From an uncultured bacterium (GTDB taxonomy: Bacteria > Bacillota_I > Bacilli_A > RFN20 > CAG-826): 64,000 bases of DNA. The DNA lies in assembly GCA_949299395.1 (NCBI GenBank), contig CASGAB010000001.1, positions 72,365 through 136,364 of the forward strand. The letters run 5' to 3'. Positions 1-64,000 of the stretch are shown one piece after another. Below the pieces are notes generated by a model. That model did no database searches and was not told the DNA's origin. It saw only the letters and a program-made list of their open reading frames with translations. Position numbers and translations under genes: made by a program. Numbering within the stretch: the stretch's first letter is position 1; every line of letters starts with the position of its first letter.

Positions 1-115
1 AGTTATATTCGTTTTTTCGAAAATAAATAATAAATGAGGCATTTCGTTTAAATTTTCTTAAAGATAAGATTTCTTTATATTCGAGATATTTTTTAATAGT
101 ATTTTTTTTCTTCAT
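1..115 (-). CDS. rnpA: Ribonuclease P protein component, N-terminal part (cut by window edge)
   Basis: Protein subunit of RNase P, which matures the 5' ends of tRNAs. Reading the minus strand from an ATG at 115 gives 38 codons beginning MKKKNTIKKYLEYKEIL and ending IIYFRKNEYN at the window edge. The pattern of basic N-terminus, an R..N.SF segment and IYF..N matches the start of RnpA. It lies 45 nt downstream of rpmH on the same strand, the usual rpmH-rnpA pair beside oriC. The C-terminal two thirds, including the RNR basic motif, are outside the window. Confidence 0.85.
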   Translation of the reverse strand, partial: MKKKNTIKKYLEYKEILSLRKFKRNASFIIYFRKNEYN

Positions 116-160
116 TTAATAAATAAAGATTTGGTTAAAATTTAACCTTTTTAATTTTAA

Positions 161-307
161 TTAGTTATATAAAGAAACAACTGATTGTTTTCTTCCTTTT
201 CTTCTTCTAGCTGCTAAAACCTTTCTTCCATTAGCAGTGGACATTCTTGCTCTAAAGCCATGTGTTCTCATTTTGTGTAATTTACTAGGTTGATAAGTTC
301 TTTTCAT
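161..307 (-). CDS. rpmH: 50S ribosomal protein L34
   Basis: Small basic protein of the large ribosomal subunit. The 48 codons start [10 protein letters not shown] and contain the L34 core [15 protein letters not shown] followed by an RRRKGRK tail. It is slightly longer than the usual 44 residues because of a C-terminal VVSLYN extension, and the normal KRKRKK stretch before HGF is replaced by HKMRT. An AAGGAG ribosome binding site lies about 8 nt before the ATG. It is transcribed away from the origin together with rnpA. Identification rests on the core motif and the gene order. Confidence 0.95.
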
Positions 308-338
308 ATCGTTTTAATCTCCTTTTCAAGCATTAAAG

Positions 339-368
339 ATTATATATGTATATATACATATATGTCAA
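339..368 (-). promoter_or_regulatory. Sigma-A-type promoter of rpmH-rnpA
   Basis: On the minus strand a perfect TTGACA (368-363) is followed by an 18-nt spacer and a perfect TATAAT (344-339), about 30 nt before the rpmH start codon. The spacer is a near-perfect TA-rich palindrome (ATATATGTATATATACATAT), which may also help DNA melting at the origin. Confidence 0.8.
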
Positions 369-744
369 ATCAATTTCTAGATGTATAAAAATAGATAAAA
401 ATAGGAATATTGATAGATTCAATGATAATTTAAGTAAGTTATACATATAAACATTACTGTAGAAAACTAATTTTTAAGGGTGTTAATAATTGATATTATA
501 GTGATAAATATCGCTGATTTAGGTGTTGAAAATTAAAATAGTGTTGAAAACTTTAAACATTTTTAATTGTTGATAACATTTATCAATATGTTTTCCACAT
601 CTTTTCCACTAAATAAAATGTGGAAAACTATTAAAATACGATATATATCACTATATTAAATGTATCTAATTGTGGAAAACTTTTTTTAGTTAAAATTTTC
701 TTCTTTTTATTTATAAATTGAGTGTTAAAATTATAAAGAAATTT
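369..744. other. oriC: Replication origin region upstream of dnaA (oriC, left part)
   Basis: Gene-free, very AT-rich stretch between rpmH and dnaA. DnaA-box-like 9-mers on both strands: TGTTGAAAA at 524-532 and 542-550, TTTTCCACA at 591-599, TTTTCCACT at 602-610, TGTGGAAAA at 619-627 and 671-679. They differ from the E. coli TTATCCACA mainly at the third position. The cluster 591-679 is the densest. The gene order rnpA-rpmH-ori-dnaA-dnaN is the classical Gram-positive origin. Unwinding element and exact limits are not determined. Confidence 0.8.
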
Positions 745-2112
745 ATGGTAGATATTAGCAATTTAAATACTCAAAGAGAGATTCGGAAAAAGGTTTTGTT
801 GTCCATTGAAAAAAATAGTAAGTTCCCAAAAGGCGCCTCTGGTTTTTTCAAATCAACTTTTATTCACACCGTTGAAGGAAATAAGATAATTGTTGGTTGT
901 GATAGTGAATCTATTGCTAATATTTTAAAAAATAATTTTAAAGATTTATTTTTAACTAATGTTGCTAGTGTTACAGGAACTAATTTTGATATAGTTTTTG
1001 TTCCATTAAGTGAATTAAATACAAAATCTAAAGATATTATTATCAAAGAAAGTGAACCTTTATATTTTAAAGGTTGTTATTTAAATCCAGATTTTACATT
1101 TGAAAGATTTGTTGAAGGTCCTTGTAATAGAGAAGCTAGACAAGCCGGTATATTAGTCGGATCAAATTTAGGTAAAATGTATAATCCTTTTTATATTCAA
1201 GGTGATTCTGGGCTTGGAAAAACTCATCTTTTACATGCAATCGGACATTTTATTAGGGAAAATTTTCCCGAAAAGAAAGTTTTATGTATTTCTGCTCAAA
1301 ATTTCTTTGATGAATATATAAACTTTACTAAAAATGCAATTAACGATCTTAATTTAACTGATTATTTAAAGAACTTCGATGTTCTTTTGATTGACGATAT
1401 TCAACAATTAAAAGGTAAAGAAAAAACACTTGATTATTTCTTTGATATTTATACTTATTTTATCAATAATAATCGCCAAGTTGTTTTAACAAGTGATCGT
1501 CCTCAAAACGAATTAGTTGGTATTCCTGATAGATTAATTACAAGATTTTTACAAGGATTGACTGTTTCGATTTTAAAACCAGATTTTTCCACGTGTAAAC
1601 AAATATTATTGAAGAAAATCGAGTTCTCTCAACTAGATAATAACTTTATTACAGATGAAGCAATTGACTTTATAGCTGAGAATTATAGTGATTCAATTAG
1701 ACAACTTGAAGGCATTTTAACTCGTTTAACTTTCTATACAACTATCAATAATATTAAAGATCAGATAGATTTAAACGTAGTCTTCGATGCACTTAATATA
1801 AAAAACGTTAAGATTGACAAAAAGAAAAAGACTGATGCTTCTAAAATTTGTTCTACTGTTGCTGATTATTATTCTATTTCTATAGAACAGTTAACAGGTA
1901 CCGTTAGAAAGTATCAAGTAGCTCTTGCTAGACAAATCTCAATCTACTTAATTAGAACAATTTTGGATATTCCATATGCTGAAATTGGTAAATTATTCTC
2001 TAATAGAGATCATTCAACAATTATTCATTCGATTACTAAGGTTGAAGAAATGTTGAAAACTGATACTCAACTCATTTCAGTAATCGATACTTTAAAAGCT
2101 AAATTAATCTAA
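745..2112 (+). CDS. dnaA: Chromosomal replication initiator protein DnaA
   Basis: Binds DnaA boxes and melts oriC to load the replicative helicase. An AAA+ core carries Walker A GDSGLGKT (about residues 153-160) and Walker B LLIDDI (about 214-219). The C-terminal DNA-binding domain IV carries the signature DHSTIIHS near residue 422. The first about 80 residues resemble domain I (VEGNKIIVGC segment), and the linker domain II is short. I chose the ATG at 745. An in-frame TTG at 718 would add nine residues, and neither start has a clear ribosome binding site. DnaA-box-like 9-mers flank the gene on both sides, so autoregulation is likely. Confidence 0.95.
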   Translation: MVDISNLNTQREIRKKVLLSIEKNSKFPKGASGFFKSTFIHTVEGNKIIVGCDSESIANILKNNFKDLFLTNVASVTGTNFDIVFVPLSELNTKSKDIIIKESEPLYFKGCYLNPDFTFERFVEGPCNREARQAGILVGSNLGKMYNPFYIQGDSGLGKTHLLHAIGHFIRENFPEKKVLCISAQNFFDEYINFTKNAINDLNLTDYLKNFDVLLIDDIQQLKGKEKTLDYFFDIYTYFINNNRQVVLTSDRPQNELVGIPDRLITRFLQGLTVSILKPDFSTCKQILLKKIEFSQLDNNFITDEAIDFIAENYSDSIRQLEGILTRLTFYTTINNIKDQIDLNVVFDALNIKNVKIDKKKKTDASKICSTVADYYSISIEQLTGTVRKYQVALARQISIYLIRTILDIPYAEIGKLFSNRDHSTIIHSITKVEEMLKTDTQLISVIDTLKAKLI

Positions 2113-2233
2113 AATCATTTAAATTTTAAAGTTTTCCACACTTTCAACACTTTCCACACTACTTATTATTAATATATTAAATAAATAAAAAAGTTTATAA
2201 TGTATTAGTCAAAATTCTAGGAGATTTATTAAT
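2113..2233. other. DnaA-box cluster and dnaN promoter in the dnaA-dnaN gap
   Basis: TTTTCCACA at 2132-2140, TTTCAACAC at 2142-2150 and CTTTCCACA at 2150-2158 form a tight run of DnaA-box-like 9-mers just after dnaA. With the boxes upstream of dnaA this gives a bipartite origin as in Bacillus subtilis. A TATAAT at 2196-2201 is a plausible -10 for dnaN, whose AGGAG lies at about 2219-2223. Confidence 0.65.
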
Positions 2234-3355
2234 ATGAAATTTACAATTAATCGCGAAGAGTTTTTAAAAGGTTTATTAAATACTTCGAAAATCATTCAAG
2301 GTAAAAATTCTGATCCAATTTTAAACAATGTTAAATTAGATCTTTTTGAAGATAGATTAGAAATTACTGCTACAAATGGTGAAATTTCTATTAAAAGCAT
2401 CGTTTTAAAATATAAAGAAGATAAAACTTTAATTCGTGATTTAACTCCTGGAAGTATTTTAGTTAATGCAAAAATGTTAACTGAAATTATTAGAAGACTT
2501 GAAAGTGATGAAATTAGTTTTAATGTTGAAGATAACTCAACAGTAAAAATTCAAACTTTGAAATCAACTTTTAATCTCAATGTTATTCGTGCAGAAGAAT
2601 ATAGAGAGTTAGATTTTGAAGAAACTGGAGAAAAAATTACCTTATCAAGAAATGAATTTGTTTCATGTGTTGGTCAAACAACATTTGCAGCATCTACAAA
2701 AGACAATCGTCCTGTTTTACAATGTGTAAATATTGAATCAGATAATCAAAATGTTTATTTTACAGCTACAGATGGTGCAAGACTTGGTAGAAGAACTGTT
2801 GAATTAACATTAGAAAATAGATTTGCAGTTAATATTCTTGCTAAATCTTTAAGTGAAGTAGTTAAATCTTTAAATGAAGAAAAACAACTTGAAATTTATG
2901 TTTCTGAAATGAAAGTTTTATTTAAACTTGAAGACTCAATTATTACTTCAACAATCGTTTTAGGTGATTATCCAAATACAAGAAATATTATTCCTTATAC
3001 ATTCTACTATCGCTTAGAAGTTAATAGTAGTGAATTCTTAAAAACTCTTGATAGAATCGTACTTTTTTCAATCGATAGAGAAAATATTGTTAAGCTTACA
3101 ATGAGTGAAGAAGAGGTTACAATTTCTTCTAGATCAGCTCAAGTAGGTGATGCAAAAGAATCATTACAATTATTTAAATATAGTGGTGAAAGATTACAAA
3201 TTTCTTTCAATGTTGATTATGTTTCGAATGCTATCAGAGCATTAAAATCTGATGATGTAATATTAAGTTTCTTAGGTGAAATGAAACCATTTACTATCAC
3301 AAATAAAAATGATGATAAAGTAATTCAATTAATTACTCCAGTTAGAACATATTAA
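2234..3355 (+). CDS. dnaN: DNA polymerase III sliding clamp, beta subunit
   Basis: The ring-shaped beta clamp encircles DNA and tethers DNA polymerase III and repair proteins. The 373-residue product has the usual length and ends ITPVRTY, the family's typical C-terminus. The internal PVLQCVNIE and TDGARLGRR segments are characteristic of the clamp's repeated domains. The start codon is preceded by AGGAG at good spacing. It lies directly downstream of dnaA, as in nearly all Firmicutes. Confidence 0.96.
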   Translation: MKFTINREEFLKGLLNTSKIIQGKNSDPILNNVKLDLFEDRLEITATNGEISIKSIVLKYKEDKTLIRDLTPGSILVNAKMLTEIIRRLESDEISFNVEDNSTVKIQTLKSTFNLNVIRAEEYRELDFEETGEKITLSRNEFVSCVGQTTFAASTKDNRPVLQCVNIESDNQNVYFTATDGARLGRRTVELTLENRFAVNILAKSLSEVVKSLNEEKQLEIYVSEMKVLFKLEDSIITSTIVLGDYPNTRNIIPYTFYYRLEVNSSEFLKTLDRIVLFSIDRENIVKLTMSEEEVTISSRSAQVGDAKESLQLFKYSGERLQISFNVDYVSNAIRALKSDDVILSFLGEMKPFTITNKNDDKVIQLITPVRTY

Positions 3356-3392
3356 TTTACACGTGAAAACATTTTTATTTTCACGTGAAAAA
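3355..3392. promoter_or_regulatory. Paired CACGTG palindromes, candidate parS (ParB/Spo0J) site
   Basis: Immediately after dnaN there are two CACGTG cores, at 3360-3365 and 3382-3387. The second sits in TTTTCACGTGAAAA, matching the family parS consensus TGTTTCACGTGAAACA at 13 of 16 positions. The first matches mainly on its right half. parS sites typically cluster around oriC. No parA/parB gene is present in this window. Confidence 0.4.
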
Positions 3393-3469
3393 TATTTTTG
3401 TAAAAATAAACTTTTTTAATATTTCTTTATTAAATATTCTTTTTTACACGTTTAAAAAGTAGCATTTCA

Positions 3470-3495
3470 ACTTCCTTTAATATATAATATTAAAG
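3470..3495 (+). promoter_or_regulatory. Palindrome overlapping promoter -10 and RBS of rlbA
   Basis: CCTTTAATAT, three nucleotides, then ATATTAAAGG form a perfect 10-bp inverted repeat. A TATAAT -10 hexamer (3483-3488) lies inside it and the AAAGGAG ribosome binding site forms its right arm. A T-run follows, so it could also terminate dnaN transcripts. Dual use is inference. Confidence 0.4.
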
Positions 3496-3505
3496 GAGTT
3501 TTTTT

Positions 3506-3733
3506 ATGAATAAACTAAATCGTGTTCAAATTAAAATAGAAACTGATTTTATTACATTAGGTCAATTCCTAAAATTCGCTGATATTATTGATAGCGGATT
3601 TTTAGCAAAACCTTTTTTAAGCGAACACACTATTATTGTTAATGGTGAAAACGAAAATAGAAGAGGTAAAAAATTACATGAAGGCGATTTAATTGATATT
3701 GATAACTCAATGTTCTTTGAAATTACAAAATGA
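3506..3733 (+). CDS. rlbA: S4-domain RNA-binding protein RlbA/YaaA
   Basis: Small 75-residue protein made almost entirely of an S4 RNA-binding domain. The pattern ITLGQFLKFADIIDSG followed by IIVNGENENRRGKKLHEGD is the S4 alpha-L fold with the typical basic RRGKKL turn. Homologues (YaaA in B. subtilis) sit between dnaN and recF and are thought to act in ribosome biology. A strong AAAGGAG precedes the start. Its TGA stop overlaps the recF ATG by four nucleotides (ATGA), which indicates translational coupling. Confidence 0.88.
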   Translation: MNKLNRVQIKIETDFITLGQFLKFADIIDSGFLAKPFLSEHTIIVNGENENRRGKKLHEGDLIDIDNSMFFEITK

Positions 3734-4812
3734 TAATTGAAGATATTAAATTAACGAACTTTAGAAACTATAAAAATCTATCTGTTTCTTTCACAAAAGG
3801 TATGAATGTTTTTTACGGCGATAATGGAAGCGGTAAAACAAATCTAGCTGAAGCAATTTATTTCTTATCGTTATCAAAATCATTTAGAACAAATAATGAA
3901 TCTGACGTAATAAATATTGAAGAAAATAATCACGCATTAATAAACGCACATATCTCTAAAGGTAAAAATTATAAAAAAATTGATATTTATATTACAAAAG
4001 ATGGTAAAAAGATTTCTATTGATAATAAAAGTGTCAATAAAATCTCTACATTATCAAACGAAGTAAATGTTATTTATTTTTTACCAAAAGATGTAAATTT
4101 ATTTAAAGAATCACCAAAAGTGAGAAGAAATTTCTTTAATATTTCACTTTCTAAACAAAAAGAAGAATATTTAAAACTTCTAAATGATTACGAAAAAGTC
4201 TTAAAAAGCCGTAATGAATTATTAAAAGAAGATGAACCAGATTTAACTTTAATTGATGTATATAGTGATCAACTTATCACTTATAGTGAAAAGATTTATA
4301 AATATCGAAAAGAATACTTTGAAAATATTAATTCTTATCTTCCTGAACTCTATCAAAAGATTTCAATGAAGAAATCATCAATAAAATTAATTTATTTACC
4401 ATTTATTAACGATTTATCTTCATATAAGGAATTAGCTAATGAAAAGTATAAAGATGCTTTAGAAAACGATTTAAAGCTTAAAAGAACAACTATTGGAGTT
4501 CATTTAGAGGATTTCTATATCTTGTTGGATGGTAAAAACATTACTTTATATGGTTCTCAAGGACAAAATAGAATGGCTGTTCTTGCTTTAAAACTAGTTC
4601 CATATTTCTTAATTAAGGAGATAGAAAAGAAACCAATTATCATTTTAGATGATGTATTAAGTGAATTAGATGATAAAAACAAAATGAATCTACTTAATTT
4701 ATTATCAAATCTTGAACAAGTATTTATCACCTCAACTCAAAAAGTTGAATTAGAGAATATTAAAAACTACTTAATTAAAAACAACACAGTCTCAAAGGAG
4801 GAAAACTTATGA
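3730..4812 (+). CDS. recF: DNA replication/repair protein RecF
   Basis: SMC-like ATPase that helps load RecA at gaps and stalled forks. Walker A FYGDNGSGKTN lies near residues 29-39, the ABC-type signature YGSQGQNRM is in the C-terminal third, and Walker B reads PIIILDDVLSELDD. Length 360 residues is normal. Both ends overlap neighbours by four nucleotides, with rlbA upstream and gyrB downstream, so rlbA-recF-gyrB are translationally coupled in one operon. Confidence 0.95.
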   Translation: MIIEDIKLTNFRNYKNLSVSFTKGMNVFYGDNGSGKTNLAEAIYFLSLSKSFRTNNESDVINIEENNHALINAHISKGKNYKKIDIYITKDGKKISIDNKSVNKISTLSNEVNVIYFLPKDVNLFKESPKVRRNFFNISLSKQKEEYLKLLNDYEKVLKSRNELLKEDEPDLTLIDVYSDQLITYSEKIYKYRKEYFENINSYLPELYQKISMKKSSIKLIYLPFINDLSSYKELANEKYKDALENDLKLKRTTIGVHLEDFYILLDGKNITLYGSQGQNRMAVLALKLVPYFLIKEIEKKPIIILDDVLSELDDKNKMNLLNLLSNLEQVFITSTQKVELENIKNYLIKNNTVSKEENL

Positions 4813-6920
4813 GTGAAAAAGAAAAAGAAGTTATTTTAGACGAAGAAAATCAAAGTGAAGAAGAAGTTTTCACAATTTCTGAAGAAGAAGGCTTTTCTGA
4901 AACTGAAAAAACTTTAGATAAAAGAATTTCTAAAGACGTTATTTTAAATGTTGATGAAAAATCTTTAGAAAAAGGAAGTGAAAGCTATAGTGCTTCAAAT
5001 TTAACTGTTTTAGATGGTCTTGAAGCAGTTAGAATTCGTCCAGGTATGTATATTGGGTCAACTTCATCCACCGGTTTACATCACCTCGTTTGGGAAATTG
5101 TTGATAATGGTATTGATGAAGCTTTAGCAGGTTTTTGTGATACTATCGAAGTTAGTATCAATAGAGATGGGACTTTAACCGTTGAAGATAACGGTAGAGG
5201 TATTCCTGTTGATGAAGTTTCAAAAACTGGTTTAAGTGGTGTTGAAACAGTCTTTACTGTTTTGCATGCTGGTGGAAAATTTGGTGATAATGAAGGTTAT
5301 AAAGTTTCTGGTGGATTACATGGTGTTGGTGCATCAGTTGTTAATGCTTTATCTACCTTTTTAGAAGTTACTGTTTATAAAGATGGTGGAGAATATTTCA
5401 TCCGTTTTGAAGATGGTGGACATATTGTTAATCACCTTAAAATGGTTGGAAAAACCACAAAACATGGTACAAAAGTTACTTTCCAACCAGATCCATTAAT
5501 CTTTAATGAGACAGTCGAATTTAATTTTGAAACTATTAAAAATAGACTTAGACAAATGGCTTTCTTAAATAAGAAAGTTAGAATAAATTTAACCGATTAT
5601 AGAACTGATCCAGCTAAAACCGAATCATTCTATTATGAGGGTGGTATTAAAGAATACGTTCAATTCTTAAATAAAACATCAACTCCTTTAATTGATGAAA
5701 TTTTCTATTGTGAAGGTATTCAAAAATTCCAAGATATTAATGAAAAAGAAGAAACAATCGTTGTTGAAGTTGCTATGCAATATATTGATGGAGATAACAC
5801 CAATAATATTTATTCATTCTGTAATAACGTTTCTACTGGAAATGGTGGTACTCACGTAGATGGTTTTGGTCTTGCGATGACTAGAGTTTTAAATAACTAT
5901 GCACGTGATAACAATGTTTTAAAGAAAAATGATAAAGAAAACTTCAATTCAGAAGATTGGAAGAAAGGTTTAACCGCAATTATTTCAATTAAACACCCAA
6001 ATCCACAATATGAAGGTCAAACTAAAGGTAAATTAGGTAATCCTGAAGTTAAAAAGGTTGTTTCTAACGTTTTAGGTCAAGCTCTAGCTAGATTTTTAGA
6101 AGAAAATAAGAACAAAGCTTTATTAATCATGAGAAAGATTTATGAAGCTTATGAAAGAAGATTAAAAATTGAATCTTATAAAAAGAACTTAGAAAAGAAA
6201 AATGGTTTAGATTTAGCAACTTTACCTGGAAAATTAGCTGATTGTTCATCAAATAATCCTGAAGAATGTGAATTATTCATTGTTGAGGGTAATTCTGCTG
6301 GAGGTAGTGCTAAACAAGGTAGAGATCCTCGAATTCAAGCTATCTTACCTTTAAGAGGTAAAATTTTAAACGTTCAAAAAGCTCAAGAACACAAAATTAT
6401 GGATAATGCTGAAATTGGTAATATGATTACTGCAATCGGCGGTGGTTATGGTGAAAAATTTGATGTTACAAAGATTAGATATCATAAAATCGTTATCATG
6501 ACTGATGCTGATGTTGACGGTTCTCATATTAGAATTTTACTTTTAACATTCTTTAACAGATTCATGAGACCTTTAATTGAAAAAGGTTATGTTTATATTG
6601 CTCAACCTCCTCTATATAAAGTCGAATATAAAGGAAAAGCTTACTATGCATATAGTGATGAACAATTAAATGTTATAAGAACTCAACTTAATTTAAAGAG
6701 TGGTTATCCATTCCAAAGATATAAAGGTTTAGGTGAAATGGATGCTGATCAACTTGAAGAAACAACAATGAATCCAGCAGTTAGAAAAATGCTCCGTGTT
6801 ACTGTTGAAGATGCAATTATCGCTGATCAAATCTTTAACGATTTAATGGGTGAAGATGTTGCTCCAAGAACCGAATTTATTAGAGATAATGCTCAATTTG
6901 TTAAAAATCTTGATATTTAA
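4809..6920 (+). CDS. gyrB: DNA gyrase subunit B
   Basis: ATPase subunit of DNA gyrase, which introduces negative supercoils. The GHKL ATPase domain starts near residue 65 (VLDGLEAVRIRPGMYIGST), with GRGIPV and GGLHGVGASVVNAL following. The TOPRIM motif EGNSAGGSA and the C-terminal QRYKGLGEM are present. Unusually, about 50 residues rich in Glu/Asp precede the GHKL domain, where B. subtilis GyrB has only about 15. The ATG at 4809 has AAAGGAGG upstream, so the extension is probably translated. gyrA follows after 23 nt. Confidence 0.96.
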   Translation: MSEKEKEVILDEENQSEEEVFTISEEEGFSETEKTLDKRISKDVILNVDEKSLEKGSESYSASNLTVLDGLEAVRIRPGMYIGSTSSTGLHHLVWEIVDNGIDEALAGFCDTIEVSINRDGTLTVEDNGRGIPVDEVSKTGLSGVETVFTVLHAGGKFGDNEGYKVSGGLHGVGASVVNALSTFLEVTVYKDGGEYFIRFEDGGHIVNHLKMVGKTTKHGTKVTFQPDPLIFNETVEFNFETIKNRLRQMAFLNKKVRINLTDYRTDPAKTESFYYEGGIKEYVQFLNKTSTPLIDEIFYCEGIQKFQDINEKEETIVVEVAMQYIDGDNTNNIYSFCNNVSTGNGGTHVDGFGLAMTRVLNNYARDNNVLKKNDKENFNSEDWKKGLTAIISIKHPNPQYEGQTKGKLGNPEVKKVVSNVLGQALARFLEENKNKALLIMRKIYEAYERRLKIESYKKNLEKKNGLDLATLPGKLADCSSNNPEECELFIVEGNSAGGSAKQGRDPRIQAILPLRGKILNVQKAQEHKIMDNAEIGNMITAIGGGYGEKFDVTKIRYHKIVIMTDADVDGSHIRILLLTFFNRFMRPLIEKGYVYIAQPPLYKVEYKGKAYYAYSDEQLNVIRTQLNLKSGYPFQRYKGLGEMDADQLEETTMNPAVRKMLRVTVEDAIIADQIFNDLMGEDVAPRTEFIRDNAQFVKNLDI

Positions 6921-6943
6921 TCGAGGAAAAGAGGTAAAAATTT

Positions 6944-9460
6944 ATGGCAGATGAAAATAAATTAGAAATTGAAAGTGGTATTGTTCCATCATTAAAAGAT
7001 GCTGAAATTGTCGATGAAGTAAAGTCCTCATTCCTTGATTATGCGATGAGTGTCATTATTTCTCGTGCTCTTCCTGATGTAAGAGATGGTTTAAAACCAG
7101 TTACTAGAAGAATCATTTACTGTATGGATGAAAGTGGATTTACTCCAGATAAGCCATTTGTTAAATGTGCTAAGGTTGTTGGTGATGTTATGGGTAAATA
7201 TCACCCACACGGCGACTCATCAATTTATATGGCAATGGTTCGTTTAGCTCAAGATTTTTCGATGAGATATACACTTGTTGATGGTCATGGTAACTTCGGT
7301 ACAATGGATGGAGATGATCCAGCTGCATATAGATATACTGAAGCTAGACTTGATAAGTTGGCTTTAGAAATGGTTAGAGATATTAATCTTAATACAGTCG
7401 ATTTTATCCCTAATTATGATGGCAATTTAGAAGAACCTACCGTTTTACCTTCACATTTTCCAAACCTTTTAGTTAATGGTAGTGATGGTATTGCTGTTGG
7501 TATGGCTACAAAAATGCCTCCACACAACTTAAAAGAAGTTATTAGTGGTTTACAAGCTTACGCAAAAAATCCTGATATTACTGTTGAAGAATTAATGACT
7601 TATATCAAAGGGCCTGATTTTCCAACAGGTGGTATTGTTTATGGACTTAATGGAATTAGGGAATATTTTGCAACAGGTAGAGGAAGTTTTATTTTAAGAT
7701 CTAAAACTCAAATTATTGAAGAAAGTAATGGTAAAAGCAAGATTATCGTTACTGAAATTCCATATCAAACCAATAAAGCAAGCATTGTCGCTAAAGTTGG
7801 CGAACTTTATAGAGAAAAGAAAATTGAAGGTATTACATCAATTAAAGACTTCTCAAAAGCAAATGTTCATATTGAAATTGAATGTAAAAAAGATGCTGTA
7901 CCATCGGTTGTTTTAAATCAATTATTTAAAAATACTCAACTTGAAACTTCATATGGCGTTATTAATCTTGCAATTGTTAATGGCGTTCCAAAAGTTTTAA
8001 GTTTAAAAGAATTATTACAAAATTATTTAGATTTCCAAATCGAAGTTGTTAGAAGAAGAACAAATTTCTTACTTGAAAAAGACGAAAGAAGAAAACATAT
8101 TATCGACGGTTTATTAGTTTGTAGAGATAACATCGATGAAATTGTTCAAATGGTTAAAGAAAGTGAAAATAACCAAGACTTTGTTCAAAAAGCAATTGCT
8201 TCTAGATTCCAATTTAGTGAAGTTCAAGCTAATGCAATTATCACTTTACAACTTGGAAGATTAACTCATTTAGAAAACACAAGACTTTTAAATGAAAAAG
8301 CACAATTAGAAAAAAATATTGAAAATTATCACTTTATTTTATCTTCACGTGAAAACATGCAAGACGTTGTTTTAAATGAATTAGAAGAAATTAAAACTAA
8401 ATTTGGTGATGATAGAAAAACTGTTATTTCTAACGAATTAATTTCTATTGAGGACGAAGATTTAATTCCTGAAGAAGATATTGTTATTACATTAACTCAA
8501 AAAGGTTATATCAAAAGAATGCTTCCAACTGAGTTTAGAGCTCAAAGAAGAGGCGGTAAAGGTATTAAAGGTATGACAACTTACGATGATGATGAAGTTG
8601 ATAAACTCGTTTATAGTAAAACTCATACTGATATTCTCTTCTTCTCAAATTTTGGAAGAATTTATAGAAAAAGAGGCTATGAAATTGCAGAAGGCAGCCG
8701 TATTGCAAAAGGAAATCATATCGGAAACCTTTTAAATTTAGATAAAGATGAAAAGATTGTTTCAATTATTTCTGCAGATGATTATGAAAATAAATACTTA
8801 TTCTTTGCAACAAGAAAAGGTTTAGTTAAACGTGTTAAATTAGAAGAATTTATAAGAATTAATTCTAATGGTAAATATGCTATTAAATTTAATGATGAAG
8901 ACAATTTACTTGATGTAAAAGTTACTGACGGTAATACAAAAGTCCTCTTAGCTAGTGATGAAGGTCAACTTGCAATGTTTGATGAATCACAAGTTAGAGC
9001 AATGGGAAGAACTGCTAAAGGTGTTGGCGGTATGAAACTTGGAAAAGCAAAACTTGTTTCACTTGCTACATCTCAAGAAGGTCATTTAGTTTTCGTTATT
9101 AGTGAAAACGGTTTAGGTAAATTATCAGAAATTTATACTTATAGACAAACAAACCGTAATTCAAAAGGTGTTAAAACTATCAAAATTACTGCAAAAACAG
9201 GAAAATTATGTGCTATGAAAGTTGTTAATGGTGATGAAGACTATCTAGCTATTACAAATAGCGGAATTATTATTCGTTCACCATTAGAAGGCGTTAGAAT
9301 TTGTGGTAGAAATTCTCAAGGTGTTATCTTAATGAATATGAAAAATGAAAATGATCATATTTCATCAATTACTATTCTTCCTCATGAAGAGCCAGAAGAA
9401 GAAAATGTAGAAGAAAACGCTACTACTGAAACCGAAACAGTTAAGGAAGAAGCAAAATAA
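6944..9460 (+). CDS. gyrA: DNA gyrase subunit A
   Basis: Breakage-reunion subunit of gyrase. The N-terminal winged-helix domain contains the catalytic tyrosine in [10 protein letters not shown] (Tyr131). The GyrA-box QRRGGKG in the C-terminal beta-pinwheel identifies it as gyrase rather than topoisomerase IV. The last 30 residues form an acidic tail. In the quinolone-determining region [12 protein letters not shown], the position normally Asp or Glu (E. coli Asp87) is Met96, while the serine (E. coli Ser83) is kept as Ser92. It forms one transcription unit with gyrB. Confidence 0.96.
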
Positions 9461-9462
9461 TA

Positions 9463-10485
9463 ATGAACCCTTTAGTATTTTTTAAAGAAAATAAAAGATA
9501 TGATAACTATGAAGTTTCTCGATTAAAAAGAGCTTTAACTAATGCTTTAGAAATTAGAAATGCATCATATGTTAATTCGATTTTAGATGAAACATACGAT
9601 GTAATTCATTTTCTTAATGTTGAAGATGTTGCTTATTACTCAAATTCAATTAAAAAAAGCGTTAAAAAAATTATTTCTTTATTTTTCACTGAAGAAGATT
9701 ATCGAGGAAGAATTTTAAGTGAAGTTAAAGATAGAGAAAATAAAACAACAACTTATTTAATAAAAAAACATGATGTTGAGATATTAAATAACTTAGATTT
9801 AATTATCGTTCCGTCATTAGAAGCAAAAAAATATTTAGAAAGTTTTAATATAAAAGCTAAAATCCAAGTTTTAAATTATCCTTTAAGATTAGTTAAATTT
9901 AATTTAGATCATACAGTTATAAAAGACGTAGTTTATCGTTATTTTCAACTCGATGATGAAAGTTATATTGCTACTGTTTCTTTATATTTTAAAGATGAAG
10001 AAGGTTTTAAAAGATTAAAAGAGTTGGCTTTATCTTTCCCAAAAATTAAATTTATCGTTTTAGTTCAAAATGATCCTTTAAGAAGTATTTTTGATAAATC
10101 AAAGAAGGTTTTTAAAGAAAAAATAAATAACATTATTTTTGCTAATTCAGTCAATGATGATATTTATTGTTCATTATTTTATAACTCAAAAATTTATATC
10201 AATTTATCATCATCTTATGGTAATGTTGTTGAACTTTTTGATGCAATGGCTTCAAAAACTCAAATTTTTACCTTAAATCATGCATCTTTTAGTGATATCA
10301 CAATTGATAAAGAAACATCCTATAACTATAATAGTCTTGATTTATTAAAGGCTGGTATAAATGAATATTTATCAGGTTTAATTGATTCAACAACTTTAGC
10401 TGCTTATGAATTTGCAAAAGAAGCAAACATTAATAAAGTTGGTGAAGGATTAATTGAAATTTATAAAGATGTTTTGGAGGAATAA
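9463..10485 (+). CDS. Putative glycosyltransferase-like protein (GT-B fold)
   Basis: 340-residue soluble protein beginning two nucleotides after the gyrA stop, so it is probably coupled to gyrA. The C-terminal half resembles GT4-type glycosyltransferases: a segment IKFIVLVQND, then IYINLSSSYGNVVELFDAMASK, which matches the donor-site 'S..E.fg...lEAMA.g.P' pattern. The N-terminal half is poorly conserved and I see no signal peptide. The acceptor and product are unknown, and the unusual N-terminal domain means function could have diverged. serS follows after 2 nt. Confidence 0.55.
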   Translation: MNPLVFFKENKRYDNYEVSRLKRALTNALEIRNASYVNSILDETYDVIHFLNVEDVAYYSNSIKKSVKKIISLFFTEEDYRGRILSEVKDRENKTTTYLIKKHDVEILNNLDLIIVPSLEAKKYLESFNIKAKIQVLNYPLRLVKFNLDHTVIKDVVYRYFQLDDESYIATVSLYFKDEEGFKRLKELALSFPKIKFIVLVQNDPLRSIFDKSKKVFKEKINNIIFANSVNDDIYCSLFYNSKIYINLSSSYGNVVELFDAMASKTQIFTLNHASFSDITIDKETSYNYNSLDLLKAGINEYLSGLIDSTTLAAYEFAKEANINKVGEGLIEIYKDVLEE

Positions 10486-10487
10486 AC

Positions 10488-11768
10488 ATGTTAGATATTA
10501 ATTACATTATTGAAAATAAAGAAAAGGTTAAAGAATTATTAGCTAGAAAGAAATTTGAAGCTGATATTGATTCTTTATGCGACAAAGTTTTAGAAAAAAG
10601 AAAAATTCAAAGAGAAGTTGAATCAAATAAAGCTGAGCAAAATAAATTATCAAAGAGTGTTCCACAAGTTAAAAAAGAAGGTGGCGATGTAACTAAAATC
10701 TTTGAAGAAGTTAAACATTTAGCAGCTTTAAATAAAGAAAAAGAAGAAAAATTAGCTGTTTTAGAAGAAGAAATTAATTCTGTTTTAGTTGCTTTACCTA
10801 ATCTTCCAGATGAAGATTTACTTAGTGGTGAAAAAGAAAACAATAAACCTATTTATTTTTATAAGGATAAACCAAATTTTGGATTCAAAATTAAAGATCA
10901 CGTCGAACTTGCTGAATCCTTAGGTTTAATTGATTATGAAAGAGGTGCAAAGGTAAGCGGAGCTGGAACTTGGTTCTATACAGGTTTAGGCGCTCAACTT
11001 GAATGGGCTTTATTAAATTTCTTTATTAGTGAACATCTTAAAGATGGTTTTACATTCATGCTTCCTCCACACATTTTAAATTACGATAGTGGATTTACAG
11101 CTGGCCAATTCCCTAAATTTGAACAAGACATCTTTAGATTAGATTTAGAAGATCAATTTAAATTTATGCTTCCAACTGCAGAAACTGCTTTAGTTAACTA
11201 TTATCGTAATGAAATTTTAAATGAAAAAGATCTTCCTAAAAAATTTTTCGCATATACTCCTTGCTATAGAAAAGAAGCAGGAACTAACAGATTAGAAGAA
11301 AGGGGAATGATCAGAGGTTATCAATTCAATAAAGTCGAAATGGTCGAATATACTGCTGATAATGACTCTGATAGAGCATTTGAAGAATTAGTTAATAAAG
11401 CTAAAACATTAGTTGAAAAATTAGGTTTACACTTTAGAGTTTCAAAACTTGCTGCTGGAGATTGTTCTCATTCAATGGCAAGAACTTATGATATTGAAAT
11501 TTATTTCCCTTCATTAGATATTTATAAAGAAGTTTCATCAGTTTCTAATGCAAGAAGTTATCAAGCAAGAAGAGGTATGATGAGATATAAAGATAATGAT
11601 GGAAAAATACATTATATGCACACTTTAAATGGTAGTGGACTTGCAACTTCTAGAGTTTTCCCAGCATTACTCGAACAATACCAAAACGAAGATGGATCCG
11701 TTACTATTCCAGAAGTTTTACGTCCATTTATGGGTGGATTAACTGTTTTAAAACCTATCAAAAAATAG
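10488..11768 (+). CDS. serS: Seryl-tRNA synthetase
   Basis: Class II aminoacyl-tRNA synthetase charging tRNA-Ser and tRNA-Sec. The first about 110 residues form the long antiparallel coiled-coil arm that binds the tRNA variable loop. The catalytic core has motif 2 (TPCYRKEAGTN...RGMIRGYQF) and motif 3 (NGSGLATSRVFPALLEQYQ). Length 426 residues is typical. GGAGG lies about 7 nt before the ATG. I see no T-box leader, since the gene is embedded in the gyrA operon. Confidence 0.96.
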   Translation: MLDINYIIENKEKVKELLARKKFEADIDSLCDKVLEKRKIQREVESNKAEQNKLSKSVPQVKKEGGDVTKIFEEVKHLAALNKEKEEKLAVLEEEINSVLVALPNLPDEDLLSGEKENNKPIYFYKDKPNFGFKIKDHVELAESLGLIDYERGAKVSGAGTWFYTGLGAQLEWALLNFFISEHLKDGFTFMLPPHILNYDSGFTAGQFPKFEQDIFRLDLEDQFKFMLPTAETALVNYYRNEILNEKDLPKKFFAYTPCYRKEAGTNRLEERGMIRGYQFNKVEMVEYTADNDSDRAFEELVNKAKTLVEKLGLHFRVSKLAAGDCSHSMARTYDIEIYFPSLDIYKEVSSVSNARSYQARRGMMRYKDNDGKIHYMHTLNGSGLATSRVFPALLEQYQNEDGSVTIPEVLRPFMGGLTVLKPIKK

Positions 11769-11774
11769 TATAAT
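11769..11774 (+). promoter_or_regulatory. -10 element of the SRP RNA gene
   Basis: A perfect TATAAT begins at the last base of the serS stop codon, 7 nt before the first helix of the SRP RNA. No good -35 hexamer was seen at the expected distance. Confidence 0.55.
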
Positions 11775-11779
11775 CATTG

Positions 11780-11866
11780 AGCCGTTACAAATTAATCTTT
11801 CGAACCAGGTCAGGATGGGAACATAGCAGCCTTAAGAAAATCTTTAGTTGTGTAGCGGTTTTTTTG
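11780..11866 (+). ncRNA. ffs: Signal recognition particle RNA (4.5S-like, small bacterial type)
   Basis: Scaffold RNA of the signal recognition particle, which binds Ffh and targets nascent membrane proteins. The apical domain GAACCAGGTCAGGATGGGAA then ATAGCAGCC (about 11802-11831) is the diagnostic SRP motif: asymmetric loop, GGAA-type tetraloop region and the AGCAGCC strand. The ends GCCGTTAC (11781-11788) and GTAGCGGT (11852-11859) pair with G-U wobbles to close one long hairpin, and a T-run follows as terminator. No Alu domain is seen. Closeness to serS and tadA echoes B. subtilis. Confidence 0.93.
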
Positions 11867-11892
11867 TTACTATGAAATAATAATTATTGAAA

Positions 11893-12345
11893 ATGGATAA
11901 AAAAGAATACGAAAAATACATGGATTTGGCTTTAGAAGAAGCTAAAAAAGCATTTATTAATAATGATGTTCCTGTTGGAGCGATTTTACTCAACGAAAAT
12001 AATGAAATAGTTACAAAAACACATAATAAAAAGGAGAAAAAAAACGATATTAGTGCTCATGCAGAAATTTTAGCTATTAAAGAAGCTGAAACAAAAAAAG
12101 GTGATTGGAGGCTAGAAAATTATACTTTAGTTGTAACTTTATCACCTTGTTTAATGTGTTTAGGAGCAATAATTGCTTCAAGGATTAAAAAAGTTGTTAT
12201 TGGGTGTGAAGATGATAAAAGAAACGAGAAAGAATTATCAATAATTAATGATTTATATTTTGATAATAAGATTGAAGTTATAAGAAATATTAAAGAAAAA
12301 GAATGTAAAGAAATTTTAAAAGAATTTTTTAATAAAAAGAGATAA
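11893..12345 (+). CDS. tadA: tRNA-specific adenosine deaminase
   Basis: Converts A34 to inosine in the anticodon of tRNA-Arg(ACG). The zinc deaminase motifs are plain: HAE in DISAHAEILAIKEAE supplies the zinc histidine and catalytic glutamate, and PCLMCLGAI supplies the two cysteine ligands. The 150-residue length is typical. I chose ATG 11893. A TTG two codons upstream is the alternative, and no strong ribosome binding site is visible. It lies just after the SRP RNA and ends in its own terminator. Confidence 0.93.
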   Translation: MDKKEYEKYMDLALEEAKKAFINNDVPVGAILLNENNEIVTKTHNKKEKKNDISAHAEILAIKEAETKKGDWRLENYTLVVTLSPCLMCLGAIIASRIKKVVIGCEDDKRNEKELSIINDLYFDNKIEVIRNIKEKECKEILKEFFNKKR

Positions 12346-12381
12346 TTTTTCATTATAAAAATAACGAGAATTATCTCTTTT
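12335..12381 (+). terminator. Rho-independent terminator of tadA
   Basis: AAAAGAGATAATT and AATTATCTCTTT form a long stem around a loop of about 20 nt, starting inside the last tadA codons and followed by a T-rich stretch. Confidence 0.7.
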
Positions 12382-12458
12382 ATATTAATTTTATTATACA
12401 GTGTAAAATCTCAAATTTTTAATTCTCTTATTATTTGATTTTTATTATTTTTCATTTA

Positions 12459-12472
12459 TGCAATAATAAAGC
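12459..12472 (+). promoter_or_regulatory. Extended -10 directly before the ABC transporter start
   Basis: TG, one base, then AATAAT (12462-12467) lies five nucleotides before the ATG at 12473. No ribosome binding site exists between them, so the transcript may begin at or next to the start codon. Confidence 0.45.
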
Positions 12473-15181
12473 ATGCTTATTTTAAAAAATGTCTCGAAGA
12501 CAGCTAGTGAAAATAAGGATGTTTTTTTATTAAAAGATATTAATTTAGATTTCGAATCTAATGGTTTAAATATTATTTTAGGTCCTTCAGGAAGTGGAAA
12601 ATCCACTCTTTTGAACATGATTGGTGGAATCGATACTTTTTCTAGTGGAGATATTTTGTTTTTAGATCAATCAATTAAAGAATTTAATAATAAAGAGTGG
12701 GATAAATATCGTTTAAATGAGGTTGGTTTTGTTTTTCAATCTTATAATCTTATTTCTCATTTAAATGTTTATGATAATGTTGATATTGCATTAAAAAATA
12801 CCAGATTAAGTAAGAAAGAACATAAAAACGCAGTGAAAAATGTATTAAAGGCGGTTAGTTTAGAAGGTTTTGAAAATAAAAAAATCACTAAATTAAGTGG
12901 TGGTGAACAACAAAAAGTAGCAATTGCTAGAGCATTGATTAAAAATCCTTCAATTATTTTAGCTGATGAACCAACTGGTGCTTTAGATCAAGAAAATAGC
13001 GAAATAATCATGGGAATTTTAAAAGAAATTTCAAAAGAAAAATTAGTAATTTTAATTACCCATAATGATAAACTTGCTTATAAATATGCAGATAGAATTA
13101 TAGAGTTTTCTGATGGAAAAGTAGTTAACGTTAATACCATTAATCAAAAAGAAGATGTTAAAAAAGAAAACATTCATATAAATTCGAGAAGTATCGGATT
13201 TAGTAATAGTATGAAAATATCTTTAAAGAATGTTTTTTCTAAAAAAGTACGTAGTATTTTAACGACTTTAGGATCTTCTTTTGGAATTATTGGTTTAGCT
13301 TTAGTTTTAGCTTTATCAAATGGAGTTAATAAATATGCAACAAAAGTTGAATTAGAAGCCTCAACTTTATTACCAATTACAATCAATTCAATGTCTTCAA
13401 AACCAATTGATAATGATAATAATTTAATTGAATTTCCTGATGAAGATTTAATTTATTCTAACGATGATAATGGAGTCTCTTCTTCATATAGAATTAATTT
13501 TATTAACGAAAAATATTTAAATTATCTCTCACATATAAAAGAAAAATACGATTATATCGATGATTTTTATATTAATATTCAAAACGCAAATACAATTAAT
13601 TTTTTAACTGACTTTACAGATGGAAGCGTTAATTTTGTTGATAATAGCCTTACTTTTTCAACAAGTTCAACAAATTTTATTTCTCAAATTATTTATTCAT
13701 CAAATTCAGCCATCCATCCATTATTTGGTGGGGAAAATTATTTGAAAGAAAGTTATGATTTAATTTATGGAGAATATCCTAACTTTTCTTCTTCTTTAGA
13801 TGCTGTTTTAGTTTTAGATCAATATAACTCTTTACCAACTAAAATGTTGGAGATTTTAGGATTTCTAAATACAACTAGCGAAAACAAAACTATTAATTTT
13901 GAAGATGTTTTGAATAAAAAAATCAAAGTTGTTAATCATAATGAATTATATAGAATTGAGAAAAAAGGTGATGTTTATAGTCAAAATGGGTTTGCACGTG
14001 AAATATATACATCAAAGACTAGTGATTTAAATACCTTATTAAGAGATGAAAATTCAGGTAAAGAATTAAATATTGTTGGAGTTGTTAGACCAAAAGAAAA
14101 CACAATCATTGGATCGTTAGGAACAGGTATTTGTTATGTTCCAACTTTAAACTCTTTAATAGTAGAAGAAAATCAAAATTCAGATATTTTAAAACAATCA
14201 ACTAAAAACTTTTCTTTAAAAAGGTATGTCGATGGAAAAGATTTTCAAGACGAAATTATTGCATTATCAAACACAATAAATGTTGATGAAATTTTAAACA
14301 ATTTAGAAGAGTCGGCCTATTTAATTGAAAGATTAAATAGAATTTTTGATAAATACTTTGATTTTTACTCAATTTTTAATGGAAATATTTTATTAAACGG
14401 AATTAGTGATTATATTAAGGAATTATCTTTATTTGGTTCATATGTTGATCCATTTGAAGTTTTTGAAACAGGTATTCCTGAATCTATTCAAAAGGTATTT
14501 GATTATTATAATAATGGCGATTATGTCGAATTTTATGATCAATTTATTTTATTAGCTTGTTGTTTAAACAATTATTCACAAATTAAATCAATTTATATTT
14601 ATCCAAAAGATTTTGATTCAAAAAACGAGATATTAAATCTTTTAGATAAATATAACGAGATTTCAAATGATAAAAACGATCCTTATCATGCAAATAATGA
14701 TCAAGAAAGAGTCTATTATACTGATGTTGTTAGTGATGTTGGCGGACCAATTATGGAATTAACTAGCATTATCACTTTAATTTTGGTTATTTTTAGTTCA
14801 ATTTCTCTGATCGTTTCTTGCTTTTTAATGGGAATAATTACATATTCATCAGTTATAGAAAGAACGAAAGAAATAGGAATTTTAAGAAGTTTAGGTATGA
14901 AAAAAGGCGATGTTGGTGGCCTCTTTATCTATGAAAGTATGTTCATTTCTTTAATTGCTGCTATATTAGGATTATTAATATCAATTGGATTATCTTATCC
15001 ACTCAATTATTTTATAAATAATTTCTATTCTCAATATGCCCTAGGTCAATTGGTTGTATTTAGTTCATGGCATTTTATTGTTTTAATATTAATTTCTTTA
15101 TTTATAGGATTAGTTGCAGGATTTGTTCCTTCACTAATTGCATCAAGAAAGAAGATTGTTGAGTGTTTAAGGAGTGAATAA
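12473..15181 (+). CDS. ABC transporter, fused ATPase and FtsX-type permease (MacB/LolD-like)
   Basis: A 902-residue fusion of an ATPase and a permease. The N-terminal domain has Walker A GPSGSGKST (37-45), signature LSGGEQQ (141-147) and Walker B IILADEPTGALD (161-172), as in the LolD/MacB family. One membrane segment lies near residues 265-285, followed by a roughly 480-residue extracytoplasmic domain. Three C-terminal membrane segments carry the FtsX-type ERTKEIGILRSLGMKK loop. In Firmicutes such transporters act in antibiotic or peptide resistance and sensing; substrate unknown. The P-type ATPase and a TetR regulator follow in the operon. Confidence 0.88.
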   Translation: MLILKNVSKTASENKDVFLLKDINLDFESNGLNIILGPSGSGKSTLLNMIGGIDTFSSGDILFLDQSIKEFNNKEWDKYRLNEVGFVFQSYNLISHLNVYDNVDIALKNTRLSKKEHKNAVKNVLKAVSLEGFENKKITKLSGGEQQKVAIARALIKNPSIILADEPTGALDQENSEIIMGILKEISKEKLVILITHNDKLAYKYADRIIEFSDGKVVNVNTINQKEDVKKENIHINSRSIGFSNSMKISLKNVFSKKVRSILTTLGSSFGIIGLALVLALSNGVNKYATKVELEASTLLPITINSMSSKPIDNDNNLIEFPDEDLIYSNDDNGVSSSYRINFINEKYLNYLSHIKEKYDYIDDFYINIQNANTINFLTDFTDGSVNFVDNSLTFSTSSTNFISQIIYSSNSAIHPLFGGENYLKESYDLIYGEYPNFSSSLDAVLVLDQYNSLPTKMLEILGFLNTTSENKTINFEDVLNKKIKVVNHNELYRIEKKGDVYSQNGFAREIYTSKTSDLNTLLRDENSGKELNIVGVVRPKENTIIGSLGTGICYVPTLNSLIVEENQNSDILKQSTKNFSLKRYVDGKDFQDEIIALSNTINVDEILNNLEESAYLIERLNRIFDKYFDFYSIFNGNILLNGISDYIKELSLFGSYVDPFEVFETGIPESIQKVFDYYNNGDYVEFYDQFILLACCLNNYSQIKSIYIYPKDFDSKNEILNLLDKYNEISNDKNDPYHANNDQERVYYTDVVSDVGGPIMELTSIITLILVIFSSISLIVSCFLMGIITYSSVIERTKEIGILRSLGMKKGDVGGLFIYESMFISLIAAILGLLISIGLSYPLNYFINNFYSQYALGQLVVFSSWHFIVLILISLFIGLVAGFVPSLIASRKKIVECLRSE

Positions 15182-15182
15182 T

Positions 15183-17696
15183 ATGTTTAAAGAATGGATA
15201 AAAAAGTTTAAAAAAGAAAAAGTTAAAGAAGAAATAAAAAGATATAATCCTAAATACACTCAAGGATTATCTTCTTATCAAGTTGAAAAAAGAGAAGTTG
15301 ATGGTTTAATCAATAAAACCAAAATCAGAATCTCGGGAACATATTTAAAAATTGTTTGCAAGAACGTTTTTACATTTTTTAACCTTCTTTTAATTGCTTT
15401 AGGTGCTATTTTAATTTCTTTTGGACACTGGACTTCAACAGTTTTCTTATTAATTTTAATTTTCAATTTAGCAATTGGGTTAATCCAAGATATTAGAGCT
15501 AAAATCGCTGTTGATAAACTATCATTAGTTGAAAAAGATAAAATTATTGTAATTCGTGACGGAAGAGAAAAAGAAATTCATAGTGACGATATTGTTTTAG
15601 ACGACATTATTTTATGTAAAAAAGATACAAAAATACCTTGTGACTCGATAGTTATTAAGGGCGAAGGTAGTGTAAATGAATCACTTTTAACCGGTGAATC
15701 TTTACCAACAAAAAAGATCCTAAATTCAGATTTATATAGTGGGACATACGTTGTTAATGGTTCTTTTTATGCTCGAGTCGATAAGGTTGGTGAAGAAAAT
15801 TATATTTCTAAACTTCAATTAAAAACAAAAGAGTTTAAAAAGCCATTATCTAAGATGTTTGTTCAACTTAATAGACTTTTTAGGGTTTTAGGTATTTTAG
15901 TTATTGTTATTGGTTTATTAGACCTTACTGAGTTTGGTATTTTAGGAATTTTAAATAACGATCCAGGTATTGAAAATGTCTTTGATTGGTTAATAAAAAA
16001 CGATATTGTTCTTAAATTATCAGGTTCTTTAATTTCAATGATTCCTTCAGGAATGTATCTTTTAACATCGGTCACTTTGACGGTTGGAGTTATTGCTTTA
16101 ACTAGAGAAAGAGTCTTAGTTAAAGATATGTATTCTCAAGAAACATTAGCAAGAGTTGATACTCTTTGTATTGATAAAACCGGAACTATTACTGATGGAT
16201 CGATGTCAGTTTTTAACTATAAATTATTCACTAAAAATATGTCTCACGATAGATTTGAAGCTTTAATTGCTTCTTATTGTAATAAATTAGGAAAGGATAA
16301 CGAGACTTCTGAAGCTTTATTACAATATTTTAAGAGTAAAAAGATTTTTAAAGCTGAAAATTACATTCCATTTTCCAGTGTTTATAAATATAGTGCAGCT
16401 GAACTTGAAGATAATGGCACTTTAATTATTGGAGCTTATAATTTCTTCCCTTTAAAAAATAATAAAGATATTAAATATTATATTGAAGAAAACTCTAAAG
16501 CTGGATTTAGAACTATTGTTGTTGGTTTATCAAAAGGAAAAATTGTTAATAATAAATTACCTAACGATATTGAAGCAATTGCTGTAATTTTACTTCAAGA
16601 TCATATTAGAGAAGAGGCTAAAAAATCTATTAAATGGTTTAACGAAAACGATGTTGATATCAAAGTTATCAGTGGTGATAATCCTCTAACCGTTTTAAAA
16701 ATTGCTGAAGCAACTGGAATAAAAAATACCGATAAATACATATCTTTAGAAGGTATGAATGAAGAAGAAGTCAAAGAAGTCGCTTTAAAATATACAATCT
16801 TTGGTCGTGTTTCACCTGAACAAAAAGAAATTATTATTAAATCTTTAAGGGACCATAATCATACGGTTGCAATGGTTGGAGATGGAATTAACGATGTTTT
16901 ATCTTTAAAATCAGCTGACGTTTCAATTGCTTTAGAAAGCGGAAGTAAAGCAACAAGAGATATTGCTAACTTAGTTTTATTAAATAATGATTTTACTAAA
17001 CTTCCTGATGTTGTTTTCCAAGGAAGAAGAGTTATTAATAATCTTCAAAGAACTTGTTCATTGTTCTTATCAAAGACCGTTTTCGCGATATTAGTCAATA
17101 TTTTCTTCCTTATTAATGCTATTTATACATCATTTGGATCATCAAACGCTATGCTTTGGCCATTTGCTCCAAATAATTTTTATTGTTGGGAATTTTGTAC
17201 AATCGGAATAAGTGCATTCTTTCTTGCTCTTGAACCTAATAAAAATATTATTAAAGGTAATTTTTTAACTAACATTATTAAAAAAGCTTTACCTCATGGT
17301 ATTTTAATGGGTTTATCAATTGCGACTTTCTACTTAGTATCATTTTTAGGGCAAAGTCATTTTAGTTCGATAGAAATGGCAAATATTGCAACTTTATTTA
17401 TTAGTGTTGCTTCATTCTTACCATTAATTTCATCATCAGTTCCAGTTAATAAATATAGATTATGTGTTTTAATTGGAGCGTTAATTTTAGTTGCTTCAAT
17501 TTATACATGGTCGATTTTTGGAATTAACTGGTTATTAATTAATGGCTCTAATTCAGCAGCACCAAGATATTTTACAACCGAAGAAATAGTTACAACTTTA
17601 ATACTTTTAGGCGGATATTTTGGTGGATATTTATTATATTTTGGTTCTTTAATTTTATGGAGAAAATACCATGGAAAACTCAAATTTAGAAAGTAG
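15183..17696 (+). CDS. P-type cation-transporting ATPase (CtpE-like)
   Basis: Membrane ATPase coupling ATP hydrolysis to cation movement. The actuator loop has LLTGES, the phosphorylated aspartate is in CIDKTGTITDG (Asp331), and the hinge reads MVGDGINDVLSLKSADV. About ten membrane segments are predicted by eye. The N-terminal YTQGLSSYQVEKR and overall order resemble CtpE, whose mycobacterial members take up Ca2+; the ion here is not established. ATG 15183 is chosen because AAGGAG ends 9 nt before it; a GTG at 15174 is too close. It overlaps tetR by 26 nt. Confidence 0.87.
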   Translation: MFKEWIKKFKKEKVKEEIKRYNPKYTQGLSSYQVEKREVDGLINKTKIRISGTYLKIVCKNVFTFFNLLLIALGAILISFGHWTSTVFLLILIFNLAIGLIQDIRAKIAVDKLSLVEKDKIIVIRDGREKEIHSDDIVLDDIILCKKDTKIPCDSIVIKGEGSVNESLLTGESLPTKKILNSDLYSGTYVVNGSFYARVDKVGEENYISKLQLKTKEFKKPLSKMFVQLNRLFRVLGILVIVIGLLDLTEFGILGILNNDPGIENVFDWLIKNDIVLKLSGSLISMIPSGMYLLTSVTLTVGVIALTRERVLVKDMYSQETLARVDTLCIDKTGTITDGSMSVFNYKLFTKNMSHDRFEALIASYCNKLGKDNETSEALLQYFKSKKIFKAENYIPFSSVYKYSAAELEDNGTLIIGAYNFFPLKNNKDIKYYIEENSKAGFRTIVVGLSKGKIVNNKLPNDIEAIAVILLQDHIREEAKKSIKWFNENDVDIKVISGDNPLTVLKIAEATGIKNTDKYISLEGMNEEEVKEVALKYTIFGRVSPEQKEIIIKSLRDHNHTVAMVGDGINDVLSLKSADVSIALESGSKATRDIANLVLLNNDFTKLPDVVFQGRRVINNLQRTCSLFLSKTVFAILVNIFFLINAIYTSFGSSNAMLWPFAPNNFYCWEFCTIGISAFFLALEPNKNIIKGNFLTNIIKKALPHGILMGLSIATFYLVSFLGQSHFSSIEMANIATLFISVASFLPLISSSVPVNKYRLCVLIGALILVASIYTWSIFGINWLLINGSNSAAPRYFTTEEIVTTLILLGGYFGGYLLYFGSLILWRKYHGKLKFRK

Positions 17697-18210
17697 AATT
17701 CAAGATACATTTTTGAAGCTAGCAAAAAAAATACCGTTAGAAGAAATCGACGTTTCTAAGATTTGTGCTAATTTAAAAATAACTCGTCAGGCATTTTATT
17801 ATCATTATAAAAATATTTTTGATTTAATTTTTTCGATTTATATCGATAAAAGATTAACCGCTACAAATTTAGCTTCTTTAAAAGAAATTGTTCATGATTT
17901 AATAATCTTTTTATATAAAGATGAGATGTTTAATAAAGAAGTAGCCGATTCTAACGTAAAAGATGCTTTAAAAGAATATTGTTTTTCTTATCTTTTCCAA
18001 TCTTTTTCATTATATTTAAATAAATTTAATGATATAGAAGTTGCTAAAAAGAGAAAGATTGCAAAATATTTATCTAATGCTGTTAGTGAAGAGGTTTTAG
18101 AACTTTTTGTTGATAATAATTATGATCAAAAAAGAATTGAAGATGAGATATTACTTTATTTAGATGATAAAATTATCGAACAAATTGTTTTTAATTTTAA
18201 AAAGGTCTAA
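17671..18210 (+). CDS. TetR/AcrR-family transcriptional regulator
   Basis: A 179-residue regulator. The N-terminal helix-turn-helix is clear: VSKICANLKITRQAFYYHYKN (residues 28-48) fits the TetR pattern V..I....g.s...fY.hF.. with Tyr-Tyr in helix 3. The C-terminal ligand-binding domain is all-helical and not recognisable. The start ATG lies inside the end of the P-type ATPase gene, with GGAG eight nucleotides upstream, so the two are co-translated. It probably regulates its own ABC exporter/ATPase operon. Confidence 0.85.
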   Translation: MENSNLESRIQDTFLKLAKKIPLEEIDVSKICANLKITRQAFYYHYKNIFDLIFSIYIDKRLTATNLASLKEIVHDLIIFLYKDEMFNKEVADSNVKDALKEYCFSYLFQSFSLYLNKFNDIEVAKKRKIAKYLSNAVSEEVLELFVDNNYDQKRIEDEILLYLDDKIIEQIVFNFKKV

Positions 18211-18329
18211 ATTTTTGATATTATTAGTAGGATCTTTTCTCTTCCACAAATAGAAAAAAAGAAAATAGATACACGTTTGATGATCTATTTAAATAAATAA
18301 AAAAGATTATCTAAAAAAGGAGAGAAAAT

Positions 18330-19445
18330 ATGAAAAAAGAAGACGTAATTTCAACCATAGTATATTTAGCGATGCTTGTAATAGTAGTCATTGTTGGCTA
18401 TTTTATAATCTCTGCAAATAGTGTAGCAATTTTAGATAGCTTAGGTAATAATCAATCAGCCATCTATGTTTTTGTTATTGTTGCATTACTTTTAGGTATT
18501 ATTTTAAACGTTTTATTTGTAGAAATAGGTCATGCTCTTGGTGCAAAAATAGGTGGATATGATATTTTATCTATTAATATTTTTGGACTATGTTTTTATA
18601 AAGTTTTAGAAAATGAAAAATTAAAGACCAAATTTGGTTTTAAAAATTTTGATGGTTTAGCAGGGGAAACTAAGATTTTACCTTCCTTAAAAAAAGAAAA
18701 ACACTCACCAATCCCATATATTATTTTCCCATTTATTTTGATTCTTTTAGAATTTTTAGTCCTTTATTTATTATTTATTTTTATTAATGATGATTCATCT
18801 TTAGCCTTTATTAAATATGGATGGGTTTTAATTTCAACAGTTGGCGGATTATTTATTCTTTATAATTACATCCCTTTTAAACTTGATACTACAACCGATG
18901 GATATCGCTATACTTTATTAATTAAAAAGATTAATGTTGAAGCATATAATACAAGACTTAAAATCGAAGGAGATATTTTACTTAATAAAGATTCAAAAGA
19001 TTATCATGTTTTTGAAGAAATTACTGATTATACGGCTGATGTTAATTTCCTTTCTTTATATAATTATTTAGAAAAAAGTGACTTTAATAAAGCTCATGAA
19101 TTAGTTGATAAAATTATTAATACTGAATCAAAGGTAAGTACTGAAACAATTGAAAAAGCTAAAACCTGGAAATTATATCTCTATTTAAAGGAAAATAAGT
19201 TAGATGAAGCTAAAAACTATTTTGATTCTTTAGATGATCATTCAAAAGAATATGTTAAAAAAGATAAATCAATGTTAGCGTTAAGAACTTATTCATATTA
19301 TTTAGGAAAGATAGAAAAATCAGCATCACTATTTGATGAAGCTGGAGTTAAATATTTAAAAACCAATAAAAGTGAATTAAGTTTATTTAAAGATAAAGAC
19401 AAAACTTTATTTGAAAATGATGTTAAAGAAATAGGAACTTTATAA
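18330..19445 (+). CDS. M50 site-2-protease-like membrane protein with degenerate zinc motif
   Basis: 371-residue protein with N-terminal membrane segments (about 10-30 and 45-65), two more near 128-175, and a soluble C-terminal half of helical TPR-like repeats. VEIGHALGAKIGG (64-76) corresponds to the HExxH motif of M50 proteases, but the first histidine is Val64, so only Glu65 and His68 remain. A later YNYIPFKLDTTTDGY matches the family's N..P..P.DG segment. This suggests a protease-like fold that may be catalytically inactive. AAGGAG precedes the start; monocistronic with a terminator. Confidence 0.6.
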   Translation: MKKEDVISTIVYLAMLVIVVIVGYFIISANSVAILDSLGNNQSAIYVFVIVALLLGIILNVLFVEIGHALGAKIGGYDILSINIFGLCFYKVLENEKLKTKFGFKNFDGLAGETKILPSLKKEKHSPIPYIIFPFILILLEFLVLYLLFIFINDDSSLAFIKYGWVLISTVGGLFILYNYIPFKLDTTTDGYRYTLLIKKINVEAYNTRLKIEGDILLNKDSKDYHVFEEITDYTADVNFLSLYNYLEKSDFNKAHELVDKIINTESKVSTETIEKAKTWKLYLYLKENKLDEAKNYFDSLDDHSKEYVKKDKSMLALRTYSYYLGKIEKSASLFDEAGVKYLKTNKSELSLFKDKDKTLFENDVKEIGTL

Positions 19446-19447
19446 AA

Positions 19448-19479
19448 TAAAAACTGTCGATTCATTCGACAGTTTTTTA
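19448..19479. terminator. Bidirectional terminator between the M50-like gene and mscL
   Basis: AAAACTGTCGA, loop TTCAT, TCGACAGTTTTTT forms a perfect hairpin with T-runs in both directions, between convergent genes. Confidence 0.88.
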
Positions 19480-19497
19480 TTAATTAATTGACTTAAA

Positions 19498-20229
19498 TTA
19501 TTTTGCTTCTTCAGTAGTTTCACTACTTGTCTCTGCAGCAGTTTCACTAGTAGTAGCAGTAGGTGCGACACTATTCTTTTTAAGTTCATCTCTAATTTGA
19601 ACTAATAAGTCGACTTCTGTTAAAACAGGTGCGCCTGGAGCAGGAGGTACTGGTCTTTCTTCTGGATGAGCAAGGTAATATTGTTCTTGAAGTTTAGCTT
19701 CAAGTTGTTTGCTCTTATTAGTAAGATAAGCGACTACTTTGACGATAACAAATAATGTTAATGCAATGATAATAAATGAAATAATAGCGTTAATAAATGC
19801 TCCCCAGTTGATAACAGCAGCTTGGTTATAAGCATATTCTGAACCATAAAGAGTATAGTTTCCAGTAATTGAAGCTTTAACAGTTTCAATAACTGATGGG
19901 GTAATTTCTTGTCCAGCATAAGTGTCATTAGCTAATGCTTCAGCTAAAGCTTGTAAATCATCTTTATGGAATGATTGATCTAAGCCTAAGCCTGGATTCA
20001 TACCAGCTTGAGAAGCAGTGAGTGCAGGTAAAACTGTAATTAATCCAGTTAAACCACCTGGAACACCCCAAGTACAAACAGAGAGTAAAATATTAACTAA
20101 TGCAGTAACGATTGCGTTGAAAGCGCCACCTATAACAACACCAGTTGCCATATCGAGGACATTGCCTCTAGAAACAAAAGCTTTAAAGTCTTTCCATAAA
20201 CTTGTAGCTTTGTTCTTTGCCTTTGCCAT
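19498..20229 (-). CDS. mscL: Large-conductance mechanosensitive channel, unusually long
   Basis: Emergency release channel opened by membrane tension. The N-terminal FKAFVSRGNVLDMATGVVIGGAFNAIV segment is the conserved TM1 region and is clear, and TM2 (AFINAIISFIIIALTLFVIV) follows. The protein is 243 residues against a usual 120-150. The extracellular loop between the helices is expanded to about 90 residues, and the C-terminus has a Pro/Ala-rich linker, a short helix (LLVQIRDELKK) like the usual cytoplasmic bundle, and a Thr/Ser/Glu-rich tail. AAGGAG lies before the start. Confidence 0.9.
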   Translation of the reverse strand: MAKAKNKATSLWKDFKAFVSRGNVLDMATGVVIGGAFNAIVTALVNILLSVCTWGVPGGLTGLITVLPALTASQAGMNPGLGLDQSFHKDDLQALAEALANDTYAGQEITPSVIETVKASITGNYTLYGSEYAYNQAAVINWGAFINAIISFIIIALTLFVIVKVVAYLTNKSKQLEAKLQEQYYLAHPEERPVPPAPGAPVLTEVDLLVQIRDELKKNSVAPTATTSETAAETSSETTEEAK

Positions 20230-20249
20230 AATTTCTTCTCCTTACAATG

Positions 20250-20314
20250 AATAATGATAAATCATTATTTGTTTAAAAGCCACCTTAAACCTATTTTTTG
20301 TTAAAAAAAATAGG
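20250..20314. repeat. Two inverted repeats in the mscL-degV gap
   Basis: AATAATGAT-AA-ATCATTATT (20250-20269) and CCTATTTTTT-GTTAA-AAAAAATAGG (20290-20314) are perfect inverted repeats in the mscL leader. They could be operators or transcript structures. The rest of the divergent gap to degV shows no gene. Confidence 0.4.
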
Positions 20315-20457
20315 GGATAATTTCATTATTTTTGAAATAGTAAGAAAAATTATCAACTTTTTGTTTAATTTCGACTCACTGTCTTTTATTTTATTTAAAA
20401 ATTGAAGGGCATAATTTATAATATTTAATAGCAAAACCAAGTAAAAGGATGGTATTT

Positions 20458-21318
20458 ATGAATAAAATAATTATTATGACTGATTCCACCTGTGATTTAG
20501 GAGAGGAATTAATAAAAAAACATGATATTAAGGTTGTTCCTTTACATGTTTCTATTCCTGGAGACGAAAGAGATTATTTAGATGGAGTCAATCTTTTCCC
20601 AGATGAAATTTATAAAAGAGTCGAAGAAAGTGGAAATACTCCAAAGACCGGAGCAAGAAATATCGGTGAATTTATCGAAGATTTTAAAAAATATATCGAA
20701 GATGGATTTGATGTTATTTATACCGGTATCGGTTCAGGACTTTCTTCATCATATAGTAATGCAATTTTAGCAGCTCAAGAATTTGAAGAAGGAAGAATTG
20801 AAATTGTTGATTCAAATTCATTATCAACTGGTATTGGTTTATTAGTTTTAAAAATGGCTAAATTCCGTGAAGAAGGTGATGATGTTCATGAAATTGCTAG
20901 AAAGGTAAGAGAAATCGTTCCTAATGTTTCATGTAAATTCTGTATTGATCAACTTGAATATTTATATAAAGGCGGTAGATGTAGTGGAATGACAAAACTT
21001 TTCGCTAACCTTTTATCACTTCATCCAATTGCTAAAATGATTGATGGTAAATTAACCGTTTATAAAGTTCCACGTGGAAAATATATTAAAGCTGTTGATA
21101 TGCAAATCGATGAATTTATGAAAGATTTACCAAATATCGATACTTCAAACATTTTCATTACTCATAGTGGTAGAATGGATGGTGTTGAAGAATATATTTA
21201 TGAAAAAATTAAAGGAGTAGTTGATCCAACCAATATTCATATTACAAGAGCTGGATCAGTTATTTCTTCTCACTGTGGACCAAAAACTATAGGCTTACTT
21301 TATATTTTAAGAAAATAA
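20458..21318 (+). CDS. DegV family fatty-acid-binding protein
   Basis: DegV proteins (FakB in staphylococci) hold a fatty acid for phosphorylation by the kinase FakA. The N-terminal IIMTDSTCDL, TGIGSGLSSSYSNA and the EIVDSNSLSTGIGL segment are family hallmarks, as is IFITHSGRMDG in the C-terminal domain. Length 286 residues is typical. ATG 20458 is preferred over an ATG at 20449 because AAAGGA then has correct spacing. A parS-like GTTCCACGTGGAA lies within the gene at 21067-21079. The gene has its own terminator and no fakA nearby. Confidence 0.92.
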   Translation: MNKIIIMTDSTCDLGEELIKKHDIKVVPLHVSIPGDERDYLDGVNLFPDEIYKRVEESGNTPKTGARNIGEFIEDFKKYIEDGFDVIYTGIGSGLSSSYSNAILAAQEFEEGRIEIVDSNSLSTGIGLLVLKMAKFREEGDDVHEIARKVREIVPNVSCKFCIDQLEYLYKGGRCSGMTKLFANLLSLHPIAKMIDGKLTVYKVPRGKYIKAVDMQIDEFMKDLPNIDTSNIFITHSGRMDGVEEYIYEKIKGVVDPTNIHITRAGSVISSHCGPKTIGLLYILRK

Positions 21319-21344
21319 AAGGATTTTACTCTTAGTTAACATAT

Positions 21345-21370
21345 AAGCGGATTAATTTCCGCTTTTTTAT
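21345..21370 (+). terminator. Terminator of the degV-family gene
   Basis: AAGCGGA, loop, TCCGCTT followed by a T-run. Confidence 0.85.
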
Positions 21371-21797
21371 TGATTCAAAGTCTATTTTTAATGTATAAAA
21401 AATTCAGTTAAAGTTTATATATAAGAATGTTATAAAAAATAAAAATAATCTGTTCCGTTATTTTGGAGAATATAGACAGGAATGAAAAACAATAGAATTA
21501 TCGTAGAAGACAATAAATGTTTTGTGTGCACTTATTTTTAGGACGTTAAGCCTTGTACTATTTGGTATTGGTACAATCCTTTTAATTTTTAATTCTTATT
21601 GGTTTTATAAACAGTTGGGTTTTTGAATTGGGGGATTTCTTTTTAAACACAAATTTTTTGCAATAACTTTTTAAAAAATTACTGAATTTAAACTAAATAA
21701 GATATGTAAAATTCAGATATTAATTATTGATTTTTTTTGCTGATTTTTGGACTAATAATGGTAATATTTTTTATTATCTATCTATTTTGAGGCTTTT
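21371..21797 (+). other. Gene-poor stretch with a possible decayed small membrane-protein gene
   Basis: No intact gene is seen in these 427 bases. From an ATG at 21482 one frame reads MKNNRIIVEDNKCFVCTYF then stops. Shifting by one base, the following stretch reads RTLSLVLFGIGTILLIFNSY, which looks like a membrane segment and then stops. This could be a frameshifted relic, consistent with the damaged gene just downstream, but composition alone can give such peptides. The rest is AT-rich and featureless. Confidence 0.25.
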
Positions 21798-22304
21798 ATG
21801 AATAAAAGAATACTATTTTCATTTGACTTACTATTATTATTAACTATAACCTCTTGTACTAAAGTAGATATTAAATACATGTGTATGAATGATTTTTTAA
21901 AAAGAGAGGTTAGTGACGGTCTTTTAAAAGGAGCAATAAAGTTTTGGGATAGTCCTACAGGTTTTAATGATGGATACATGCTTTTTGTAAAAAATAATTT
22001 AAAAGAAGAGCTCTTCCTTTATTATGATCGTACTTTTTTAGTCAATAAATTTGGTGGACCATATAAATTGGAACTCTATCCATATGATTTTTCAATTGAT
22101 GAAATTTGCAATTTTATTTATTAAAACATAAACGATATTTCATCTGGATTTGATTTAACAAATAATATGGTTTTTGAATTTAATTACTCATTAGAAGAAA
22201 TAAATAATAGAAATGTAAGAAAAGAAGATACTGGCTTTATTTCAATTAATAATTATGAGCTTCATCAATAAGATGGAACTTTAATACTCAAAGAAAATAA
22301 TTAA
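21798..22304 (+). pseudogene. Lipoprotein gene broken by two in-frame TAA codons
   Basis: The first 108 codons start MNKRILFSFDLLLLLTITSC, a signal peptide with a lipobox cysteine at residue 20, preceded by TGAGG. After a TAA at 22122-22124 the same frame stays open with protein-like composition (NINDISSGFDLTNNMVFEFNY and further) to a second TAA at 22269-22271, then runs to a final TAA at 22302-22304. The continuous frame through both stops indicates a recently inactivated secreted lipoprotein of about 168 residues, or sequencing errors. Family not recognised. Confidence 0.65.
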
Positions 22305-22327
22305 AAAATATAACTAAACAAATAGAG

Positions 22328-22362
22328 AAAAAATGCACCACTTATATGAGGTGCATTTTTAA
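22328..22362. terminator. Bidirectional terminator between the lipoprotein pseudogene and pmbA
   Basis: AAAAATGCACC, loop, GGTGCATTTTT lies between convergent transcription units, with T-runs on both strands. Confidence 0.85.
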
Positions 22363-22380
22363 TATATTGTTATTAAATTA

Positions 22381-23697
22381 TTAGGAGTTAACAGCAATAT
22401 TTTTAACTGCAATTGAAGGAACATTTGTACTTGATAAAGTAAGTTTTGAATCATTTCCTAATGCAAGAACATCGTTAAATAATTTAAATAAGTTTCCAGC
22501 AATTGTAATTAAAGTTAATGGACCGGCTTTTTTACCATCAACAACATGATATCCTTCACTTTGGAGTGAGAAATCACCGCTTTCAGGATTTAAACCAGCA
22601 TGTAAACCACTAATATCAGTGATATAAACACCATTTTTAATCTTAGCAAATAAATCGTCTTGTGATAATTTACCTGGCTTTAAAACTATATTATTAAATG
22701 TAATTCCCATTTTTGAACCGTGTCTTGATGCATTTCCGGTTGAAGAAACACCATCTTTAGCAGCAGTTTCAAGATTATAGAAATATGTTTTTAAAACACC
22801 TTTATCAAAAACACGTTTATTTTCGCAAGCAACACCCTCATCATCAAAATAAGTGAAGAAGCAGTTTTTTGTTAAAGGCTTTTCATCGATTGTAATCTTT
22901 TTAGAAAGAACTTGAGTGTTAAGTTTTCCTTCAAAAAGTGAAGAATGTTTTTGAACTTCTTCAGCACTACAAGAACCTAAAAGTGCATTTAATAATGAAG
23001 AAACTACATCTGGAGATAAAACAGCCTTATATTTTTTATTTTTAATAGGTGTTCCGTTTAAAAGAGAAATTGCATCACCAACAATTTTTTTAGCAAATGT
23101 TTCTACATCAAATTTTGATGGATCGGAATCTAAGAAAATATCTCCGCCTGATTTAATTTCGTTTCCTTCTTTTACAACAACACTTCCATAAATATAGAAG
23201 TAGTTGTTCTTATTTTTAAGGTTAACACCATAAGAATTAACAAAGCTTTCTTCGCTAGAATTTTCGCTATATTGAACCTGAACTTCAGTAACTCTTTTGT
23301 CTAAACTTTTTAAAGTATCTTCAACTTTATGTAAAAGAGCGATTTTATCTTCTACTTTCCATTCTTCTAATGCTTTAGAATAAATATTCTTCTTATGATA
23401 CTTTTTACTACCTTCAAAAATAATAGGTTTTTCTGCTTTTTCATTTAGAAGAGCAGCATCTTTAATAGTATTAATTAAGAAATCTGCAGTAGTTGCATCA
23501 TCTTTTTCAGTGTTTGCAGTACCAATTTTTCCTTTATAAATACCACGAGCTAAGATTTTTGATGAAGTTGAAACACTATAAGAATCTAATTCAGAGCGGA
23601 ATAAAGAGAAAGAGAAGTTAGTATTTTTTGAAACAACAATTTCGCTTGCTTCAAATCCTGCTTCTTTAGCAAGATTAATAAATTTTTTAGAATTCAT
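22381..23697 (-). CDS. pmbA: TldE/PmbA-type metalloprotease partner
   Basis: Non-catalytic-looking partner of TldD; the TldD/TldE complex trims peptides such as microcin B17 precursor and degrades unfolded peptides in E. coli. The 438 residues show the family's C-terminal features: SNVPSIAVKNIAVN end, GNASRHGSKMG and GLHAGLNPESGDFSLQSEGY. No HExxxH motif is present, as expected for TldE. The start is MNSKKF at 23697, with GGAGG nine nucleotides upstream; the longer frame to 23757 lies inside tldD. It overlaps the tldD stop by 11 nt. Confidence 0.9.
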   Translation of the reverse strand: MNSKKFINLAKEAGFEASEIVVSKNTNFSFSLFRSELDSYSVSTSSKILARGIYKGKIGTANTEKDDATTADFLINTIKDAALLNEKAEKPIIFEGSKKYHKKNIYSKALEEWKVEDKIALLHKVEDTLKSLDKRVTEVQVQYSENSSEESFVNSYGVNLKNKNNYFYIYGSVVVKEGNEIKSGGDIFLDSDPSKFDVETFAKKIVGDAISLLNGTPIKNKKYKAVLSPDVVSSLLNALLGSCSAEEVQKHSSLFEGKLNTQVLSKKITIDEKPLTKNCFFTYFDDEGVACENKRVFDKGVLKTYFYNLETAAKDGVSSTGNASRHGSKMGITFNNIVLKPGKLSQDDLFAKIKNGVYITDISGLHAGLNPESGDFSLQSEGYHVVDGKKAGPLTLITIAGNLFKLFNDVLALGNDSKLTLSSTNVPSIAVKNIAVNS

Positions 23698-25093
23698 TGA
23701 TTGAACCTCCTCTTCCACCGACAACAATTTCATCAACTCTAATAGTTGGTTGACCAACGTTTACTGGAATAGAACCAGATGCAGATCCACACATACCTTG
23801 ACCGAAACCAGCATCATTACCAACCATATCAATATGTTTTAAAATATCACGAGCATTACCGACTAAAGTAGCACCTCTAACTGGTTCTAAGATCTTACCA
23901 TCTTTAATAATATAAGCTTCGCTACATCCAAAGTTGAAATCACCAGTCGCTGGATTAACGCTACCACCGCCGAAACTAACTGCATAAAGTCCGAGTTTTG
24001 TGTTTTTAATGATGTCTTCTGGATTTGAATCGCCTGGAGCAATATAGGTATTAGACATTCTTGATGTTGGTTCAAATTTATAAGATTGTCTACGGCAAGC
24101 GCCGTTTCCTTTTTCACCCATTCTACGACCATTGAAATTATCAACTAAATATCCTGTTAAGATACCGTTTTTAATTAATTCGTTCTTTTGTGGAACGTTT
24201 CCTTCATCATCTAAAGAGTTTGAACCCCATTCATTTGCTAATGAACCATCATCATAAGCACTAACAATTGGGTTAGCGATTTGTTGACCTTTCATACCTG
24301 AGAAGACTGAAAGTCCTTTAGCAACGGAGGTTGCTTCGAGTTGGTGACCACAAGCTTCGTGGAAAATAACACCACCCCATCCATTTCCAATAACAACAGG
24401 GAATTTTCCTGCTGGACATTCTTTTGCGCCTAACATTAAGATGAGTTTTTCGGCATGTTCTTTTGCTAATGAATCAATATTTAATGTTTTTGTAAAGAAT
24501 TCCCAACCAGCTTGAGTACCTGGACCATCAAATCTAGTTTCAAGTTTACCATTTTCAGTTGCAACACTACTTAAAGCAAGTCTTCCATAGTCTCTAACTG
24601 TGTTCCACATTTTACCTTCACTATTAAAAATAGTTACTTCGTTGTGGTTAATTAAGAAACTTGTAATAACTCTCATAATTCGTTTATCGTGAGAACTAAT
24701 AATATCCGAAGCATGTCTTAAATAATCGATAATTTCTTTATTTGTTAATTCAGAGAAAGGTTTTTCTACCTTATGAATATTTTTTACCCTAATCTTTTTT
24801 AAAGTTGCTAATGGTTGAACAAGTCTATCAAAATCAAAAGACGCTTTTAATGAATCGACAAGTTTAAATAAACCTTTTTTAGTTAAATCGTTTGTATAAC
24901 CATAAACACTTCTGTTTTCTCTTAATAATCTGATACCTACACCGTTAACGACGTTGCTTCCAACACCTTCAACTTTACTATTTTCAAGGGTAATTGATCT
25001 TGAAAGTGTGTCTTCATAATAAATTTCAGCAAAATCGGCACCAGTAGAAGTAGCTTTATTTAAGATTTCGACAGCTAATTTCTTACTAATCAT
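23687..25093 (-). CDS. tldD: TldD-type zinc metalloprotease
   Basis: Catalytic subunit of the TldD/TldE peptidase. The zinc-binding motif HEACGH (residues 245-250, HExxxH type) is intact, inside GVIFHEACGHQLEA. The Gly-rich MGEKGNGACRRQSY and SGSIPVNVGQPTIRV segments are also family-typical. Length 468 residues is normal. It is the first gene of the tldD-pmbA operon. No RiPP precursor or modification gene is adjacent, so the natural substrate cannot be read from context. Confidence 0.93.
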   Translation of the reverse strand: MISKKLAVEILNKATSTGADFAEIYYEDTLSRSITLENSKVEGVGSNVVNGVGIRLLRENRSVYGYTNDLTKKGLFKLVDSLKASFDFDRLVQPLATLKKIRVKNIHKVEKPFSELTNKEIIDYLRHASDIISSHDKRIMRVITSFLINHNEVTIFNSEGKMWNTVRDYGRLALSSVATENGKLETRFDGPGTQAGWEFFTKTLNIDSLAKEHAEKLILMLGAKECPAGKFPVVIGNGWGGVIFHEACGHQLEATSVAKGLSVFSGMKGQQIANPIVSAYDDGSLANEWGSNSLDDEGNVPQKNELIKNGILTGYLVDNFNGRRMGEKGNGACRRQSYKFEPTSRMSNTYIAPGDSNPEDIIKNTKLGLYAVSFGGGSVNPATGDFNFGCSEAYIIKDGKILEPVRGATLVGNARDILKHIDMVGNDAGFGQGMCGSASGSIPVNVGQPTIRVDEIVVGGRGGSINEF

Positions 25094-25327
25094 GTCTATT
25101 TTCCTCCACTAATACTTAAAATGATAAATGAAGGTTAATTTTTGTAAAGTAAAAAACACCAATTTATTGTAAAGTTTTCTTTATATTTTGCGATTTTCGA
25201 TAATTTTTAAGCAACTTTTTAATAAAAAAAATAAATTTTGGACTTTCGATCCTCTTTTTTAATTCTTTAAGATTTTTATAATTTATTTACTTAACAAACA
25301 CGTTAAAAATATTAAAATATTAACGGT

Positions 25328-26287
25328 ATGAATAAGAACGAATTATTAAATGTTTTAAAAGAATTTAGAGATAGCAAAGACAACGTTATTTTAATTGATG
25401 GAAAATGGGGTAGTGGTAAAACCTATTTATTAAATGAATTTATTAAAGATTTTAAAACATGCCCAGTTTATTATGTTTCACTTTTAGGAAAAAGAAATAT
25501 TGATGATATTAATACTTCTTTATATATGGAAGTCCATAAAGATCAAATCATTCAAAATGTTGTTCCAGTCGCTGTTTCTCCTTTTAATGATGAACCATCT
25601 TTAGATTATATTTTAAAACTTAACTCAAAATCTAAATATTTAGTTATTTTAGATGACTTAGAAAGATATGGTTCAACTCATTATGATGAATTTTTATCTT
25701 ATGTTTGTGCTTTAGTATTAAAAGGATCTAAAGTTATCGTTGTTTCTAATCTTTCTTATTTAGGAGCTGGAGAAAAATATAACTTTGAAATGTATAAAGA
25801 AAAAATCTTTGATCATGTTTATAAAGCCGATTTATTCTCAACTTCATTACTTGAAAGAAAATTAGGAAAATATTTTGAAGCTTTTGACGAATCATTAATT
25901 TCTTTATTTAACGATAATATTAGAATCGTTGATAAAACCGCTGAATTTTTAGAAATTATTGATAATTCTTTATCATCTTTATTCCCTAAAGATAATGAAT
26001 TAAAATCATTAATTTTCTACTCTTTAATATTTTTAACAACTTTCTATAACGAAATCCCTCTTTCTTATCCAAAATTACAATTAAAAGGAAAAGAAGAAGA
26101 AAGAAAATATATTTTTTCTAAATGTGAAAATGAAGAAGATGCTTGGGAAATCTTTAAAGATTATGAATTCTCTTTAAATATTGTTTCAAATTATAAAAAA
26201 GATAACCCATTAGACTTAGTTATTGGTATTTATTTCTTATATATTTATGGAAAAGCCGATTATCTAGTTTCTTACTATCAAAAATAG
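25328..26287 (+). CDS. KAP-like P-loop NTPase
   Basis: 319-residue ATPase-like protein. Walker A is DGKWGSGKT (about residues 25-33) and Walker B LVILDDLERYG (about 105-115), the D-D-L-E-R form of KAP/STAND-like NTPases. The C-terminal half is helical with no recognised effector and no clear membrane segment, and the protein is short for a KAP NTPase. KAP proteins occur in phage defence and membrane-linked complexes; nothing nearby indicates which applies. The start has a promoter-like TAAAAT about 9 nt upstream and no ribosome binding site. Confidence 0.6.
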   Translation: MNKNELLNVLKEFRDSKDNVILIDGKWGSGKTYLLNEFIKDFKTCPVYYVSLLGKRNIDDINTSLYMEVHKDQIIQNVVPVAVSPFNDEPSLDYILKLNSKSKYLVILDDLERYGSTHYDEFLSYVCALVLKGSKVIVVSNLSYLGAGEKYNFEMYKEKIFDHVYKADLFSTSLLERKLGKYFEAFDESLISLFNDNIRIVDKTAEFLEIIDNSLSSLFPKDNELKSLIFYSLIFLTTFYNEIPLSYPKLQLKGKEEERKYIFSKCENEEDAWEIFKDYEFSLNIVSNYKKDNPLDLVIGIYFLYIYGKADYLVSYYQK

Positions 26288-26308
26288 ATAATTTTCCTAC
26301 ATTTAATC

Positions 26309-26388
26309 TTGATATTTATAAGATATTTACATATAATCTTGCTACATGCTTTCTTTGAACTCAATTTAAAATGTTCAAGGCGGAAGGA
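26309..26388 (+). promoter_or_regulatory. rpmE promoter and leader hairpin
   Basis: TTGATA (26309-26314), a 17-nt spacer and TATAAT (26332-26337) form a strong promoter. In the short leader CTTTGAAC (26353-26360) pairs with GTTCAAGG (26373-26380), an 8-bp stem with one wobble whose 3' side adjoins the GGAAGGAG ribosome binding site. It could be a ribosomal-protein autoregulatory site; that is inference. Confidence 0.55.
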
Positions 26389-26396
26389 GTAAAGAT

Positions 26397-26603
26397 ATGA
26401 AAGAAGGAATTCATCCAAAATACCAAAAATGCCAAGTTACTTGCGTTTCTTGCGGTGCAACATTTGAAACTGAATCAACAACAAAAGAAATCAGAGTTGA
26501 TACATGTTCAAATTGCCACCCATTCTATACAGGTAAACAAAGATTTGTTCAAGCAGATGGTAGAGTTGATAAATTCAACAAAAAATACGGATTTAAAAAA
26601 TAG
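26397..26603 (+). CDS. rpmE: 50S ribosomal protein L31 (zinc-binding form)
   Basis: Ribosomal large-subunit protein. The start [10 protein letters not shown] and the cysteine set CVSCG then [10 protein letters not shown] are the C+ (zinc-containing) form of L31. Length 68 residues is normal. The promoter and GGAAGGAG ribosome binding site are strong, and a terminator follows immediately, so it is transcribed alone. No zinc-independent paralogue is seen in the window. Confidence 0.96.
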
Positions 26604-26619
26604 TTTAAATTTAAAAATT

Positions 26620-26647
26620 AAAAGCCACAGCATTGTGGCTTTTTTTC
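26620..26647 (+). terminator. Terminator of rpmE
   Basis: AAAGCCACA, loop, TGTGGCTT followed by seven or more T. Confidence 0.9.
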
Positions 26648-26721
26648 TTAGTTTTTTAAGTATTAAAAATAAGTAAAAAATGATATATTAATTGTTGGTT
26701 TTGAAAGAGAGAAAATAGCTT

Positions 26722-28311
26722 ATGGAAAAGAAAAGATTTTATATAACAACTCCAATTTATTATCCATCAGGAAATGCTCATATTGGACATGCTTATTGCA
26801 CAACTTTATGTGATGTTTTTGCTCGTTATAAAAGAATGAGACACTTTGAAACTTTCTTTTTAACAGGTACTGATGAACACGGTTTAAAAATTGAAAAAAA
26901 TGCTAAGGCTGAAGGAAAAAACCCTCAAGAATATGTTGATGAAATAGTCGCTAAATTTAAAGATTTATGGAAAGTTATGGAAATTTCTAATGATGATTTT
27001 ATTAGAACAACCGATCCAAAACATATTAGTGTTATTCAAAAAGTTTTCTCTCACATGATTAAAAATGATGATGTATATTTAGGAAGTTATTCTGGATGGT
27101 ATTGTATTCCTTGCGAATCTTTTTGGACTGATACACAAGTTGGTGAAGAACATCTTTGTCCTGATTGTCATAGAGAAGTAGTAAAACAAGAAGAACCTTG
27201 CTTATTCTTTAAAACTAAAAAATATTTACCAGAGTTAACTGCATTCTTTGATAAAGATAAGAGTGTTTATCCTCTTGGAAGAAAAACTGAAATGGTTAAT
27301 AACTTTATTAAACCAGGTTTAGAAGATTTATGTGTTTCTAGAACTTCATTTTCTTGGGGTGTTCCAATTAATGAATATGAAGGACATGTCTCTTATGTTT
27401 GGGTTGATGCCTTATTTAACTATGTTTCAGCTTTAAATTATCTTCAAGAAGATGACTCCTTATTCCAAAAATTCTGGCAAAGCGAAGAAAGTGAAATAAT
27501 TCACGTTATTGGTGCGGACATCACTCGTTTCCATACAATTTATTGGCCTGAATTCTTAACATCAATGGGTTTAAGACTTCCAGATAGAGTATTTGTTCAT
27601 GGATTATTAATGATGAAAGATGGAAAAATGTCTAAATCAAAAGGAAACGTCGTATCCCCTTATCCATTAATTGAAAAATATGGTGTTGATGCTCTTAGAT
27701 ATTATTTAACTAGAGAAATTATTTTTGGTAATGATGGTCAATTTACTCCAGAACAATTCATTGATCGTATTAATATGGATTTAGTTAATAACTATGGAAA
27801 CTTAGTTTCTAGAACAGTTTCAATGATTGAAAAATATTTTGAAGGAATCATCCCTACATATATTAAAGATATTAATGAACAAGATCATGAAATTGATGAA
27901 CTTATTAAATTAACTATTTCTAAATATATTAATGAACTCGACGATTTAAAAATTACTGAAGGATTTATTGATGTAATGAATTTAGTTAGTAGAGCTAATA
28001 AATATATTGAAGAAACAACCCCATGGGTTTTAGCAAAAGATCCATCAAAAGAAGAAAATTTAAGATCAGTTATGGCTCATTTAGCAAGAGTCTTATTCGT
28101 TTCAACAAAATTATTAGAACCAGTTTTAGTTAATAAGACAAAAGAAGTTTATACTCAACTTGGTTTAACTATTGAAGAAGCTGATTTTAATAATATTGAA
28201 AATGAAAACTTATTAGATAACAAAAAAGTCGAAAAAGGTACAATTTTATTCCCTCGACTCGATGTTAATAAAGAAGTTGAATACGTTAAATCATTAATGG
28301 TTAGTAAATAA
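26722..28311 (+). CDS. metG: Methionyl-tRNA synthetase, short form
   Basis: Class I synthetase charging tRNA-Met. The HIGH motif is at residues 20-23 and KMSKS near 301-305. A zinc knuckle CIPCESFW...CPDC lies in the connective peptide. The 529-residue protein ends after the anticodon-binding helices and lacks the C-terminal tRNA-binding (Trbp111-like) domain found in the about 660-residue B. subtilis enzyme. GAGAG precedes the start and a compact terminator follows. No T-box is seen upstream. Confidence 0.95.
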   Translation: MEKKRFYITTPIYYPSGNAHIGHAYCTTLCDVFARYKRMRHFETFFLTGTDEHGLKIEKNAKAEGKNPQEYVDEIVAKFKDLWKVMEISNDDFIRTTDPKHISVIQKVFSHMIKNDDVYLGSYSGWYCIPCESFWTDTQVGEEHLCPDCHREVVKQEEPCLFFKTKKYLPELTAFFDKDKSVYPLGRKTEMVNNFIKPGLEDLCVSRTSFSWGVPINEYEGHVSYVWVDALFNYVSALNYLQEDDSLFQKFWQSEESEIIHVIGADITRFHTIYWPEFLTSMGLRLPDRVFVHGLLMMKDGKMSKSKGNVVSPYPLIEKYGVDALRYYLTREIIFGNDGQFTPEQFIDRINMDLVNNYGNLVSRTVSMIEKYFEGIIPTYIKDINEQDHEIDELIKLTISKYINELDDLKITEGFIDVMNLVSRANKYIEETTPWVLAKDPSKEENLRSVMAHLARVLFVSTKLLEPVLVNKTKEVYTQLGLTIEEADFNNIENENLLDNKKVEKGTILFPRLDVNKEVEYVKSLMVSK

Positions 28312-28312
28312 A

Positions 28313-28338
28313 AATGATGGCATTAAGCCATCTTTTTA
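28313..28338 (+). terminator. Terminator of metG
   Basis: GATGGC, ATTAA loop, GCCATC and a T-run, starting next to the metG stop codon. Confidence 0.8.
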
Positions 28339-28355
28339 TTAAGGATGGAAAAACA

Positions 28356-28361
28356 TATAAT
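28356..28361 (+). promoter_or_regulatory. -10 element giving a probable leaderless transcript
   Basis: Perfect TATAAT ending six nucleotides before the ATG at 28368. The normal 6-7 nt distance from -10 to the transcription start puts the first transcribed base on the start codon. No ribosome binding site is present. Confidence 0.55.
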
Positions 28362-28367
28362 TAAGTT

Positions 28368-28664
28368 ATGGAAAAATTTGATTTTAATTTACCTTTAGAC
28401 TTAACAAATATTAATGAAATTTTAGTTTCTTTTAATGATGAAGAAGTCATTTTTACTAAATTTAAAGTTTATGAAGAAATAATGACGCTTCAATTTTTAG
28501 AAAACGGCGGCGTTCAAATGGTAAAGGAATCGAGTTTTGTCGTTAAATTTCAAAATTTATATTTAGAAGTTTTAGAAGTTATCTATAAAGATAATAAAAT
28601 GACAGCCAAAGAATTTATTGATACAATTCATAGAGAAAATTTAATTAATCATAATTTTAAATAA
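28368..28664 (+). CDS. Hypothetical protein, 98 residues
   Basis: Family not recognised. A small acidic soluble protein with alternating strand-like hydrophobic stretches (EILVSFNDEEVIFTKFKVYE, MTLQFLENGG) and a C-terminal helix; no membrane segment, cysteine motif or signal peptide. The coding frame is supported by typical codon use, by a promoter placed right at the start, and by the rlmCD-like gene beginning 3 nt after its stop, so the two are cotranscribed. It might be an accessory of the RNA methylase or unrelated. Confidence 0.6.
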   Translation: MEKFDFNLPLDLTNINEILVSFNDEEVIFTKFKVYEEIMTLQFLENGGVQMVKESSFVVKFQNLYLEVLEVIYKDNKMTAKEFIDTIHRENLINHNFK

Positions 28665-28667
28665 GAT

Positions 28668-30005
28668 ATGCAAAAAGAATTAGTTCATGTTAAATGTGTA
28701 GATTTTACTTTTGATGGGCAAGGCCTAGCAAAAGATAACAATAAAAGGACCTATTTTGTTCCTTCTCTTTTAATTGATGAAGAAGCAGATATTGAGGTTT
28801 TATATCATAAAAAAGATTATGATATTGGAAAAATAAAGAAATTAACAAAATTATCTGAATATAGAATTAATCCTAAATGTCCATGTGCAACTGCTTGTGG
28901 AGGATGTTGCTTTCAAAACTTATCTTACGAAAAAGAACTAGAATATAAAAGAAAAGTTGCGATAAATACATTAAAAGGTATTGCTAAAATTGATGTAAAA
29001 AACCCATCAATTGTTGGAATGGAAGATCCATATTATTATCGCAATAAAATTCAAATTCCTTTTGGCTATGATAAGCAAAAAAGATTAGTTTATGGTTTCT
29101 ATAAATTTAAATCTCACGATATTGTCCCAATTACTGAATGCGTCATAGAAAGTAAAGAACACGTTTCAATATTAAAAAATATTAAAGATTTAATGCTTTC
29201 TATGAAAATTACTCCTTATGATGAAGATAAGGATGAAGGCATTTTAAGACATGTTTTAATTCGTGTTGGTAAAGTTTCTCATGAAATAATGGTTGTTTTA
29301 ATTGTTAAAGAAAAACAATTTAAAAATAAAGGTGTCTTTGTTAAAGAATTAGTTAAGTTAAATCCTGAAATTACAACAGTTGTTTACAACTATAACGAAA
29401 GAAGAACGAATGTTATTTTGGGTGAAAAAGAAGAAGTCGCTTATGGGAGAGGATTTATTTTTGATTCACTTTTAGGAGTTAATTTTAAAATTTCTTCTAA
29501 ATCTTTTTATCAAGTTAATCATGATCAATGTGAAAAGCTTTATTCTTTAGGTATTTCAAAAGCTCATTTAACAAAAGATGATGAGATTTTAGATGCTTAT
29601 TGTGGAATTGGAACGATTGGTTTAATTGCTTCTAAATATGTAAAAAGCGTTTTAGGTGTAGAAATTGTTAAAGAAGCAATCCAAGATGCAAATGAAAACG
29701 CAAAATTAAACATCATCACTAATGCAAAATTTATTGTTAGCGATGCTAAAGATGTAATCTTAAAAAAAGCATATGACTGTGTATTTGTTGATCCTCCAAG
29801 AAAAGGATTAGATCCAAAGTTTTTAAAAGGAATTATGAATTCACATCCTAAAAAAATTATTTATATTTCATGTGATGTTTCTACGCTCGCTAGAGATTTA
29901 TTAACCTTAAAGAAAAATTATTCTATCGAAAGCATTGATTTTGTTGATATGTTCCCTAGAACTTTCCACGTTGAAACTGTCTGTGTTTTAAATTTAATAA
30001 GATAA
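28668..30005 (+). CDS. rlmCD: 23S rRNA (uracil-5-)-methyltransferase, RlmCD/RlmD family
   Basis: SAM-dependent methylase forming 5-methyluridine in 23S rRNA (in Firmicutes one enzyme, RlmCD, modifies two sites). An Fe-S cluster motif CPCATACGGCC lies near residues 70-80. The methylase domain has DAYCGIGTIGLIA, VFVDPPRKGLDP and the catalytic ISCDVSTLARDL cysteine. Length 445 residues is normal. A TRAM-like beta domain is at the N-terminus. Which uridines are modified cannot be told from sequence. No clear ribosome binding site; coupling to the upstream gene is likely. Confidence 0.88.
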   Translation: MQKELVHVKCVDFTFDGQGLAKDNNKRTYFVPSLLIDEEADIEVLYHKKDYDIGKIKKLTKLSEYRINPKCPCATACGGCCFQNLSYEKELEYKRKVAINTLKGIAKIDVKNPSIVGMEDPYYYRNKIQIPFGYDKQKRLVYGFYKFKSHDIVPITECVIESKEHVSILKNIKDLMLSMKITPYDEDKDEGILRHVLIRVGKVSHEIMVVLIVKEKQFKNKGVFVKELVKLNPEITTVVYNYNERRTNVILGEKEEVAYGRGFIFDSLLGVNFKISSKSFYQVNHDQCEKLYSLGISKAHLTKDDEILDAYCGIGTIGLIASKYVKSVLGVEIVKEAIQDANENAKLNIITNAKFIVSDAKDVILKKAYDCVFVDPPRKGLDPKFLKGIMNSHPKKIIYISCDVSTLARDLLTLKKNYSIESIDFVDMFPRTFHVETVCVLNLIR

Positions 30006-30018
30006 AAAGGAGATAACA

Positions 30019-30558
30019 ATGCAACATAAAGTTAAACTTACTGTTTTAAAAACCGAACTTTATAAGGATTTACAAAAAGAATATTGTTCAGATCCTAATG
30101 CAGGAGTTTGTCCTTTATATAAAGAGGGTCAAGAATTTATCTTCACTCGTTATAAAAATGAAGATACTTTTTGGACAATGGGTAAAGGAAGTCATTGTTC
30201 TGAAGCTTGGGATGCGATTTCTCGCTATATTTATACTGGTCTTCAAGGTGGTTCAATAATGAATGGTTGGATGCAAAAAGAAAATGAGATGATAGCATGT
30301 TGTAATGATGGAACTCGTCCAGTAATTTTTAAGATTGAAAGACTAGATTATTTAGCACTTTATTTAGAAAAAATTAAAGATAAAAAAGATGTTAAAAAAG
30401 TTATTACATTTTTAAAGAAAATAAATGATGTAAATGATGCAATTTATAACGAAGAAGGTAAATTTTTTGAAGTTTATGTACCTAAAAACTTTAATGAAAA
30501 AGTACTTAAATTTAAATTTATAAATTTTGATGAATATAAGATTAATAATATTGAATAA
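30019..30558 (+). CDS. TIGR04076 family protein
   Basis: Small protein of unknown function. The N-terminal two thirds match the TIGR04076 pattern: HKVKLTVLKTELYKDLQKEY, CPLYKEGQEF, then FWTMGKGSHCSEAWDAISRYIYTGLQGG and ENEMIACCNDGTRPVIFKIE, with conserved cysteines. It has an extra charged C-terminal region of about 60 residues. AAAGGAG precedes the start. It is followed after 14 nt by a MazG-like gene in the same operon. No enzymatic role is known to me. Confidence 0.75.
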   Translation: MQHKVKLTVLKTELYKDLQKEYCSDPNAGVCPLYKEGQEFIFTRYKNEDTFWTMGKGSHCSEAWDAISRYIYTGLQGGSIMNGWMQKENEMIACCNDGTRPVIFKIERLDYLALYLEKIKDKKDVKKVITFLKKINDVNDAIYNEEGKFFEVYVPKNFNEKVLKFKFINFDEYKINNIE

Positions 30559-30572
30559 AAGGAGAAGTAAAA

Positions 30573-30896
30573 ATGATTAAAGAAGGAACAGTTAAAAGAA
30601 TTAAAAAATTTTCAGATGATAGAAATTTTAATCAATTTCATTCTCCTGCAAATTTAGCTAAATCTATTTCTATTGAAGCTAACGAACTTTTAGAATGCTT
30701 TCAATGGGATGAAGTTAATTATGATTTAAGTGAAGTTAAAGATGAAATTGCTGATGTTAGTGTATATATCGTTGATTTATGTTTGAAACTTGGACTCGAT
30801 TTAGACGAAATTATCAATAAAAAAATGGATAAAAACGAAGCTAAATATCCTGTTGAAAAAGCATATGGTAAAGCAACCAAATATACAAAACTATAA
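30573..30896 (+). CDS. MazG-like nucleotide pyrophosphohydrolase
   Basis: All-helical NTP pyrophosphohydrolase, 107 residues. The pattern SIEANELLECFQWDE followed by DEIADVSVYIVDLC supplies the ExxE/ExxD metal-binding residues of the MazG/dCTPase (RS21-C6-like) group. Such enzymes remove non-canonical or excess dNTPs, typically dCTP analogues. AAGGAG precedes the start. It is last in the operon with the rRNA methylase and the TIGR04076 gene. Confidence 0.85.
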   Translation: MIKEGTVKRIKKFSDDRNFNQFHSPANLAKSISIEANELLECFQWDEVNYDLSEVKDEIADVSVYIVDLCLKLGLDLDEIINKKMDKNEAKYPVEKAYGKATKYTKL

Positions 30897-31026
30897 AAAT
30901 TTATCTTCTTGCTTGTCAAAATTGTAAATTAGACTTAACATTATTAATAAGTTACAAAGCAATATAGTTATTCTCTTTTGTTTTAATTTTTAAAACACTA
31001 TATTGTCTAATATTTTTCTCCTTTAT

Positions 31027-31058
31027 AACCGGATGTTTTTAATATCCGGTTTTATTTT
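31027..31058 (+). terminator. Terminator downstream of the MazG-like gene
   Basis: AACCGGAT, loop, ATCCGGTT and a T-rich tail. It lies about 130 nt after the stop codon. Confidence 0.8.
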
Positions 31059-31138
31059 ATTTATTAAATAGCATTATTAAAAAACTTAAATAATAATCTA
31101 TAATAATTATAAATAATCTTTTAGGAGACAAAACAATA

Positions 31139-33184
31139 ATGAAAAAAGAGTATGAATCACTATTTACCCCTTGGAAAATAGGAAATGTAACTATTAAAAA
31201 TAGAATAGTTCTTTGTCCAATGGGTGGAACTTCCCTTTTTGGTTGGATGAAACCAAATAATTTTGACAAAAAATCAGCAGAATTTTTCTTAGAAAGAGCA
31301 AGAAATAATGTTGGTCTTCTCATTCCTGGAATTGCTCCATTAAGAGATACAATTTTAGGAAAATGGCTCTACCAAAATAAGAAAATGTTCGATGAATTAA
31401 AGATCTATATGGATGAAATCCATAAAACTGGAGCAAAATTATTCGTTCAACTTACAGCTGGATTTGGTAGAAGTTTTGCTATTACAGAAAGTTTAAAAAT
31501 TTTTGAAAAACAAAAATGGTTAGGCAAATTATGTAAACCAATTATTGATACATCATATCTTTTAGCTTCACCTAGTGAATTACCATCAAGATGGGATCCA
31601 AGTATTACTTGTAGAGCTTTAACAGTTGATGAAATTAAAGAAATTGTCGAAGCATATGCTAAAACTTCAAAAATGTTAATGGATGCTGGAGTTGATGGTG
31701 TTGAAGTTCATGCTGTTCACGAAGGTTATTTATTAGATCAATTTACATTAAACTATACAAACCATAGAACCGATGACTATGGTGGAAGTTTTGAAAATAG
31801 ATATCGTTTCCCAGTCGAAGTTGTTACTGCAATTAAAGAAAGATGTGGAAAAGACTTCCCTGTTTCATTAAGATTCTCGGTCATTTCAAAAACAAAAGGC
31901 TTTGATCATGGTGCTCTTCCTGAAGAAGGGGACAAATATGATGAAGTCGGTAGAAATTTAGAAGAAGGTTTAAAAGCTGCTAAATATTTACAAGACGCAG
32001 GTTATGACATGTTAAACTGCGATAATGGTACATACGATGCTTGGTATTGGGCACATCCACCAGTATATATGCCTTATAACTGTAACTTAGAAGATGTCGC
32101 AGCATTAAAGAAAGTTGTTGATATTCCTTTAGTTTGTGCAGGTAAAATGACTTTAGACGTTGCTGCTGAAGCAATTGAAAAAGGAAAAATTGATGGCATG
32201 GGTGTTGCAAGACAATTCCTTACCGATGGCAAGTGGGTTACAAAAGTTTTAGAAGATAGAATTGAAGATATTATGCCTTGTATTCATTGCCATAATGCAT
32301 GTTTCACTTTTGCTCATTATAAAGGTGTTGCTAATGATCAAGCATTTAGCGATGTTTCTCATATGGCAAGATGTGCATTAAATCCTGAAACTATGAATAA
32401 CGGATATTACATCGAAAGAGCTGCTCATCCTAAACACATTGCTATTATCGGTGGTGGTATTGGTGGTATGGAAACCGCTAGAGTTGCTACTTTAAGAGGT
32501 CATAAGTGTACTATTTATGAAATGAGTGACCATTTAGGTGGTGTTTTCTGTGAAGCTTCTAACTTTGATTTCAAAGAAGATGATAAACGTTTAATTAAAT
32601 GGTATGAAAGACAAATGGAAACTTTAGGCGTTGAAATTAAATTAAATACCGAAGTTAAAGATGTCAAAGAATTAAAAGAAGATAAAGCAGTTATTGCTAC
32701 TGGTGCAAAAGCTAAAGTTTTACCTGTTCCAGGTGCTGAAAAAGCTATTAGCGCATTAGATTATCTTAGAAATAAAGACCAAGTTGGTAATAAAGTTGTA
32801 ATTATCGGCGGCGGTTTAACAGGTTGTGAAATCGGTTATGACTTATCATTAAGAGGAAAAGAAGTTGTTATTATTGAACAACAACAAGATTTAATGTGTG
32901 TTAGAGGTTTATGTTTAGCTAACTCTTCATATTTAAGAGATTATTTCAAATTACATAATACTGAAGTCCATTTAGATAGCAGTGTTAAAGAAATTGGTGA
33001 TGGAAATGTTGTTTTAACTGATATTAGAGGAAACCAATTCACTATTGATTGCGATACAGTTATCACATCAATTGGATATGATTCAAATCCATTAGCAAAC
33101 GGCTTATTAGTTGGGGACGCAAATAAAGTTGGCAACTTAAGACATGTTATTTGGAGAGCTTATAAAGTAGCTATGGGCTTATAG
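31139..33184 (+). CDS. Old-yellow-enzyme-family FAD/FMN/Fe-S enoate reductase
   Basis: Multidomain reductase of the 2,4-dienoyl-CoA reductase/BaiH/enoate reductase type, 681 residues. The N-terminal TIM barrel (LFTPWKIGNVTIKNRIV; VEVHAVHEGYLLDQF; NYTNHRTDDYGGSFENRYRF) binds FMN. The cysteines in CIHCHNACF plus a later cysteine suit a 4Fe-4S cluster. Two dinucleotide folds follow (IIGGGIGGMETARVA; IIGGGLTGCEIGYDL) for FAD and NAD(P)H. Such enzymes reduce activated C=C bonds. It begins an operon with both aconitase-X subunits, suggesting reduction of the alkene that the dehydratase makes. Confidence 0.85.
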   Translation: MKKEYESLFTPWKIGNVTIKNRIVLCPMGGTSLFGWMKPNNFDKKSAEFFLERARNNVGLLIPGIAPLRDTILGKWLYQNKKMFDELKIYMDEIHKTGAKLFVQLTAGFGRSFAITESLKIFEKQKWLGKLCKPIIDTSYLLASPSELPSRWDPSITCRALTVDEIKEIVEAYAKTSKMLMDAGVDGVEVHAVHEGYLLDQFTLNYTNHRTDDYGGSFENRYRFPVEVVTAIKERCGKDFPVSLRFSVISKTKGFDHGALPEEGDKYDEVGRNLEEGLKAAKYLQDAGYDMLNCDNGTYDAWYWAHPPVYMPYNCNLEDVAALKKVVDIPLVCAGKMTLDVAAEAIEKGKIDGMGVARQFLTDGKWVTKVLEDRIEDIMPCIHCHNACFTFAHYKGVANDQAFSDVSHMARCALNPETMNNGYYIERAAHPKHIAIIGGGIGGMETARVATLRGHKCTIYEMSDHLGGVFCEASNFDFKEDDKRLIKWYERQMETLGVEIKLNTEVKDVKELKEDKAVIATGAKAKVLPVPGAEKAISALDYLRNKDQVGNKVVIIGGGLTGCEIGYDLSLRGKEVVIIEQQQDLMCVRGLCLANSSYLRDYFKLHNTEVHLDSSVKEIGDGNVVLTDIRGNQFTIDCDTVITSIGYDSNPLANGLLVGDANKVGNLRHVIWRAYKVAMGL

Positions 33185-33193
33185 GGAGTTTAT

Positions 33194-34483
33194 ATGATTG
33201 ACTATAAAATGGAATTAACCCAAGAACAAATTGAGATATTAGAAGGCAAAAAAGGTGATACATTAAGAAAAATGATGGAAACTCTTGTTCTTTTTGGCGA
33301 TATCTTTGGTGCAAAAAGAATGGTTCCTGTTACACACAAGACTGGTCATTTAGTTACATCTTTTGGTATTCCTCTTTTAAGACCTTTATATCAAACAATG
33401 GATGAAATTAATAACGAAGGTTTAAAAGCTGAAGGTGGATTTACTGTTGACCCAGCTCCAGTTGATTATGAAAACGTAAAATGTAATGTTATTGAAAAAT
33501 TAGTTTTCAATAAGATTCTTTATGGAAAGCAAGCTCAATATACTGAACAAATGCTTAAAGCTGGTTTAGTTGACAAAGATTCTTTCTCTTGCACATGTTA
33601 TTTAGAAGAATGTGGAAACAGACCTAAAAAAGGCGACATTCTTTCTTGGGCAGAATCTAGTGCTGTTGTTTTTGCTAACTCTGTTTTAGGTGCAAGATGT
33701 AATAGGAATTCAGGCATGCTTGATTTATTTGGTTCAATTATCGGTTATGTTCCTGAATTTGGATTGCTTTTAGATGAAAATAGAAAAGCAACATGGGTAG
33801 TAGAAGTTAAAACTACAAAAGTTCCTGAAGCTCAAATTTTAGGTTCAGCAATTGGTATGAAGGTTATGGAAGATGTGCCTTATATTGTTGGATTAGATAA
33901 ATTCATTGGGTGTGAAATTGATCACGAAAATGAAGCATATTTAAAAGATATGGGCGCTGCTAGTGCATCAAATGGTGCGGTTGGTTTATTCCATGTTGAA
34001 AATTTAACTCCTGAAGCAAAAGAATTAGGAGATAAATTGATTGTTCCAAATGCAAAACGCTATATTATTGATGATACGGAGTTAGATAGAGTTTATAAAT
34101 CATATCCAAATATGTGGAAAACTAAAGATGCAGGCCCAGAAATTACATTTATTGGCTGCCCACATTTAACTTATTATCAATTAAAGAAGTGGTGCGAAGA
34201 TATTATTACTTCATTAAAGACAAATAATAAAAGGAAAGTTAATGGTCAGGTTATTTTAACCTCTGCCCCAAAAGTTAAGGCTAAATTTATTGCTGAAAAC
34301 AAAGAATTATATGAAGTGGCAACAAAATTTGGTGTTAGACTTTCTTCAATTTGTCCACTCATGTATACAAATAATCCATTAGTTCATGGAAAAGCGATTT
34401 TAACTAATTCCAATAAGTTAAGAACTTATTCAATGGCTAGATATTTTAAAGATGAAGAAATTTTATCTTTAATTACTAAATAG
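33194..34483 (+). CDS. Aconitase X large (catalytic) subunit
   Basis: Fe-S hydro-lyase of the AcnX (DUF521) family, 429 residues. LTQEQIEILEGKKGDTLRKM and GDIFGAKRMVPVTHKTGH at the N-terminus, SWAESSAVVFANSVLGARCNR and the IGCPHLTYYQL segment are family landmarks, with conserved cysteines for the cluster. Known members are cis-3-hydroxy-L-proline dehydratase (bacteria) and phosphomevalonate dehydratase (archaea). The small swivel subunit follows 15 nt later, so this is the split form. The adjacent flavin reductase implies a dehydrate-then-reduce route; substrate unknown. Confidence 0.85.
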   Translation: MIDYKMELTQEQIEILEGKKGDTLRKMMETLVLFGDIFGAKRMVPVTHKTGHLVTSFGIPLLRPLYQTMDEINNEGLKAEGGFTVDPAPVDYENVKCNVIEKLVFNKILYGKQAQYTEQMLKAGLVDKDSFSCTCYLEECGNRPKKGDILSWAESSAVVFANSVLGARCNRNSGMLDLFGSIIGYVPEFGLLLDENRKATWVVEVKTTKVPEAQILGSAIGMKVMEDVPYIVGLDKFIGCEIDHENEAYLKDMGAASASNGAVGLFHVENLTPEAKELGDKLIVPNAKRYIIDDTELDRVYKSYPNMWKTKDAGPEITFIGCPHLTYYQLKKWCEDIITSLKTNNKRKVNGQVILTSAPKVKAKFIAENKELYEVATKFGVRLSSICPLMYTNNPLVHGKAILTNSNKLRTYSMARYFKDEEILSLITK

Positions 34484-34498
34484 GAAGGAGGAAGAAAA

Positions 34499-34942
34499 AT
34501 GAAAACTTTTACAGGTAGAGTTATCGCAAAAGGTAATTTTAAAGGCGAAGCATGTGTATCTCATCAAGGTTTTAATACTCTTGCTTCTTTCCAAAAATCA
34601 GCTTTAATGAAAAAGAAAACAGTTACTGTTAGTGATCAAAACAACAAAGATTTATTTGGTCTTGATATTACAGGCAAAATTTTATGTTTACCAATTACCA
34701 TTGGTTCAACAACCGGTGGATTAGTTATTCAAACTGTTTGTGATATGGGAATTAACCCTGCTGCATTCCTTTTTAGTGAAGAGATTGACTCTTTAGCAGC
34801 TAGCGGAATTGTTTTAGCGAAGGTTTGGCAAAATTCTCCTATTATTTGTGTTGATAAATTAGGAAAAGAATTTTTAGAAACAGTCAAAACTGGCGATAAG
34901 CTAGAAATTAAAGAAGAAGGAACAGTTATTCTTTTAGACTAA
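34499..34942 (+). CDS. Aconitase X swivel-domain (small) subunit
   Basis: 147-residue partner of the AcnX large subunit (DUF126). It starts with a beta-rich GRVIAKGNFKGEACVS segment typical of the swivel fold, contains DITGKILCLPITIGSTTGG with the family's P..GSTTG loop, and ends in a short beta extension. GGAGG lies eight nucleotides before the ATG. It completes the OYE-AcnX operon, which then terminates. Confidence 0.85.
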   Translation: MKTFTGRVIAKGNFKGEACVSHQGFNTLASFQKSALMKKKTVTVSDQNNKDLFGLDITGKILCLPITIGSTTGGLVIQTVCDMGINPAAFLFSEEIDSLAASGIVLAKVWQNSPIICVDKLGKEFLETVKTGDKLEIKEEGTVILLD

Positions 34943-34958
34943 TTAGAACTGAAGCAAT

Positions 34959-34987
34959 AAAAAAAGTGAGTCCAACTCACTTTTTTA
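34959..34987 (+). terminator. Terminator of the OYE-aconitase X operon
   Basis: AAAAAGTGAGT, short loop, ACTCACTTTTTT. Confidence 0.9.
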
Positions 34988-35051
34988 TTTTAGATTTTTT
35001 GAATTAATAAAGGAATTAAATAAGATAAAGAAATATTTTATTCTTAATGTT

Positions 35052-35190
35052 TACAGCCTGTATAGTTTGATAAACATGATTAAAATTTCTGCCAGGCCAT
35101 ATAAATAAAATAATTAAGGGTGGGCCTTAATTATTTTATTTAAAAGGATTATCCCTCCCTGTTTATCTATTTATATATAAACATGCTGCG
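35052..35190. ncRNA. Unassigned structured element, possible non-coding RNA
   Basis: This 300-base gap between convergent genes holds a perfect 18-bp inverted repeat: TAAATAAAATAATTAAGG (35102-35119), loop GTGGG, CCTTAATTATTTTATTTA (35125-35142). Outer elements can pair too: GATAAAC (35069-35075) with GTTTATC (35161-35167), and CAGC near 35054 with GCTG near 35185. An alternative AGGCC (35094-35098) / GGCCT (35123-35127) helix competes with the central stem. A rod with bulges resembles 6S-like RNAs in shape, but no family is recognised and strand is uncertain. The T-run expected of a terminator is absent. Confidence 0.4.
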
Positions 35191-35292
35191 AGATGAAAAA
35201 ATTTACACATAATATTGAAAAAAAATTATAAAAATTAAAATTTGTATTTCGATTTTACGATATTTTGAAAAGTTAGATTTCAAATGAAACTT

Positions 35293-35955
35293 TTATAGGT
35301 TTAAATACTTTTCCAAATCATTTAACATTTCTTGCAATTTATTAAATGCTGCTGATAAAGGGTAGCCGTCAATAAAACAGTGAGAAACAGTAATATTTAA
35401 AGTTAAATAGTAATGATTATTTTTTTCATCTAATTGATATTTATCAAAACAAATACGAGGAACGCTGCTAGAAGTATAGTTTCTACTTGGAGTAGGATGT
35501 TTCATTGAAACGTAAGAAATAGTAGGAACGCTGGTCATATAATAAACAGCGTAATTTTCATCATTATATTGTTCATCAATATCTGTTCTTTTCTTTATTA
35601 CATCAATATTTTCTCTTACTTCTTTATAAAAAGTTTTAAAAGAGTCGTGAAGTTTAGAATAAGCATTATAATAAACTCCATTATCTGCCATGACAGTATA
35701 AGTTGGATCAATGTTTTCAAAATAAACGATTTCATTATTTATTTCTCTAAGATGGAACTCATAAACACTATTCATAGCAAGAGTTGTTAAATATAAAAAC
35801 GGTATAAAAAATGAAATTTTCTTTTCATTTTTATATTTAACAAGGTTTGTAACATCCATACGGACATCAAAACCATAAGTTGGATCATCAAAAGTTCTAA
35901 AATAATTATATTGATTACGTTTTTTGAAAGTCTTTTTATCTATAATTTTCATCAT
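35293..35955 (-). CDS. Chloramphenicol acetyltransferase-like protein (CatA fold)
   Basis: 220-residue member of the CAT fold. The start FKKRNQYNYFRTFDDPTYGF matches the CAT N-terminus (W..k..f..f...pc). The catalytic region NITVSHCFIDGYPLSAAF keeps the base histidine and Asp-Gly of HHxxxDG, while the preceding histidine is Ser. NYTSSSVPRICFDKY corresponds to the substrate-side S.P W.. region. It may acetylate chloramphenicol or another hydroxylated substrate; many such homologues confer no resistance. AAAGG lies before the MMK start. Monocistronic. Confidence 0.75.
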   Translation of the reverse strand: MMKIIDKKTFKKRNQYNYFRTFDDPTYGFDVRMDVTNLVKYKNEKKISFFIPFLYLTTLAMNSVYEFHLREINNEIVYFENIDPTYTVMADNGVYYNAYSKLHDSFKTFYKEVRENIDVIKKRTDIDEQYNDENYAVYYMTSVPTISYVSMKHPTPSRNYTSSSVPRICFDKYQLDEKNNHYYLTLNITVSHCFIDGYPLSAAFNKLQEMLNDLEKYLNL

Positions 35956-36037
35956 ATATACCTTTAAAATTATATAATAAGAGCGAAAATTGTTAAATAT
36001 TTGATATAATAATTAAAGTTTAAAGGGAAGAAACAAT

Positions 36038-38449
36038 ATGTATATTAAAGAAGAATTAAAGAGTTTAAGTATTGAAGAAAAAATTGCTTTTTTAAGAGGA
36101 AAAGATAGTTGGACAACTGTTCCTTTAGAAAAAATTAATCTTAAAAGTATCAGAATGAGTGATGGTCCACATGGATTAAGAAAAGAAAGAAGCGATACTG
36201 AAGGATTAATGATGGAATCTTATCCAGCAGTTTGTTTTCCAACCGCTTCTTTAAGTGCATGTTCATTTGATAAAGAACTTCTTTATGAAATCGGAAGAAG
36301 AATTGGTAATGAAGCAAAAAATCAAAATATCCAAATTGTTTTAGGTCCTGCAATTAATATTAAAAGAAATCCATTATGTGGTAGAAATTTCGAATATTTT
36401 AGTGAAGATCCATTTTTAACTGGTGAATTAGCTACATATTTTATTAACGGCGTTCAATCTAATGGAGTTGGAGCATGTATTAAACACTATGCTGTTAATA
36501 GTGAAGAATTAGATAGAGCAAGAATCAATGAAGTTGTTGATGATAGAGCTTTAAGAGAAATTTATTTAGAGGCTTTTAGAAAAGCAATTGTTGCATCTCA
36601 ACCAGCAACAATTATGCCTTCTTATAATAAAGTTAATGGTTATTATGCATGTGAAAACAAATATTTATTAACTGATATTTTAAGAAAAGAATGGGGATTT
36701 AAAGGAATTACTATTTCAGATTGGGGCGCAGTTAATGATCCAAGTTTATCAATCAAAAATGGTCTTGATTTAGAAATGCCTAATTCAAGTAATATTAATT
36801 ATTTCAATGTTTTAGAAGATTATCGTCAAAATAAAATTAGCGAAGAACAAATTAATGTTCCGGTTGAAAGAAACATTAATCTTTTTAGAAAATATGAAAA
36901 CAATAAAGCTAGTGAATGTAATTATCAAGAAGATCATGAATTTGCAGTAAAAGCAGCAGAAGAATCAATTGTTTTACTTAAAAATGATGGAAAATTATTA
37001 CCATTAAATGATAATGATACAGTTTTATTTGTTGGTGAATTTATTAACCGTCCAAGATATCAAGGCTTAGGTTCTTCAAAAATTAATCCTTATAGATTAA
37101 CAGGCTTTTTAAAAGAATTAGAAAAATATTCATCACATTATCAATATGCTAGAGGATATGATTCAACTTCTTTATCAAATACTAAAAAATTAGTTAAAGA
37201 AGTAGTAGAAATTGCTAAAAACAAGAATAAAGTCGTTGTTTTCTTAGGTTTAACTCAAACAATTGAGAGTGAAGGTTATGACCGTAAGGATGCTCGTTTA
37301 CCAGAAGCTCAACTTTTATTAATTGATGAATTAACAAAAGTTAATCCCAATATAATTGTTGTTCTAGAAAATGGTTCAGTTATTGAGCTTCCTTTTGTTG
37401 ATAAAATTAGAGGCTTAATTGAAACTTATTTAGGTGGAGAAGGAATTAACGAAGCTTTATTAAAGATTTTATATGGAAGAGTTAATCCTAGTGGTAGACT
37501 TGCTGAAACATTCTTTAAAAAGTTAGATGATTCTGTAATGAAAAATTATTTAACTAATAATCGATTTGATAATTTACATAAAGAATCAATCTTTGTTGGA
37601 TATCGTTATTATGCATCTCATATAGAAAAAGTTTTATTCCCATTTGGATATGGAATTTCTTATTCAACATTAAGTTATTCTAATTTTAAGATTGATAAAG
37701 AAATGATTAATGTTGATGAAGATGTAAAAGTTTCTTTTGATATTACAAATCATACTGATATCGACTCAAAAGAAGTTGTTCAACTTTATGTTTCTAAACC
37801 AAATGATGTAGTTTTTAATGCCAAAAGAGAATTAAAAGAATTTAAAAAAGTATTAGTTAAAGGAAATTCTACAGTCCATGTTGAATTAACTTTACCTTAT
37901 AGTGCATTTACTTATTATGATATTGGAGTTAAAAACTATATTGTTCAAGATGGCATCTATAAAATTGAAATTAATAAAGATTCACTTACTGTTATTAATA
38001 AATTTGAAGTTAAAGTTAATGGAGTAGTTATGGATTATAGTGATTCTCCATATTATTTAAAAGCACATAAATACTTTAAATGTAATGTTGAGGATATTAA
38101 AGATAATGAATTTTTAGAACTAGATAAAACAATGAATATTAAAGTTTTAGATCCTTCTAAGATAGTTCATGATATTAATTCTTCAGTTGATTTAGCAATT
38201 TATTATAATAGTAAGGGCGCTAAACTTCTTAAAAAGATCTTAAGTAATGTTAAAGAAGTTAAAAATAATGATTTTATTAAAGAAGTATTATTTTCTTCCC
38301 CAATTAGACAACTTCGTTATTTTGGAGAAAATTTGCTTAAAGAAGAAGGAGTTAAAATACTTATCGATATCTTAAATGATAAAGAATATATCAAAAACAT
38401 TTATCGTTTATTAAAGAGTATGGCTAAAAATGGAAAAAGGAACAAGTAA
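36038..38449 (+). CDS. Glycoside hydrolase family 3 (beta-glucosidase-like)
   Basis: Cytoplasmic exo-glycosidase, 803 residues, no signal peptide. The catalytic barrel has MSDGPHGLR, CIKHYAVNSEE (Lys149-His150) and the nucleophile Asp228 in TISDWGAVND. The second domain (FLGLTQTIESEGYDR, NPSGRLAETF) and a fibronectin-III-like domain (FDITNHTDIDSKEVVQLYV) follow. About 120 C-terminal residues after the Fn3-like domain are helical and not recognised. It probably releases terminal beta-linked sugars from imported oligosaccharides. AAGGGAAG ribosome binding site; a terminator overlaps its stop. Confidence 0.9.
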   Translation: MYIKEELKSLSIEEKIAFLRGKDSWTTVPLEKINLKSIRMSDGPHGLRKERSDTEGLMMESYPAVCFPTASLSACSFDKELLYEIGRRIGNEAKNQNIQIVLGPAINIKRNPLCGRNFEYFSEDPFLTGELATYFINGVQSNGVGACIKHYAVNSEELDRARINEVVDDRALREIYLEAFRKAIVASQPATIMPSYNKVNGYYACENKYLLTDILRKEWGFKGITISDWGAVNDPSLSIKNGLDLEMPNSSNINYFNVLEDYRQNKISEEQINVPVERNINLFRKYENNKASECNYQEDHEFAVKAAEESIVLLKNDGKLLPLNDNDTVLFVGEFINRPRYQGLGSSKINPYRLTGFLKELEKYSSHYQYARGYDSTSLSNTKKLVKEVVEIAKNKNKVVVFLGLTQTIESEGYDRKDARLPEAQLLLIDELTKVNPNIIVVLENGSVIELPFVDKIRGLIETYLGGEGINEALLKILYGRVNPSGRLAETFFKKLDDSVMKNYLTNNRFDNLHKESIFVGYRYYASHIEKVLFPFGYGISYSTLSYSNFKIDKEMINVDEDVKVSFDITNHTDIDSKEVVQLYVSKPNDVVFNAKRELKEFKKVLVKGNSTVHVELTLPYSAFTYYDIGVKNYIVQDGIYKIEINKDSLTVINKFEVKVNGVVMDYSDSPYYLKAHKYFKCNVEDIKDNEFLELDKTMNIKVLDPSKIVHDINSSVDLAIYYNSKGAKLLKKILSNVKEVKNNDFIKEVLFSSPIRQLRYFGENLLKEEGVKILIDILNDKEYIKNIYRLLKSMAKNGKRNK

Positions 38450-38463
38450 GATTGTTCCTTTTA
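38434..38463 (+). terminator. Terminator overlapping the end of the GH3 gene
   Basis: AAAAGGAACAA, loop GTAAGA, TTGTTCCTTTT; the left arm codes for the last residues of the GH3 protein. Confidence 0.85.
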
Positions 38464-38498
38464 TCTTTATTAAATAGAGAATATAATCTTTACTTAGT

Positions 38499-39461
38499 AT
38501 GAAAAGAAAAGAGTTAAAAGGTAGTTTTATTCTTCTTCTTGTAGCCTTTTTATGGGGTGTATCTTTTGTCTTTCAATCAATTGCATCTAAATATATGGAT
38601 GCTTATACAATTCTTTATTTAAGAAGTATTATAGGAGCGTTAACTATATTGCCGTTTTTAATATATTTTTTAATTAAAGATAGAAAAAATAATATTAAAT
38701 ATAAAAAGATAGATTTAGTAATTGGTCCTATATTATGTGGGGCAGCTTTATTACTTGCTTCTTTACTTCAACAAATTGGTTTAGAAACAGTAAGTGCTGG
38801 TAAAACTGGATTTTTAACTTCTTTATATATAATACTTGTTCCAATATTTGGTTTATTTTTACATAAAAAGTTAGGGTTAAACGTAATAGTTTCTATTGGC
38901 ATAGCTTTAGTTGGGTTATTATTGCTTTCCTTTGATTTTTCTAGTGGATTTAGTTTTTCAACTGGCGATTTACTAATTTTATGTGGAACAATATTTTTTG
39001 CTATTCAAATATTATTAGTTGATCATTTTTCTAAAAAAATAAATGTTTATTATCTTTCTTTTGGTCAACTTATTATTCAAGGGATAGTTTCTTTTGTTAT
39101 TAGACTCATTTTAGGATTTGATATTTCCAAGCTTAGTGTTTTAGGAAATATCGAACCTTTAATTGCAATATTATTTATTGGAGTTATATCTAGTGGGGTT
39201 GCTTATACACTTCAAATGGTTGGTCAAAAAGATGTTAATTCAACAGTTTCTAGTCTTTTACTTTCACTTGAAAGTGTTTTTAGTGCGGTCTCTGCAGTGA
39301 TTATTTATCAATTTTATAAGTTTTCGAATGTTGATCAAAATATGTCTTTAGAGGAAATTTTTGGCTCAATTATTATGTTTATTGCGGTAATTATCTCTCA
39401 ATTACCACCTGAACGGTTTAAGAAAAAGAAGAAAGCAGAAGAAGAAAAAAGTGAAAATTAA
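38499..39461 (+). CDS. EamA/DMT-family transporter
   Basis: Membrane transporter of the drug/metabolite superfamily, 320 residues with about ten membrane segments in two EamA repeats. The N-terminal FILLLVAFLWGVSFVFQSIA is the typical first helix (AalaWG.sf), and GVISSGVAYTLQMVGQKDVNS plus LLLSLESVFSAVSAV mark the second repeat. Substrate cannot be predicted. A TATAAT at 38482-38487 sits only 11 nt before the ATG and there is no ribosome binding site, so the leader would be about 5 nt. A charged Lys/Glu tail ends the protein. Confidence 0.85.
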   Translation: MKRKELKGSFILLLVAFLWGVSFVFQSIASKYMDAYTILYLRSIIGALTILPFLIYFLIKDRKNNIKYKKIDLVIGPILCGAALLLASLLQQIGLETVSAGKTGFLTSLYIILVPIFGLFLHKKLGLNVIVSIGIALVGLLLLSFDFSSGFSFSTGDLLILCGTIFFAIQILLVDHFSKKINVYYLSFGQLIIQGIVSFVIRLILGFDISKLSVLGNIEPLIAILFIGVISSGVAYTLQMVGQKDVNSTVSSLLLSLESVFSAVSAVIIYQFYKFSNVDQNMSLEEIFGSIIMFIAVIISQLPPERFKKKKKAEEEKSEN

Positions 39462-39500
39462 AACTTTCGAAAGTTTCGTTTGAAATCATAATTCGAAAGT
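39461..39500. promoter_or_regulatory. Candidate DeoR operator A (palindrome plus TTTCGTTT)
   Basis: A perfect 16-bp palindrome AAACTTTCGAAAGTTT (39461-39476) runs into TTTCGTTTGAAA (39474-39485), and ATTCGAAAGT follows at 39491-39500. The same TTTCG core recurs in three other gaps of the 39-54 kb island. It lies about 80-120 nt upstream of the ECF S component gene; the palindrome may alternatively act as a terminator of the EamA gene. Confidence 0.45.
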
Positions 39501-39578
39501 ATAACAAATTATTTTATTAAAGTATTTGCTTTAAGATAGCGCATTATAATATAAATTAATCAACGGAGATTTACTTTT

Positions 39579-40217
39579 ATGACGAAAAGAGCACTTATTA
39601 TTAGCAAAATTTCTTTAGCGGCAATGTTCTTAGCAATTTGTTGGCTAATTCCAAGTTTAACTGGTCGTGTACCTGAATTAGGAAGAGTATTCTTACTTAT
39701 GCACATTCCAGTAATGATTTGCGGCTTTGTTTTAGGCCCTGTTTATGGTGCATTTATTGGATTTGTAGCACCATTAACAAATACTTTATTTTTTGTAACT
39801 CCACCTATTACCTCTTCGGTTCCTATGGCTTTCGAATTAGCTGTTTACGGTTCTGTTGTCGGTTTTTTGTTTGCGATTTTTGTAAAGAAATTTAAAAAAC
39901 TTGATAGCATTATTTTTATTTATATTTCTTTAGTTATTGCGATGATCTTAGGTAGAGCTGTTGGTGGTATCGTAAGTTATATTTATAATGTTGCTTCTGG
40001 AAACGAATATACAGCAATTGCATATTGGACAGGTTATTTTGCTCAAGGATGGCCTGGAATGATTATTCAAATTGTACTTATTCCTTCAATTATTCGTTTA
40101 CTTTATGGACAAAATATTATTCAAAAATTCTTACCTGATTATAAATTCGTTTCTAAAGGTGAAGAAACAGTCAAAAAAGAAGAAAATAATCAAGTAAACA
40201 AGGTTGAAAATAATTAA
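39579..40217 (+). CDS. ECF transporter S component, substrate unknown
   Basis: Membrane substrate-binding subunit of an energy-coupling-factor (vitamin) importer, 212 residues with about six helices. The start MTKRALIISKISLAAMFLAICWLIP and the LLMHIPVMICGFVLGPVYGAFIGFVAPL segment are typical of S components that share the common EcfT/EcfA module; those genes are not in the window. A helix-proximal GRAVGGIVSYIYN and charged C-terminal tail follow. It is followed after 2 nt by a small kinase gene, which suggests import followed by phosphorylation of a nucleoside or vitamin. CGGAG ribosome binding site. Confidence 0.75.
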   Translation: MTKRALIISKISLAAMFLAICWLIPSLTGRVPELGRVFLLMHIPVMICGFVLGPVYGAFIGFVAPLTNTLFFVTPPITSSVPMAFELAVYGSVVGFLFAIFVKKFKKLDSIIFIYISLVIAMILGRAVGGIVSYIYNVASGNEYTAIAYWTGYFAQGWPGMIIQIVLIPSIIRLLYGQNIIQKFLPDYKFVSKGEETVKKEENNQVNKVENN

Positions 40218-40219
40218 TA

Positions 40220-40807
40220 ATGTTTAAATTTGATTTTATTAAAAATAAAATTGATGAATTATTAAAAGAAAAAGAATCTATTATTATTGCTATTGATGGT
40301 GATAGTTGTAGTGGTAAATCCACTCTAGCTTCTTTAATTAATGATTATTATAAAAATGAAGTAAATATTATTCATGTCGATGATTTTTATCTTAATAATA
40401 AAGGAAACATCGACATGAATAAGATAAACACTACTTTTGATGGTAATATTGATTATTTAAAATTAAATGAAGTTATAAATAATTTAGTTAAAAAAGATGA
40501 ATTTATTTATAAAACATTTAATTGTATGAACCAAAAGTATAGTGATGATATTCCTTTTAAAAAGAAGAAAATCAATATAGTTGAAGGAAGTTATTCACTT
40601 AATATCAATAAAATTGGTTATAAATATTATGATTTATCTTTATTTTTAAAAATAAGTGAAGAAGAACAAAAAGAAAGATTATTAAAAAGAAATCCATCTA
40701 AATATGAAATGTTTATTTCTAAGTGGGTGGTCTTAGAAAAGAACTATCAAAAACATTATAAAATCGAAGAAACTGCAGATTTTTTAATAAATGTAAGTGA
40801 GATATAG
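40220..40807 (+). CDS. Uridine-kinase-like P-loop kinase
   Basis: 195-residue kinase-like protein. Walker A IAIDGDSCSGKST lies near residues 22-34, IIHVDDFYLNN (catalytic Asp-Asp and Phe-Tyr) follows, then VEGSYSLN, and a LID-like KERLLKRNP. This arrangement matches the uridine kinase / phosphoribulokinase superfamily, which also includes pantothenate and nicotinamide riboside kinases. It begins two nucleotides after the ECF S-component stop with no ribosome binding site, so translation is coupled. The phosphate acceptor is probably the imported compound. Confidence 0.75.
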   Translation: MFKFDFIKNKIDELLKEKESIIIAIDGDSCSGKSTLASLINDYYKNEVNIIHVDDFYLNNKGNIDMNKINTTFDGNIDYLKLNEVINNLVKKDEFIYKTFNCMNQKYSDDIPFKKKKINIVEGSYSLNINKIGYKYYDLSLFLKISEEEQKERLLKRNPSKYEMFISKWVVLEKNYQKHYKIEETADFLINVSEI

Positions 40808-40880
40808 TTAGTTTTGTTTCGTTCGAAACTATTTTTAGATTATTCGAAAGACTTTCACAAGATCGCGAAAGTCTTTTATT
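40808..40880 (+). promoter_or_regulatory. Candidate DeoR operator B and terminator before the TIM-larA operon
   Basis: GTTTCGTTCGAAAC (40816-40829) is an inverted repeat with the TTTCG core. AAAGACTTTC (40847-40856) and GAAAGTCTTT (40867-40876) with a following T-run form a terminator for the ECF/kinase pair, itself built from the same CTTTCG-like word. Both precede the TIM-like gene. Confidence 0.5.
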
Positions 40881-40941
40881 TTAGAGTCTTTTTTTCATTA
40901 CTTTGATTTCTTAAAATATTATTAATGTAAGGGCTTTCATA

Positions 40942-41751
40942 ATGAAAAAAATCTATTTAAACTTAAAAAGATTCGATATTCCTAGAGAATTAGGAGGTAT
41001 CAATGACACAGCCTTAAACGAAAGTTATGGTAAAACAATCGTTAAAGGCATTGAAGAAATGAATTTAGACATACCAATTACTATTTATTTCCAAGAATCT
41101 AATTTATTTAGCGCTTTATCAGAAGCTAAAAAGATTCATATTGGATGTCAAAGCGTACACTATGGAGATGTTGCTCCAGGTGGGAATTTTGGTGCATTTA
41201 CAACTTCAAGAACCGCTCGATCAATGAAAGCAATTGGAGTTAACGATACATTAATCGGTCACTGTGAAGAAAGAAACCATTTAAATTATTTAACTTCTTT
41301 AAATGGCGGAACTTATGATATTAATTTAATTTTAAATAAAGAAGTTAAGTTAGCTACTGACTTGGGAATGAATGTTCTTTATTGCATTGGTGAAAAGAGT
41401 GAAGAACAAGATAGAAAATATGAAGTTTTAAAGAATCAACTTGAAGTTGGACTTAAAGACGTCGATTTAAGTAAAGTTACAATTGCATATGAACCTGTCT
41501 GGGCAATTGGACCTGGAAAAACTCCACCAGATAGAGAATATATTGAAGATATAGTTAAACATATTAAGAGTATTGTTCCTTGCGAAGTCGTTTATGGTGG
41601 AGGATTAAAACTCGAAAATGCAAAAATGTTAGCATCAATTCCTGAACTTGATGGTGGCTTAATTGCATTAACTAGGTTTGGACAAGATTTCGGATTCTAT
41701 CTCAAAGATTTTGAAGAAATCGTTAAAACATATAAGGAAGGGTTAAAGTAA
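40942..41751 (+). CDS. Triosephosphate isomerase paralogue
   Basis: 269-residue TIM-barrel protein. All four catalytic residues of triosephosphate isomerase are visible: Asn7 and Lys9 (LNLKRF), His107 (IGHCEER) and Glu184 (AYEPVWAIGPGKTPP). The phosphate-binding end differs: the usual GG of the VGGAS segment is replaced in LDGGLIALTRFG, and loop 6 has Pro for Thr. I therefore expect an isomerase for another ketose/aldose (phosphate), as with EryH of erythritol catabolism, rather than the housekeeping enzyme. It starts an operon with larA-like, nagB-like and ABC importer genes. Confidence 0.75.
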   Translation: MKKIYLNLKRFDIPRELGGINDTALNESYGKTIVKGIEEMNLDIPITIYFQESNLFSALSEAKKIHIGCQSVHYGDVAPGGNFGAFTTSRTARSMKAIGVNDTLIGHCEERNHLNYLTSLNGGTYDINLILNKEVKLATDLGMNVLYCIGEKSEEQDRKYEVLKNQLEVGLKDVDLSKVTIAYEPVWAIGPGKTPPDREYIEDIVKHIKSIVPCEVVYGGGLKLENAKMLASIPELDGGLIALTRFGQDFGFYLKDFEEIVKTYKEGLK

Positions 41752-41753
41752 GT

Positions 41754-43187
41754 ATGAAAGTAAAATTAGAATACGGCGATGGCCAAGTTGAAGTAGAAGT
41801 TCCTGAATCAAGTGATGTATTTGAAACAGGTGTTACTGTCAAAGACCCTAAAGGACTTGATGATGTTAAAGCAGCTACTTTAGAAGCATTAAGACATCCT
41901 TTAGATATGAAACCTATCAGTGAACTTGTTCACGAAGGAAGTAAAATTACTATCGTCTTCCCAGATAAAGTTAAAGGCGGATTCCAAGATGATTCTCATA
42001 GAAAAACATCTATCCCATTAATTATCGACGAATGTTTAAAAGCAGGCGCAAAAGAAGAAGATATTATGCTTATTTGTTCAAATGGTCTCCATAGAAAAAA
42101 TAAGCCAGAAGAAATTAGAAGAATATTAGGTGATGAACTCTTTGATAGATTCTATCCAAAAGGACAAATCATCAATCACGATAGTGAAGATCCAGAACAT
42201 ATTGTTGATCTTGGCTATGAACCAAAATTCCATGCAAAAGTTGTTATAAATAAGTACGTTTATGATAGCGATGTCACATTCTTAATTGGTCATACTCAAG
42301 GTAACCCATATGGTGGATATAGCGGCGGCTATAAACATTGTGCAACTGGTATCTCAAACTGGGAATCAATTTCTTCCCACCACTGTCCAGAAGTTATGCA
42401 TAGAGAAGACTTCGTTCCAGTTACTTCACATTCATTAATGAGACAAAAATTTGATGCTATTGGTGAATGGATGGAACACGGAATGGGTAGAAGCTTCTTC
42501 TGTGTCGATGCAGTATTAGATTCATTCTCACATCAAATCGCAGTTGTTGCTGGTGAAGCTCATGCAGTTGAAAAAGCAACACGGGAAATTGCAGATAAAA
42601 GAACTTACGTCCATTGGGCAAAGAAAAAATATGACGTTATTATTATGGGACTTCCAAATGATTTCCAATATGGAACACGTCAAGGAAGAAACCCAATCTT
42701 AATTGAACAAGCAATCGCTGCTCAAATCATTAGATTAAAGAGAGTTATGAGTGATAATCCCGTTATTATTGCTTTAGCTCAATGTGATGACTTCGGCGAT
42801 GAAGAATTCCCAGCAATGAAAGATGTCTTCGATTATTATGTTAATAATGGTAATACGCTTCCAGATATCGAACATTATTACGATAATATGGAAACTCAAA
42901 AATATATTGATGCTTACCGTTTCAATTATGCATTCCATCCATTCCACGCATTCTCAATGATCTCTTGTGCACATATTGCTGAAAGAGATTGTAAAGCTGT
43001 CTATATCGTTGGCGCTAAAAAACCAGGTTGGGCAAGAGAAATGGGCATGAAAACAAGAAATACAGTTATGGAAGCATATGAAGACGCTAAAAAATATGTT
43101 GGTGAAAATCCAAATGTCTTAGTCTTACCAATGACATTTAAACGTCCTTCAGTCCACTTATGTATGGAGGATGATAAAAATGAATAA
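41754..43187 (+). CDS. LarA-type nickel-dependent racemase/epimerase homologue
   Basis: 477-residue member of the lactate-racemase superfamily, whose members racemise or epimerise 2-hydroxy acids using the nickel-pincer (NPN) cofactor. The key residues of LarA (His108, His174, Lys184, His200) correspond to His113 (SNGLHRKN), His180 (LIGHTQGN), Lys194 (YSGGYKHC) and His210 (ISSHH). The DHTRP-type loop of true lactate racemase is absent, so another hydroxy acid, perhaps a sugar acid, is likely. No larB, larC or larE is in the window. It is two nucleotides after the TIM-like gene and overlaps the nagB-like gene. Confidence 0.8.
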   Translation: MKVKLEYGDGQVEVEVPESSDVFETGVTVKDPKGLDDVKAATLEALRHPLDMKPISELVHEGSKITIVFPDKVKGGFQDDSHRKTSIPLIIDECLKAGAKEEDIMLICSNGLHRKNKPEEIRRILGDELFDRFYPKGQIINHDSEDPEHIVDLGYEPKFHAKVVINKYVYDSDVTFLIGHTQGNPYGGYSGGYKHCATGISNWESISSHHCPEVMHREDFVPVTSHSLMRQKFDAIGEWMEHGMGRSFFCVDAVLDSFSHQIAVVAGEAHAVEKATREIADKRTYVHWAKKKYDVIIMGLPNDFQYGTRQGRNPILIEQAIAAQIIRLKRVMSDNPVIIALAQCDDFGDEEFPAMKDVFDYYVNNGNTLPDIEHYYDNMETQKYIDAYRFNYAFHPFHAFSMISCAHIAERDCKAVYIVGAKKPGWAREMGMKTRNTVMEAYEDAKKYVGENPNVLVLPMTFKRPSVHLCMEDDKNE

Positions 43188-43992
43188 AGATTTCTTAAAA
43201 ATTAAAGGAAATGATATCACAAAAGGTAGAATCCCAATTGATATCTATAAAGATAAAGAAACAACCTTTAAATCAATGGCTGATTTAATGGTTGATACTA
43301 TCTTAGAAAATAATAAATTGGGTAAAAAAACATTATTTATTGTTCCTTTAGGTCCTGTCGGACAATATAAATATTTCGTAGAAAGAGTTAATAAAGAAAG
43401 AATTTCTCTTAAAGATGTTACCTTTATTAACATGGATGAATATATGGATGATGAAACTCATTTAGTTTCATCATCAAATCCATTATCATTCAAAAAAATT
43501 ATGTATGAAATCTGTTATAACTTAATCGATAAAGACTTAATTATGGATGAATCACAAAGAATCTTCCCTAATTTAGAAAATATCGAAACAATTGATAAAG
43601 TTATAAAAGAACATGGCGGAGTTGATATTTGTTTCGGAGGTATTGGAATTACTGGTCATATCGCATTTAATGACCCACCTGAAAAAGGTGTTAGTGAAGA
43701 AGAATTTAAAAATCTTGGCACTAGAGTAGTAAGAATTACTGAAGCAACAAGAGTTGTTAACTCCATGGATGATTTTGATGGTGCATATTATCTTATGCCA
43801 GAATATGCAATTACCATTGGCTTTAAAGAAATATTATCTGCTAAAAAAATTAGATTGTATTGCTTTAGAAATTGGCATAGATCAGTCGTTAGAAGAGCTA
43901 GTTTCTTAGATAAAACTGTTTCTTATCCTGTAACATTACTTCAAGATCATGATGATACAAGGATTGGAATCAGTGAAGAATTAGCAGATTAA
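43180..43992 (+). CDS. NagB-fold protein (glucosamine-6-phosphate deaminase-like) with altered active site
   Basis: 271-residue protein related to glucosamine-6-phosphate deaminase. NMDEYM (Asp86) and GIGITGHIAFNDPP match NagB, but the residue equivalent to Asp141 is Thr158 and that to Glu148 is Asp165. The phosphate loop GLATGSTP is replaced by VPLGPVGQY. His160 is kept. It is therefore probably not a normal deaminase and may isomerise another sugar or sugar acid. The ATG at 43180 has GGAGG at proper spacing and overlaps the larA-like stop; the ATG at 43171 is too near the GGAGG. Confidence 0.75.
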   Translation: MNKDFLKIKGNDITKGRIPIDIYKDKETTFKSMADLMVDTILENNKLGKKTLFIVPLGPVGQYKYFVERVNKERISLKDVTFINMDEYMDDETHLVSSSNPLSFKKIMYEICYNLIDKDLIMDESQRIFPNLENIETIDKVIKEHGGVDICFGGIGITGHIAFNDPPEKGVSEEEFKNLGTRVVRITEATRVVNSMDDFDGAYYLMPEYAITIGFKEILSAKKIRLYCFRNWHRSVVRRASFLDKTVSYPVTLLQDHDDTRIGISEELAD

Positions 43993-44010
43993 TTAAAAGG
44001 AGTAGTTGTT

Positions 44011-44997
44011 ATGGCAGACGAAGAAAGAAAGGAAGTCACTAACGAAGAAGAAAAAAAGGAAAAGGTTAAAAAAGAACCTAAACCTAAAGGTTATTATAAA
44101 GATAAATTAACCCCTTCATTCGCTAAAGAAAATAGAGCTAAAAAAGAAGCTGCAATTGCCGCTATTGACTTAGCTACTTTATCAAAACCAGTCAATGATG
44201 TTGCTACATCAGGTCCTAAAAAGATGAAAGACTTCTCTTTATGGGCAAGATGGAAAACATTCCTTGTTGGTTTCGTTGGTGTTGTATGTATCATCGGTAT
44301 CTGGTGGTTATATGCAATTATTCGTGAAGCAGGCGGGCAAACTAGCTGGTTATCATCACCAGACTTAGTATGGCAAGCATTTGTTCAAACTGTCTCTAAT
44401 GGTATTTTGTGGAAACACTTATCATACTCATTACAACGTATTCTCATTGGATATTTACTTGCTCTTGTATCTTCCATTCCGGTTGCGTTTATTATGGCAT
44501 GGTATAAACCATTTAGAGCATTCTTAGATCCATTCATTCAATTCATGAGATGTATCCCACCAATCGCTTATGTTCCAATCGTTGTTGCAGCATTTGGTCC
44601 AGGTGAAGAATCTAAATATTTCATTATTTGGTTAGCTGTCTTCTTAACAATGACGGTTACAATCTATCAAGGTGTTAGAAACGTTGACTTAACATTAGTT
44701 AAAGCTGCTTATACCTTCGGCGCTAGAGATAGAAACTTATTCTTAGGTGTTATCGTTCCTAGTGCATTCCCATTTATCTTGACAGCTATGAGACTTGGTG
44801 TTGGTGCTGCTATGACAACATTAGTCGCAGCAGAATTAACTGGTGCTACATACGGTCTTGGTTCATACATTAATACCATGGGTTCCAACCTTGCTATGAA
44901 CTATGCAGTTATGGGTATTCTCGTTCTTGGTTTCTTTGGAATCTTATTCGATAAAGTCTTATTAGTTATCGAAAAGAGACTTACAAGATGGAAATAG
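44011..44997 (+). CDS. ABC transporter permease, SsuC/TauC family
   Basis: Inner-membrane permease of the nitrate/sulfonate/taurine (NitT/TauT) class, 328 residues. About six membrane segments follow residue 85; the EAA-type loop KAAYTFGARDRNLFLGVIVP contacts the ATPase. FMRCIPPIAYVPIVVAAFGPGEESK is the typical family stretch. The first about 80 residues form a long Lys/Glu-rich cytoplasmic extension not usual for SsuC. It lies between the nagB-like and ATPase genes in the same operon, with AAAGGAG upstream. Confidence 0.88.
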   Translation: MADEERKEVTNEEEKKEKVKKEPKPKGYYKDKLTPSFAKENRAKKEAAIAAIDLATLSKPVNDVATSGPKKMKDFSLWARWKTFLVGFVGVVCIIGIWWLYAIIREAGGQTSWLSSPDLVWQAFVQTVSNGILWKHLSYSLQRILIGYLLALVSSIPVAFIMAWYKPFRAFLDPFIQFMRCIPPIAYVPIVVAAFGPGEESKYFIIWLAVFLTMTVTIYQGVRNVDLTLVKAAYTFGARDRNLFLGVIVPSAFPFILTAMRLGVGAAMTTLVAAELTGATYGLGSYINTMGSNLAMNYAVMGILVLGFFGILFDKVLLVIEKRLTRWK

Positions 44998-45009
44998 AGG
45001 TAAAAAAGT

Positions 45010-45909
45010 ATGGAAAATAATAACGAAGTAGTCATTAAGATAGATAATGTTAGAAAGGTTTATCCAGTTGAAAACGGCGATGATGTTATCGCTTTAAACG
45101 GAGTTAACCTTGAAATCAAAAAGAATGAATTTATTTGTGTTGTTGGTCCTTCTGGATGTGGTAAAACTACATTATTAAATATCATTGCTGGTCTTGAACA
45201 ACCAACAAGTGGAAGTGCAACAATTCATAGAAGACCTATTTTAGGACCTGGTCCTGATAGAGGTGTTATCTTCCAACAATACGCTTTATTCCCATGGTTA
45301 ACAGTTAAAAAGAACGTCATGTATTCAACAAAATTTATTAAACATGAAGTTCCTGTTATGAAAAAGAATAAAGAAACAGGTGAAATGGAACAAGTTTACG
45401 AAACTGATGAAAACGGTAATACAGTTCCAGTCATGAAAAAAGTTAAATATTCAAAACTTGAAAGAGAAGCTATTGCAAGAAAATATATTGAAATGGTTCA
45501 ACTTAATGGTTTTGAAAATAAATATCCAAAAGAATTATCAGGTGGTATGAAACAAAGAGTTGCTATCGCTAGAGGATATGCACTTAATTCAGAAGTTTTA
45601 TTACTTGATGAACCATTTGGTGCTCTTGATGCTCAAACAAGATCTCAATTACAAGAAGACTTGTTAAAAACTTGGGAAAAAGAAAGAAAAACATGTTTCT
45701 TCATTACCCACGACGTTGATGAATGTGTCTTACTTGCTTCTAGAGTTATCATTATGAGCGCAAGACCTGGTCAAGTTAAGGAAGTCATTGATATTGATTT
45801 ACCTTACCCAAGAAGTCAAGCTACTAAATTAGACCCAAAATTCCAAGAATATCGTAATCACATTTGGGATGTTGTCTATAAGATGTATCTTAGTAGCGCA
45901 AGACATTAA
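45010..45909 (+). CDS. ABC transporter ATPase, SsuB/TauB family, with insertion
   Basis: Energises the SsuC-type permease. Walker A GPSGCGKT (46-53), Q-loop [11 protein letters not shown] (86-96), signature LSGGMKQ (176-182), Walker [12 protein letters not shown] and the switch histidine in FFITHDVDE are all intact. Between Q-loop and signature there is an insertion of about 35 residues (about 112-148) flanked by the repeated hexapeptide VPVMKK at 114-119 and 139-144. Length is 299 against about 255 normally. The insertion would sit in the helical subdomain facing the permease. Confidence 0.9.
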
Positions 45910-45974
45910 TTTTGCTAAAGCAATTTATTAAAATTGTAAAAATATTTAATTTAAGGAATTATAAGGAGATTAAA

Positions 45975-47105
45975 ATGAAAAAAATTAAATTATTATCTTT
46001 AGTTACAGTTGCAGTTTTAGGTGCATCAGCACTTGTTGCTTGTGGTCCTCAAGGCGGTGAAGAAGAATTAACAACTGTTAGAATCGGATTACACGAAAAC
46101 TTTGGTGCCGGTGCTGGTTATAGTGCAATCAACCAAGGTTTCTTTGAAGAAGAAGGCATTAAAGCTGAACCAATACTAGGTGGAGGACCTCAATTAGCTG
46201 CTTCAGTCGTTGAAGGTACAATCGACGTTTCATTCATGGGTAATGGTGTCGCTTGGAACTATTTCGGTGAAAACGAAGAAATCAAACTTATCGCTTTAGA
46301 TAACTTAACAGACGACGATAGATTAATCGCTAGTAAAGCAGGTAAAGGTAAAGATTTAACAATCAATTCAACTTTAACTGAAATCGCTACAGCATTAAAA
46401 GGTTCAAAACTTGCATTCGATGCTACAAAAACTCCAGCTGCATTTTGGTCAAGCTTAGTCGCAGCTATGAATGGTGAATTAGTCGAAGGTCAAAAAGTCT
46501 GGTATGAAGGCCAAAACGGTGAAAAATTACCTACAGGTTTAACGGATGCTGATTATGTTGCTGCTAACCAAGTTACAGTTATCAACACATCAGATGCTAA
46601 CCTTACAACTTCAATGCAAAGTGGTGAATACGATTTCTGTATTTCATTTTCACCTGTTGCTACAACTCTTGAAAAAGATACAGAACATTTCACTGTTGTT
46701 GCCAAAACATCAACACATTTAGAAGCTGATTCATATACTCCATCAACATGGGCAGTCAATGCTAAATGGTTAGCTAGCAATGAAGAAACATTCAAAAAAT
46801 TCATGAGAGGTTTAGTTAAAGGTATGAACTTCAGAAATGCTAACCCAGAAGAATGTACAAAAGACGTTGAAGCAGTTAGTGCTGGTAAAGTCTTAGCTTC
46901 ATCATTAGATACAACAATTGCTCAATGGTTAAATGCTGAACAACAACTTGAAATCATCAACAATGGTGATGCATTAAAATATGTTGAAAATATTAGAAAT
47001 TCACAATTAGCTGGTGATAACGCTGGTAAAGTTTCTGATAAAGTTACAGCTGAAAAAGCAGCAGACTTCTCATACTTAAAAGAAGCTTGTGAAGCTTTAA
47101 AATAG
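45975..47105 (+). CDS. Substrate-binding lipoprotein, SsuA/TauA (NMT1)-like
   Basis: Extracellular receptor of the importer, 376 residues. Signal peptide MKKIKLLSLVTVAVLGASAL with lipobox LVAC, so it is lipid-anchored at Cys24. TVRIGLHENFGAGAGYSAINQG and FFEEEGIKAEPILGGGPQLAASVVEGTIDVSFMGNG follow the NMT1/SsuA pattern; this class binds small anions such as sulfonates, nitrate, taurine or aromatic acids and thiamine precursors. The ATG at 45975 has AAGGAG; the longer frame from 45912 is not needed. It closes the operon before a terminator. Confidence 0.9.
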   Translation: MKKIKLLSLVTVAVLGASALVACGPQGGEEELTTVRIGLHENFGAGAGYSAINQGFFEEEGIKAEPILGGGPQLAASVVEGTIDVSFMGNGVAWNYFGENEEIKLIALDNLTDDDRLIASKAGKGKDLTINSTLTEIATALKGSKLAFDATKTPAAFWSSLVAAMNGELVEGQKVWYEGQNGEKLPTGLTDADYVAANQVTVINTSDANLTTSMQSGEYDFCISFSPVATTLEKDTEHFTVVAKTSTHLEADSYTPSTWAVNAKWLASNEETFKKFMRGLVKGMNFRNANPEECTKDVEAVSAGKVLASSLDTTIAQWLNAEQQLEIINNGDALKYVENIRNSQLAGDNAGKVSDKVTAEKAADFSYLKEACEALK

Positions 47106-47134
47106 TTAGTTAAATTAACTAAAAAAGTATAAAA

Positions 47135-47161
47135 TAAGGAAGGCAAAACGCCTTCCTTTTA
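47135..47161 (+). terminator. Terminator of the TIM-larA-ABC operon
   Basis: AAGGAAGGC, loop, GCCTTCCTTTT. A palindrome TTAGTTAAATTAACTAA lies directly before it (47105-47121). Confidence 0.88.
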
Positions 47162-47173
47162 AAATAATTATTT

Positions 47174-47716
47174 ATGAAAAAATTATTAATTATATTACCA
47201 TTTTTATTATCATTATCATTATCTTCATGTTCAACAAAAGAAAAAGAAAATGAAAAAGTTTTTAATAAAATTGTTGAAGAACAATCTTATGATGAAGTTT
47301 ATGCTTTTTCAGTTGCTCCCTGTGTATTTAATAATCTAGCTCCTGAATCAGATCAATATAATTTTTATGCAGAGATATTTACTATTTATGGATCTATTGA
47401 TAATGTCGATACATTCTATGTTTATGGTATTGCTGAATGGGGCCCAATATTTGATCCTTATATTTATGAATGGCCATTAAATAGTAGTTATGATGATTGT
47501 TTAAGTTTATTTAAAGAAAATATGCCTGCTAAAAATTTTAATAAAACTAGAGAAGATAATATTTCTTTTATTACAAACGATGATTTGATTGATGTTTTAT
47601 TTAATCAAAACGATATTACATTAGATGTTAATTTTGCACTTCAATGTGATAATAATAACTTCATTTATCAAAGTGATGGAAAGATAAATTATAAGTATAT
47701 TGAATATAAAAAATAA
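47174..47716 (+). CDS. Hypothetical lipoprotein
   Basis: 180-residue secreted protein of no recognised family. The start MKKLLIILPFLLSLSLSSC is a signal peptide with lipobox LSSC (Cys19), so it should be anchored to the outer face of the membrane. The mature part is acidic and aromatic-rich, without repeats. It follows the operon terminator with only a TAAAAT and 8 nt before its ATG, and no ribosome binding site, so it may be leaderless. A terminator overlaps its stop. Relation to the importer is unknown. Confidence 0.7.
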   Translation: MKKLLIILPFLLSLSLSSCSTKEKENEKVFNKIVEEQSYDEVYAFSVAPCVFNNLAPESDQYNFYAEIFTIYGSIDNVDTFYVYGIAEWGPIFDPYIYEWPLNSSYDDCLSLFKENMPAKNFNKTREDNISFITNDDLIDVLFNQNDITLDVNFALQCDNNNFIYQSDGKINYKYIEYKK

Positions 47717-47738
47717 CCGATATTAGTCGGTTATTTTT
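47709..47738. terminator. Terminator between the lipoprotein gene and the TSUP gene
   Basis: AATAACCGA, loop TATTAG, TCGGTTATT with A/T-runs on both sides, between convergent genes. Confidence 0.8.
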
Positions 47739-47760
47739 AATTATTAGATATAAATATTTA

Positions 47761-48636
47761 TTAACTAATTAATGGAGTACCCGCTAAATTTAAAGCACTA
47801 ACAACAATAATATAAATATTAATTAAAATAATTGCGACTGTTGTAGCCATATAAACAATTGCTACACCTTTATTAGTCATCTTTTTATTTAAATATGTTC
47901 CAATTAAAGAACCAATAATTGAAATAGGTACTAAAATAACTAAGAAGATCCACCAAATACTATCTGGATTAGTATTTAAATTATCTAAATTAGTACTTAA
48001 ATTAGAGAATATAGTTACAAATGTTCCATCAAATGCAGCCATTACAAGTTTAGAAAGTTGAGAGAAGATAATTGTAATTAAAGATGATATTGCAGCTTGT
48101 TTCATATCCATTCCAAAGAAAAGAAGTAAAACAGCAACATTAATTGGACCACCACCAATTCCTAAAAATGTTGAACAAACACCTAAAAATAAACCAATTA
48201 TTATAGTAATAATAAAGTTTTTAACGTGTAATACTTTACCTTTTGGTAAAAAGATTTGTTGATAAATAATAACAAATAATAAAAGTGCAATTAATATACC
48301 TGATTGAATAATTTTTAAAACATCAGCATTAGAAGAAGCTTTAACAAAAGAGAATAAGAATTGACCTAAGATTCCTCCAATTACTGCTCCAATACCTAAG
48401 AATACTGCTGTTTTCCAATTTTCAATTTTAGTTTTACTTGTGATATGTCTAATAATTGAAGTAGAGGTTCCAAAAACAACACAGAAAGTAGAAATCATAT
48501 TAGTTATTTCAACAGCGTTGAAATAACCAAAAGCATCTAAAACTGGACGGATAATAACTCCTCCTCCAATTCCAGCAATTGCTCCTACAATACTAGCAAT
48601 AATTACAACTAGTGGGAAAATAAATAAATAAATCAT
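47761..48636 (-). CDS. TauE/SafE (TSUP) family sulfite/sulfonate exporter-like membrane protein
   Basis: 291-residue membrane protein with about eight helices in two repeats. The glycine-rich GAIAGIGGGVIIRPVLDAFG near the N-terminus and TFLGIGGGPINVAVLLLFF in the second half are the TSUP signature pair. Members export sulfite, sulfoacetate or related anions, or take up others. It is divergent from the deoR regulator, and the gap holds the best operator palindrome, so it is likely in the same regulon. Its presence next to an SsuABC-type importer hints at sulfur-containing substrates, without proof. Confidence 0.85.
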   Translation of the reverse strand: MIYLFIFPLVVIIASIVGAIAGIGGGVIIRPVLDAFGYFNAVEITNMISTFCVVFGTSTSIIRHITSKTKIENWKTAVFLGIGAVIGGILGQFLFSFVKASSNADVLKIIQSGILIALLLFVIIYQQIFLPKGKVLHVKNFIITIIIGLFLGVCSTFLGIGGGPINVAVLLLFFGMDMKQAAISSLITIIFSQLSKLVMAAFDGTFVTIFSNLSTNLDNLNTNPDSIWWIFLVILVPISIIGSLIGTYLNKKMTNKGVAIVYMATTVAIILINIYIIVVSALNLAGTPLIS

Positions 48637-48733
48637 AATAAAGTTATAATACTCTTAATGAAAGTAAAATTAAAGTTGTTATTATTTATTCTATAAATAA
48701 TAACTGTTATATATACTTACTAATTTAGTTACT

Positions 48734-48767
48734 ATTCTTTCGTTTTTAATTGCTAAAACGAAAGAAT
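48734..48767. promoter_or_regulatory. Candidate DeoR operator C (perfect 13-bp inverted repeat)
   Basis: ATTCTTTCGTTTT (48734-48746), 8-nt spacer, AAAACGAAAGAAT (48755-48767) in the divergent TSUP/deoR gap, about 40 nt before the deoR start codon. It is the most symmetrical copy of the TTTCGTTT word found in the island and is well placed for autoregulation. Confidence 0.6.
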
Positions 48768-48805
48768 TTTCTTATTATTTAGTTAATTAATAGAAGGTAT
48801 AGCTT

Positions 48806-49558
48806 ATGAAAATTAATAAAAGACAAAGTGAAATAGTCGAAATTGTCGATAATAAAAAGAGTGTTACTGTTACTGAATTAAGTAATATTTTAAATGTTAG
48901 TGAAGTTACTATTAGAAAAGATTTAGATCTTTTAAGTGACTATGGAATTTTAATTAGAAGACATGGTTATGCCCTTAAAAAGAATAGTGCTGATATCACT
49001 AACCGACTTTCTATTAATTATGAGAAAAAATGTAAAATTGCTAAAAAAGCAGCTTCTTTAATTGATGTAAATGAAACTATTTTAATTGGAAGCGGCTCAA
49101 CCTGTGCTCTTTTAGCTGAAGAAATTGTTAAAAGTAAACCTGGAGTAACAATTATTACTCATTCAATTTATATTGCTGAACATGCTTCTAAATTAGGAAA
49201 TAATAAAATTATTCTTTTAGGTGGAGAATATCAAAATGATGCTCAAGTTTTAGTTGGTCCACTTGTTAGAAGTAGTGTAAGACAATTCTTTGTTGATAAG
49301 ATTTTTATTGGAACTGATGGATTTTTAAAAAATGTTGGCTTTATGGGAAGTGATTTTTCGCGTAGTGAAGCTATTAAAAATATGGCTGAATCAGCAAAAA
49401 ATATAATTATTGTTACTGATTCATCTAAATTTAATAAAAGAGGACTGTTAGTACAATTTACTCAGTCCCAAATTAGTCGAATTGTTACCGATAGTGATTT
49501 AGAAGAAGATTATAAAGAATTCTTTAAAAACTACGGTATTCAAGTTGATTATGTATAA
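48806..49558 (+). CDS. DeoR-family sugar-phosphate-responsive repressor
   Basis: 250-residue transcription regulator. The N-terminal winged helix reads KSVTVTELSNILNVSEVTIRKDLDLLSDYGILIRRHGYA, which is the DeoR signature (R.g.v.. l...lgvS..TiRrDl..L...g.l.r.hGga). The C-terminal DeoRC domain contains ILIGSGSTCALLAEEI and DKIFIGTDGF, the sugar-phosphate-binding isomerase-like fold. The effector is likely an intermediate made by the neighbouring enzymes. It lies immediately downstream of the operator palindrome at 48734-48767. Confidence 0.92.
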   Translation: MKINKRQSEIVEIVDNKKSVTVTELSNILNVSEVTIRKDLDLLSDYGILIRRHGYALKKNSADITNRLSINYEKKCKIAKKAASLIDVNETILIGSGSTCALLAEEIVKSKPGVTIITHSIYIAEHASKLGNNKIILLGGEYQNDAQVLVGPLVRSSVRQFFVDKIFIGTDGFLKNVGFMGSDFSRSEAIKNMAESAKNIIIVTDSSKFNKRGLLVQFTQSQISRIVTDSDLEEDYKEFFKNYGIQVDYV

Positions 49559-49574
49559 AAATTAATTAATTTAA

Positions 49575-50426
49575 TTAATTTATACGAGTAAAAGTGAAGG
49601 AATAATTAAATTCCTTTTCTTTTTTAACAACATTTATATATTTAATATCTGAAATATGATGTAAGTCGTTAGTATAATTTGAAATTCCCCACCAAGGTTC
49701 AACGCAAACAAAGTTTCCTTTATTTGGGTTTGACCAAACTGCTAAAAATAAAGCGTTAGTAAAATCATAAGTTACGTTATAACCAAAACCATTATCTAAA
49801 GTGATTTTTTTATAATTATTTTTCATAACGATGGTGTCATATTCTTTAAATAAGTCTTTTGTTAAGACTAATTCATTAGTTTGAAGATCTAAAAATTGAT
49901 TTAAATCGATTAAACCATTCTCTTTTATTAAAGGATTAATAACTAAATCACTATCAAAAGTAAGTTTTGAGACATTTTCTTTAGCTTTAAGGCCGGTATG
50001 AGAACCATATGCGAAATAAATTTCTTGTTCATCGTTATCACTAACTACTTTAGTATTAACTTTTAAAGTATAGTTTTCTAATGAATAAGTAATATAAATT
50101 GAAAAATGGAAAGGATATTCATCAAAAGATTCTCTATTTGAATGGAATCCTAATGTAATTAAATCTTCCTTTTTATCAATTATTTCAAAATCGCTATTTC
50201 TTAAAAAACCATGTCTAGCTTTTAAATAATAATCTCTATTTTCAAATTTAAATTCGCCTTTTCCAATTAAAGGGAAGATTTGAACATCTTTAAAAGGCCA
50301 AGAACCTTCTTCAACTTCATATAAAAGATTAAAATTATCATTTTTTAGGTCCAATATTTCTTCTAATAAAGCGCCTTTTAAATTGATTGCAACACTTAAA
50401 TTTTCATTTTTAATTATTTCATTCAT
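49575..50426 (-). CDS. Aldose 1-epimerase family protein (LacX-like)
   Basis: 283-residue mutarotase-like beta-sandwich protein. KARHGFLRNSDFE supplies the active-site histidine segment, AYGSHTGLKA corresponds to the GgHPaF motif with Pro replaced by Thr, and NFVCVEPWWGISNY carries the conserved glutamate. This matches the LacX branch associated with sugar operons, which may act on sugar phosphates or on anomers of imported sugars. It faces the nagA gene divergently. AGAGAG is before the start. Confidence 0.8.
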   Translation of the reverse strand: MNEIIKNENLSVAINLKGALLEEILDLKNDNFNLLYEVEEGSWPFKDVQIFPLIGKGEFKFENRDYYLKARHGFLRNSDFEIIDKKEDLITLGFHSNRESFDEYPFHFSIYITYSLENYTLKVNTKVVSDNDEQEIYFAYGSHTGLKAKENVSKLTFDSDLVINPLIKENGLIDLNQFLDLQTNELVLTKDLFKEYDTIVMKNNYKKITLDNGFGYNVTYDFTNALFLAVWSNPNKGNFVCVEPWWGISNYTNDLHHISDIKYINVVKKEKEFNYSFTFTRIN

Positions 50427-50534
50427 ATATTTTCTCTCTTCCTAAAAATTATGTTAATTTTTAGATGTATTATTAATAAAAATTATAGCATAGTTATGGT
50501 ATAATTTCTTTAACTTTAAAAAGGATTAAACAAA

Positions 50535-51656
50535 ATGAAAAATTTCAAAAATATATTAGTCGTAAAAGAGGATAAAATTGAAAAAAGTGATGTTATTTTT
50601 AATGATTCTTTTATATCTACAACTAAGAATAATGAAGAAGGTATTGATTATTCAAATAAAATCATGATTCCAGGTTTTTTTGATGTTCATACTCATGGTG
50701 CCGACGGACTTGATTTTTCAACTGTAAAAAGCGTTGAAGAAATTGAAAAAATCTTATCTTTTTATAGTAAAAAAGGTGTTACAAGTGTTTTCCCAACTCT
50801 TTTAACAGAACATAATGAAGTAGTTTTTAATCAACTTGAATTAATATATGAAGCTAGTAAAACCAACCCAATTATTAAAGGAATTCATGTTGAAGGACCT
50901 TTCCTTTCTTTAGAATATAAGGGTGCTCAACTTGAAGAATGTATTCAAGTTCCAAATAAGGAATTAGTTGATAAATATATCGAACATTCTCATGGTTTAT
51001 TTAAATATATGACAATTGCTCCTGAAAGAGAAAATGCTTGTGAAATTATTAAATATTTAGTTTCAAAAGGTATTACAGTTTCAATGGGTCACTCTAGTGC
51101 AACATTTGATGAAACAAAAGCTGCTTATGAAGCTGGAGCTAGAAACATTACTCACTGTTTAAATGCAATGAAAGGAATTCATCAACATTTCCCTTCAATT
51201 GCAACCGCTGCTTTATATATTGATGATTTATATAATGAAGTAATTTTAGATGGAATCCATGTTCATCCAGAAATGGTCGAATGGATTAGAAAATTAAAAG
51301 GAAATGATAAAGTTGTTGGAGTTACTGATTCACTTATGTGTGCTGGACTTCCAGATGGTGAATATATGATTGGAAATTCTCCAATTATTGTTAAAGATAG
51401 TGATGCTAAACTTAAAGATAGCGGAGTTAGAGCAGGAAGCTGCTTAACTATGGATAAAGCATTTAGAAATATTAAAAAGTTTAGTAATCTTGACGATATC
51501 GATGCTACAAAAATTACTTCTTTAAATGCAGCAAGATTAACTCATTTAGATGATAAAATTGGTTCAATTAAAGAAGGTAAAAATGCCGATTTTATAGTTT
51601 TAAATAAAAATTATGAAATTGAAGAAGTATATATCAATGGAAAGAAGGTTTGTTAA
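50535..51656 (+). CDS. nagA: N-acetylglucosamine-6-phosphate deacetylase
   Basis: Amidohydrolase removing acetate from GlcNAc-6-P, giving glucosamine-6-P. The metal and catalytic motifs are present: IPGFFDVHTHG, IHVEGPFL (metal glutamate), SMGHSSATFDE and ITHCLNAM histidines, and GVTDSLMCAGLPDG with the catalytic aspartate. 373 residues is normal. The typical next step, NagB, would be the altered homologue at 43.2 kb or an enzyme elsewhere. AAGGA ribosome binding site and a TATAAT promoter about 40 nt upstream. The phosphofructokinase gene starts two bases after its stop. Confidence 0.92.
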   Translation: MKNFKNILVVKEDKIEKSDVIFNDSFISTTKNNEEGIDYSNKIMIPGFFDVHTHGADGLDFSTVKSVEEIEKILSFYSKKGVTSVFPTLLTEHNEVVFNQLELIYEASKTNPIIKGIHVEGPFLSLEYKGAQLEECIQVPNKELVDKYIEHSHGLFKYMTIAPERENACEIIKYLVSKGITVSMGHSSATFDETKAAYEAGARNITHCLNAMKGIHQHFPSIATAALYIDDLYNEVILDGIHVHPEMVEWIRKLKGNDKVVGVTDSLMCAGLPDGEYMIGNSPIIVKDSDAKLKDSGVRAGSCLTMDKAFRNIKKFSNLDDIDATKITSLNAARLTHLDDKIGSIKEGKNADFIVLNKNYEIEEVYINGKKVC

Positions 51657-51658
51657 TT

Positions 51659-52828
51659 ATGGAAAAGAATTTAATTATTGCTCATGGTGGTGCTCCTACC
51701 GCAGTTATTAATGCTTCTCTTTATGGGGCATTAAAAAAATTAAAAAAAGAAGGCTTTAAAGGAAGAGTTTATGCTCCAAAATACGGTAGTGATGGACTTT
51801 TTAATGAAGAATTCAATGATTTAACAGATCTCACAGATGAAGAATTAGAAATTTTAAAAGACACTCCTGGAAGTGCGATTGGTTCATCTCGTTTCCCTTT
51901 ATATGAAAAAGAATATGAGAAAATTATCGATATTTTAATTAAATATAATATCGGCTATGTTCTTTTTACTGGAGGAAATGGAACAATGGATACAATTGGA
52001 AATATCTATAAATATGGTTTAAAAAGAGGAGTTGAACTTACTTGTGTAGGTATTCCTAAAACTATTGATAATGATATCGGTGTTACAGACCATGCACCTG
52101 GATTTGCTTCTTGTGCTAATTACATTGCTCAAACGGTTAGTGATTGTGCTCAAGATGTTAAAGGTCTTCCAATTCATGTTTCAGTTATTGAAGTTATGGG
52201 AAGAAATGCTGGGTGGCTTGCTGCAAGTAGTGCTTTAGCTAGAAAGAAAAAGGGTGATGCACCACATTTAATTTATTTCCCAGAAGTTCCTTTTGATGAA
52301 GATGAATTTATTGAAGATGTTAAAAAAGAACGGGAAAAACATCATGGAGTTGTTGTTGTTTGTAGTGAAGGATTAAAAGATAAAAACGGAAATCCAATTG
52401 TTAAGCCTATTTTTAAAACTGAAAGAGCAACTTACTTCGGAGATGTTTCAACTCATTTAGCAACACTTGTTATTGAAAAACTTGGTATTAAAGCAAGAAG
52501 TGAAAAACCTGGGTTAATTTGTAGATGCTCATCTTCTTTAGTTTCAAAAGTTGATAAAGAAGAAGCAATTTTAATGGGAGAAGTTGCAATTGATGCAGCT
52601 TTAAAACATATTAATGGAGTTATGGCTGGTATTAAAAGAGTTTCTACTAAACCATATAAAATTGAACCTATTTTAATTCCTATTGAACAAGTTATGATGG
52701 ATGAAAGAGTTTTCCCTCTTGAATATATTAAAGATAAGCACGATGTTAGCGATGAATTTATTGAATGGTGTAAACCATTAGTTGATGAAGTCAATCCTGT
52801 TATTACTTTCTTAGATAAAGATAAATAG
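51659..52828 (+). CDS. 6-phosphofructokinase-like protein, PPi- or ATP-dependence unclear
   Basis: 389-residue phosphofructokinase of the PfkA superfamily. The substrate loop PKTIDNDIGVTDHAPGFAS has Lys where ATP-type enzymes have Gly (PGT), as in pyrophosphate-dependent enzymes. The donor loop, however, is GGNGTMDT: Gly is kept where PPi enzymes have Asp (GGDDS), and the usual Mg-binding Asp before it is Asn. The Gly/Lys pairing occurs in plant and trypanosomal ATP-dependent enzymes, so the phosphate donor is open. ATG 51659 is chosen over TTG 51650. Coupled to nagA, ending in a strong terminator. Confidence 0.85.
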   Translation: MEKNLIIAHGGAPTAVINASLYGALKKLKKEGFKGRVYAPKYGSDGLFNEEFNDLTDLTDEELEILKDTPGSAIGSSRFPLYEKEYEKIIDILIKYNIGYVLFTGGNGTMDTIGNIYKYGLKRGVELTCVGIPKTIDNDIGVTDHAPGFASCANYIAQTVSDCAQDVKGLPIHVSVIEVMGRNAGWLAASSALARKKKGDAPHLIYFPEVPFDEDEFIEDVKKEREKHHGVVVVCSEGLKDKNGNPIVKPIFKTERATYFGDVSTHLATLVIEKLGIKARSEKPGLICRCSSSLVSKVDKEEAILMGEVAIDAALKHINGVMAGIKRVSTKPYKIEPILIPIEQVMMDERVFPLEYIKDKHDVSDEFIEWCKPLVDEVNPVITFLDKDK

Positions 52829-52851
52829 AAATTTAAATAAAAATATTAATA

Positions 52852-52892
52852 AAAAATACTCTATGCTAAGGGCTGCATAGAGTATTTTGCTT
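52852..52892. terminator. Bidirectional terminator between pfk and fba
   Basis: AAAATACTCTATGC, loop TAAGGGCT, GCATAGAGTATTTT, a perfect 14-bp stem between convergent genes. Confidence 0.9.
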
Positions 52893-52919
52893 TTTAATTA
52901 TTATCGACAATTATCGAGA

Positions 52920-54017
52920 TTATTTAATATAAGGAGCATCTCCAACAGAACCGAATTCAACATTTGCTGTTAAAACGATTTCTTTAACTGCTTTTTCCAT
53001 TAATGGAACGATTGCTTTAAGTTCATCATTGAAGTTTTTATTTGTTTCAAGTTCGTTAATATATTCTTTTAAATAATATCTATATTCAAATGAATCTGGT
53101 TTTTCTTTTAAAAGTTTATAAACCTTACTTCCTTCTTGTCTTGATTTATCTGCTTCATAATATTCAAGTAAATTTCTTGTTGTAGCAAGTCTAATATCAG
53201 TATCCATATTGATTTTTGAAACGCCACTAGGAATAACTTCTTTTAATTGTTCAAGAGGAATGCCATGTCCTTTAACTTGACCACCTAAAGCATTGATTTC
53301 ATCGACAATATATTGAGGTACTAAACTTGAACCGTGGCTAACGATAGTTCCTTCAATATTATTATGTTGCATATTTTCCATAGTTGCGATAACGATTTCT
53401 TTTCTTAATTGGACATTATCACCTTTAACAGCACCGTGTTTTGTACCATAAGAAATAGCTAAACTATCACAACCGGTTCTTTTAAAGAAATCGATTGCAG
53501 TTAATGGGTTAGTATAAGTCGAACTAGCAGCGAAAACATGATCTTCAACACCAGCTAAAACACCTAATTCACCTTCAACTTGGACACCTCTTTTATGAGC
53601 ATAATTAACAACTTTTTTAGTTAATTTAACATTTTCTTCATAATCTAATGCTGATCCATCAATCATAACGCTATTAAATCCTGCATCGATAACTAATTTA
53701 CATGATTCAAAACTTCTACCATGGTCTAAATGTAATGAAACAGGAATTGATGATTTTTCTGCTAAAGCTTTAACGTATTTTGCAATTCTTTTAGCACCTA
53801 ATTTTTTATCTTCCATTGTTCCATTTAAAAAATCTGCTCTTCCACCAATAAATGCTAAACCTGGTTCAGCAACTTGTATGATTGCAGCACAACGTAATTC
53901 TTCACAAGCTTCGATTATTGCTTTTGCTTGACATAATGCATTGACATTAAATGCTCCATGAGCAATTTTATGATCTCTTGCATAAGTTAAAATTTGTTTT
54001 GATGATATATATGGCAT
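52920..54017 (-). CDS. fba: Class II fructose-bisphosphate aldolase
   Basis: Zinc aldolase splitting fructose-1,6-bisphosphate, or a related ketose phosphate, into two trioses. SLHLDHGRSFESC holds the catalytic Asp and zinc His, VEGELGVLAGVEDHV the next metal glutamate, SYGTKHGAVKG and TIVSHGSSLVP the other zinc histidines, and INMDTDIRLATTRNL the phosphate loop. 365 residues is the longer class II form. The start is the ATG at 54017 with AAGGAG; ten further upstream codons are possible but lack a ribosome binding site. It is divergent from the ROK kinase across operator-like repeats. Confidence 0.9.
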   Translation of the reverse strand: MPYISSKQILTYARDHKIAHGAFNVNALCQAKAIIEACEELRCAAIIQVAEPGLAFIGGRADFLNGTMEDKKLGAKRIAKYVKALAEKSSIPVSLHLDHGRSFESCKLVIDAGFNSVMIDGSALDYEENVKLTKKVVNYAHKRGVQVEGELGVLAGVEDHVFAASSTYTNPLTAIDFFKRTGCDSLAISYGTKHGAVKGDNVQLRKEIVIATMENMQHNNIEGTIVSHGSSLVPQYIVDEINALGGQVKGHGIPLEQLKEVIPSGVSKINMDTDIRLATTRNLLEYYEADKSRQEGSKVYKLLKEKPDSFEYRYYLKEYINELETNKNFNDELKAIVPLMEKAVKEIVLTANVEFGSVGDAPYIK

Positions 54018-54041
54018 TTTTATATCTCCTTTTTTTAATTC

Positions 54042-54156
54042 TTTCATATTCGTTTCGTTATTGCTATTAAAAAACTTCGAATATTATCGCTTTTTTATGT
54101 GTTTTCTTTCGTATAAAAGTTTAAAACATTTTATTTGAAAAACGAAACGAAAGTTT
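54042..54156. promoter_or_regulatory. Candidate DeoR operators D in the fba-ROK divergent gap
   Basis: ATTCGTTTCGTTATTGC (54048-54064) close to the fba start and AAACGAAACGAAAG (about 54139-54152) on the ROK side are inverted copies of the TTTCGTTT word. CTTCGAATATTATCG and CTTTCGTATAAAAG lie between them. The arrangement suits joint control of the two divergent genes by one repressor. Confidence 0.55.
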
Positions 54157-54223
54157 AATTAACTATTTAAGATATTTTCTTTTTTATATAAAATATAAAA
54201 AAGGAAAATACGAGGTTTTTATA

Positions 54224-55174
54224 ATGGGAAAAGTATATATTGGCGTTGATGTTGGTGGAATGTCTATTAAAGCAGGTGTAGTTAATATTAATGGTGAAAT
54301 TTTATTTAAAAAAAGCTGTGTTACTGACGGGCAAAACGTTGATCAATTTTTAAAAGATACTAAAACTTTATTAGAAGAAGTTGTTAATGAAGCAAAAGAA
54401 AAAGATTTAGACCCTCAAGGAATTGGCTTTGGAATTCCTGGAATGGTTGATAATAACTTAGGAATTATCAATAAAATGGCTAATATTGGTGGAAGAGATG
54501 TTCCTTTAAAATATTATTTAAAAGATTTAAATCTTCCAATTTATTTATCAAATGATGCTAATGTTGCTGCTTTAGCTGAACAAAAATTTGGTGTTGCTAA
54601 AGGTATGAAACATGTCATTTTACTTACTTTAGGAACAGGAGTAGGTGGCGGAGTTATTGTTAATAATCAACTTTATGAAGGCAATCAAGGAAAAGGCGCA
54701 GAACTTGGCCATACTTGTTTAATTTTAAATGGAAGACAATGTGGATGTGGAAGAAAAGGTTGTTTAGAAACTTATGCATCAGCTAGTGCTCTATTAAGAT
54801 TAACTCGCGAATATATGGAAAAATATAAAGATTCAATGATGTGGGAATATTGCAACAACGATATTAATAATGTTAGTGGTCTTACTTCATTTGAATGTGC
54901 TAAAAAAGGTGATGAAGCTGCTAATAAACTTATCGATGAATACATTATGTATTTAGGAGAAGGTTTACTTGATTTTGCTAATATTTTCCGTCCAGAAGCA
55001 TTTGTTATTGGAGGAGGAATCTCTAATCAAGGTGAATATTTGACTAATAAGTTAGAAGAATATTTAAGAAAACAAAATTATGGTTATGAAGGCGCTCCTG
55101 AAAGTAAAGTTTTAATCGCTAAACTTAAAAATGATGCTGGAATTATTGGAGCAGCTTCCTTATTGATGGAATAG
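54224..55174 (+). CDS. ROK-family sugar kinase (glucokinase-like)
   Basis: Phosphorylates a hexose such as glucose or N-acetylmannosamine at C6. The N-terminal IGVDVGGMSIKAGVV is the ATP-binding phosphate-1 loop, LSNDANVAALAE has the catalytic Asp, LTLGTGVGGGVI follows, and the zinc site HTCLILNGRQCGCGRKGCLE is complete. 316 residues is normal, and there is no HTH so it is a kinase rather than a repressor. The divergent gap to fba is full of operator-like words. Exact sugar cannot be read from sequence. Confidence 0.92.
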   Translation: MGKVYIGVDVGGMSIKAGVVNINGEILFKKSCVTDGQNVDQFLKDTKTLLEEVVNEAKEKDLDPQGIGFGIPGMVDNNLGIINKMANIGGRDVPLKYYLKDLNLPIYLSNDANVAALAEQKFGVAKGMKHVILLTLGTGVGGGVIVNNQLYEGNQGKGAELGHTCLILNGRQCGCGRKGCLETYASASALLRLTREYMEKYKDSMMWEYCNNDINNVSGLTSFECAKKGDEAANKLIDEYIMYLGEGLLDFANIFRPEAFVIGGGISNQGEYLTNKLEEYLRKQNYGYEGAPESKVLIAKLKNDAGIIGAASLLME

Positions 55175-55284
55175 CCTATTTCTAATAGCAATTTAATATT
55201 AAAAAATATAAAATAATTTAGTTAATAAAGAATATTTATAATAAAAAATTATAAATATTTTTTAATAAAAAAGGTTTGTAATAT

Positions 55285-56898
55285 ATGAAAAAGGAAATGA
55301 AATTTATATTTGTTACTGGAGGAGTTGTTTCTTCTTTGGGTAAAGGGATTAGTGCTGCTTGTGTAGGTAGATTATTAAAAAGAAGAGGATTAAACGTCTT
55401 TTCTATTAAACTTGATCCATATTTAAATGTTGATCCAGGTACAATGTCTCCTTATCAACATGGTGAAGTTTTCGTAACTAAAGATGGTGCTGAAACAGAC
55501 CTCGATTTAGGTCACTATGAAAGAATTATTAATACCTCACTCACCAAAGAAAGTAGCGTATCTAGTGGACAAATTTATTCATCTGTAATTGAAAAAGAAA
55601 GAAAAGGCGAATATTTAGGTGCAACAATTCAAATTATTCCTCATATTACAAACGAAATTATTAAAAGACTTAAAGATGGTTTTAACGCTAAAGGCGATAC
55701 TGATGTATGTATTGTTGAAATTGGTGGAACTGTTGGTGATATTGAATCTCAACCATTTTTAGAAGCAATTAGACAAATGAGAAGAGACTTTGGCTGTAAA
55801 AATACTTTTTATATCCATACAACTTTAGTTCCTTATCTTAAAACAACCGGCGAAATTAAAACTAAACCAACTCAACATAGTGTTAAAGAACTTTTAGGAA
55901 TTGGTATTCAACCAGATGCTTTACTTTTAAGAAGTGAAGTTGATATTAATAAAGAAGCTAAAGATAAGGTTGCGCTTTTCTGTAATCTTCCTTTAAATGC
56001 TGTTATTTCTGTTAAAGATGTTCCAGTTGTTTATGAAGTTGCCTTAAACTTACAAAAACAACACTTAGATGATTTAATCATGGAACATTTAGGTTTTGAA
56101 AATTCTCCAAAAGCTGATATGAGTGATTGGGTTGATCTTGTTAATAGAATTAAAGGTTTAAAAGAATCGATAAATATTGCTTTAGTTGGAAAATATGTTG
56201 AACTTCATGATGCTTATATTAGTATTGTTGAATCATTAAAATATGCTGGTTTCAGTTTAAATAAAAAAGTAAATATTATTTGGGTAAATAGTGAAGATTT
56301 AAATGAAGAAAATATAAACGAAACATTAAAAGATGCTAAAGGAATTATTGTTCCAGGTGGCTTTGGAAAAAGAGGAACAGAAGGCAAGATGCTAGCAATT
56401 AAGTTTGCACGTGAAAATAAAGTTCCTTATTTAGGTCTTTGTTTAGGTATGCAGCTTTCTTTAATTGAAATTGCTAGAGATGTTTTAAATTATAGCGATG
56501 CTAATTCTACTGAATTTGATCCTGATACAACTCATAAAATCATCGATTATCTTCCAGATCAATATGAAGGTATTAAGCTTGGCGGAACAATGAGACTTGG
56601 AGAATATGATTGTTCTTTAATTAAAGGCACTAAAACTTATGATTTATATAAGAGCGATTTAATTAAAGAAAGACATAGACATAGATATGAATTTAATAAT
56701 GGATTTAAGAAAGAATTTGAAGAAAATGGTGTAATTTTCTCAGGAATTAATCCTCAAACTAATTTATGTGAAATTATTGAACTTAAAGATCATCCATTTT
56801 TTATTGCATCTCAATTTCATCCAGAATTCTTATCTCGCCCACTTCAACCTCACCCACTTTTTGTAGGTTTTGTTAAAGCAAGTATCGAAAATGAATAA
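55285..56898 (+). CDS. pyrG: CTP synthase
   Basis: Makes CTP from UTP, ATP and glutamine, the last step of pyrimidine nucleotide synthesis. The synthase domain starts [20 protein letters not shown] and includes [15 protein letters not shown] and GGTVGDIE. The C-terminal glutamine amidotransferase has [11 protein letters not shown] with the nucleophilic cysteine and ASQFHPEF with its histidine. 537 residues is normal. ATG 55285 is used; an ATG four codons later is possible. The pseudouridine synthase gene overlaps its end. Confidence 0.96.
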
Positions 56899-57829
56899 AA
56901 ACTATAAAGCTAATTTAAAAAATAGAAATATTAAAGAAGAAAAAAAGATTTTAGATATTAAAGAATATAAAGTTAAAGAAGAAAAAGAACTTTTAACTTA
57001 TTTAATAGAAAATCTACATTTTTCGCGTAATAACGCGAAAAATTTATTATCTCATCATTTAATTTCGATTGATGGAGCACCAATCTCTCAATTTAATTTT
57101 ATGTTATCTAAGGGAGACACTTTAATAATCTCTAAAAAACCAATTAAACGTAAAAAAAGAAATGATTTACCAATTATTTTTGAAAATGATGAGATTATTG
57201 CAATAAATAAACCTTATGGCTTACTTTCTGTAGCTAGTGATAAAGAAAAATCATCAACTGCTTATCGAATGGTCATGGATTATCTTCAAGAAAAGGATCG
57301 AAAAGCAAGAATTTATGTTGTCCATCGACTTGATAAAGAAACTAGTGGAGTTTTAATGTTTGTAAAAAATGAAAGACTTAAAGACGCTTTAACTGATAAA
57401 TGGAATGATATTGTTAAAAAAAGAGGATATTATGCCGTTGTTGAAGGAGTATTAAATAAAAAAGAAGATCGAATTATCAATTATTTAAAGATGAATTCAC
57501 TTAATTTAATGTATGTAACTTCTTCAAAAGATAAGATGGCTTATCGCTGTGTTACTAACTATAAAGTTATAAAAGAAAATGATAAATATTCTTTACTTGA
57601 TATTAATTTAGAAAGCGGAAGAAAAAATCAAATTAGAGTTACTTTAGGAAGTATGAAACATTATGTTTTAGGGGATGATAAATATGGAGAACCAGAAAAC
57701 CCATTATCTCGACTAGCACTTCATGCTTATGAATTATCATTTATTAATCCTCTCGATAATAAAAAATACGATTTTAAATGTGAGATGCCTAAAGAATTCA
57801 ACTCATTATTTAATAGAAAAACTAAATAA
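56891..57829 (+). CDS. RluA-family pseudouridine synthase
   Basis: Isomerises uridines in rRNA or tRNA. An N-terminal S4-like domain ([31 protein letters not shown]) precedes the catalytic domain with [17 protein letters not shown], whose Asp is catalytic. [19 protein letters not shown] is the conserved third motif. About 312 residues. The start ATG overlaps the pyrG stop and the ribosome binding site is poor, so translation depends on coupling. Target site (RluD-, RluC- or YtzG-like) cannot be assigned. Confidence 0.88.
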
Positions 57830-57868
57830 ATGCACTCAAAAAGTGCATTTTTTTGTTATAATATTTGA
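57827..57868 (+). promoter_or_regulatory. Terminator merged with extended -10 promoter (leaderless start)
   Basis: AAATGCACT, loop, AGTGCATTTTTTTT terminates the pseudouridine synthase gene. Its T-run leads into TGTTATAAT (57854-57862), an extended -10, and the GTG start follows after only six nucleotides. No ribosome binding site fits. Confidence 0.6.
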
Positions 57869-59434
57869 GTGAAAAATATAAGCAATACAAAGAGATTATT
57901 CTACTTTTTAAAAGAGATTTTTCATCGTTTTAAAGAATCGATTATAAGCGTAATTCCTATCATGTTTATAGTAGGATGTCTTTTTGGCATTCAATATCTT
58001 TTTATTTATTTAGGCGATTTAAATGAAGTAGTTTTTTCATGGGAATTATTTTTAATATTTTTAGCTTGTGGAATTGTTTTATCACTTGGTATTTCAATAT
58101 TTTCTTTAGGTGCCGATTTATCAATGTCTCCAATAGGAAGATATGTTGGAGAAGATTTAACCAAAAGAAAATCATTGGTTTTACTTGGAATTGTTGGATT
58201 TTTACTTGGAACTTTAATTACAATTGCTGAACCAGATTTAACGGTTTTAGCTGATTATATTCCTGGTGAAGTTTTAAATCCTCGGATATTAAAAATAGTG
58301 GTTGGAGTTGGTGTAGGTATTTTCTTAGTTATAGGAATTTTTAGAATCATTTTTTCTAAATCAATTAAAACTTACATCATGCTTTTTTATATTTTAATTT
58401 TTGTTATTGCTTCTTTATATGGCGATAATGATGGCGCTTTTTTAGAATTATCTTTTGATAGTGGTGGCGTTACAACTGGACAAATTACAGTTCCTTTTTT
58501 AGTTAACTTTGGTATTGGTATAGCTGGAGTTAAAGGTGGGGATAAATCAGATGATGATTCATTCGGTTTAAGTGGACTTTGTTCAATTGGTCCGGTTTTA
58601 GTTGTTTTATTACTTGGTGTTTTTGTTAAACCGGGAAGTTTAACACCTGTAACAAACGAAACTTATACACTTTTAGATGCATTTATTATTTCGTTTCAAG
58701 ATGTTGCTTTTGCAATTGCTCCTGTTTTACTTTTCTTTATTATTTATGATGTAATTTTCTTAAGATTGCACCGCCAAGAATTAGCTAGAATTATTATTGG
58801 TTTTATCTATACTTTTATCGGTTTAGTTATTTTCTTAACTGCTGCAACTTATGGATTTATTCCGGTAGGAAAAGCACTTGGAGAAGGCTTTATTGATATT
58901 GAATATTTACTCATAATTATCGCCGTTTTAGTTGGGGCTTGTATTGTTTTAGCTGAACCTTCCGTTCAAATTTTAAATGCTCAAGTTGAAGAAATTTCTA
59001 ATGGCGCAATAAAGAAGAAAACAATGTTACACGGACTTTCAATTGGTGTAGCTATTGCAGTTGCTTTATCTGTTGCTAGAGCTTTATATTTCCCAGATTT
59101 AAATATTCTTTATATTATTGGTCCAGGCTATGCATTAGCATTTATTTTATCGATATTTATCGATGATATTTATGTTGCTTTAGCTTTTGATAGTGGTGGT
59201 ATTGCTTGCGGATCAATGGCCTCAGCCTTTGTTATGCCATTTTTAATTGGAATATCTTTACAAAACGATTCTCAATCAAATGGCTTTGGAGTTATTGGAA
59301 TTATTTCTATGTTCCCATTAATTTGTATTGAACTCATTGGTGTTGGATCAAAAATTAGTGTTTATCTTGCAAATAAAAGAGCAAGAGAAGGACTTAGAGA
59401 TGAAAATGATATGCAACTCATTTCGTTTAAATAG
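57869..59434 (+). CDS. DUF1538 membrane protein (UmpA-UmpB-like fusion)
   Basis: 521-residue protein of about 12-14 membrane segments in two related halves. Each half has a copy of AEPDLTVLADYIP / AEPSVQILNAQV and of FDSGGVTTGQITVPF / FDSGGIACGSMASAF, so a duplication is clear. DUF1538 pairs were described from Halomonas as a Na+(Li+,K+)/H+ antiporter (UmpAB, recalled from literature); here both halves are fused. Two P-II-like genes follow in the operon, suggesting nucleotide- or metabolite-dependent regulation of transport. Starts at GTG with a probable leaderless transcript. Confidence 0.8.
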   Translation: MKNISNTKRLFYFLKEIFHRFKESIISVIPIMFIVGCLFGIQYLFIYLGDLNEVVFSWELFLIFLACGIVLSLGISIFSLGADLSMSPIGRYVGEDLTKRKSLVLLGIVGFLLGTLITIAEPDLTVLADYIPGEVLNPRILKIVVGVGVGIFLVIGIFRIIFSKSIKTYIMLFYILIFVIASLYGDNDGAFLELSFDSGGVTTGQITVPFLVNFGIGIAGVKGGDKSDDDSFGLSGLCSIGPVLVVLLLGVFVKPGSLTPVTNETYTLLDAFIISFQDVAFAIAPVLLFFIIYDVIFLRLHRQELARIIIGFIYTFIGLVIFLTAATYGFIPVGKALGEGFIDIEYLLIIIAVLVGACIVLAEPSVQILNAQVEEISNGAIKKKTMLHGLSIGVAIAVALSVARALYFPDLNILYIIGPGYALAFILSIFIDDIYVALAFDSGGIACGSMASAFVMPFLIGISLQNDSQSNGFGVIGIISMFPLICIELIGVGSKISVYLANKRAREGLRDENDMQLISFK

Positions 59435-59442
59435 GATTTTAT

Positions 59443-59877
59443 ATGATTAGAAATGTTTTTAAAGAAAATGCATTAAATAGAAAAATTAGAAGACAAAAAG
59501 AAGACTCTTCTAATTATCAAAATAAATATAAGGTTGAAAAACTTTATCTTTCAGTTGTTATTGTTAATCGTTATCAAGGCGATTATTACATCAATAAATT
59601 TTTAGATTTAGGAGCTTCATCATCCTTTCTTTTATATGGAAAAGGCACAGCACCAAGCGAACTTTTATATATGTTAGGTGTTGAAGGTGATAAAAAAGAT
59701 ATCGTTTTAACAGTTGTTAAAGAATCACTTTTAGATAAAGTAAATGAAGCAATCGAAGAAAGATTTAAAGTTTCTAAATCAGCAAAAGGATTTGCTTTTG
59801 TTATTGAATTTGATTCAGTGATGGGAGTGTTACCATATCGCTTTTTATCTGATACAAAAAATAATGAAAAAAGATAG
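59443..59877 (+). CDS. P-II-like signalling protein, first copy
   Basis: 144-residue protein whose central 100 residues adopt the P-II ferredoxin-like pattern: KLYLSVVIVNRYQGDYYINKFLDLGASSSFLLYGKGTAPSELL then KKDIVLTVVKES. The GASS..LYGKGTA loop resembles the nucleotide-binding T-loop start of P-II, but the uridylylated Tyr51 motif is absent. An N-terminal Lys/Arg-rich stretch of about 30 residues is extra. It lies 8 nt after the DUF1538 gene and just before a second P-II-like gene, so both are probably regulators of that transporter. Confidence 0.7.
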   Translation: MIRNVFKENALNRKIRRQKEDSSNYQNKYKVEKLYLSVVIVNRYQGDYYINKFLDLGASSSFLLYGKGTAPSELLYMLGVEGDKKDIVLTVVKESLLDKVNEAIEERFKVSKSAKGFAFVIEFDSVMGVLPYRFLSDTKNNEKR

Positions 59878-59895
59878 AAAAATAAGGAGATTTTT

Positions 59896-60225
59896 ATGGA
59901 AAATAGATATTTAATTTGTGTAATTGTTAATAAAGGTTTCTCAGATTTAGTAATGGAAGCAGCAAGAAAGGCTGGAGCAAGAGGTGGAACAGTAGTAAAC
60001 GCTAGAGGAACAGGTAATAAAGAAATCGAAAAATTCTATGGAGTAGTTATTCATCCAGATAAAGAATTAGTTTTAATTGTTATTGAAGAAGAAAATAAAG
60101 CTAAAGTTATGGAAGAAATATATAAAGATTGTGGTTTAGAAACAAGATCTCAAGGTATTGTATTTGCTCTTCCGGTTAAAGATGTTAAAGGAATTGTTGA
60201 AGAAAAAGAGGAAGATAATGCTTAA
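59896..60225 (+). CDS. P-II-like signalling protein, second copy
   Basis: 109-residue protein with the P-II fold order: YLICVIVNKGFSDLVMEAARKAGARGGTVVNARGTGNKEI, then DKELVLIVIEEENKAKVMEEIYK and GIVFALPV. GARGGTVVNARGTG is the ATP-site loop shared by P-II relatives encoded beside transporters. It differs from GlnB by lacking the T-loop tyrosine. AAGGAG precedes the start. Its stop codon overlaps that of rsmI on the opposite strand within a hairpin that can terminate both. Confidence 0.8.
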   Translation: MENRYLICVIVNKGFSDLVMEAARKAGARGGTVVNARGTGNKEIEKFYGVVIHPDKELVLIVIEEENKAKVMEEIYKDCGLETRSQGIVFALPVKDVKGIVEEKEEDNA

Positions 60226-60236
60226 TCTTCCTCTTT
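60205..60236. terminator. Bidirectional terminator spanning two convergent stop codons
   Basis: AAAGAGGAAGAT, loop AATGCTTA, ATCTTCCTCTTT, a perfect 12-bp stem. It contains the stop codons of the P-II-like gene and of rsmI. Confidence 0.75.
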
Positions 60237-61055
60237 GTATAACATTTTTTTGATTATATTTTTATTTAAGTTATAGATTAATGAGATGCATATAATTGCA
60301 TCTTTTTTATTAATCCCGCTTTTAATTAATTCTTCATATTTATCTTTTATTAAACTTAAATCGATATCTTTTTTATTTTCTTTATTACCTTCTAAAACAA
60401 GAACAAGTTCACCTTTAAATTCTTTATTAATTGAAGTTATTTCTTTTAAAGAAGTATAGATAAATTCTTCATAAATTTTTGATATTTCTCGAGCAATTGT
60501 TATTTTTCTATCTCCTAAAACTTCATATAAATCAGATAAAGTTTCATTAATTCTATGAGGCGCTTCATAAATAATTAAAGTATAAGGAAAAGTTTTAATT
60601 TCATTAATTTCTTTAATTCTTTCGCTTCTTTTTGAAGGTAAAAATCCATAAAAAATGAAATGAGAAGTATCTAATGATGATGCAATTAAAGCGGTTAAAG
60701 AAGCGGTTGGGCCACTTAAAGGAATAATTTTATAGCCGGCTTTACTAACTTCTTTAACTAAAATTTCTCCTGGATCAGAAATCGCAGGATAACCGGCATC
60801 ACTCATACAAGCAACGTTTTTACCTTCTTCTAAAAGAGAAAGAAGTTTATTAGACATTTCTTTTTCGTTATGTTCGTGACAAGAAATTGTCGATTTTTTA
60901 ATATTTAAAAGATTTAAAAGTTTTTGAGTATTACGAGTATCTTCGCAAAAAATAAGATCAACCGAATTTAAAACTTCGATAGATCTTTTTGACATATCAT
61001 TTAAATTTCCAATTGGAGAAGGGACTAAATATAAAATTCCTTTATTTTGATTCAT
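60222..61055 (-). CDS. rsmI: 16S rRNA (cytidine1402-2'-O)-methyltransferase
   Basis: SAM-dependent tetrapyrrole-methylase-fold enzyme that modifies C1402 in the ribosomal P site. The N-terminal LYLVPSPIGNLNDMSKRSIEVLNSVDLIFCEDTRNTQKLL is highly characteristic, and ACMSDAGYPAISDPGEILV and IPLSGPTASLTALIASSL follow. 277 residues is normal. It overlaps the end of yaaT by 14 nt; the yaaT-rsmI order is also found near the origin in B. subtilis. Confidence 0.94.
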   Translation of the reverse strand: MNQNKGILYLVPSPIGNLNDMSKRSIEVLNSVDLIFCEDTRNTQKLLNLLNIKKSTISCHEHNEKEMSNKLLSLLEEGKNVACMSDAGYPAISDPGEILVKEVSKAGYKIIPLSGPTASLTALIASSLDTSHFIFYGFLPSKRSERIKEINEIKTFPYTLIIYEAPHRINETLSDLYEVLGDRKITIAREISKIYEEFIYTSLKEITSINKEFKGELVLVLEGNKENKKDIDLSLIKDKYEELIKSGINKKDAIICISLIYNLNKNIIKKMLYKEED

Positions 61056-61866
61056 GTTTTTGGTTCTTTTTGATAAGTTTTAAAACTTCATCAACTGGTA
61101 AGAATTCAACATCATCAACAGCATCTAAACGAATGATTTTAGTTAAGATGTTATATGAAGTAATCTTAAATTCTTTGCTATTTATCGTAACTTTTGTTCC
61201 TACAACAGGATATTTTTTCTTTTCTTCAGTATATAAATCATCTTCAAATTTTAAGCAACACATAAGCTTTCCACATTGACCAGAAAGTTTAGGAATGTTG
61301 ATAGTTAACATTTGGTTTTTAGCTCTATTTAAAGAAACACCATCAAAAGTATTTAAAAAAGTAGTACAGCAAAGCGGAAGACCACAACTTCCAATTCCAC
61401 CAACTAATTGAGCTCTTTCTCTAGCATTAATTTGTTTAAGTTCAATTCGACAATGAAGTTCGTTAGCTAAATCTTTTAATAATTCTCTGAAATCAACTCT
61501 TTCATCACTGACATAAGTAAATAAAACTTTTGAGCGATCTAAAGTATATTGAGAACTGATTAAATTCATATTGAGCCCCAATTTATGGACATTTTTTTCA
61601 AAAACTTTTGATGCTTCAATAGCAGCAGTAGCATTAAAATTAAAGATTTTAATATCTTCAATAGTAGCTTTTCTTAAAATTGGTTTAATTTCTAAAGGAA
61701 ATTTTAAAGTAGACATAAGACGAGGCAATTCTTCAACCTCTCCCATTTCTCTTCCAATAACTGTATCTACGACAACAAAATCACCTACTTTTAAAGTAGA
61801 ATCATCTGTCCCAAAATAATATGTTTTATTTGTTTTAGCAAACTTAACGCTAATATAAAATTCCAT
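61042..61866 (-). CDS. ricT: PSP1-domain protein YaaT/RicT
   Basis: Cytoplasmic PSP1 protein which in B. subtilis forms an Fe-S-containing RicA-RicF-RicT complex stimulating RNA processing by RNase Y and phosphorelay. The PSP1 core includes FTYVSDERVDFRELLKDLANELHCRIELKQIN and the cysteines GSCGLPLCCTTFLNTF and SGQCGKLMCCLKFEDDLY. 274 residues is normal. It heads the minus-strand pair with rsmI. A 9-bp palindrome lies upstream. Confidence 0.9.
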   Translation of the reverse strand: MEFYISVKFAKTNKTYYFGTDDSTLKVGDFVVVDTVIGREMGEVEELPRLMSTLKFPLEIKPILRKATIEDIKIFNFNATAAIEASKVFEKNVHKLGLNMNLISSQYTLDRSKVLFTYVSDERVDFRELLKDLANELHCRIELKQINARERAQLVGGIGSCGLPLCCTTFLNTFDGVSLNRAKNQMLTINIPKLSGQCGKLMCCLKFEDDLYTEEKKKYPVVGTKVTINSKEFKITSYNILTKIIRLDAVDDVEFLPVDEVLKLIKKNQKHESK

Positions 61867-62058
61867 CGATATTTTTACCTTTTCTTTTAAAATCTATTTG
61901 TAATTTTAGTATTTTAATACTAAATTTTCAATCTTTTCTATTTATCACAAATATATGTTTTCACGTGGAAATAATATATTAGTATTAATAAAATAGGTTG
62001 AAATAATTATTTCAGCCTTTAAAATTTAATTTAGATTTGTTTTTTAGGAGATATAATA
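61867..62058. promoter_or_regulatory. Divergent yaaT-glyA gap with three palindromic elements
   Basis: TTTAGTATT-TT-AATACTAAA (61905-61924) is a perfect inverted repeat, and its TAGTATT word returns at about 61979. A CACGTG core (61962-61967) is in TTTTCACGTGGAAA, parS-like. AGGTTGAAAT...ATTTCAGCCT (about 61996-62020) is an imperfect hairpin in the glyA leader. Promoter positions are not clear. glyA has GGAG at about 62048. Confidence 0.4.
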
Positions 62059-63297
62059 ATGAGTTTTTTAGAAAGAGAAGATAAAGAGATATTTGATTTA
62101 ATTGAAAAAGAACATAATAGACAAAATGAACATATTGAATTAATTGCTAGTGAAAACTTTGTTTCTAAGGCAGTTTTAGAAGCACAAGGTTCAATTTTAA
62201 CTAATAAATATGCTGAAGGATATCCATCAAAAAGATATTATGGCGGATGTGAATTTATCGATGGTGTCGAAGATTTAGCTCGTGAAAGATTAAAAAAATT
62301 ATTTAATGTTAAATATGTTAACGTTCAAGCTCATTCCGGAAGTAGTGCTAATATGGCTGCTATTAGAAGTTTAATTAATCATGGAGATAAAATTTTAGGT
62401 ATGGGGTTAGACGCCGGAGGACATTTAACTCATGGTTATAAATTATCTTTCTCTGGCCAAGATTATGAATCCTATACTTATGGCGTAAATATTGAAACCG
62501 GTTTAATTGATTATGAAGAAGTTAGAAGACTTGCTTTAGAAATTAAACCTCAACTCATTATTTGTGGAGCTAGTGCTTATCCTCGTGAAATAGATTTTAA
62601 GAAATTTAAAGAAATTGCTGATGAATGCGGTGCTTTTTTAATGGCTGATATTGCTCATATTGCCGGACTTATTGCAACAGGATTACATAATACCCCAGTT
62701 GGTTATGCTGATGTTATTACTTCAACAACTCATAAAACTTTAAGAGGTCCAAGAGGCGGAATTATCATGACTAATGATGAAGAATTAGCTAAAAAGATTG
62801 ATAAAACTCTTTTCCCAGGTTGTCAAGGTGGTCCACTTGAACACGTTATTGCTGCTAAAGCAGTTGCTTTTAAAGAAGACTTAGAACCTTCTTATAAAGT
62901 TTATATGGAAAATGTTCTTAAAAATTGTAAGGCTTTAGCCGATGAATTTATTAAACTTGGTTATAAAGTAATTAGTGGAGGAACCGATAATCACCTTCTT
63001 TTACTCGATGTTAAATCGACAAAAGGCGTTACTGGTAAAGAAGTAGAAGACCTTTTACAAAAAGTTAATATTACTGTTAACAAAAATTCAATTCCAGGAG
63101 ACACTGAAAAACCTGCATATACTTCAGGAATTAGACTAGGAACACCAGCTATGACTACAAAAGGTTATACTGAAGAAGATTTTAGATTAGTTGCTCATAT
63201 TATTAATGAAGCAATCGAACATAAAAATGACGAAGAATATCTTACTTCTTTAAAAAATAAAGTTATCGAATTAAATAAAAAACATCTTACTTTTTAA
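62059..63297 (+). CDS. glyA: Serine hydroxymethyltransferase
   Basis: PLP enzyme converting serine and tetrahydrofolate to glycine and 5,10-methylene-THF. The PLP lysine is in [17 protein letters not shown]. The N-terminal [20 protein letters not shown] and [19 protein letters not shown] match the family exactly, as does [13 protein letters not shown]. 412 residues is normal. TAGGAG precedes the start. The next gene begins only 5 nt after its stop. Confidence 0.97.
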
Positions 63298-63302
63298 TTA
63301 AA

Positions 63303-63794
63303 ATGGTTGATATTGGAAAAGCAACAATAGAAGAACTTGATGCTATTTTAAAAATTTATGAAATAGCTAGAGATTTTATGAAAAAAAGCGGTAACCCTAA
63401 TCAATGGGGAGACACCGATCCAACAAAAGAAAGAATAATAAATTATATAAATAGTGGTGATTTATATATCGGAATTAATGAAAATAACGATATTCTATTT
63501 TCTTTTGCACTTATTTTTGGAGAAGATCCAACATATAAATATATTGAAAACGGAAGTTGGTTTGATAACTCTCCTTATGCAACTATTCATTCTTTAGCAA
63601 GTGCTCAAAAAATCAAGAATGTTTTTGGCTATGTTTTAGCTTTTTCTCTTTCTAAAATTAATCATATAAGAATTGATACACACGAAGATAATCATGTTTT
63701 TCAACATATTTTAGCTAAATATAAGTTTAAAAAAAGTGGAGTCATTTACCTAAGTAATGGATCTCCACGAATCGCATTTGAGTTAACTATTTAA
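63303..63794 (+). CDS. GNAT-family N-acetyltransferase
   Basis: 163-residue acetyltransferase. The start IGKATIEELDAILKIYEIARDFM and QWGDTDPTKERIINYINSGDLYIGINENNDILFSFALI are typical of the GNAT N-terminus. The segment ATIHSLASAQKIKNVFGYVLAFS corresponds to the acetyl-CoA pyrophosphate loop, although the Arg/Gln-x-x-Gly-x-Gly/Ala motif is degraded. IRIDTHEDNHVFQHILAKYKFKKSG is the usual C-terminal part. Substrate unknown. Cotranscribed with glyA. Confidence 0.82.
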   Translation: MVDIGKATIEELDAILKIYEIARDFMKKSGNPNQWGDTDPTKERIINYINSGDLYIGINENNDILFSFALIFGEDPTYKYIENGSWFDNSPYATIHSLASAQKIKNVFGYVLAFSLSKINHIRIDTHEDNHVFQHILAKYKFKKSGVIYLSNGSPRIAFELTI

Positions 63795-64000
63795 CTCTTC
63801 TATCTATAGAAACTAAAAGAGTTCAGTTTACTTAATTCTCTACCACCTTACACATCATCGATAGTTTCTTTACACTACCTCATACATTAAGACTAGATTA
63901 TCCTACCTTCCATACATTTTGGGGATTTCTTTTTTATAATTCCTAATCACAAATTCTTCATTCTACACTTCTTATTACTTTGTCTTATATTATCTTTAAA
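63795..64000. other. Gene-free, G-poor tail
   Basis: No gene is seen on either strand. Bases 63795-63825 can form a weak hairpin (ACTCTT...AAGAGT), possibly terminating glyA-GNAT. The rest is strikingly poor in G on the plus strand and rich in C, T and A. GAAACTA near 63809 is complementary to TAGTTTC near 63862. Nothing further is recognised. Confidence 0.4.

Follow-up and report, generated by a model that had tools for sequence, protein, structure and literature searches.

Directly upstream of a TIM-LarA-NagB-importer operon, an uncultured gut bacterium carries a pair of genes, here called S and K, that travels with LarA in its genus. This association is newly observed. We propose that S-K probably imports and re-phosphorylates the nickel-pincer nucleotide (NPN), most plausibly as its riboside, and so replaces LarBCE. 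To our knowledge, every described user of NPN synthesizes the cofactor for itself via LarB, LarE, and LarC, and we know of no documentation of free NPN outside cells. Salvage of NPN appears to be undescribed; a search of open-licence papers yielded nothing on it or on DUF3842.

The window analyzed here is the whole 64,000-nucleotide stretch of DNA. Six same-strand open reading frames were verified on its + strand (40942-47105), in agreement with the operon described in the earlier note: a TIM paralogue (40942..41751), LarA (41754..43187), a NagB-like isomerase/deaminase (43171..43992), a TauC/SsuC-like ABC importer permease (44011..44997), an importer ATPase (45010..45909), and an NMT1/SsuA-like binding lipoprotein (45975..47105). 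They are spaced by 2, -17, 18, 12, and 65 nt, the last value assuming that the binding protein starts at ATG 45975 with a lipoprotein signal, and are followed by a symmetrical, bidirectional terminator-like hairpin (47136..47158). The TIM paralogue matches PF00121 (113 bits) and, on alignment to the PDB TIMs 7rpn and 7rgc, retains the catalytic Lys, His, and Glu (NLKRF, GHCEE, AYEPVWAIG). Its phosphate-binding loop departs from the canonical form and reads GGLIALTR, and it scores below the true-TIM equivalog (TIGR00419, 70 vs 130.6 bits). Likewise, the NagB-like protein is below its curated cut-off (TIGR00502, 94 vs 237 bits); alignment to PDB 5hj5 indicates that the Asp of NMDEY and the His are retained, with Thr in place of NagB Asp141. 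The importer proteins belong to the expected families (BPD_transp_1, ABC_tran, and NMT1, with PF09084 at 48 bits for the binding protein). The SsuABC label previously given to them is nevertheless loose, as the best matches are TauC, NtrCD/SaoA, and SsuA, and the curated equivalog cut-offs for SsuA/TauA, SsuC/TauC, and SsuB/TauB are reached in no case.

LarA falls in the single-histidine, carbohydrate-linked subfamily published in 2025 (PMC12611868). It matches Lar_N (PF09861) at 126 bits against a cut-off of 23.3 and is 54-56% identical to LarA_Sp of Streptococcus plurextorum (PDB 9q2u, 9q3k) and LarA_Bw of Blautia wexlerae (9q3j), which have the same single-histidine/asparagine site and NPN residues. 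Residues D71, K74, H113, N184, K194, H210, Y306, H398, and R428 match those of LarA_Sp in the alignment, while His306 of LarA_Sp is replaced by Gln305. H113 and N184 align with H115 and N185 of LarA_Sp, leaving a single catalytic histidine with Asn in place of the second; ordinary two-base 2-hydroxyacid epimerization is therefore not to be assumed. The residues for the NPN thioamide bond (K194), nickel (H210), and the dimer (R428) are all present, and Lys194 and His210 are invariant among the aligned LarA sequences. In LarA_Sp, the equivalents of these two residues are responsible for the thioamide bond to NPN and for holding the nickel (PMC12611868). On this sequence basis, LarA is presumed to be an NPN enzyme. 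The 316.5-Da ligand of LarA_Sp could not be assigned to a pathway intermediate by mass.

The gene set is conserved in relatives, one of the checks proposed beforehand. The order TIM-LarA-NagB-importer recurs in all 17 genus loci examined, save where the contig ends, and TIM directly adjoins LarA in nearly all of 63 further loci; the grouping is therefore not due to chance. Across these roughly 80 related loci, TIM-LarA is usually accompanied by phosphofructokinase, aldolase, NagA, NagB, and a Tau/Ssu-type importer, a set also contained in the window between 36 and 55 kb. The earlier reading had stopped short of the genes downstream, which extend to 55174: a TauE/SafE-type exporter (47761..48636, - strand; PF01925, 119 bits), a DeoR-type regulator (48806..49558, +; PF00455, PF08220), an aldose 1-epimerase-like protein (49575..50426, -; PF01263), a NagA-type deacetylase (50535..51656, +; TIGR00221, 285 bits, over cut-off), a phosphofructokinase of the PPi-dependent subfamily (51650..52828, +; NF010675, 396 bits, over cut-off), a class II aldolase (52920..54047, -; PF01116; TIGR00167, 222 bits, over cut-off), and a ROK-family sugar kinase (54224..55174, +; PF00480). 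The earlier note knew of no described pathway with this set. TIM, GlcN6P isomerase, aldolase, and FBPase have already been reported beside LarA_Bw, with a role in carbohydrate metabolism proposed (PMC12611868), and the gene set is thus known; TIM and GlcN6P-isomerase-type neighbours are common to the LarA_Bw and LarA_Sp loci and this one. The operon is best explained as encoding the sugar pathway to which single-histidine LarA proteins belong, a reading that would provide this orphan subfamily with a full genomic pathway. The initial interpretation is partly supported, as the conserved neighbourhood is in keeping with catabolism of an anionic, sugar-like compound that is imported.

At least two of the three genes for making NPN appear to be missing. 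No larC (PF01969) was found in the bacterium's own genome (97% complete) or in any of 26 genus genomes, in a search whose control recovered larC in 6 of 14 known genomes. For LarE, the best TIGR00268 scores were 18 bits in the own genome and 42 in the genus (range 18-42) against a cut-off of 150, compared with 297 bits for the LarE in the S. plurextorum operon. The earlier note had held that absence of larBCE would count against its pathway, and larC is indeed absent and larE unsupported. However, the NPN-binding residues are intact, which argues for an imported cofactor rather than for no pathway. The genus appears not to make NPN. S. plurextorum, in contrast, has LarE inside the operon as well as larC, where the genus has S-K instead. 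In Lactiplantibacillus plantarum, LarB-LarE-LarC supplies LarA with the same cofactor by de novo synthesis from NaAD; the operon slot of those genes is taken here by S or S-K, for which uptake and phosphorylation are proposed.

The S-K pair (39579-40807) lies directly upstream of the operon and was not noted in the first reading. S (39579..40217, +) is an ECF transporter substrate-binding component (PF12822, 52.2 bits vs cut-off 30.7). Its sequence is not close to that of any solved S component, and its AF2 model matches the RibU, ThiT, and FolT folds with a probability of 1.0 but a best E of 3e-3. K (40220..40807, +) begins 2 nt past the end of S and shows PRK-uridine kinase similarity in NCBIfam and Pfam profiles. 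The top Foldseek matches of its AF2 model (pLDDT 92) are uridine-cytidine kinase 2 (E 2e-11). K has the Walker A motif and the fold (at a TM of about 0.7) of the uridine-cytidine kinase/phosphoribulokinase family, but is only 15-21% identical to its members and scores below the uridine kinase equivalog (TIGR00235, 47 vs 220 bits). Some genomes encode K as a fusion, either with S or with a new domain at its N terminus. The alignment shows no or almost no variation in the Walker A, DD, EG, and arginine positions: the P-loop S31-G32-K33, D54-D55 with the catalytic Asp, and the LID Arg R157 are invariant, and R153 is nearly so. Distant nucleoside-kinase relatives accept many substrates. The modelled folds fit import followed by ribonucleoside phosphorylation. 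ECF vitamin importers with a salvage kinase have the same S-component fold and likewise couple uptake to phosphorylation; unlike theirs, the substrate proposed for S is an organonickel nucleoside. A 10-bp hairpin with a T-rich tail (40847..40876, +) separates K from TIM, and S-K is probably a separate transcript from the TIM operon. A TTCGAAAG motif upstream of both S and TIM was considered as a shared operator and rejected as unconvincing (6 matches vs 3 expected), and an Rfam scan of the cluster revealed no riboswitch.

S and K co-occur with LarA across the genus. K is present in 17 of 18 LarA-containing genomes, adjoining TIM-LarA in 16, and in one of eight without LarA. The exceptions include a genome with LarA that lacks both larC and K and in which S is matched only weakly (G019), and another with S-K but no LarA (G007). 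The isolate Lachnospiraceae bacterium 28-4, which has no larC, carries S-K together with LarA on a single contig (L065/L179). In other loci, S-K occurs as a single fused 377-aa ORF after aldolase-TIM-LarA-TauE (L227), in the order LarA-TauE-S-K (L216), and together with the ECF A-A'-T proteins in a larC-lacking spirochaete (L178). S also forms an operon with a bona fide LarA-LarD (L205) and adjoins LarC or its N-terminal part at three loci (L172, L173, L225), while several loci have S without K or with the N-terminal extension of K only. On the S tree, the S proteins linked to LarA or LarC are spread over several distinct branches.

In a first panel, S was absent from 11 of 20 larC-lacking LarA-containing genomes, seven of them spirochaetes. 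The contrast was not significant across all 20 larC-lacking genomes (p=0.11) and reached p=0.01 on removal of the spirochaetes, a post hoc cut. A second sample of 299 Lachnospiraceae was therefore taken. LarC is present in 9/53 of its S-containing genomes vs 176/246 of those without S (odds ratio 0.08, p=2e-13). This exclusion holds among LarA-containing genomes (S in 11/16 without LarC vs 3/52 with LarC, p=8e-7) and among those without LarA (33/98 vs 6/133, p=5e-9); these p-values were computed without species-tree correction and overstate independence because the genomes are related. Genomes with S are no smaller than the LarC-containing genomes compared, and some genomes carry both. On the LarA tree, the state with S and without larC requires at least 6 changes. 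A strictly LarA-specific role for S-K was ruled out, as presence of S and LarA is not associated over all Lachnospiraceae (p=0.47); 39 of the 53 S-containing genomes lack LarA, and a non-LarA NPN user or another substrate has to be supposed in them.

These patterns suggest a vitamin-like uptake of NPN from neighbours. LarA would require NPN obtained from outside the cell, and S would bind the cofactor, most likely as the dephosphorylated nickel-loaded riboside, for entry with the ECF ATPase/T module. K would then restore the 5'-phosphate through its uridine-kinase fold, after which LarA would bind the nucleotide via Lys194 and His210. The S-K unit may likewise stand in for LarC, and presumably also for LarB and LarE, in other bacteria, many of them from the gut. 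It counts against uptake that the NPN of LarA is covalently bound and labile. There is perhaps an even chance that NPN is more broadly a shared, vitamin-like cofactor of gut communities, with S-K a dedicated ECF import and phosphorylation system that has arisen or been transferred repeatedly and also serves undiscovered NPN enzymes other than LarA. Such enzymes have been inferred from genomes with larBCE only (PMC11796402). If salvage is correct, NPN would join the cofactors exchanged among microbes, genomes with LarA but no larC would be explained, LarA enzymes could be loaded without LarBCE, and S-K in genomes without LarA would be a possible marker for finding non-LarA NPN enzymes.

It is rather unlikely that S-K instead salvages a different nucleoside-like vitamin, such as a pyridine riboside destined for NAD or a nucleoside of the queuosine type, with the LarA link due to hitch-hiking and the LarC exclusion to lineage. 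Such a role would suit the many genomes with S but no LarA and the resemblance of K to general uridine kinases, and precedents exist for ECF S components paired with kinases. However, S is linked to genes for LarA, LarC, or LarD at several distinct places in its tree, the exclusion of LarC is strong both with and without LarA, and none of the Rfam vitamin riboswitches was found at the S loci searched. The physical linkage to TIM-LarA-NagB in the genus and the distant relationship of K to phosphoribulokinase could also place S-K within the sugar pathway, S importing a second substrate and K phosphorylating a sugar intermediate for NagB, phosphofructokinase, and TIM. We consider this improbable: pathway operons of larC-containing genomes generally lack S-K near LarA yet keep TIM, phosphofructokinase, NagB, aldolase, and the importer, and S also accompanies canonical LarA-LarD and LarC where such sugar genes are absent. 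That the genome has dispensed with the cofactor, using LarA in an apo or differently loaded form with S-K unrelated, seems very improbable; LarA_Bw was colourless and apo when purified after co-expression with NPN-making enzymes, but the close relative LarA_Sp was NPN-loaded (PMC12611868), and the invariance of Lys194 and His210 also speaks against it.

As to the sugar itself, the best explanation of the operon is compatible with a sugar, perhaps an amino sugar, that carries a sulfonate in imitation of a 6-phosphate, although we regard this only as a tentative and not very likely identification. The compound would pass through NagA, NagB, phosphofructokinase, aldolase, and TIM-like enzymes, and TauE/SafE would export either a C3 sulfonate or sulfite. 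No sulfolactaldehyde dehydrogenase, sulfolyase, or other sulfonate enzyme was identified nearby, the ABC proteins are under the Tau and Ssu cut-offs, members of the TauE/SafE and NMT1 families also act on other compounds, and a ROK kinase is likewise present. Pointing towards a sulfonate are the changes in the phosphate loop of TIM and in the active site of NagB, together with the Tau/Ssu-type importer and TauE/SafE found beside LarA both in the genus and at about 16 of the 63 other loci.

The six ORFs of the operon at 40942-47105 have the strand and spacing described in the earlier note, and the terminator placed at its end is present as a symmetrical hairpin. The operon is a portion of a longer locus, with extra genes on both sides, in a 1.24 Mb genome (97% complete). 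Upstream lie two genes, S-K (39579-40807), encoding an ECF transporter substrate-binding component (S; 39579-40217) and a uridine-cytidine-kinase-fold kinase (K; 40220-40807); downstream are TauE/SafE, DeoR, aldose epimerase, NagA, phosphofructokinase (PFK), class II aldolase and ROK kinase. The hairpin separating K from TIM points to a transcript of its own for S-K. The stretch 39464-40850 carries TTCGAAAG at three sites upstream of S, at one inside that gene and at one in the K-TIM gap; this motif is possibly a regulator site, but its occurrence is only weakly above chance.

The nickel-pincer nucleotide (NPN), the LarA cofactor, may be salvaged by S-K, and this candidate system is a more interesting finding than the TIM-LarA-NagB trio. 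The window LarA shares 54-56% identity with the LarA proteins of Blautia wexlerae and Streptococcus plurextorum, of the single-histidine subfamily described in PMC12611868, which reports no lactate racemisation by the latter. All residues named for NPN binding in the S. plurextorum protein are retained (D71, K74, K194, H210). The lone catalytic His113, Tyr306 and His398 are likewise conserved, whereas His306 of that protein is replaced by Gln; Asn184 stands where the second histidine would be. When the genome was checked for larC and larE, as the earlier note proposed, larC was found neither there nor in any genome of the genus CAG-826 (0/26), and LarE matches in the genus were far below cut-off. 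LarA is present in 18 of the 26 species of this genus and, among 144 relatives searched, in no other genus (three sub-cut-off matches apart), which suggests that LarA probably arrived along with its cofactor supply. Of the 18 LarA-containing genus genomes, 17 have K, and in 16 it adjoins TIM-LarA; among the eight lacking LarA, it occurs in G007 only, plus one marginal match in G009.

The model of S has an ECF S component fold, closest to RibU, ThiT and FolT (E only 3e-3), and that of K a uridine-cytidine kinase fold (E 2e-11). Since NPN is a mononucleotide, the natural reading is that it would be taken up as the riboside and then 5'-phosphorylated, as are other nucleotide vitamins. With larC absent, the molecule taken in would be expected to be already nickel-loaded. 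Substrate, riboside form and nickel loading are inferred.

Across genomes, S tends to occur where LarC is absent. Of 62 LarA-containing genomes from other genera, 42 have larC; strong S matches occurred in 9/20 larC-lacking versus 6/30 larC-containing genomes searched (p=0.11), or 8/12 versus 6/29 with spirochaetes left out (p=0.01), these and all following p-values being Fisher tests on related genomes that overstate independence. The state of S without larC requires seven changes on the LarA tree built for this panel, at least six of these forced by well-supported branches. S, LarA and LarC were also searched together in 299 genomes of one family (Lachnospiraceae, per the label of centre locus L067), a sample that overlaps the first panel in G146 and a few other genomes. 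LarC was present in 9/53 genomes with S versus 176/246 without (p=2e-13). S occurred in 11/16 LarC-lacking versus 3/52 LarC-containing genomes with LarA (p=8e-7), and in 33/98 versus 6/133 without LarA (p=5e-9). Genome size did not differ between S-containing genomes and the first 75 LarC-containing genomes listed. Eight spirochaete loci (L069, L074, L075, L082, L097, L105, L110, L121) have single-histidine LarA in genomes lacking larC, with S-K in L069 only; another cofactor source may operate there.

Gene context links S to LarA or LarC repeatedly, and the S sequences concerned are spread over several distinct regions of the S tree. The order is aldolase-TIM-LarA-TauE-S-K in L216; in L227, aldolase, TIM, LarA, an importer-binding-type protein and TauE directly precede S and K fused in one 377-aa protein. 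In lactobacilli, larBCE accompany larA and larD, whereas in L205 a true LarA (627 bits, cut-off 460) and a true LarD lactate channel occur with S. Full LarC adjoins S in L225. In L172 the row is DUF1893-S-LarC N-terminal part; in L173 that part lies one gene from S, followed by canonical LarA. LarC copies comprising only the N-terminal part were seen in G165, G155, G173 and G180, with full LarC elsewhere in three of the four genomes. DUF3842 (PF12953), for which a search of open-licence literature turned up no paper, is a candidate further NPN gene, repeatedly adjoining S, K and LarC (L182:5303-5728, L178:7944-8393, L067:5382-5813, L173:7948-8460); in L178, a larC-lacking spirochaete, DUF3842, two ECF ATPases, T, S and K form one row. 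DUF1893/TM1506 also repeatedly adjoins S (L173:6957-7409, L172:6356-6781, L236, L239, L240, L241). Clostridia K proteins carry an N-terminal domain of ~170 aa without a Pfam match (L067:3532-4584), which is free-standing after S in L182 (4046-4552) and L183 (5090-5611).

It is possible that S-K handles another vitamin, as most S-containing Lachnospiraceae have no LarA, but we rank this below NPN salvage. LarC is far commoner than LarA in that family (185 genomes, 62%, versus 68, 23%), so it must rely mostly on undescribed NPN users, and non-LarA NPN proteins have been inferred from larBCE-only genomes (PMC11796402); S without LarA is thus expected under NPN salvage also. That K serves as a kinase of the sugar pathway ranks lower too, given that larC-containing operons of the same pathway are generally without S-K.

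The earlier note's view of the operon as a catabolic route for an imported anionic sugar or hydroxy acid was right in part and known in part. The trio it proposed to search for recurs among the best 80 of 526 LarA loci of relatives in a GTDB genome scan, where neighbours include TIM (71), PFK (55), NagB, NagA and class II aldolase (47 each), an ABC importer (46, counted by ATPase), LacI (34), aldose epimerase (29), TauE/SafE (27, counting the larger of two clusters) and GPI (15). The note knew of no described pathway with this set, but PMC12611868 notes both the subfamily and the B. wexlerae neighbours (TIM, GlcN6P isomerase, aldolase, FBPase), which makes the trio a conserved, previously noticed but unsolved pathway. 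The TIM paralogue retains the catalytic Lys, His and Glu but has an altered phosphate loop, GGLIALTR, and the NagB-like protein lacks NagB Asp141; together with the Tau/Ssu-type importer and TauE/SafE, these sequence features hint at a sugar bearing an anion other than phosphate. This may be a sulfonated amino sugar, processed through NagA, NagB, PFK, aldolase and TIM, but with a low probability because a dedicated sulfonate enzyme was not seen. In the L227 LarA operon, an NMT1-type binding protein is fused to a chemoreceptor-like domain (3485-5416).
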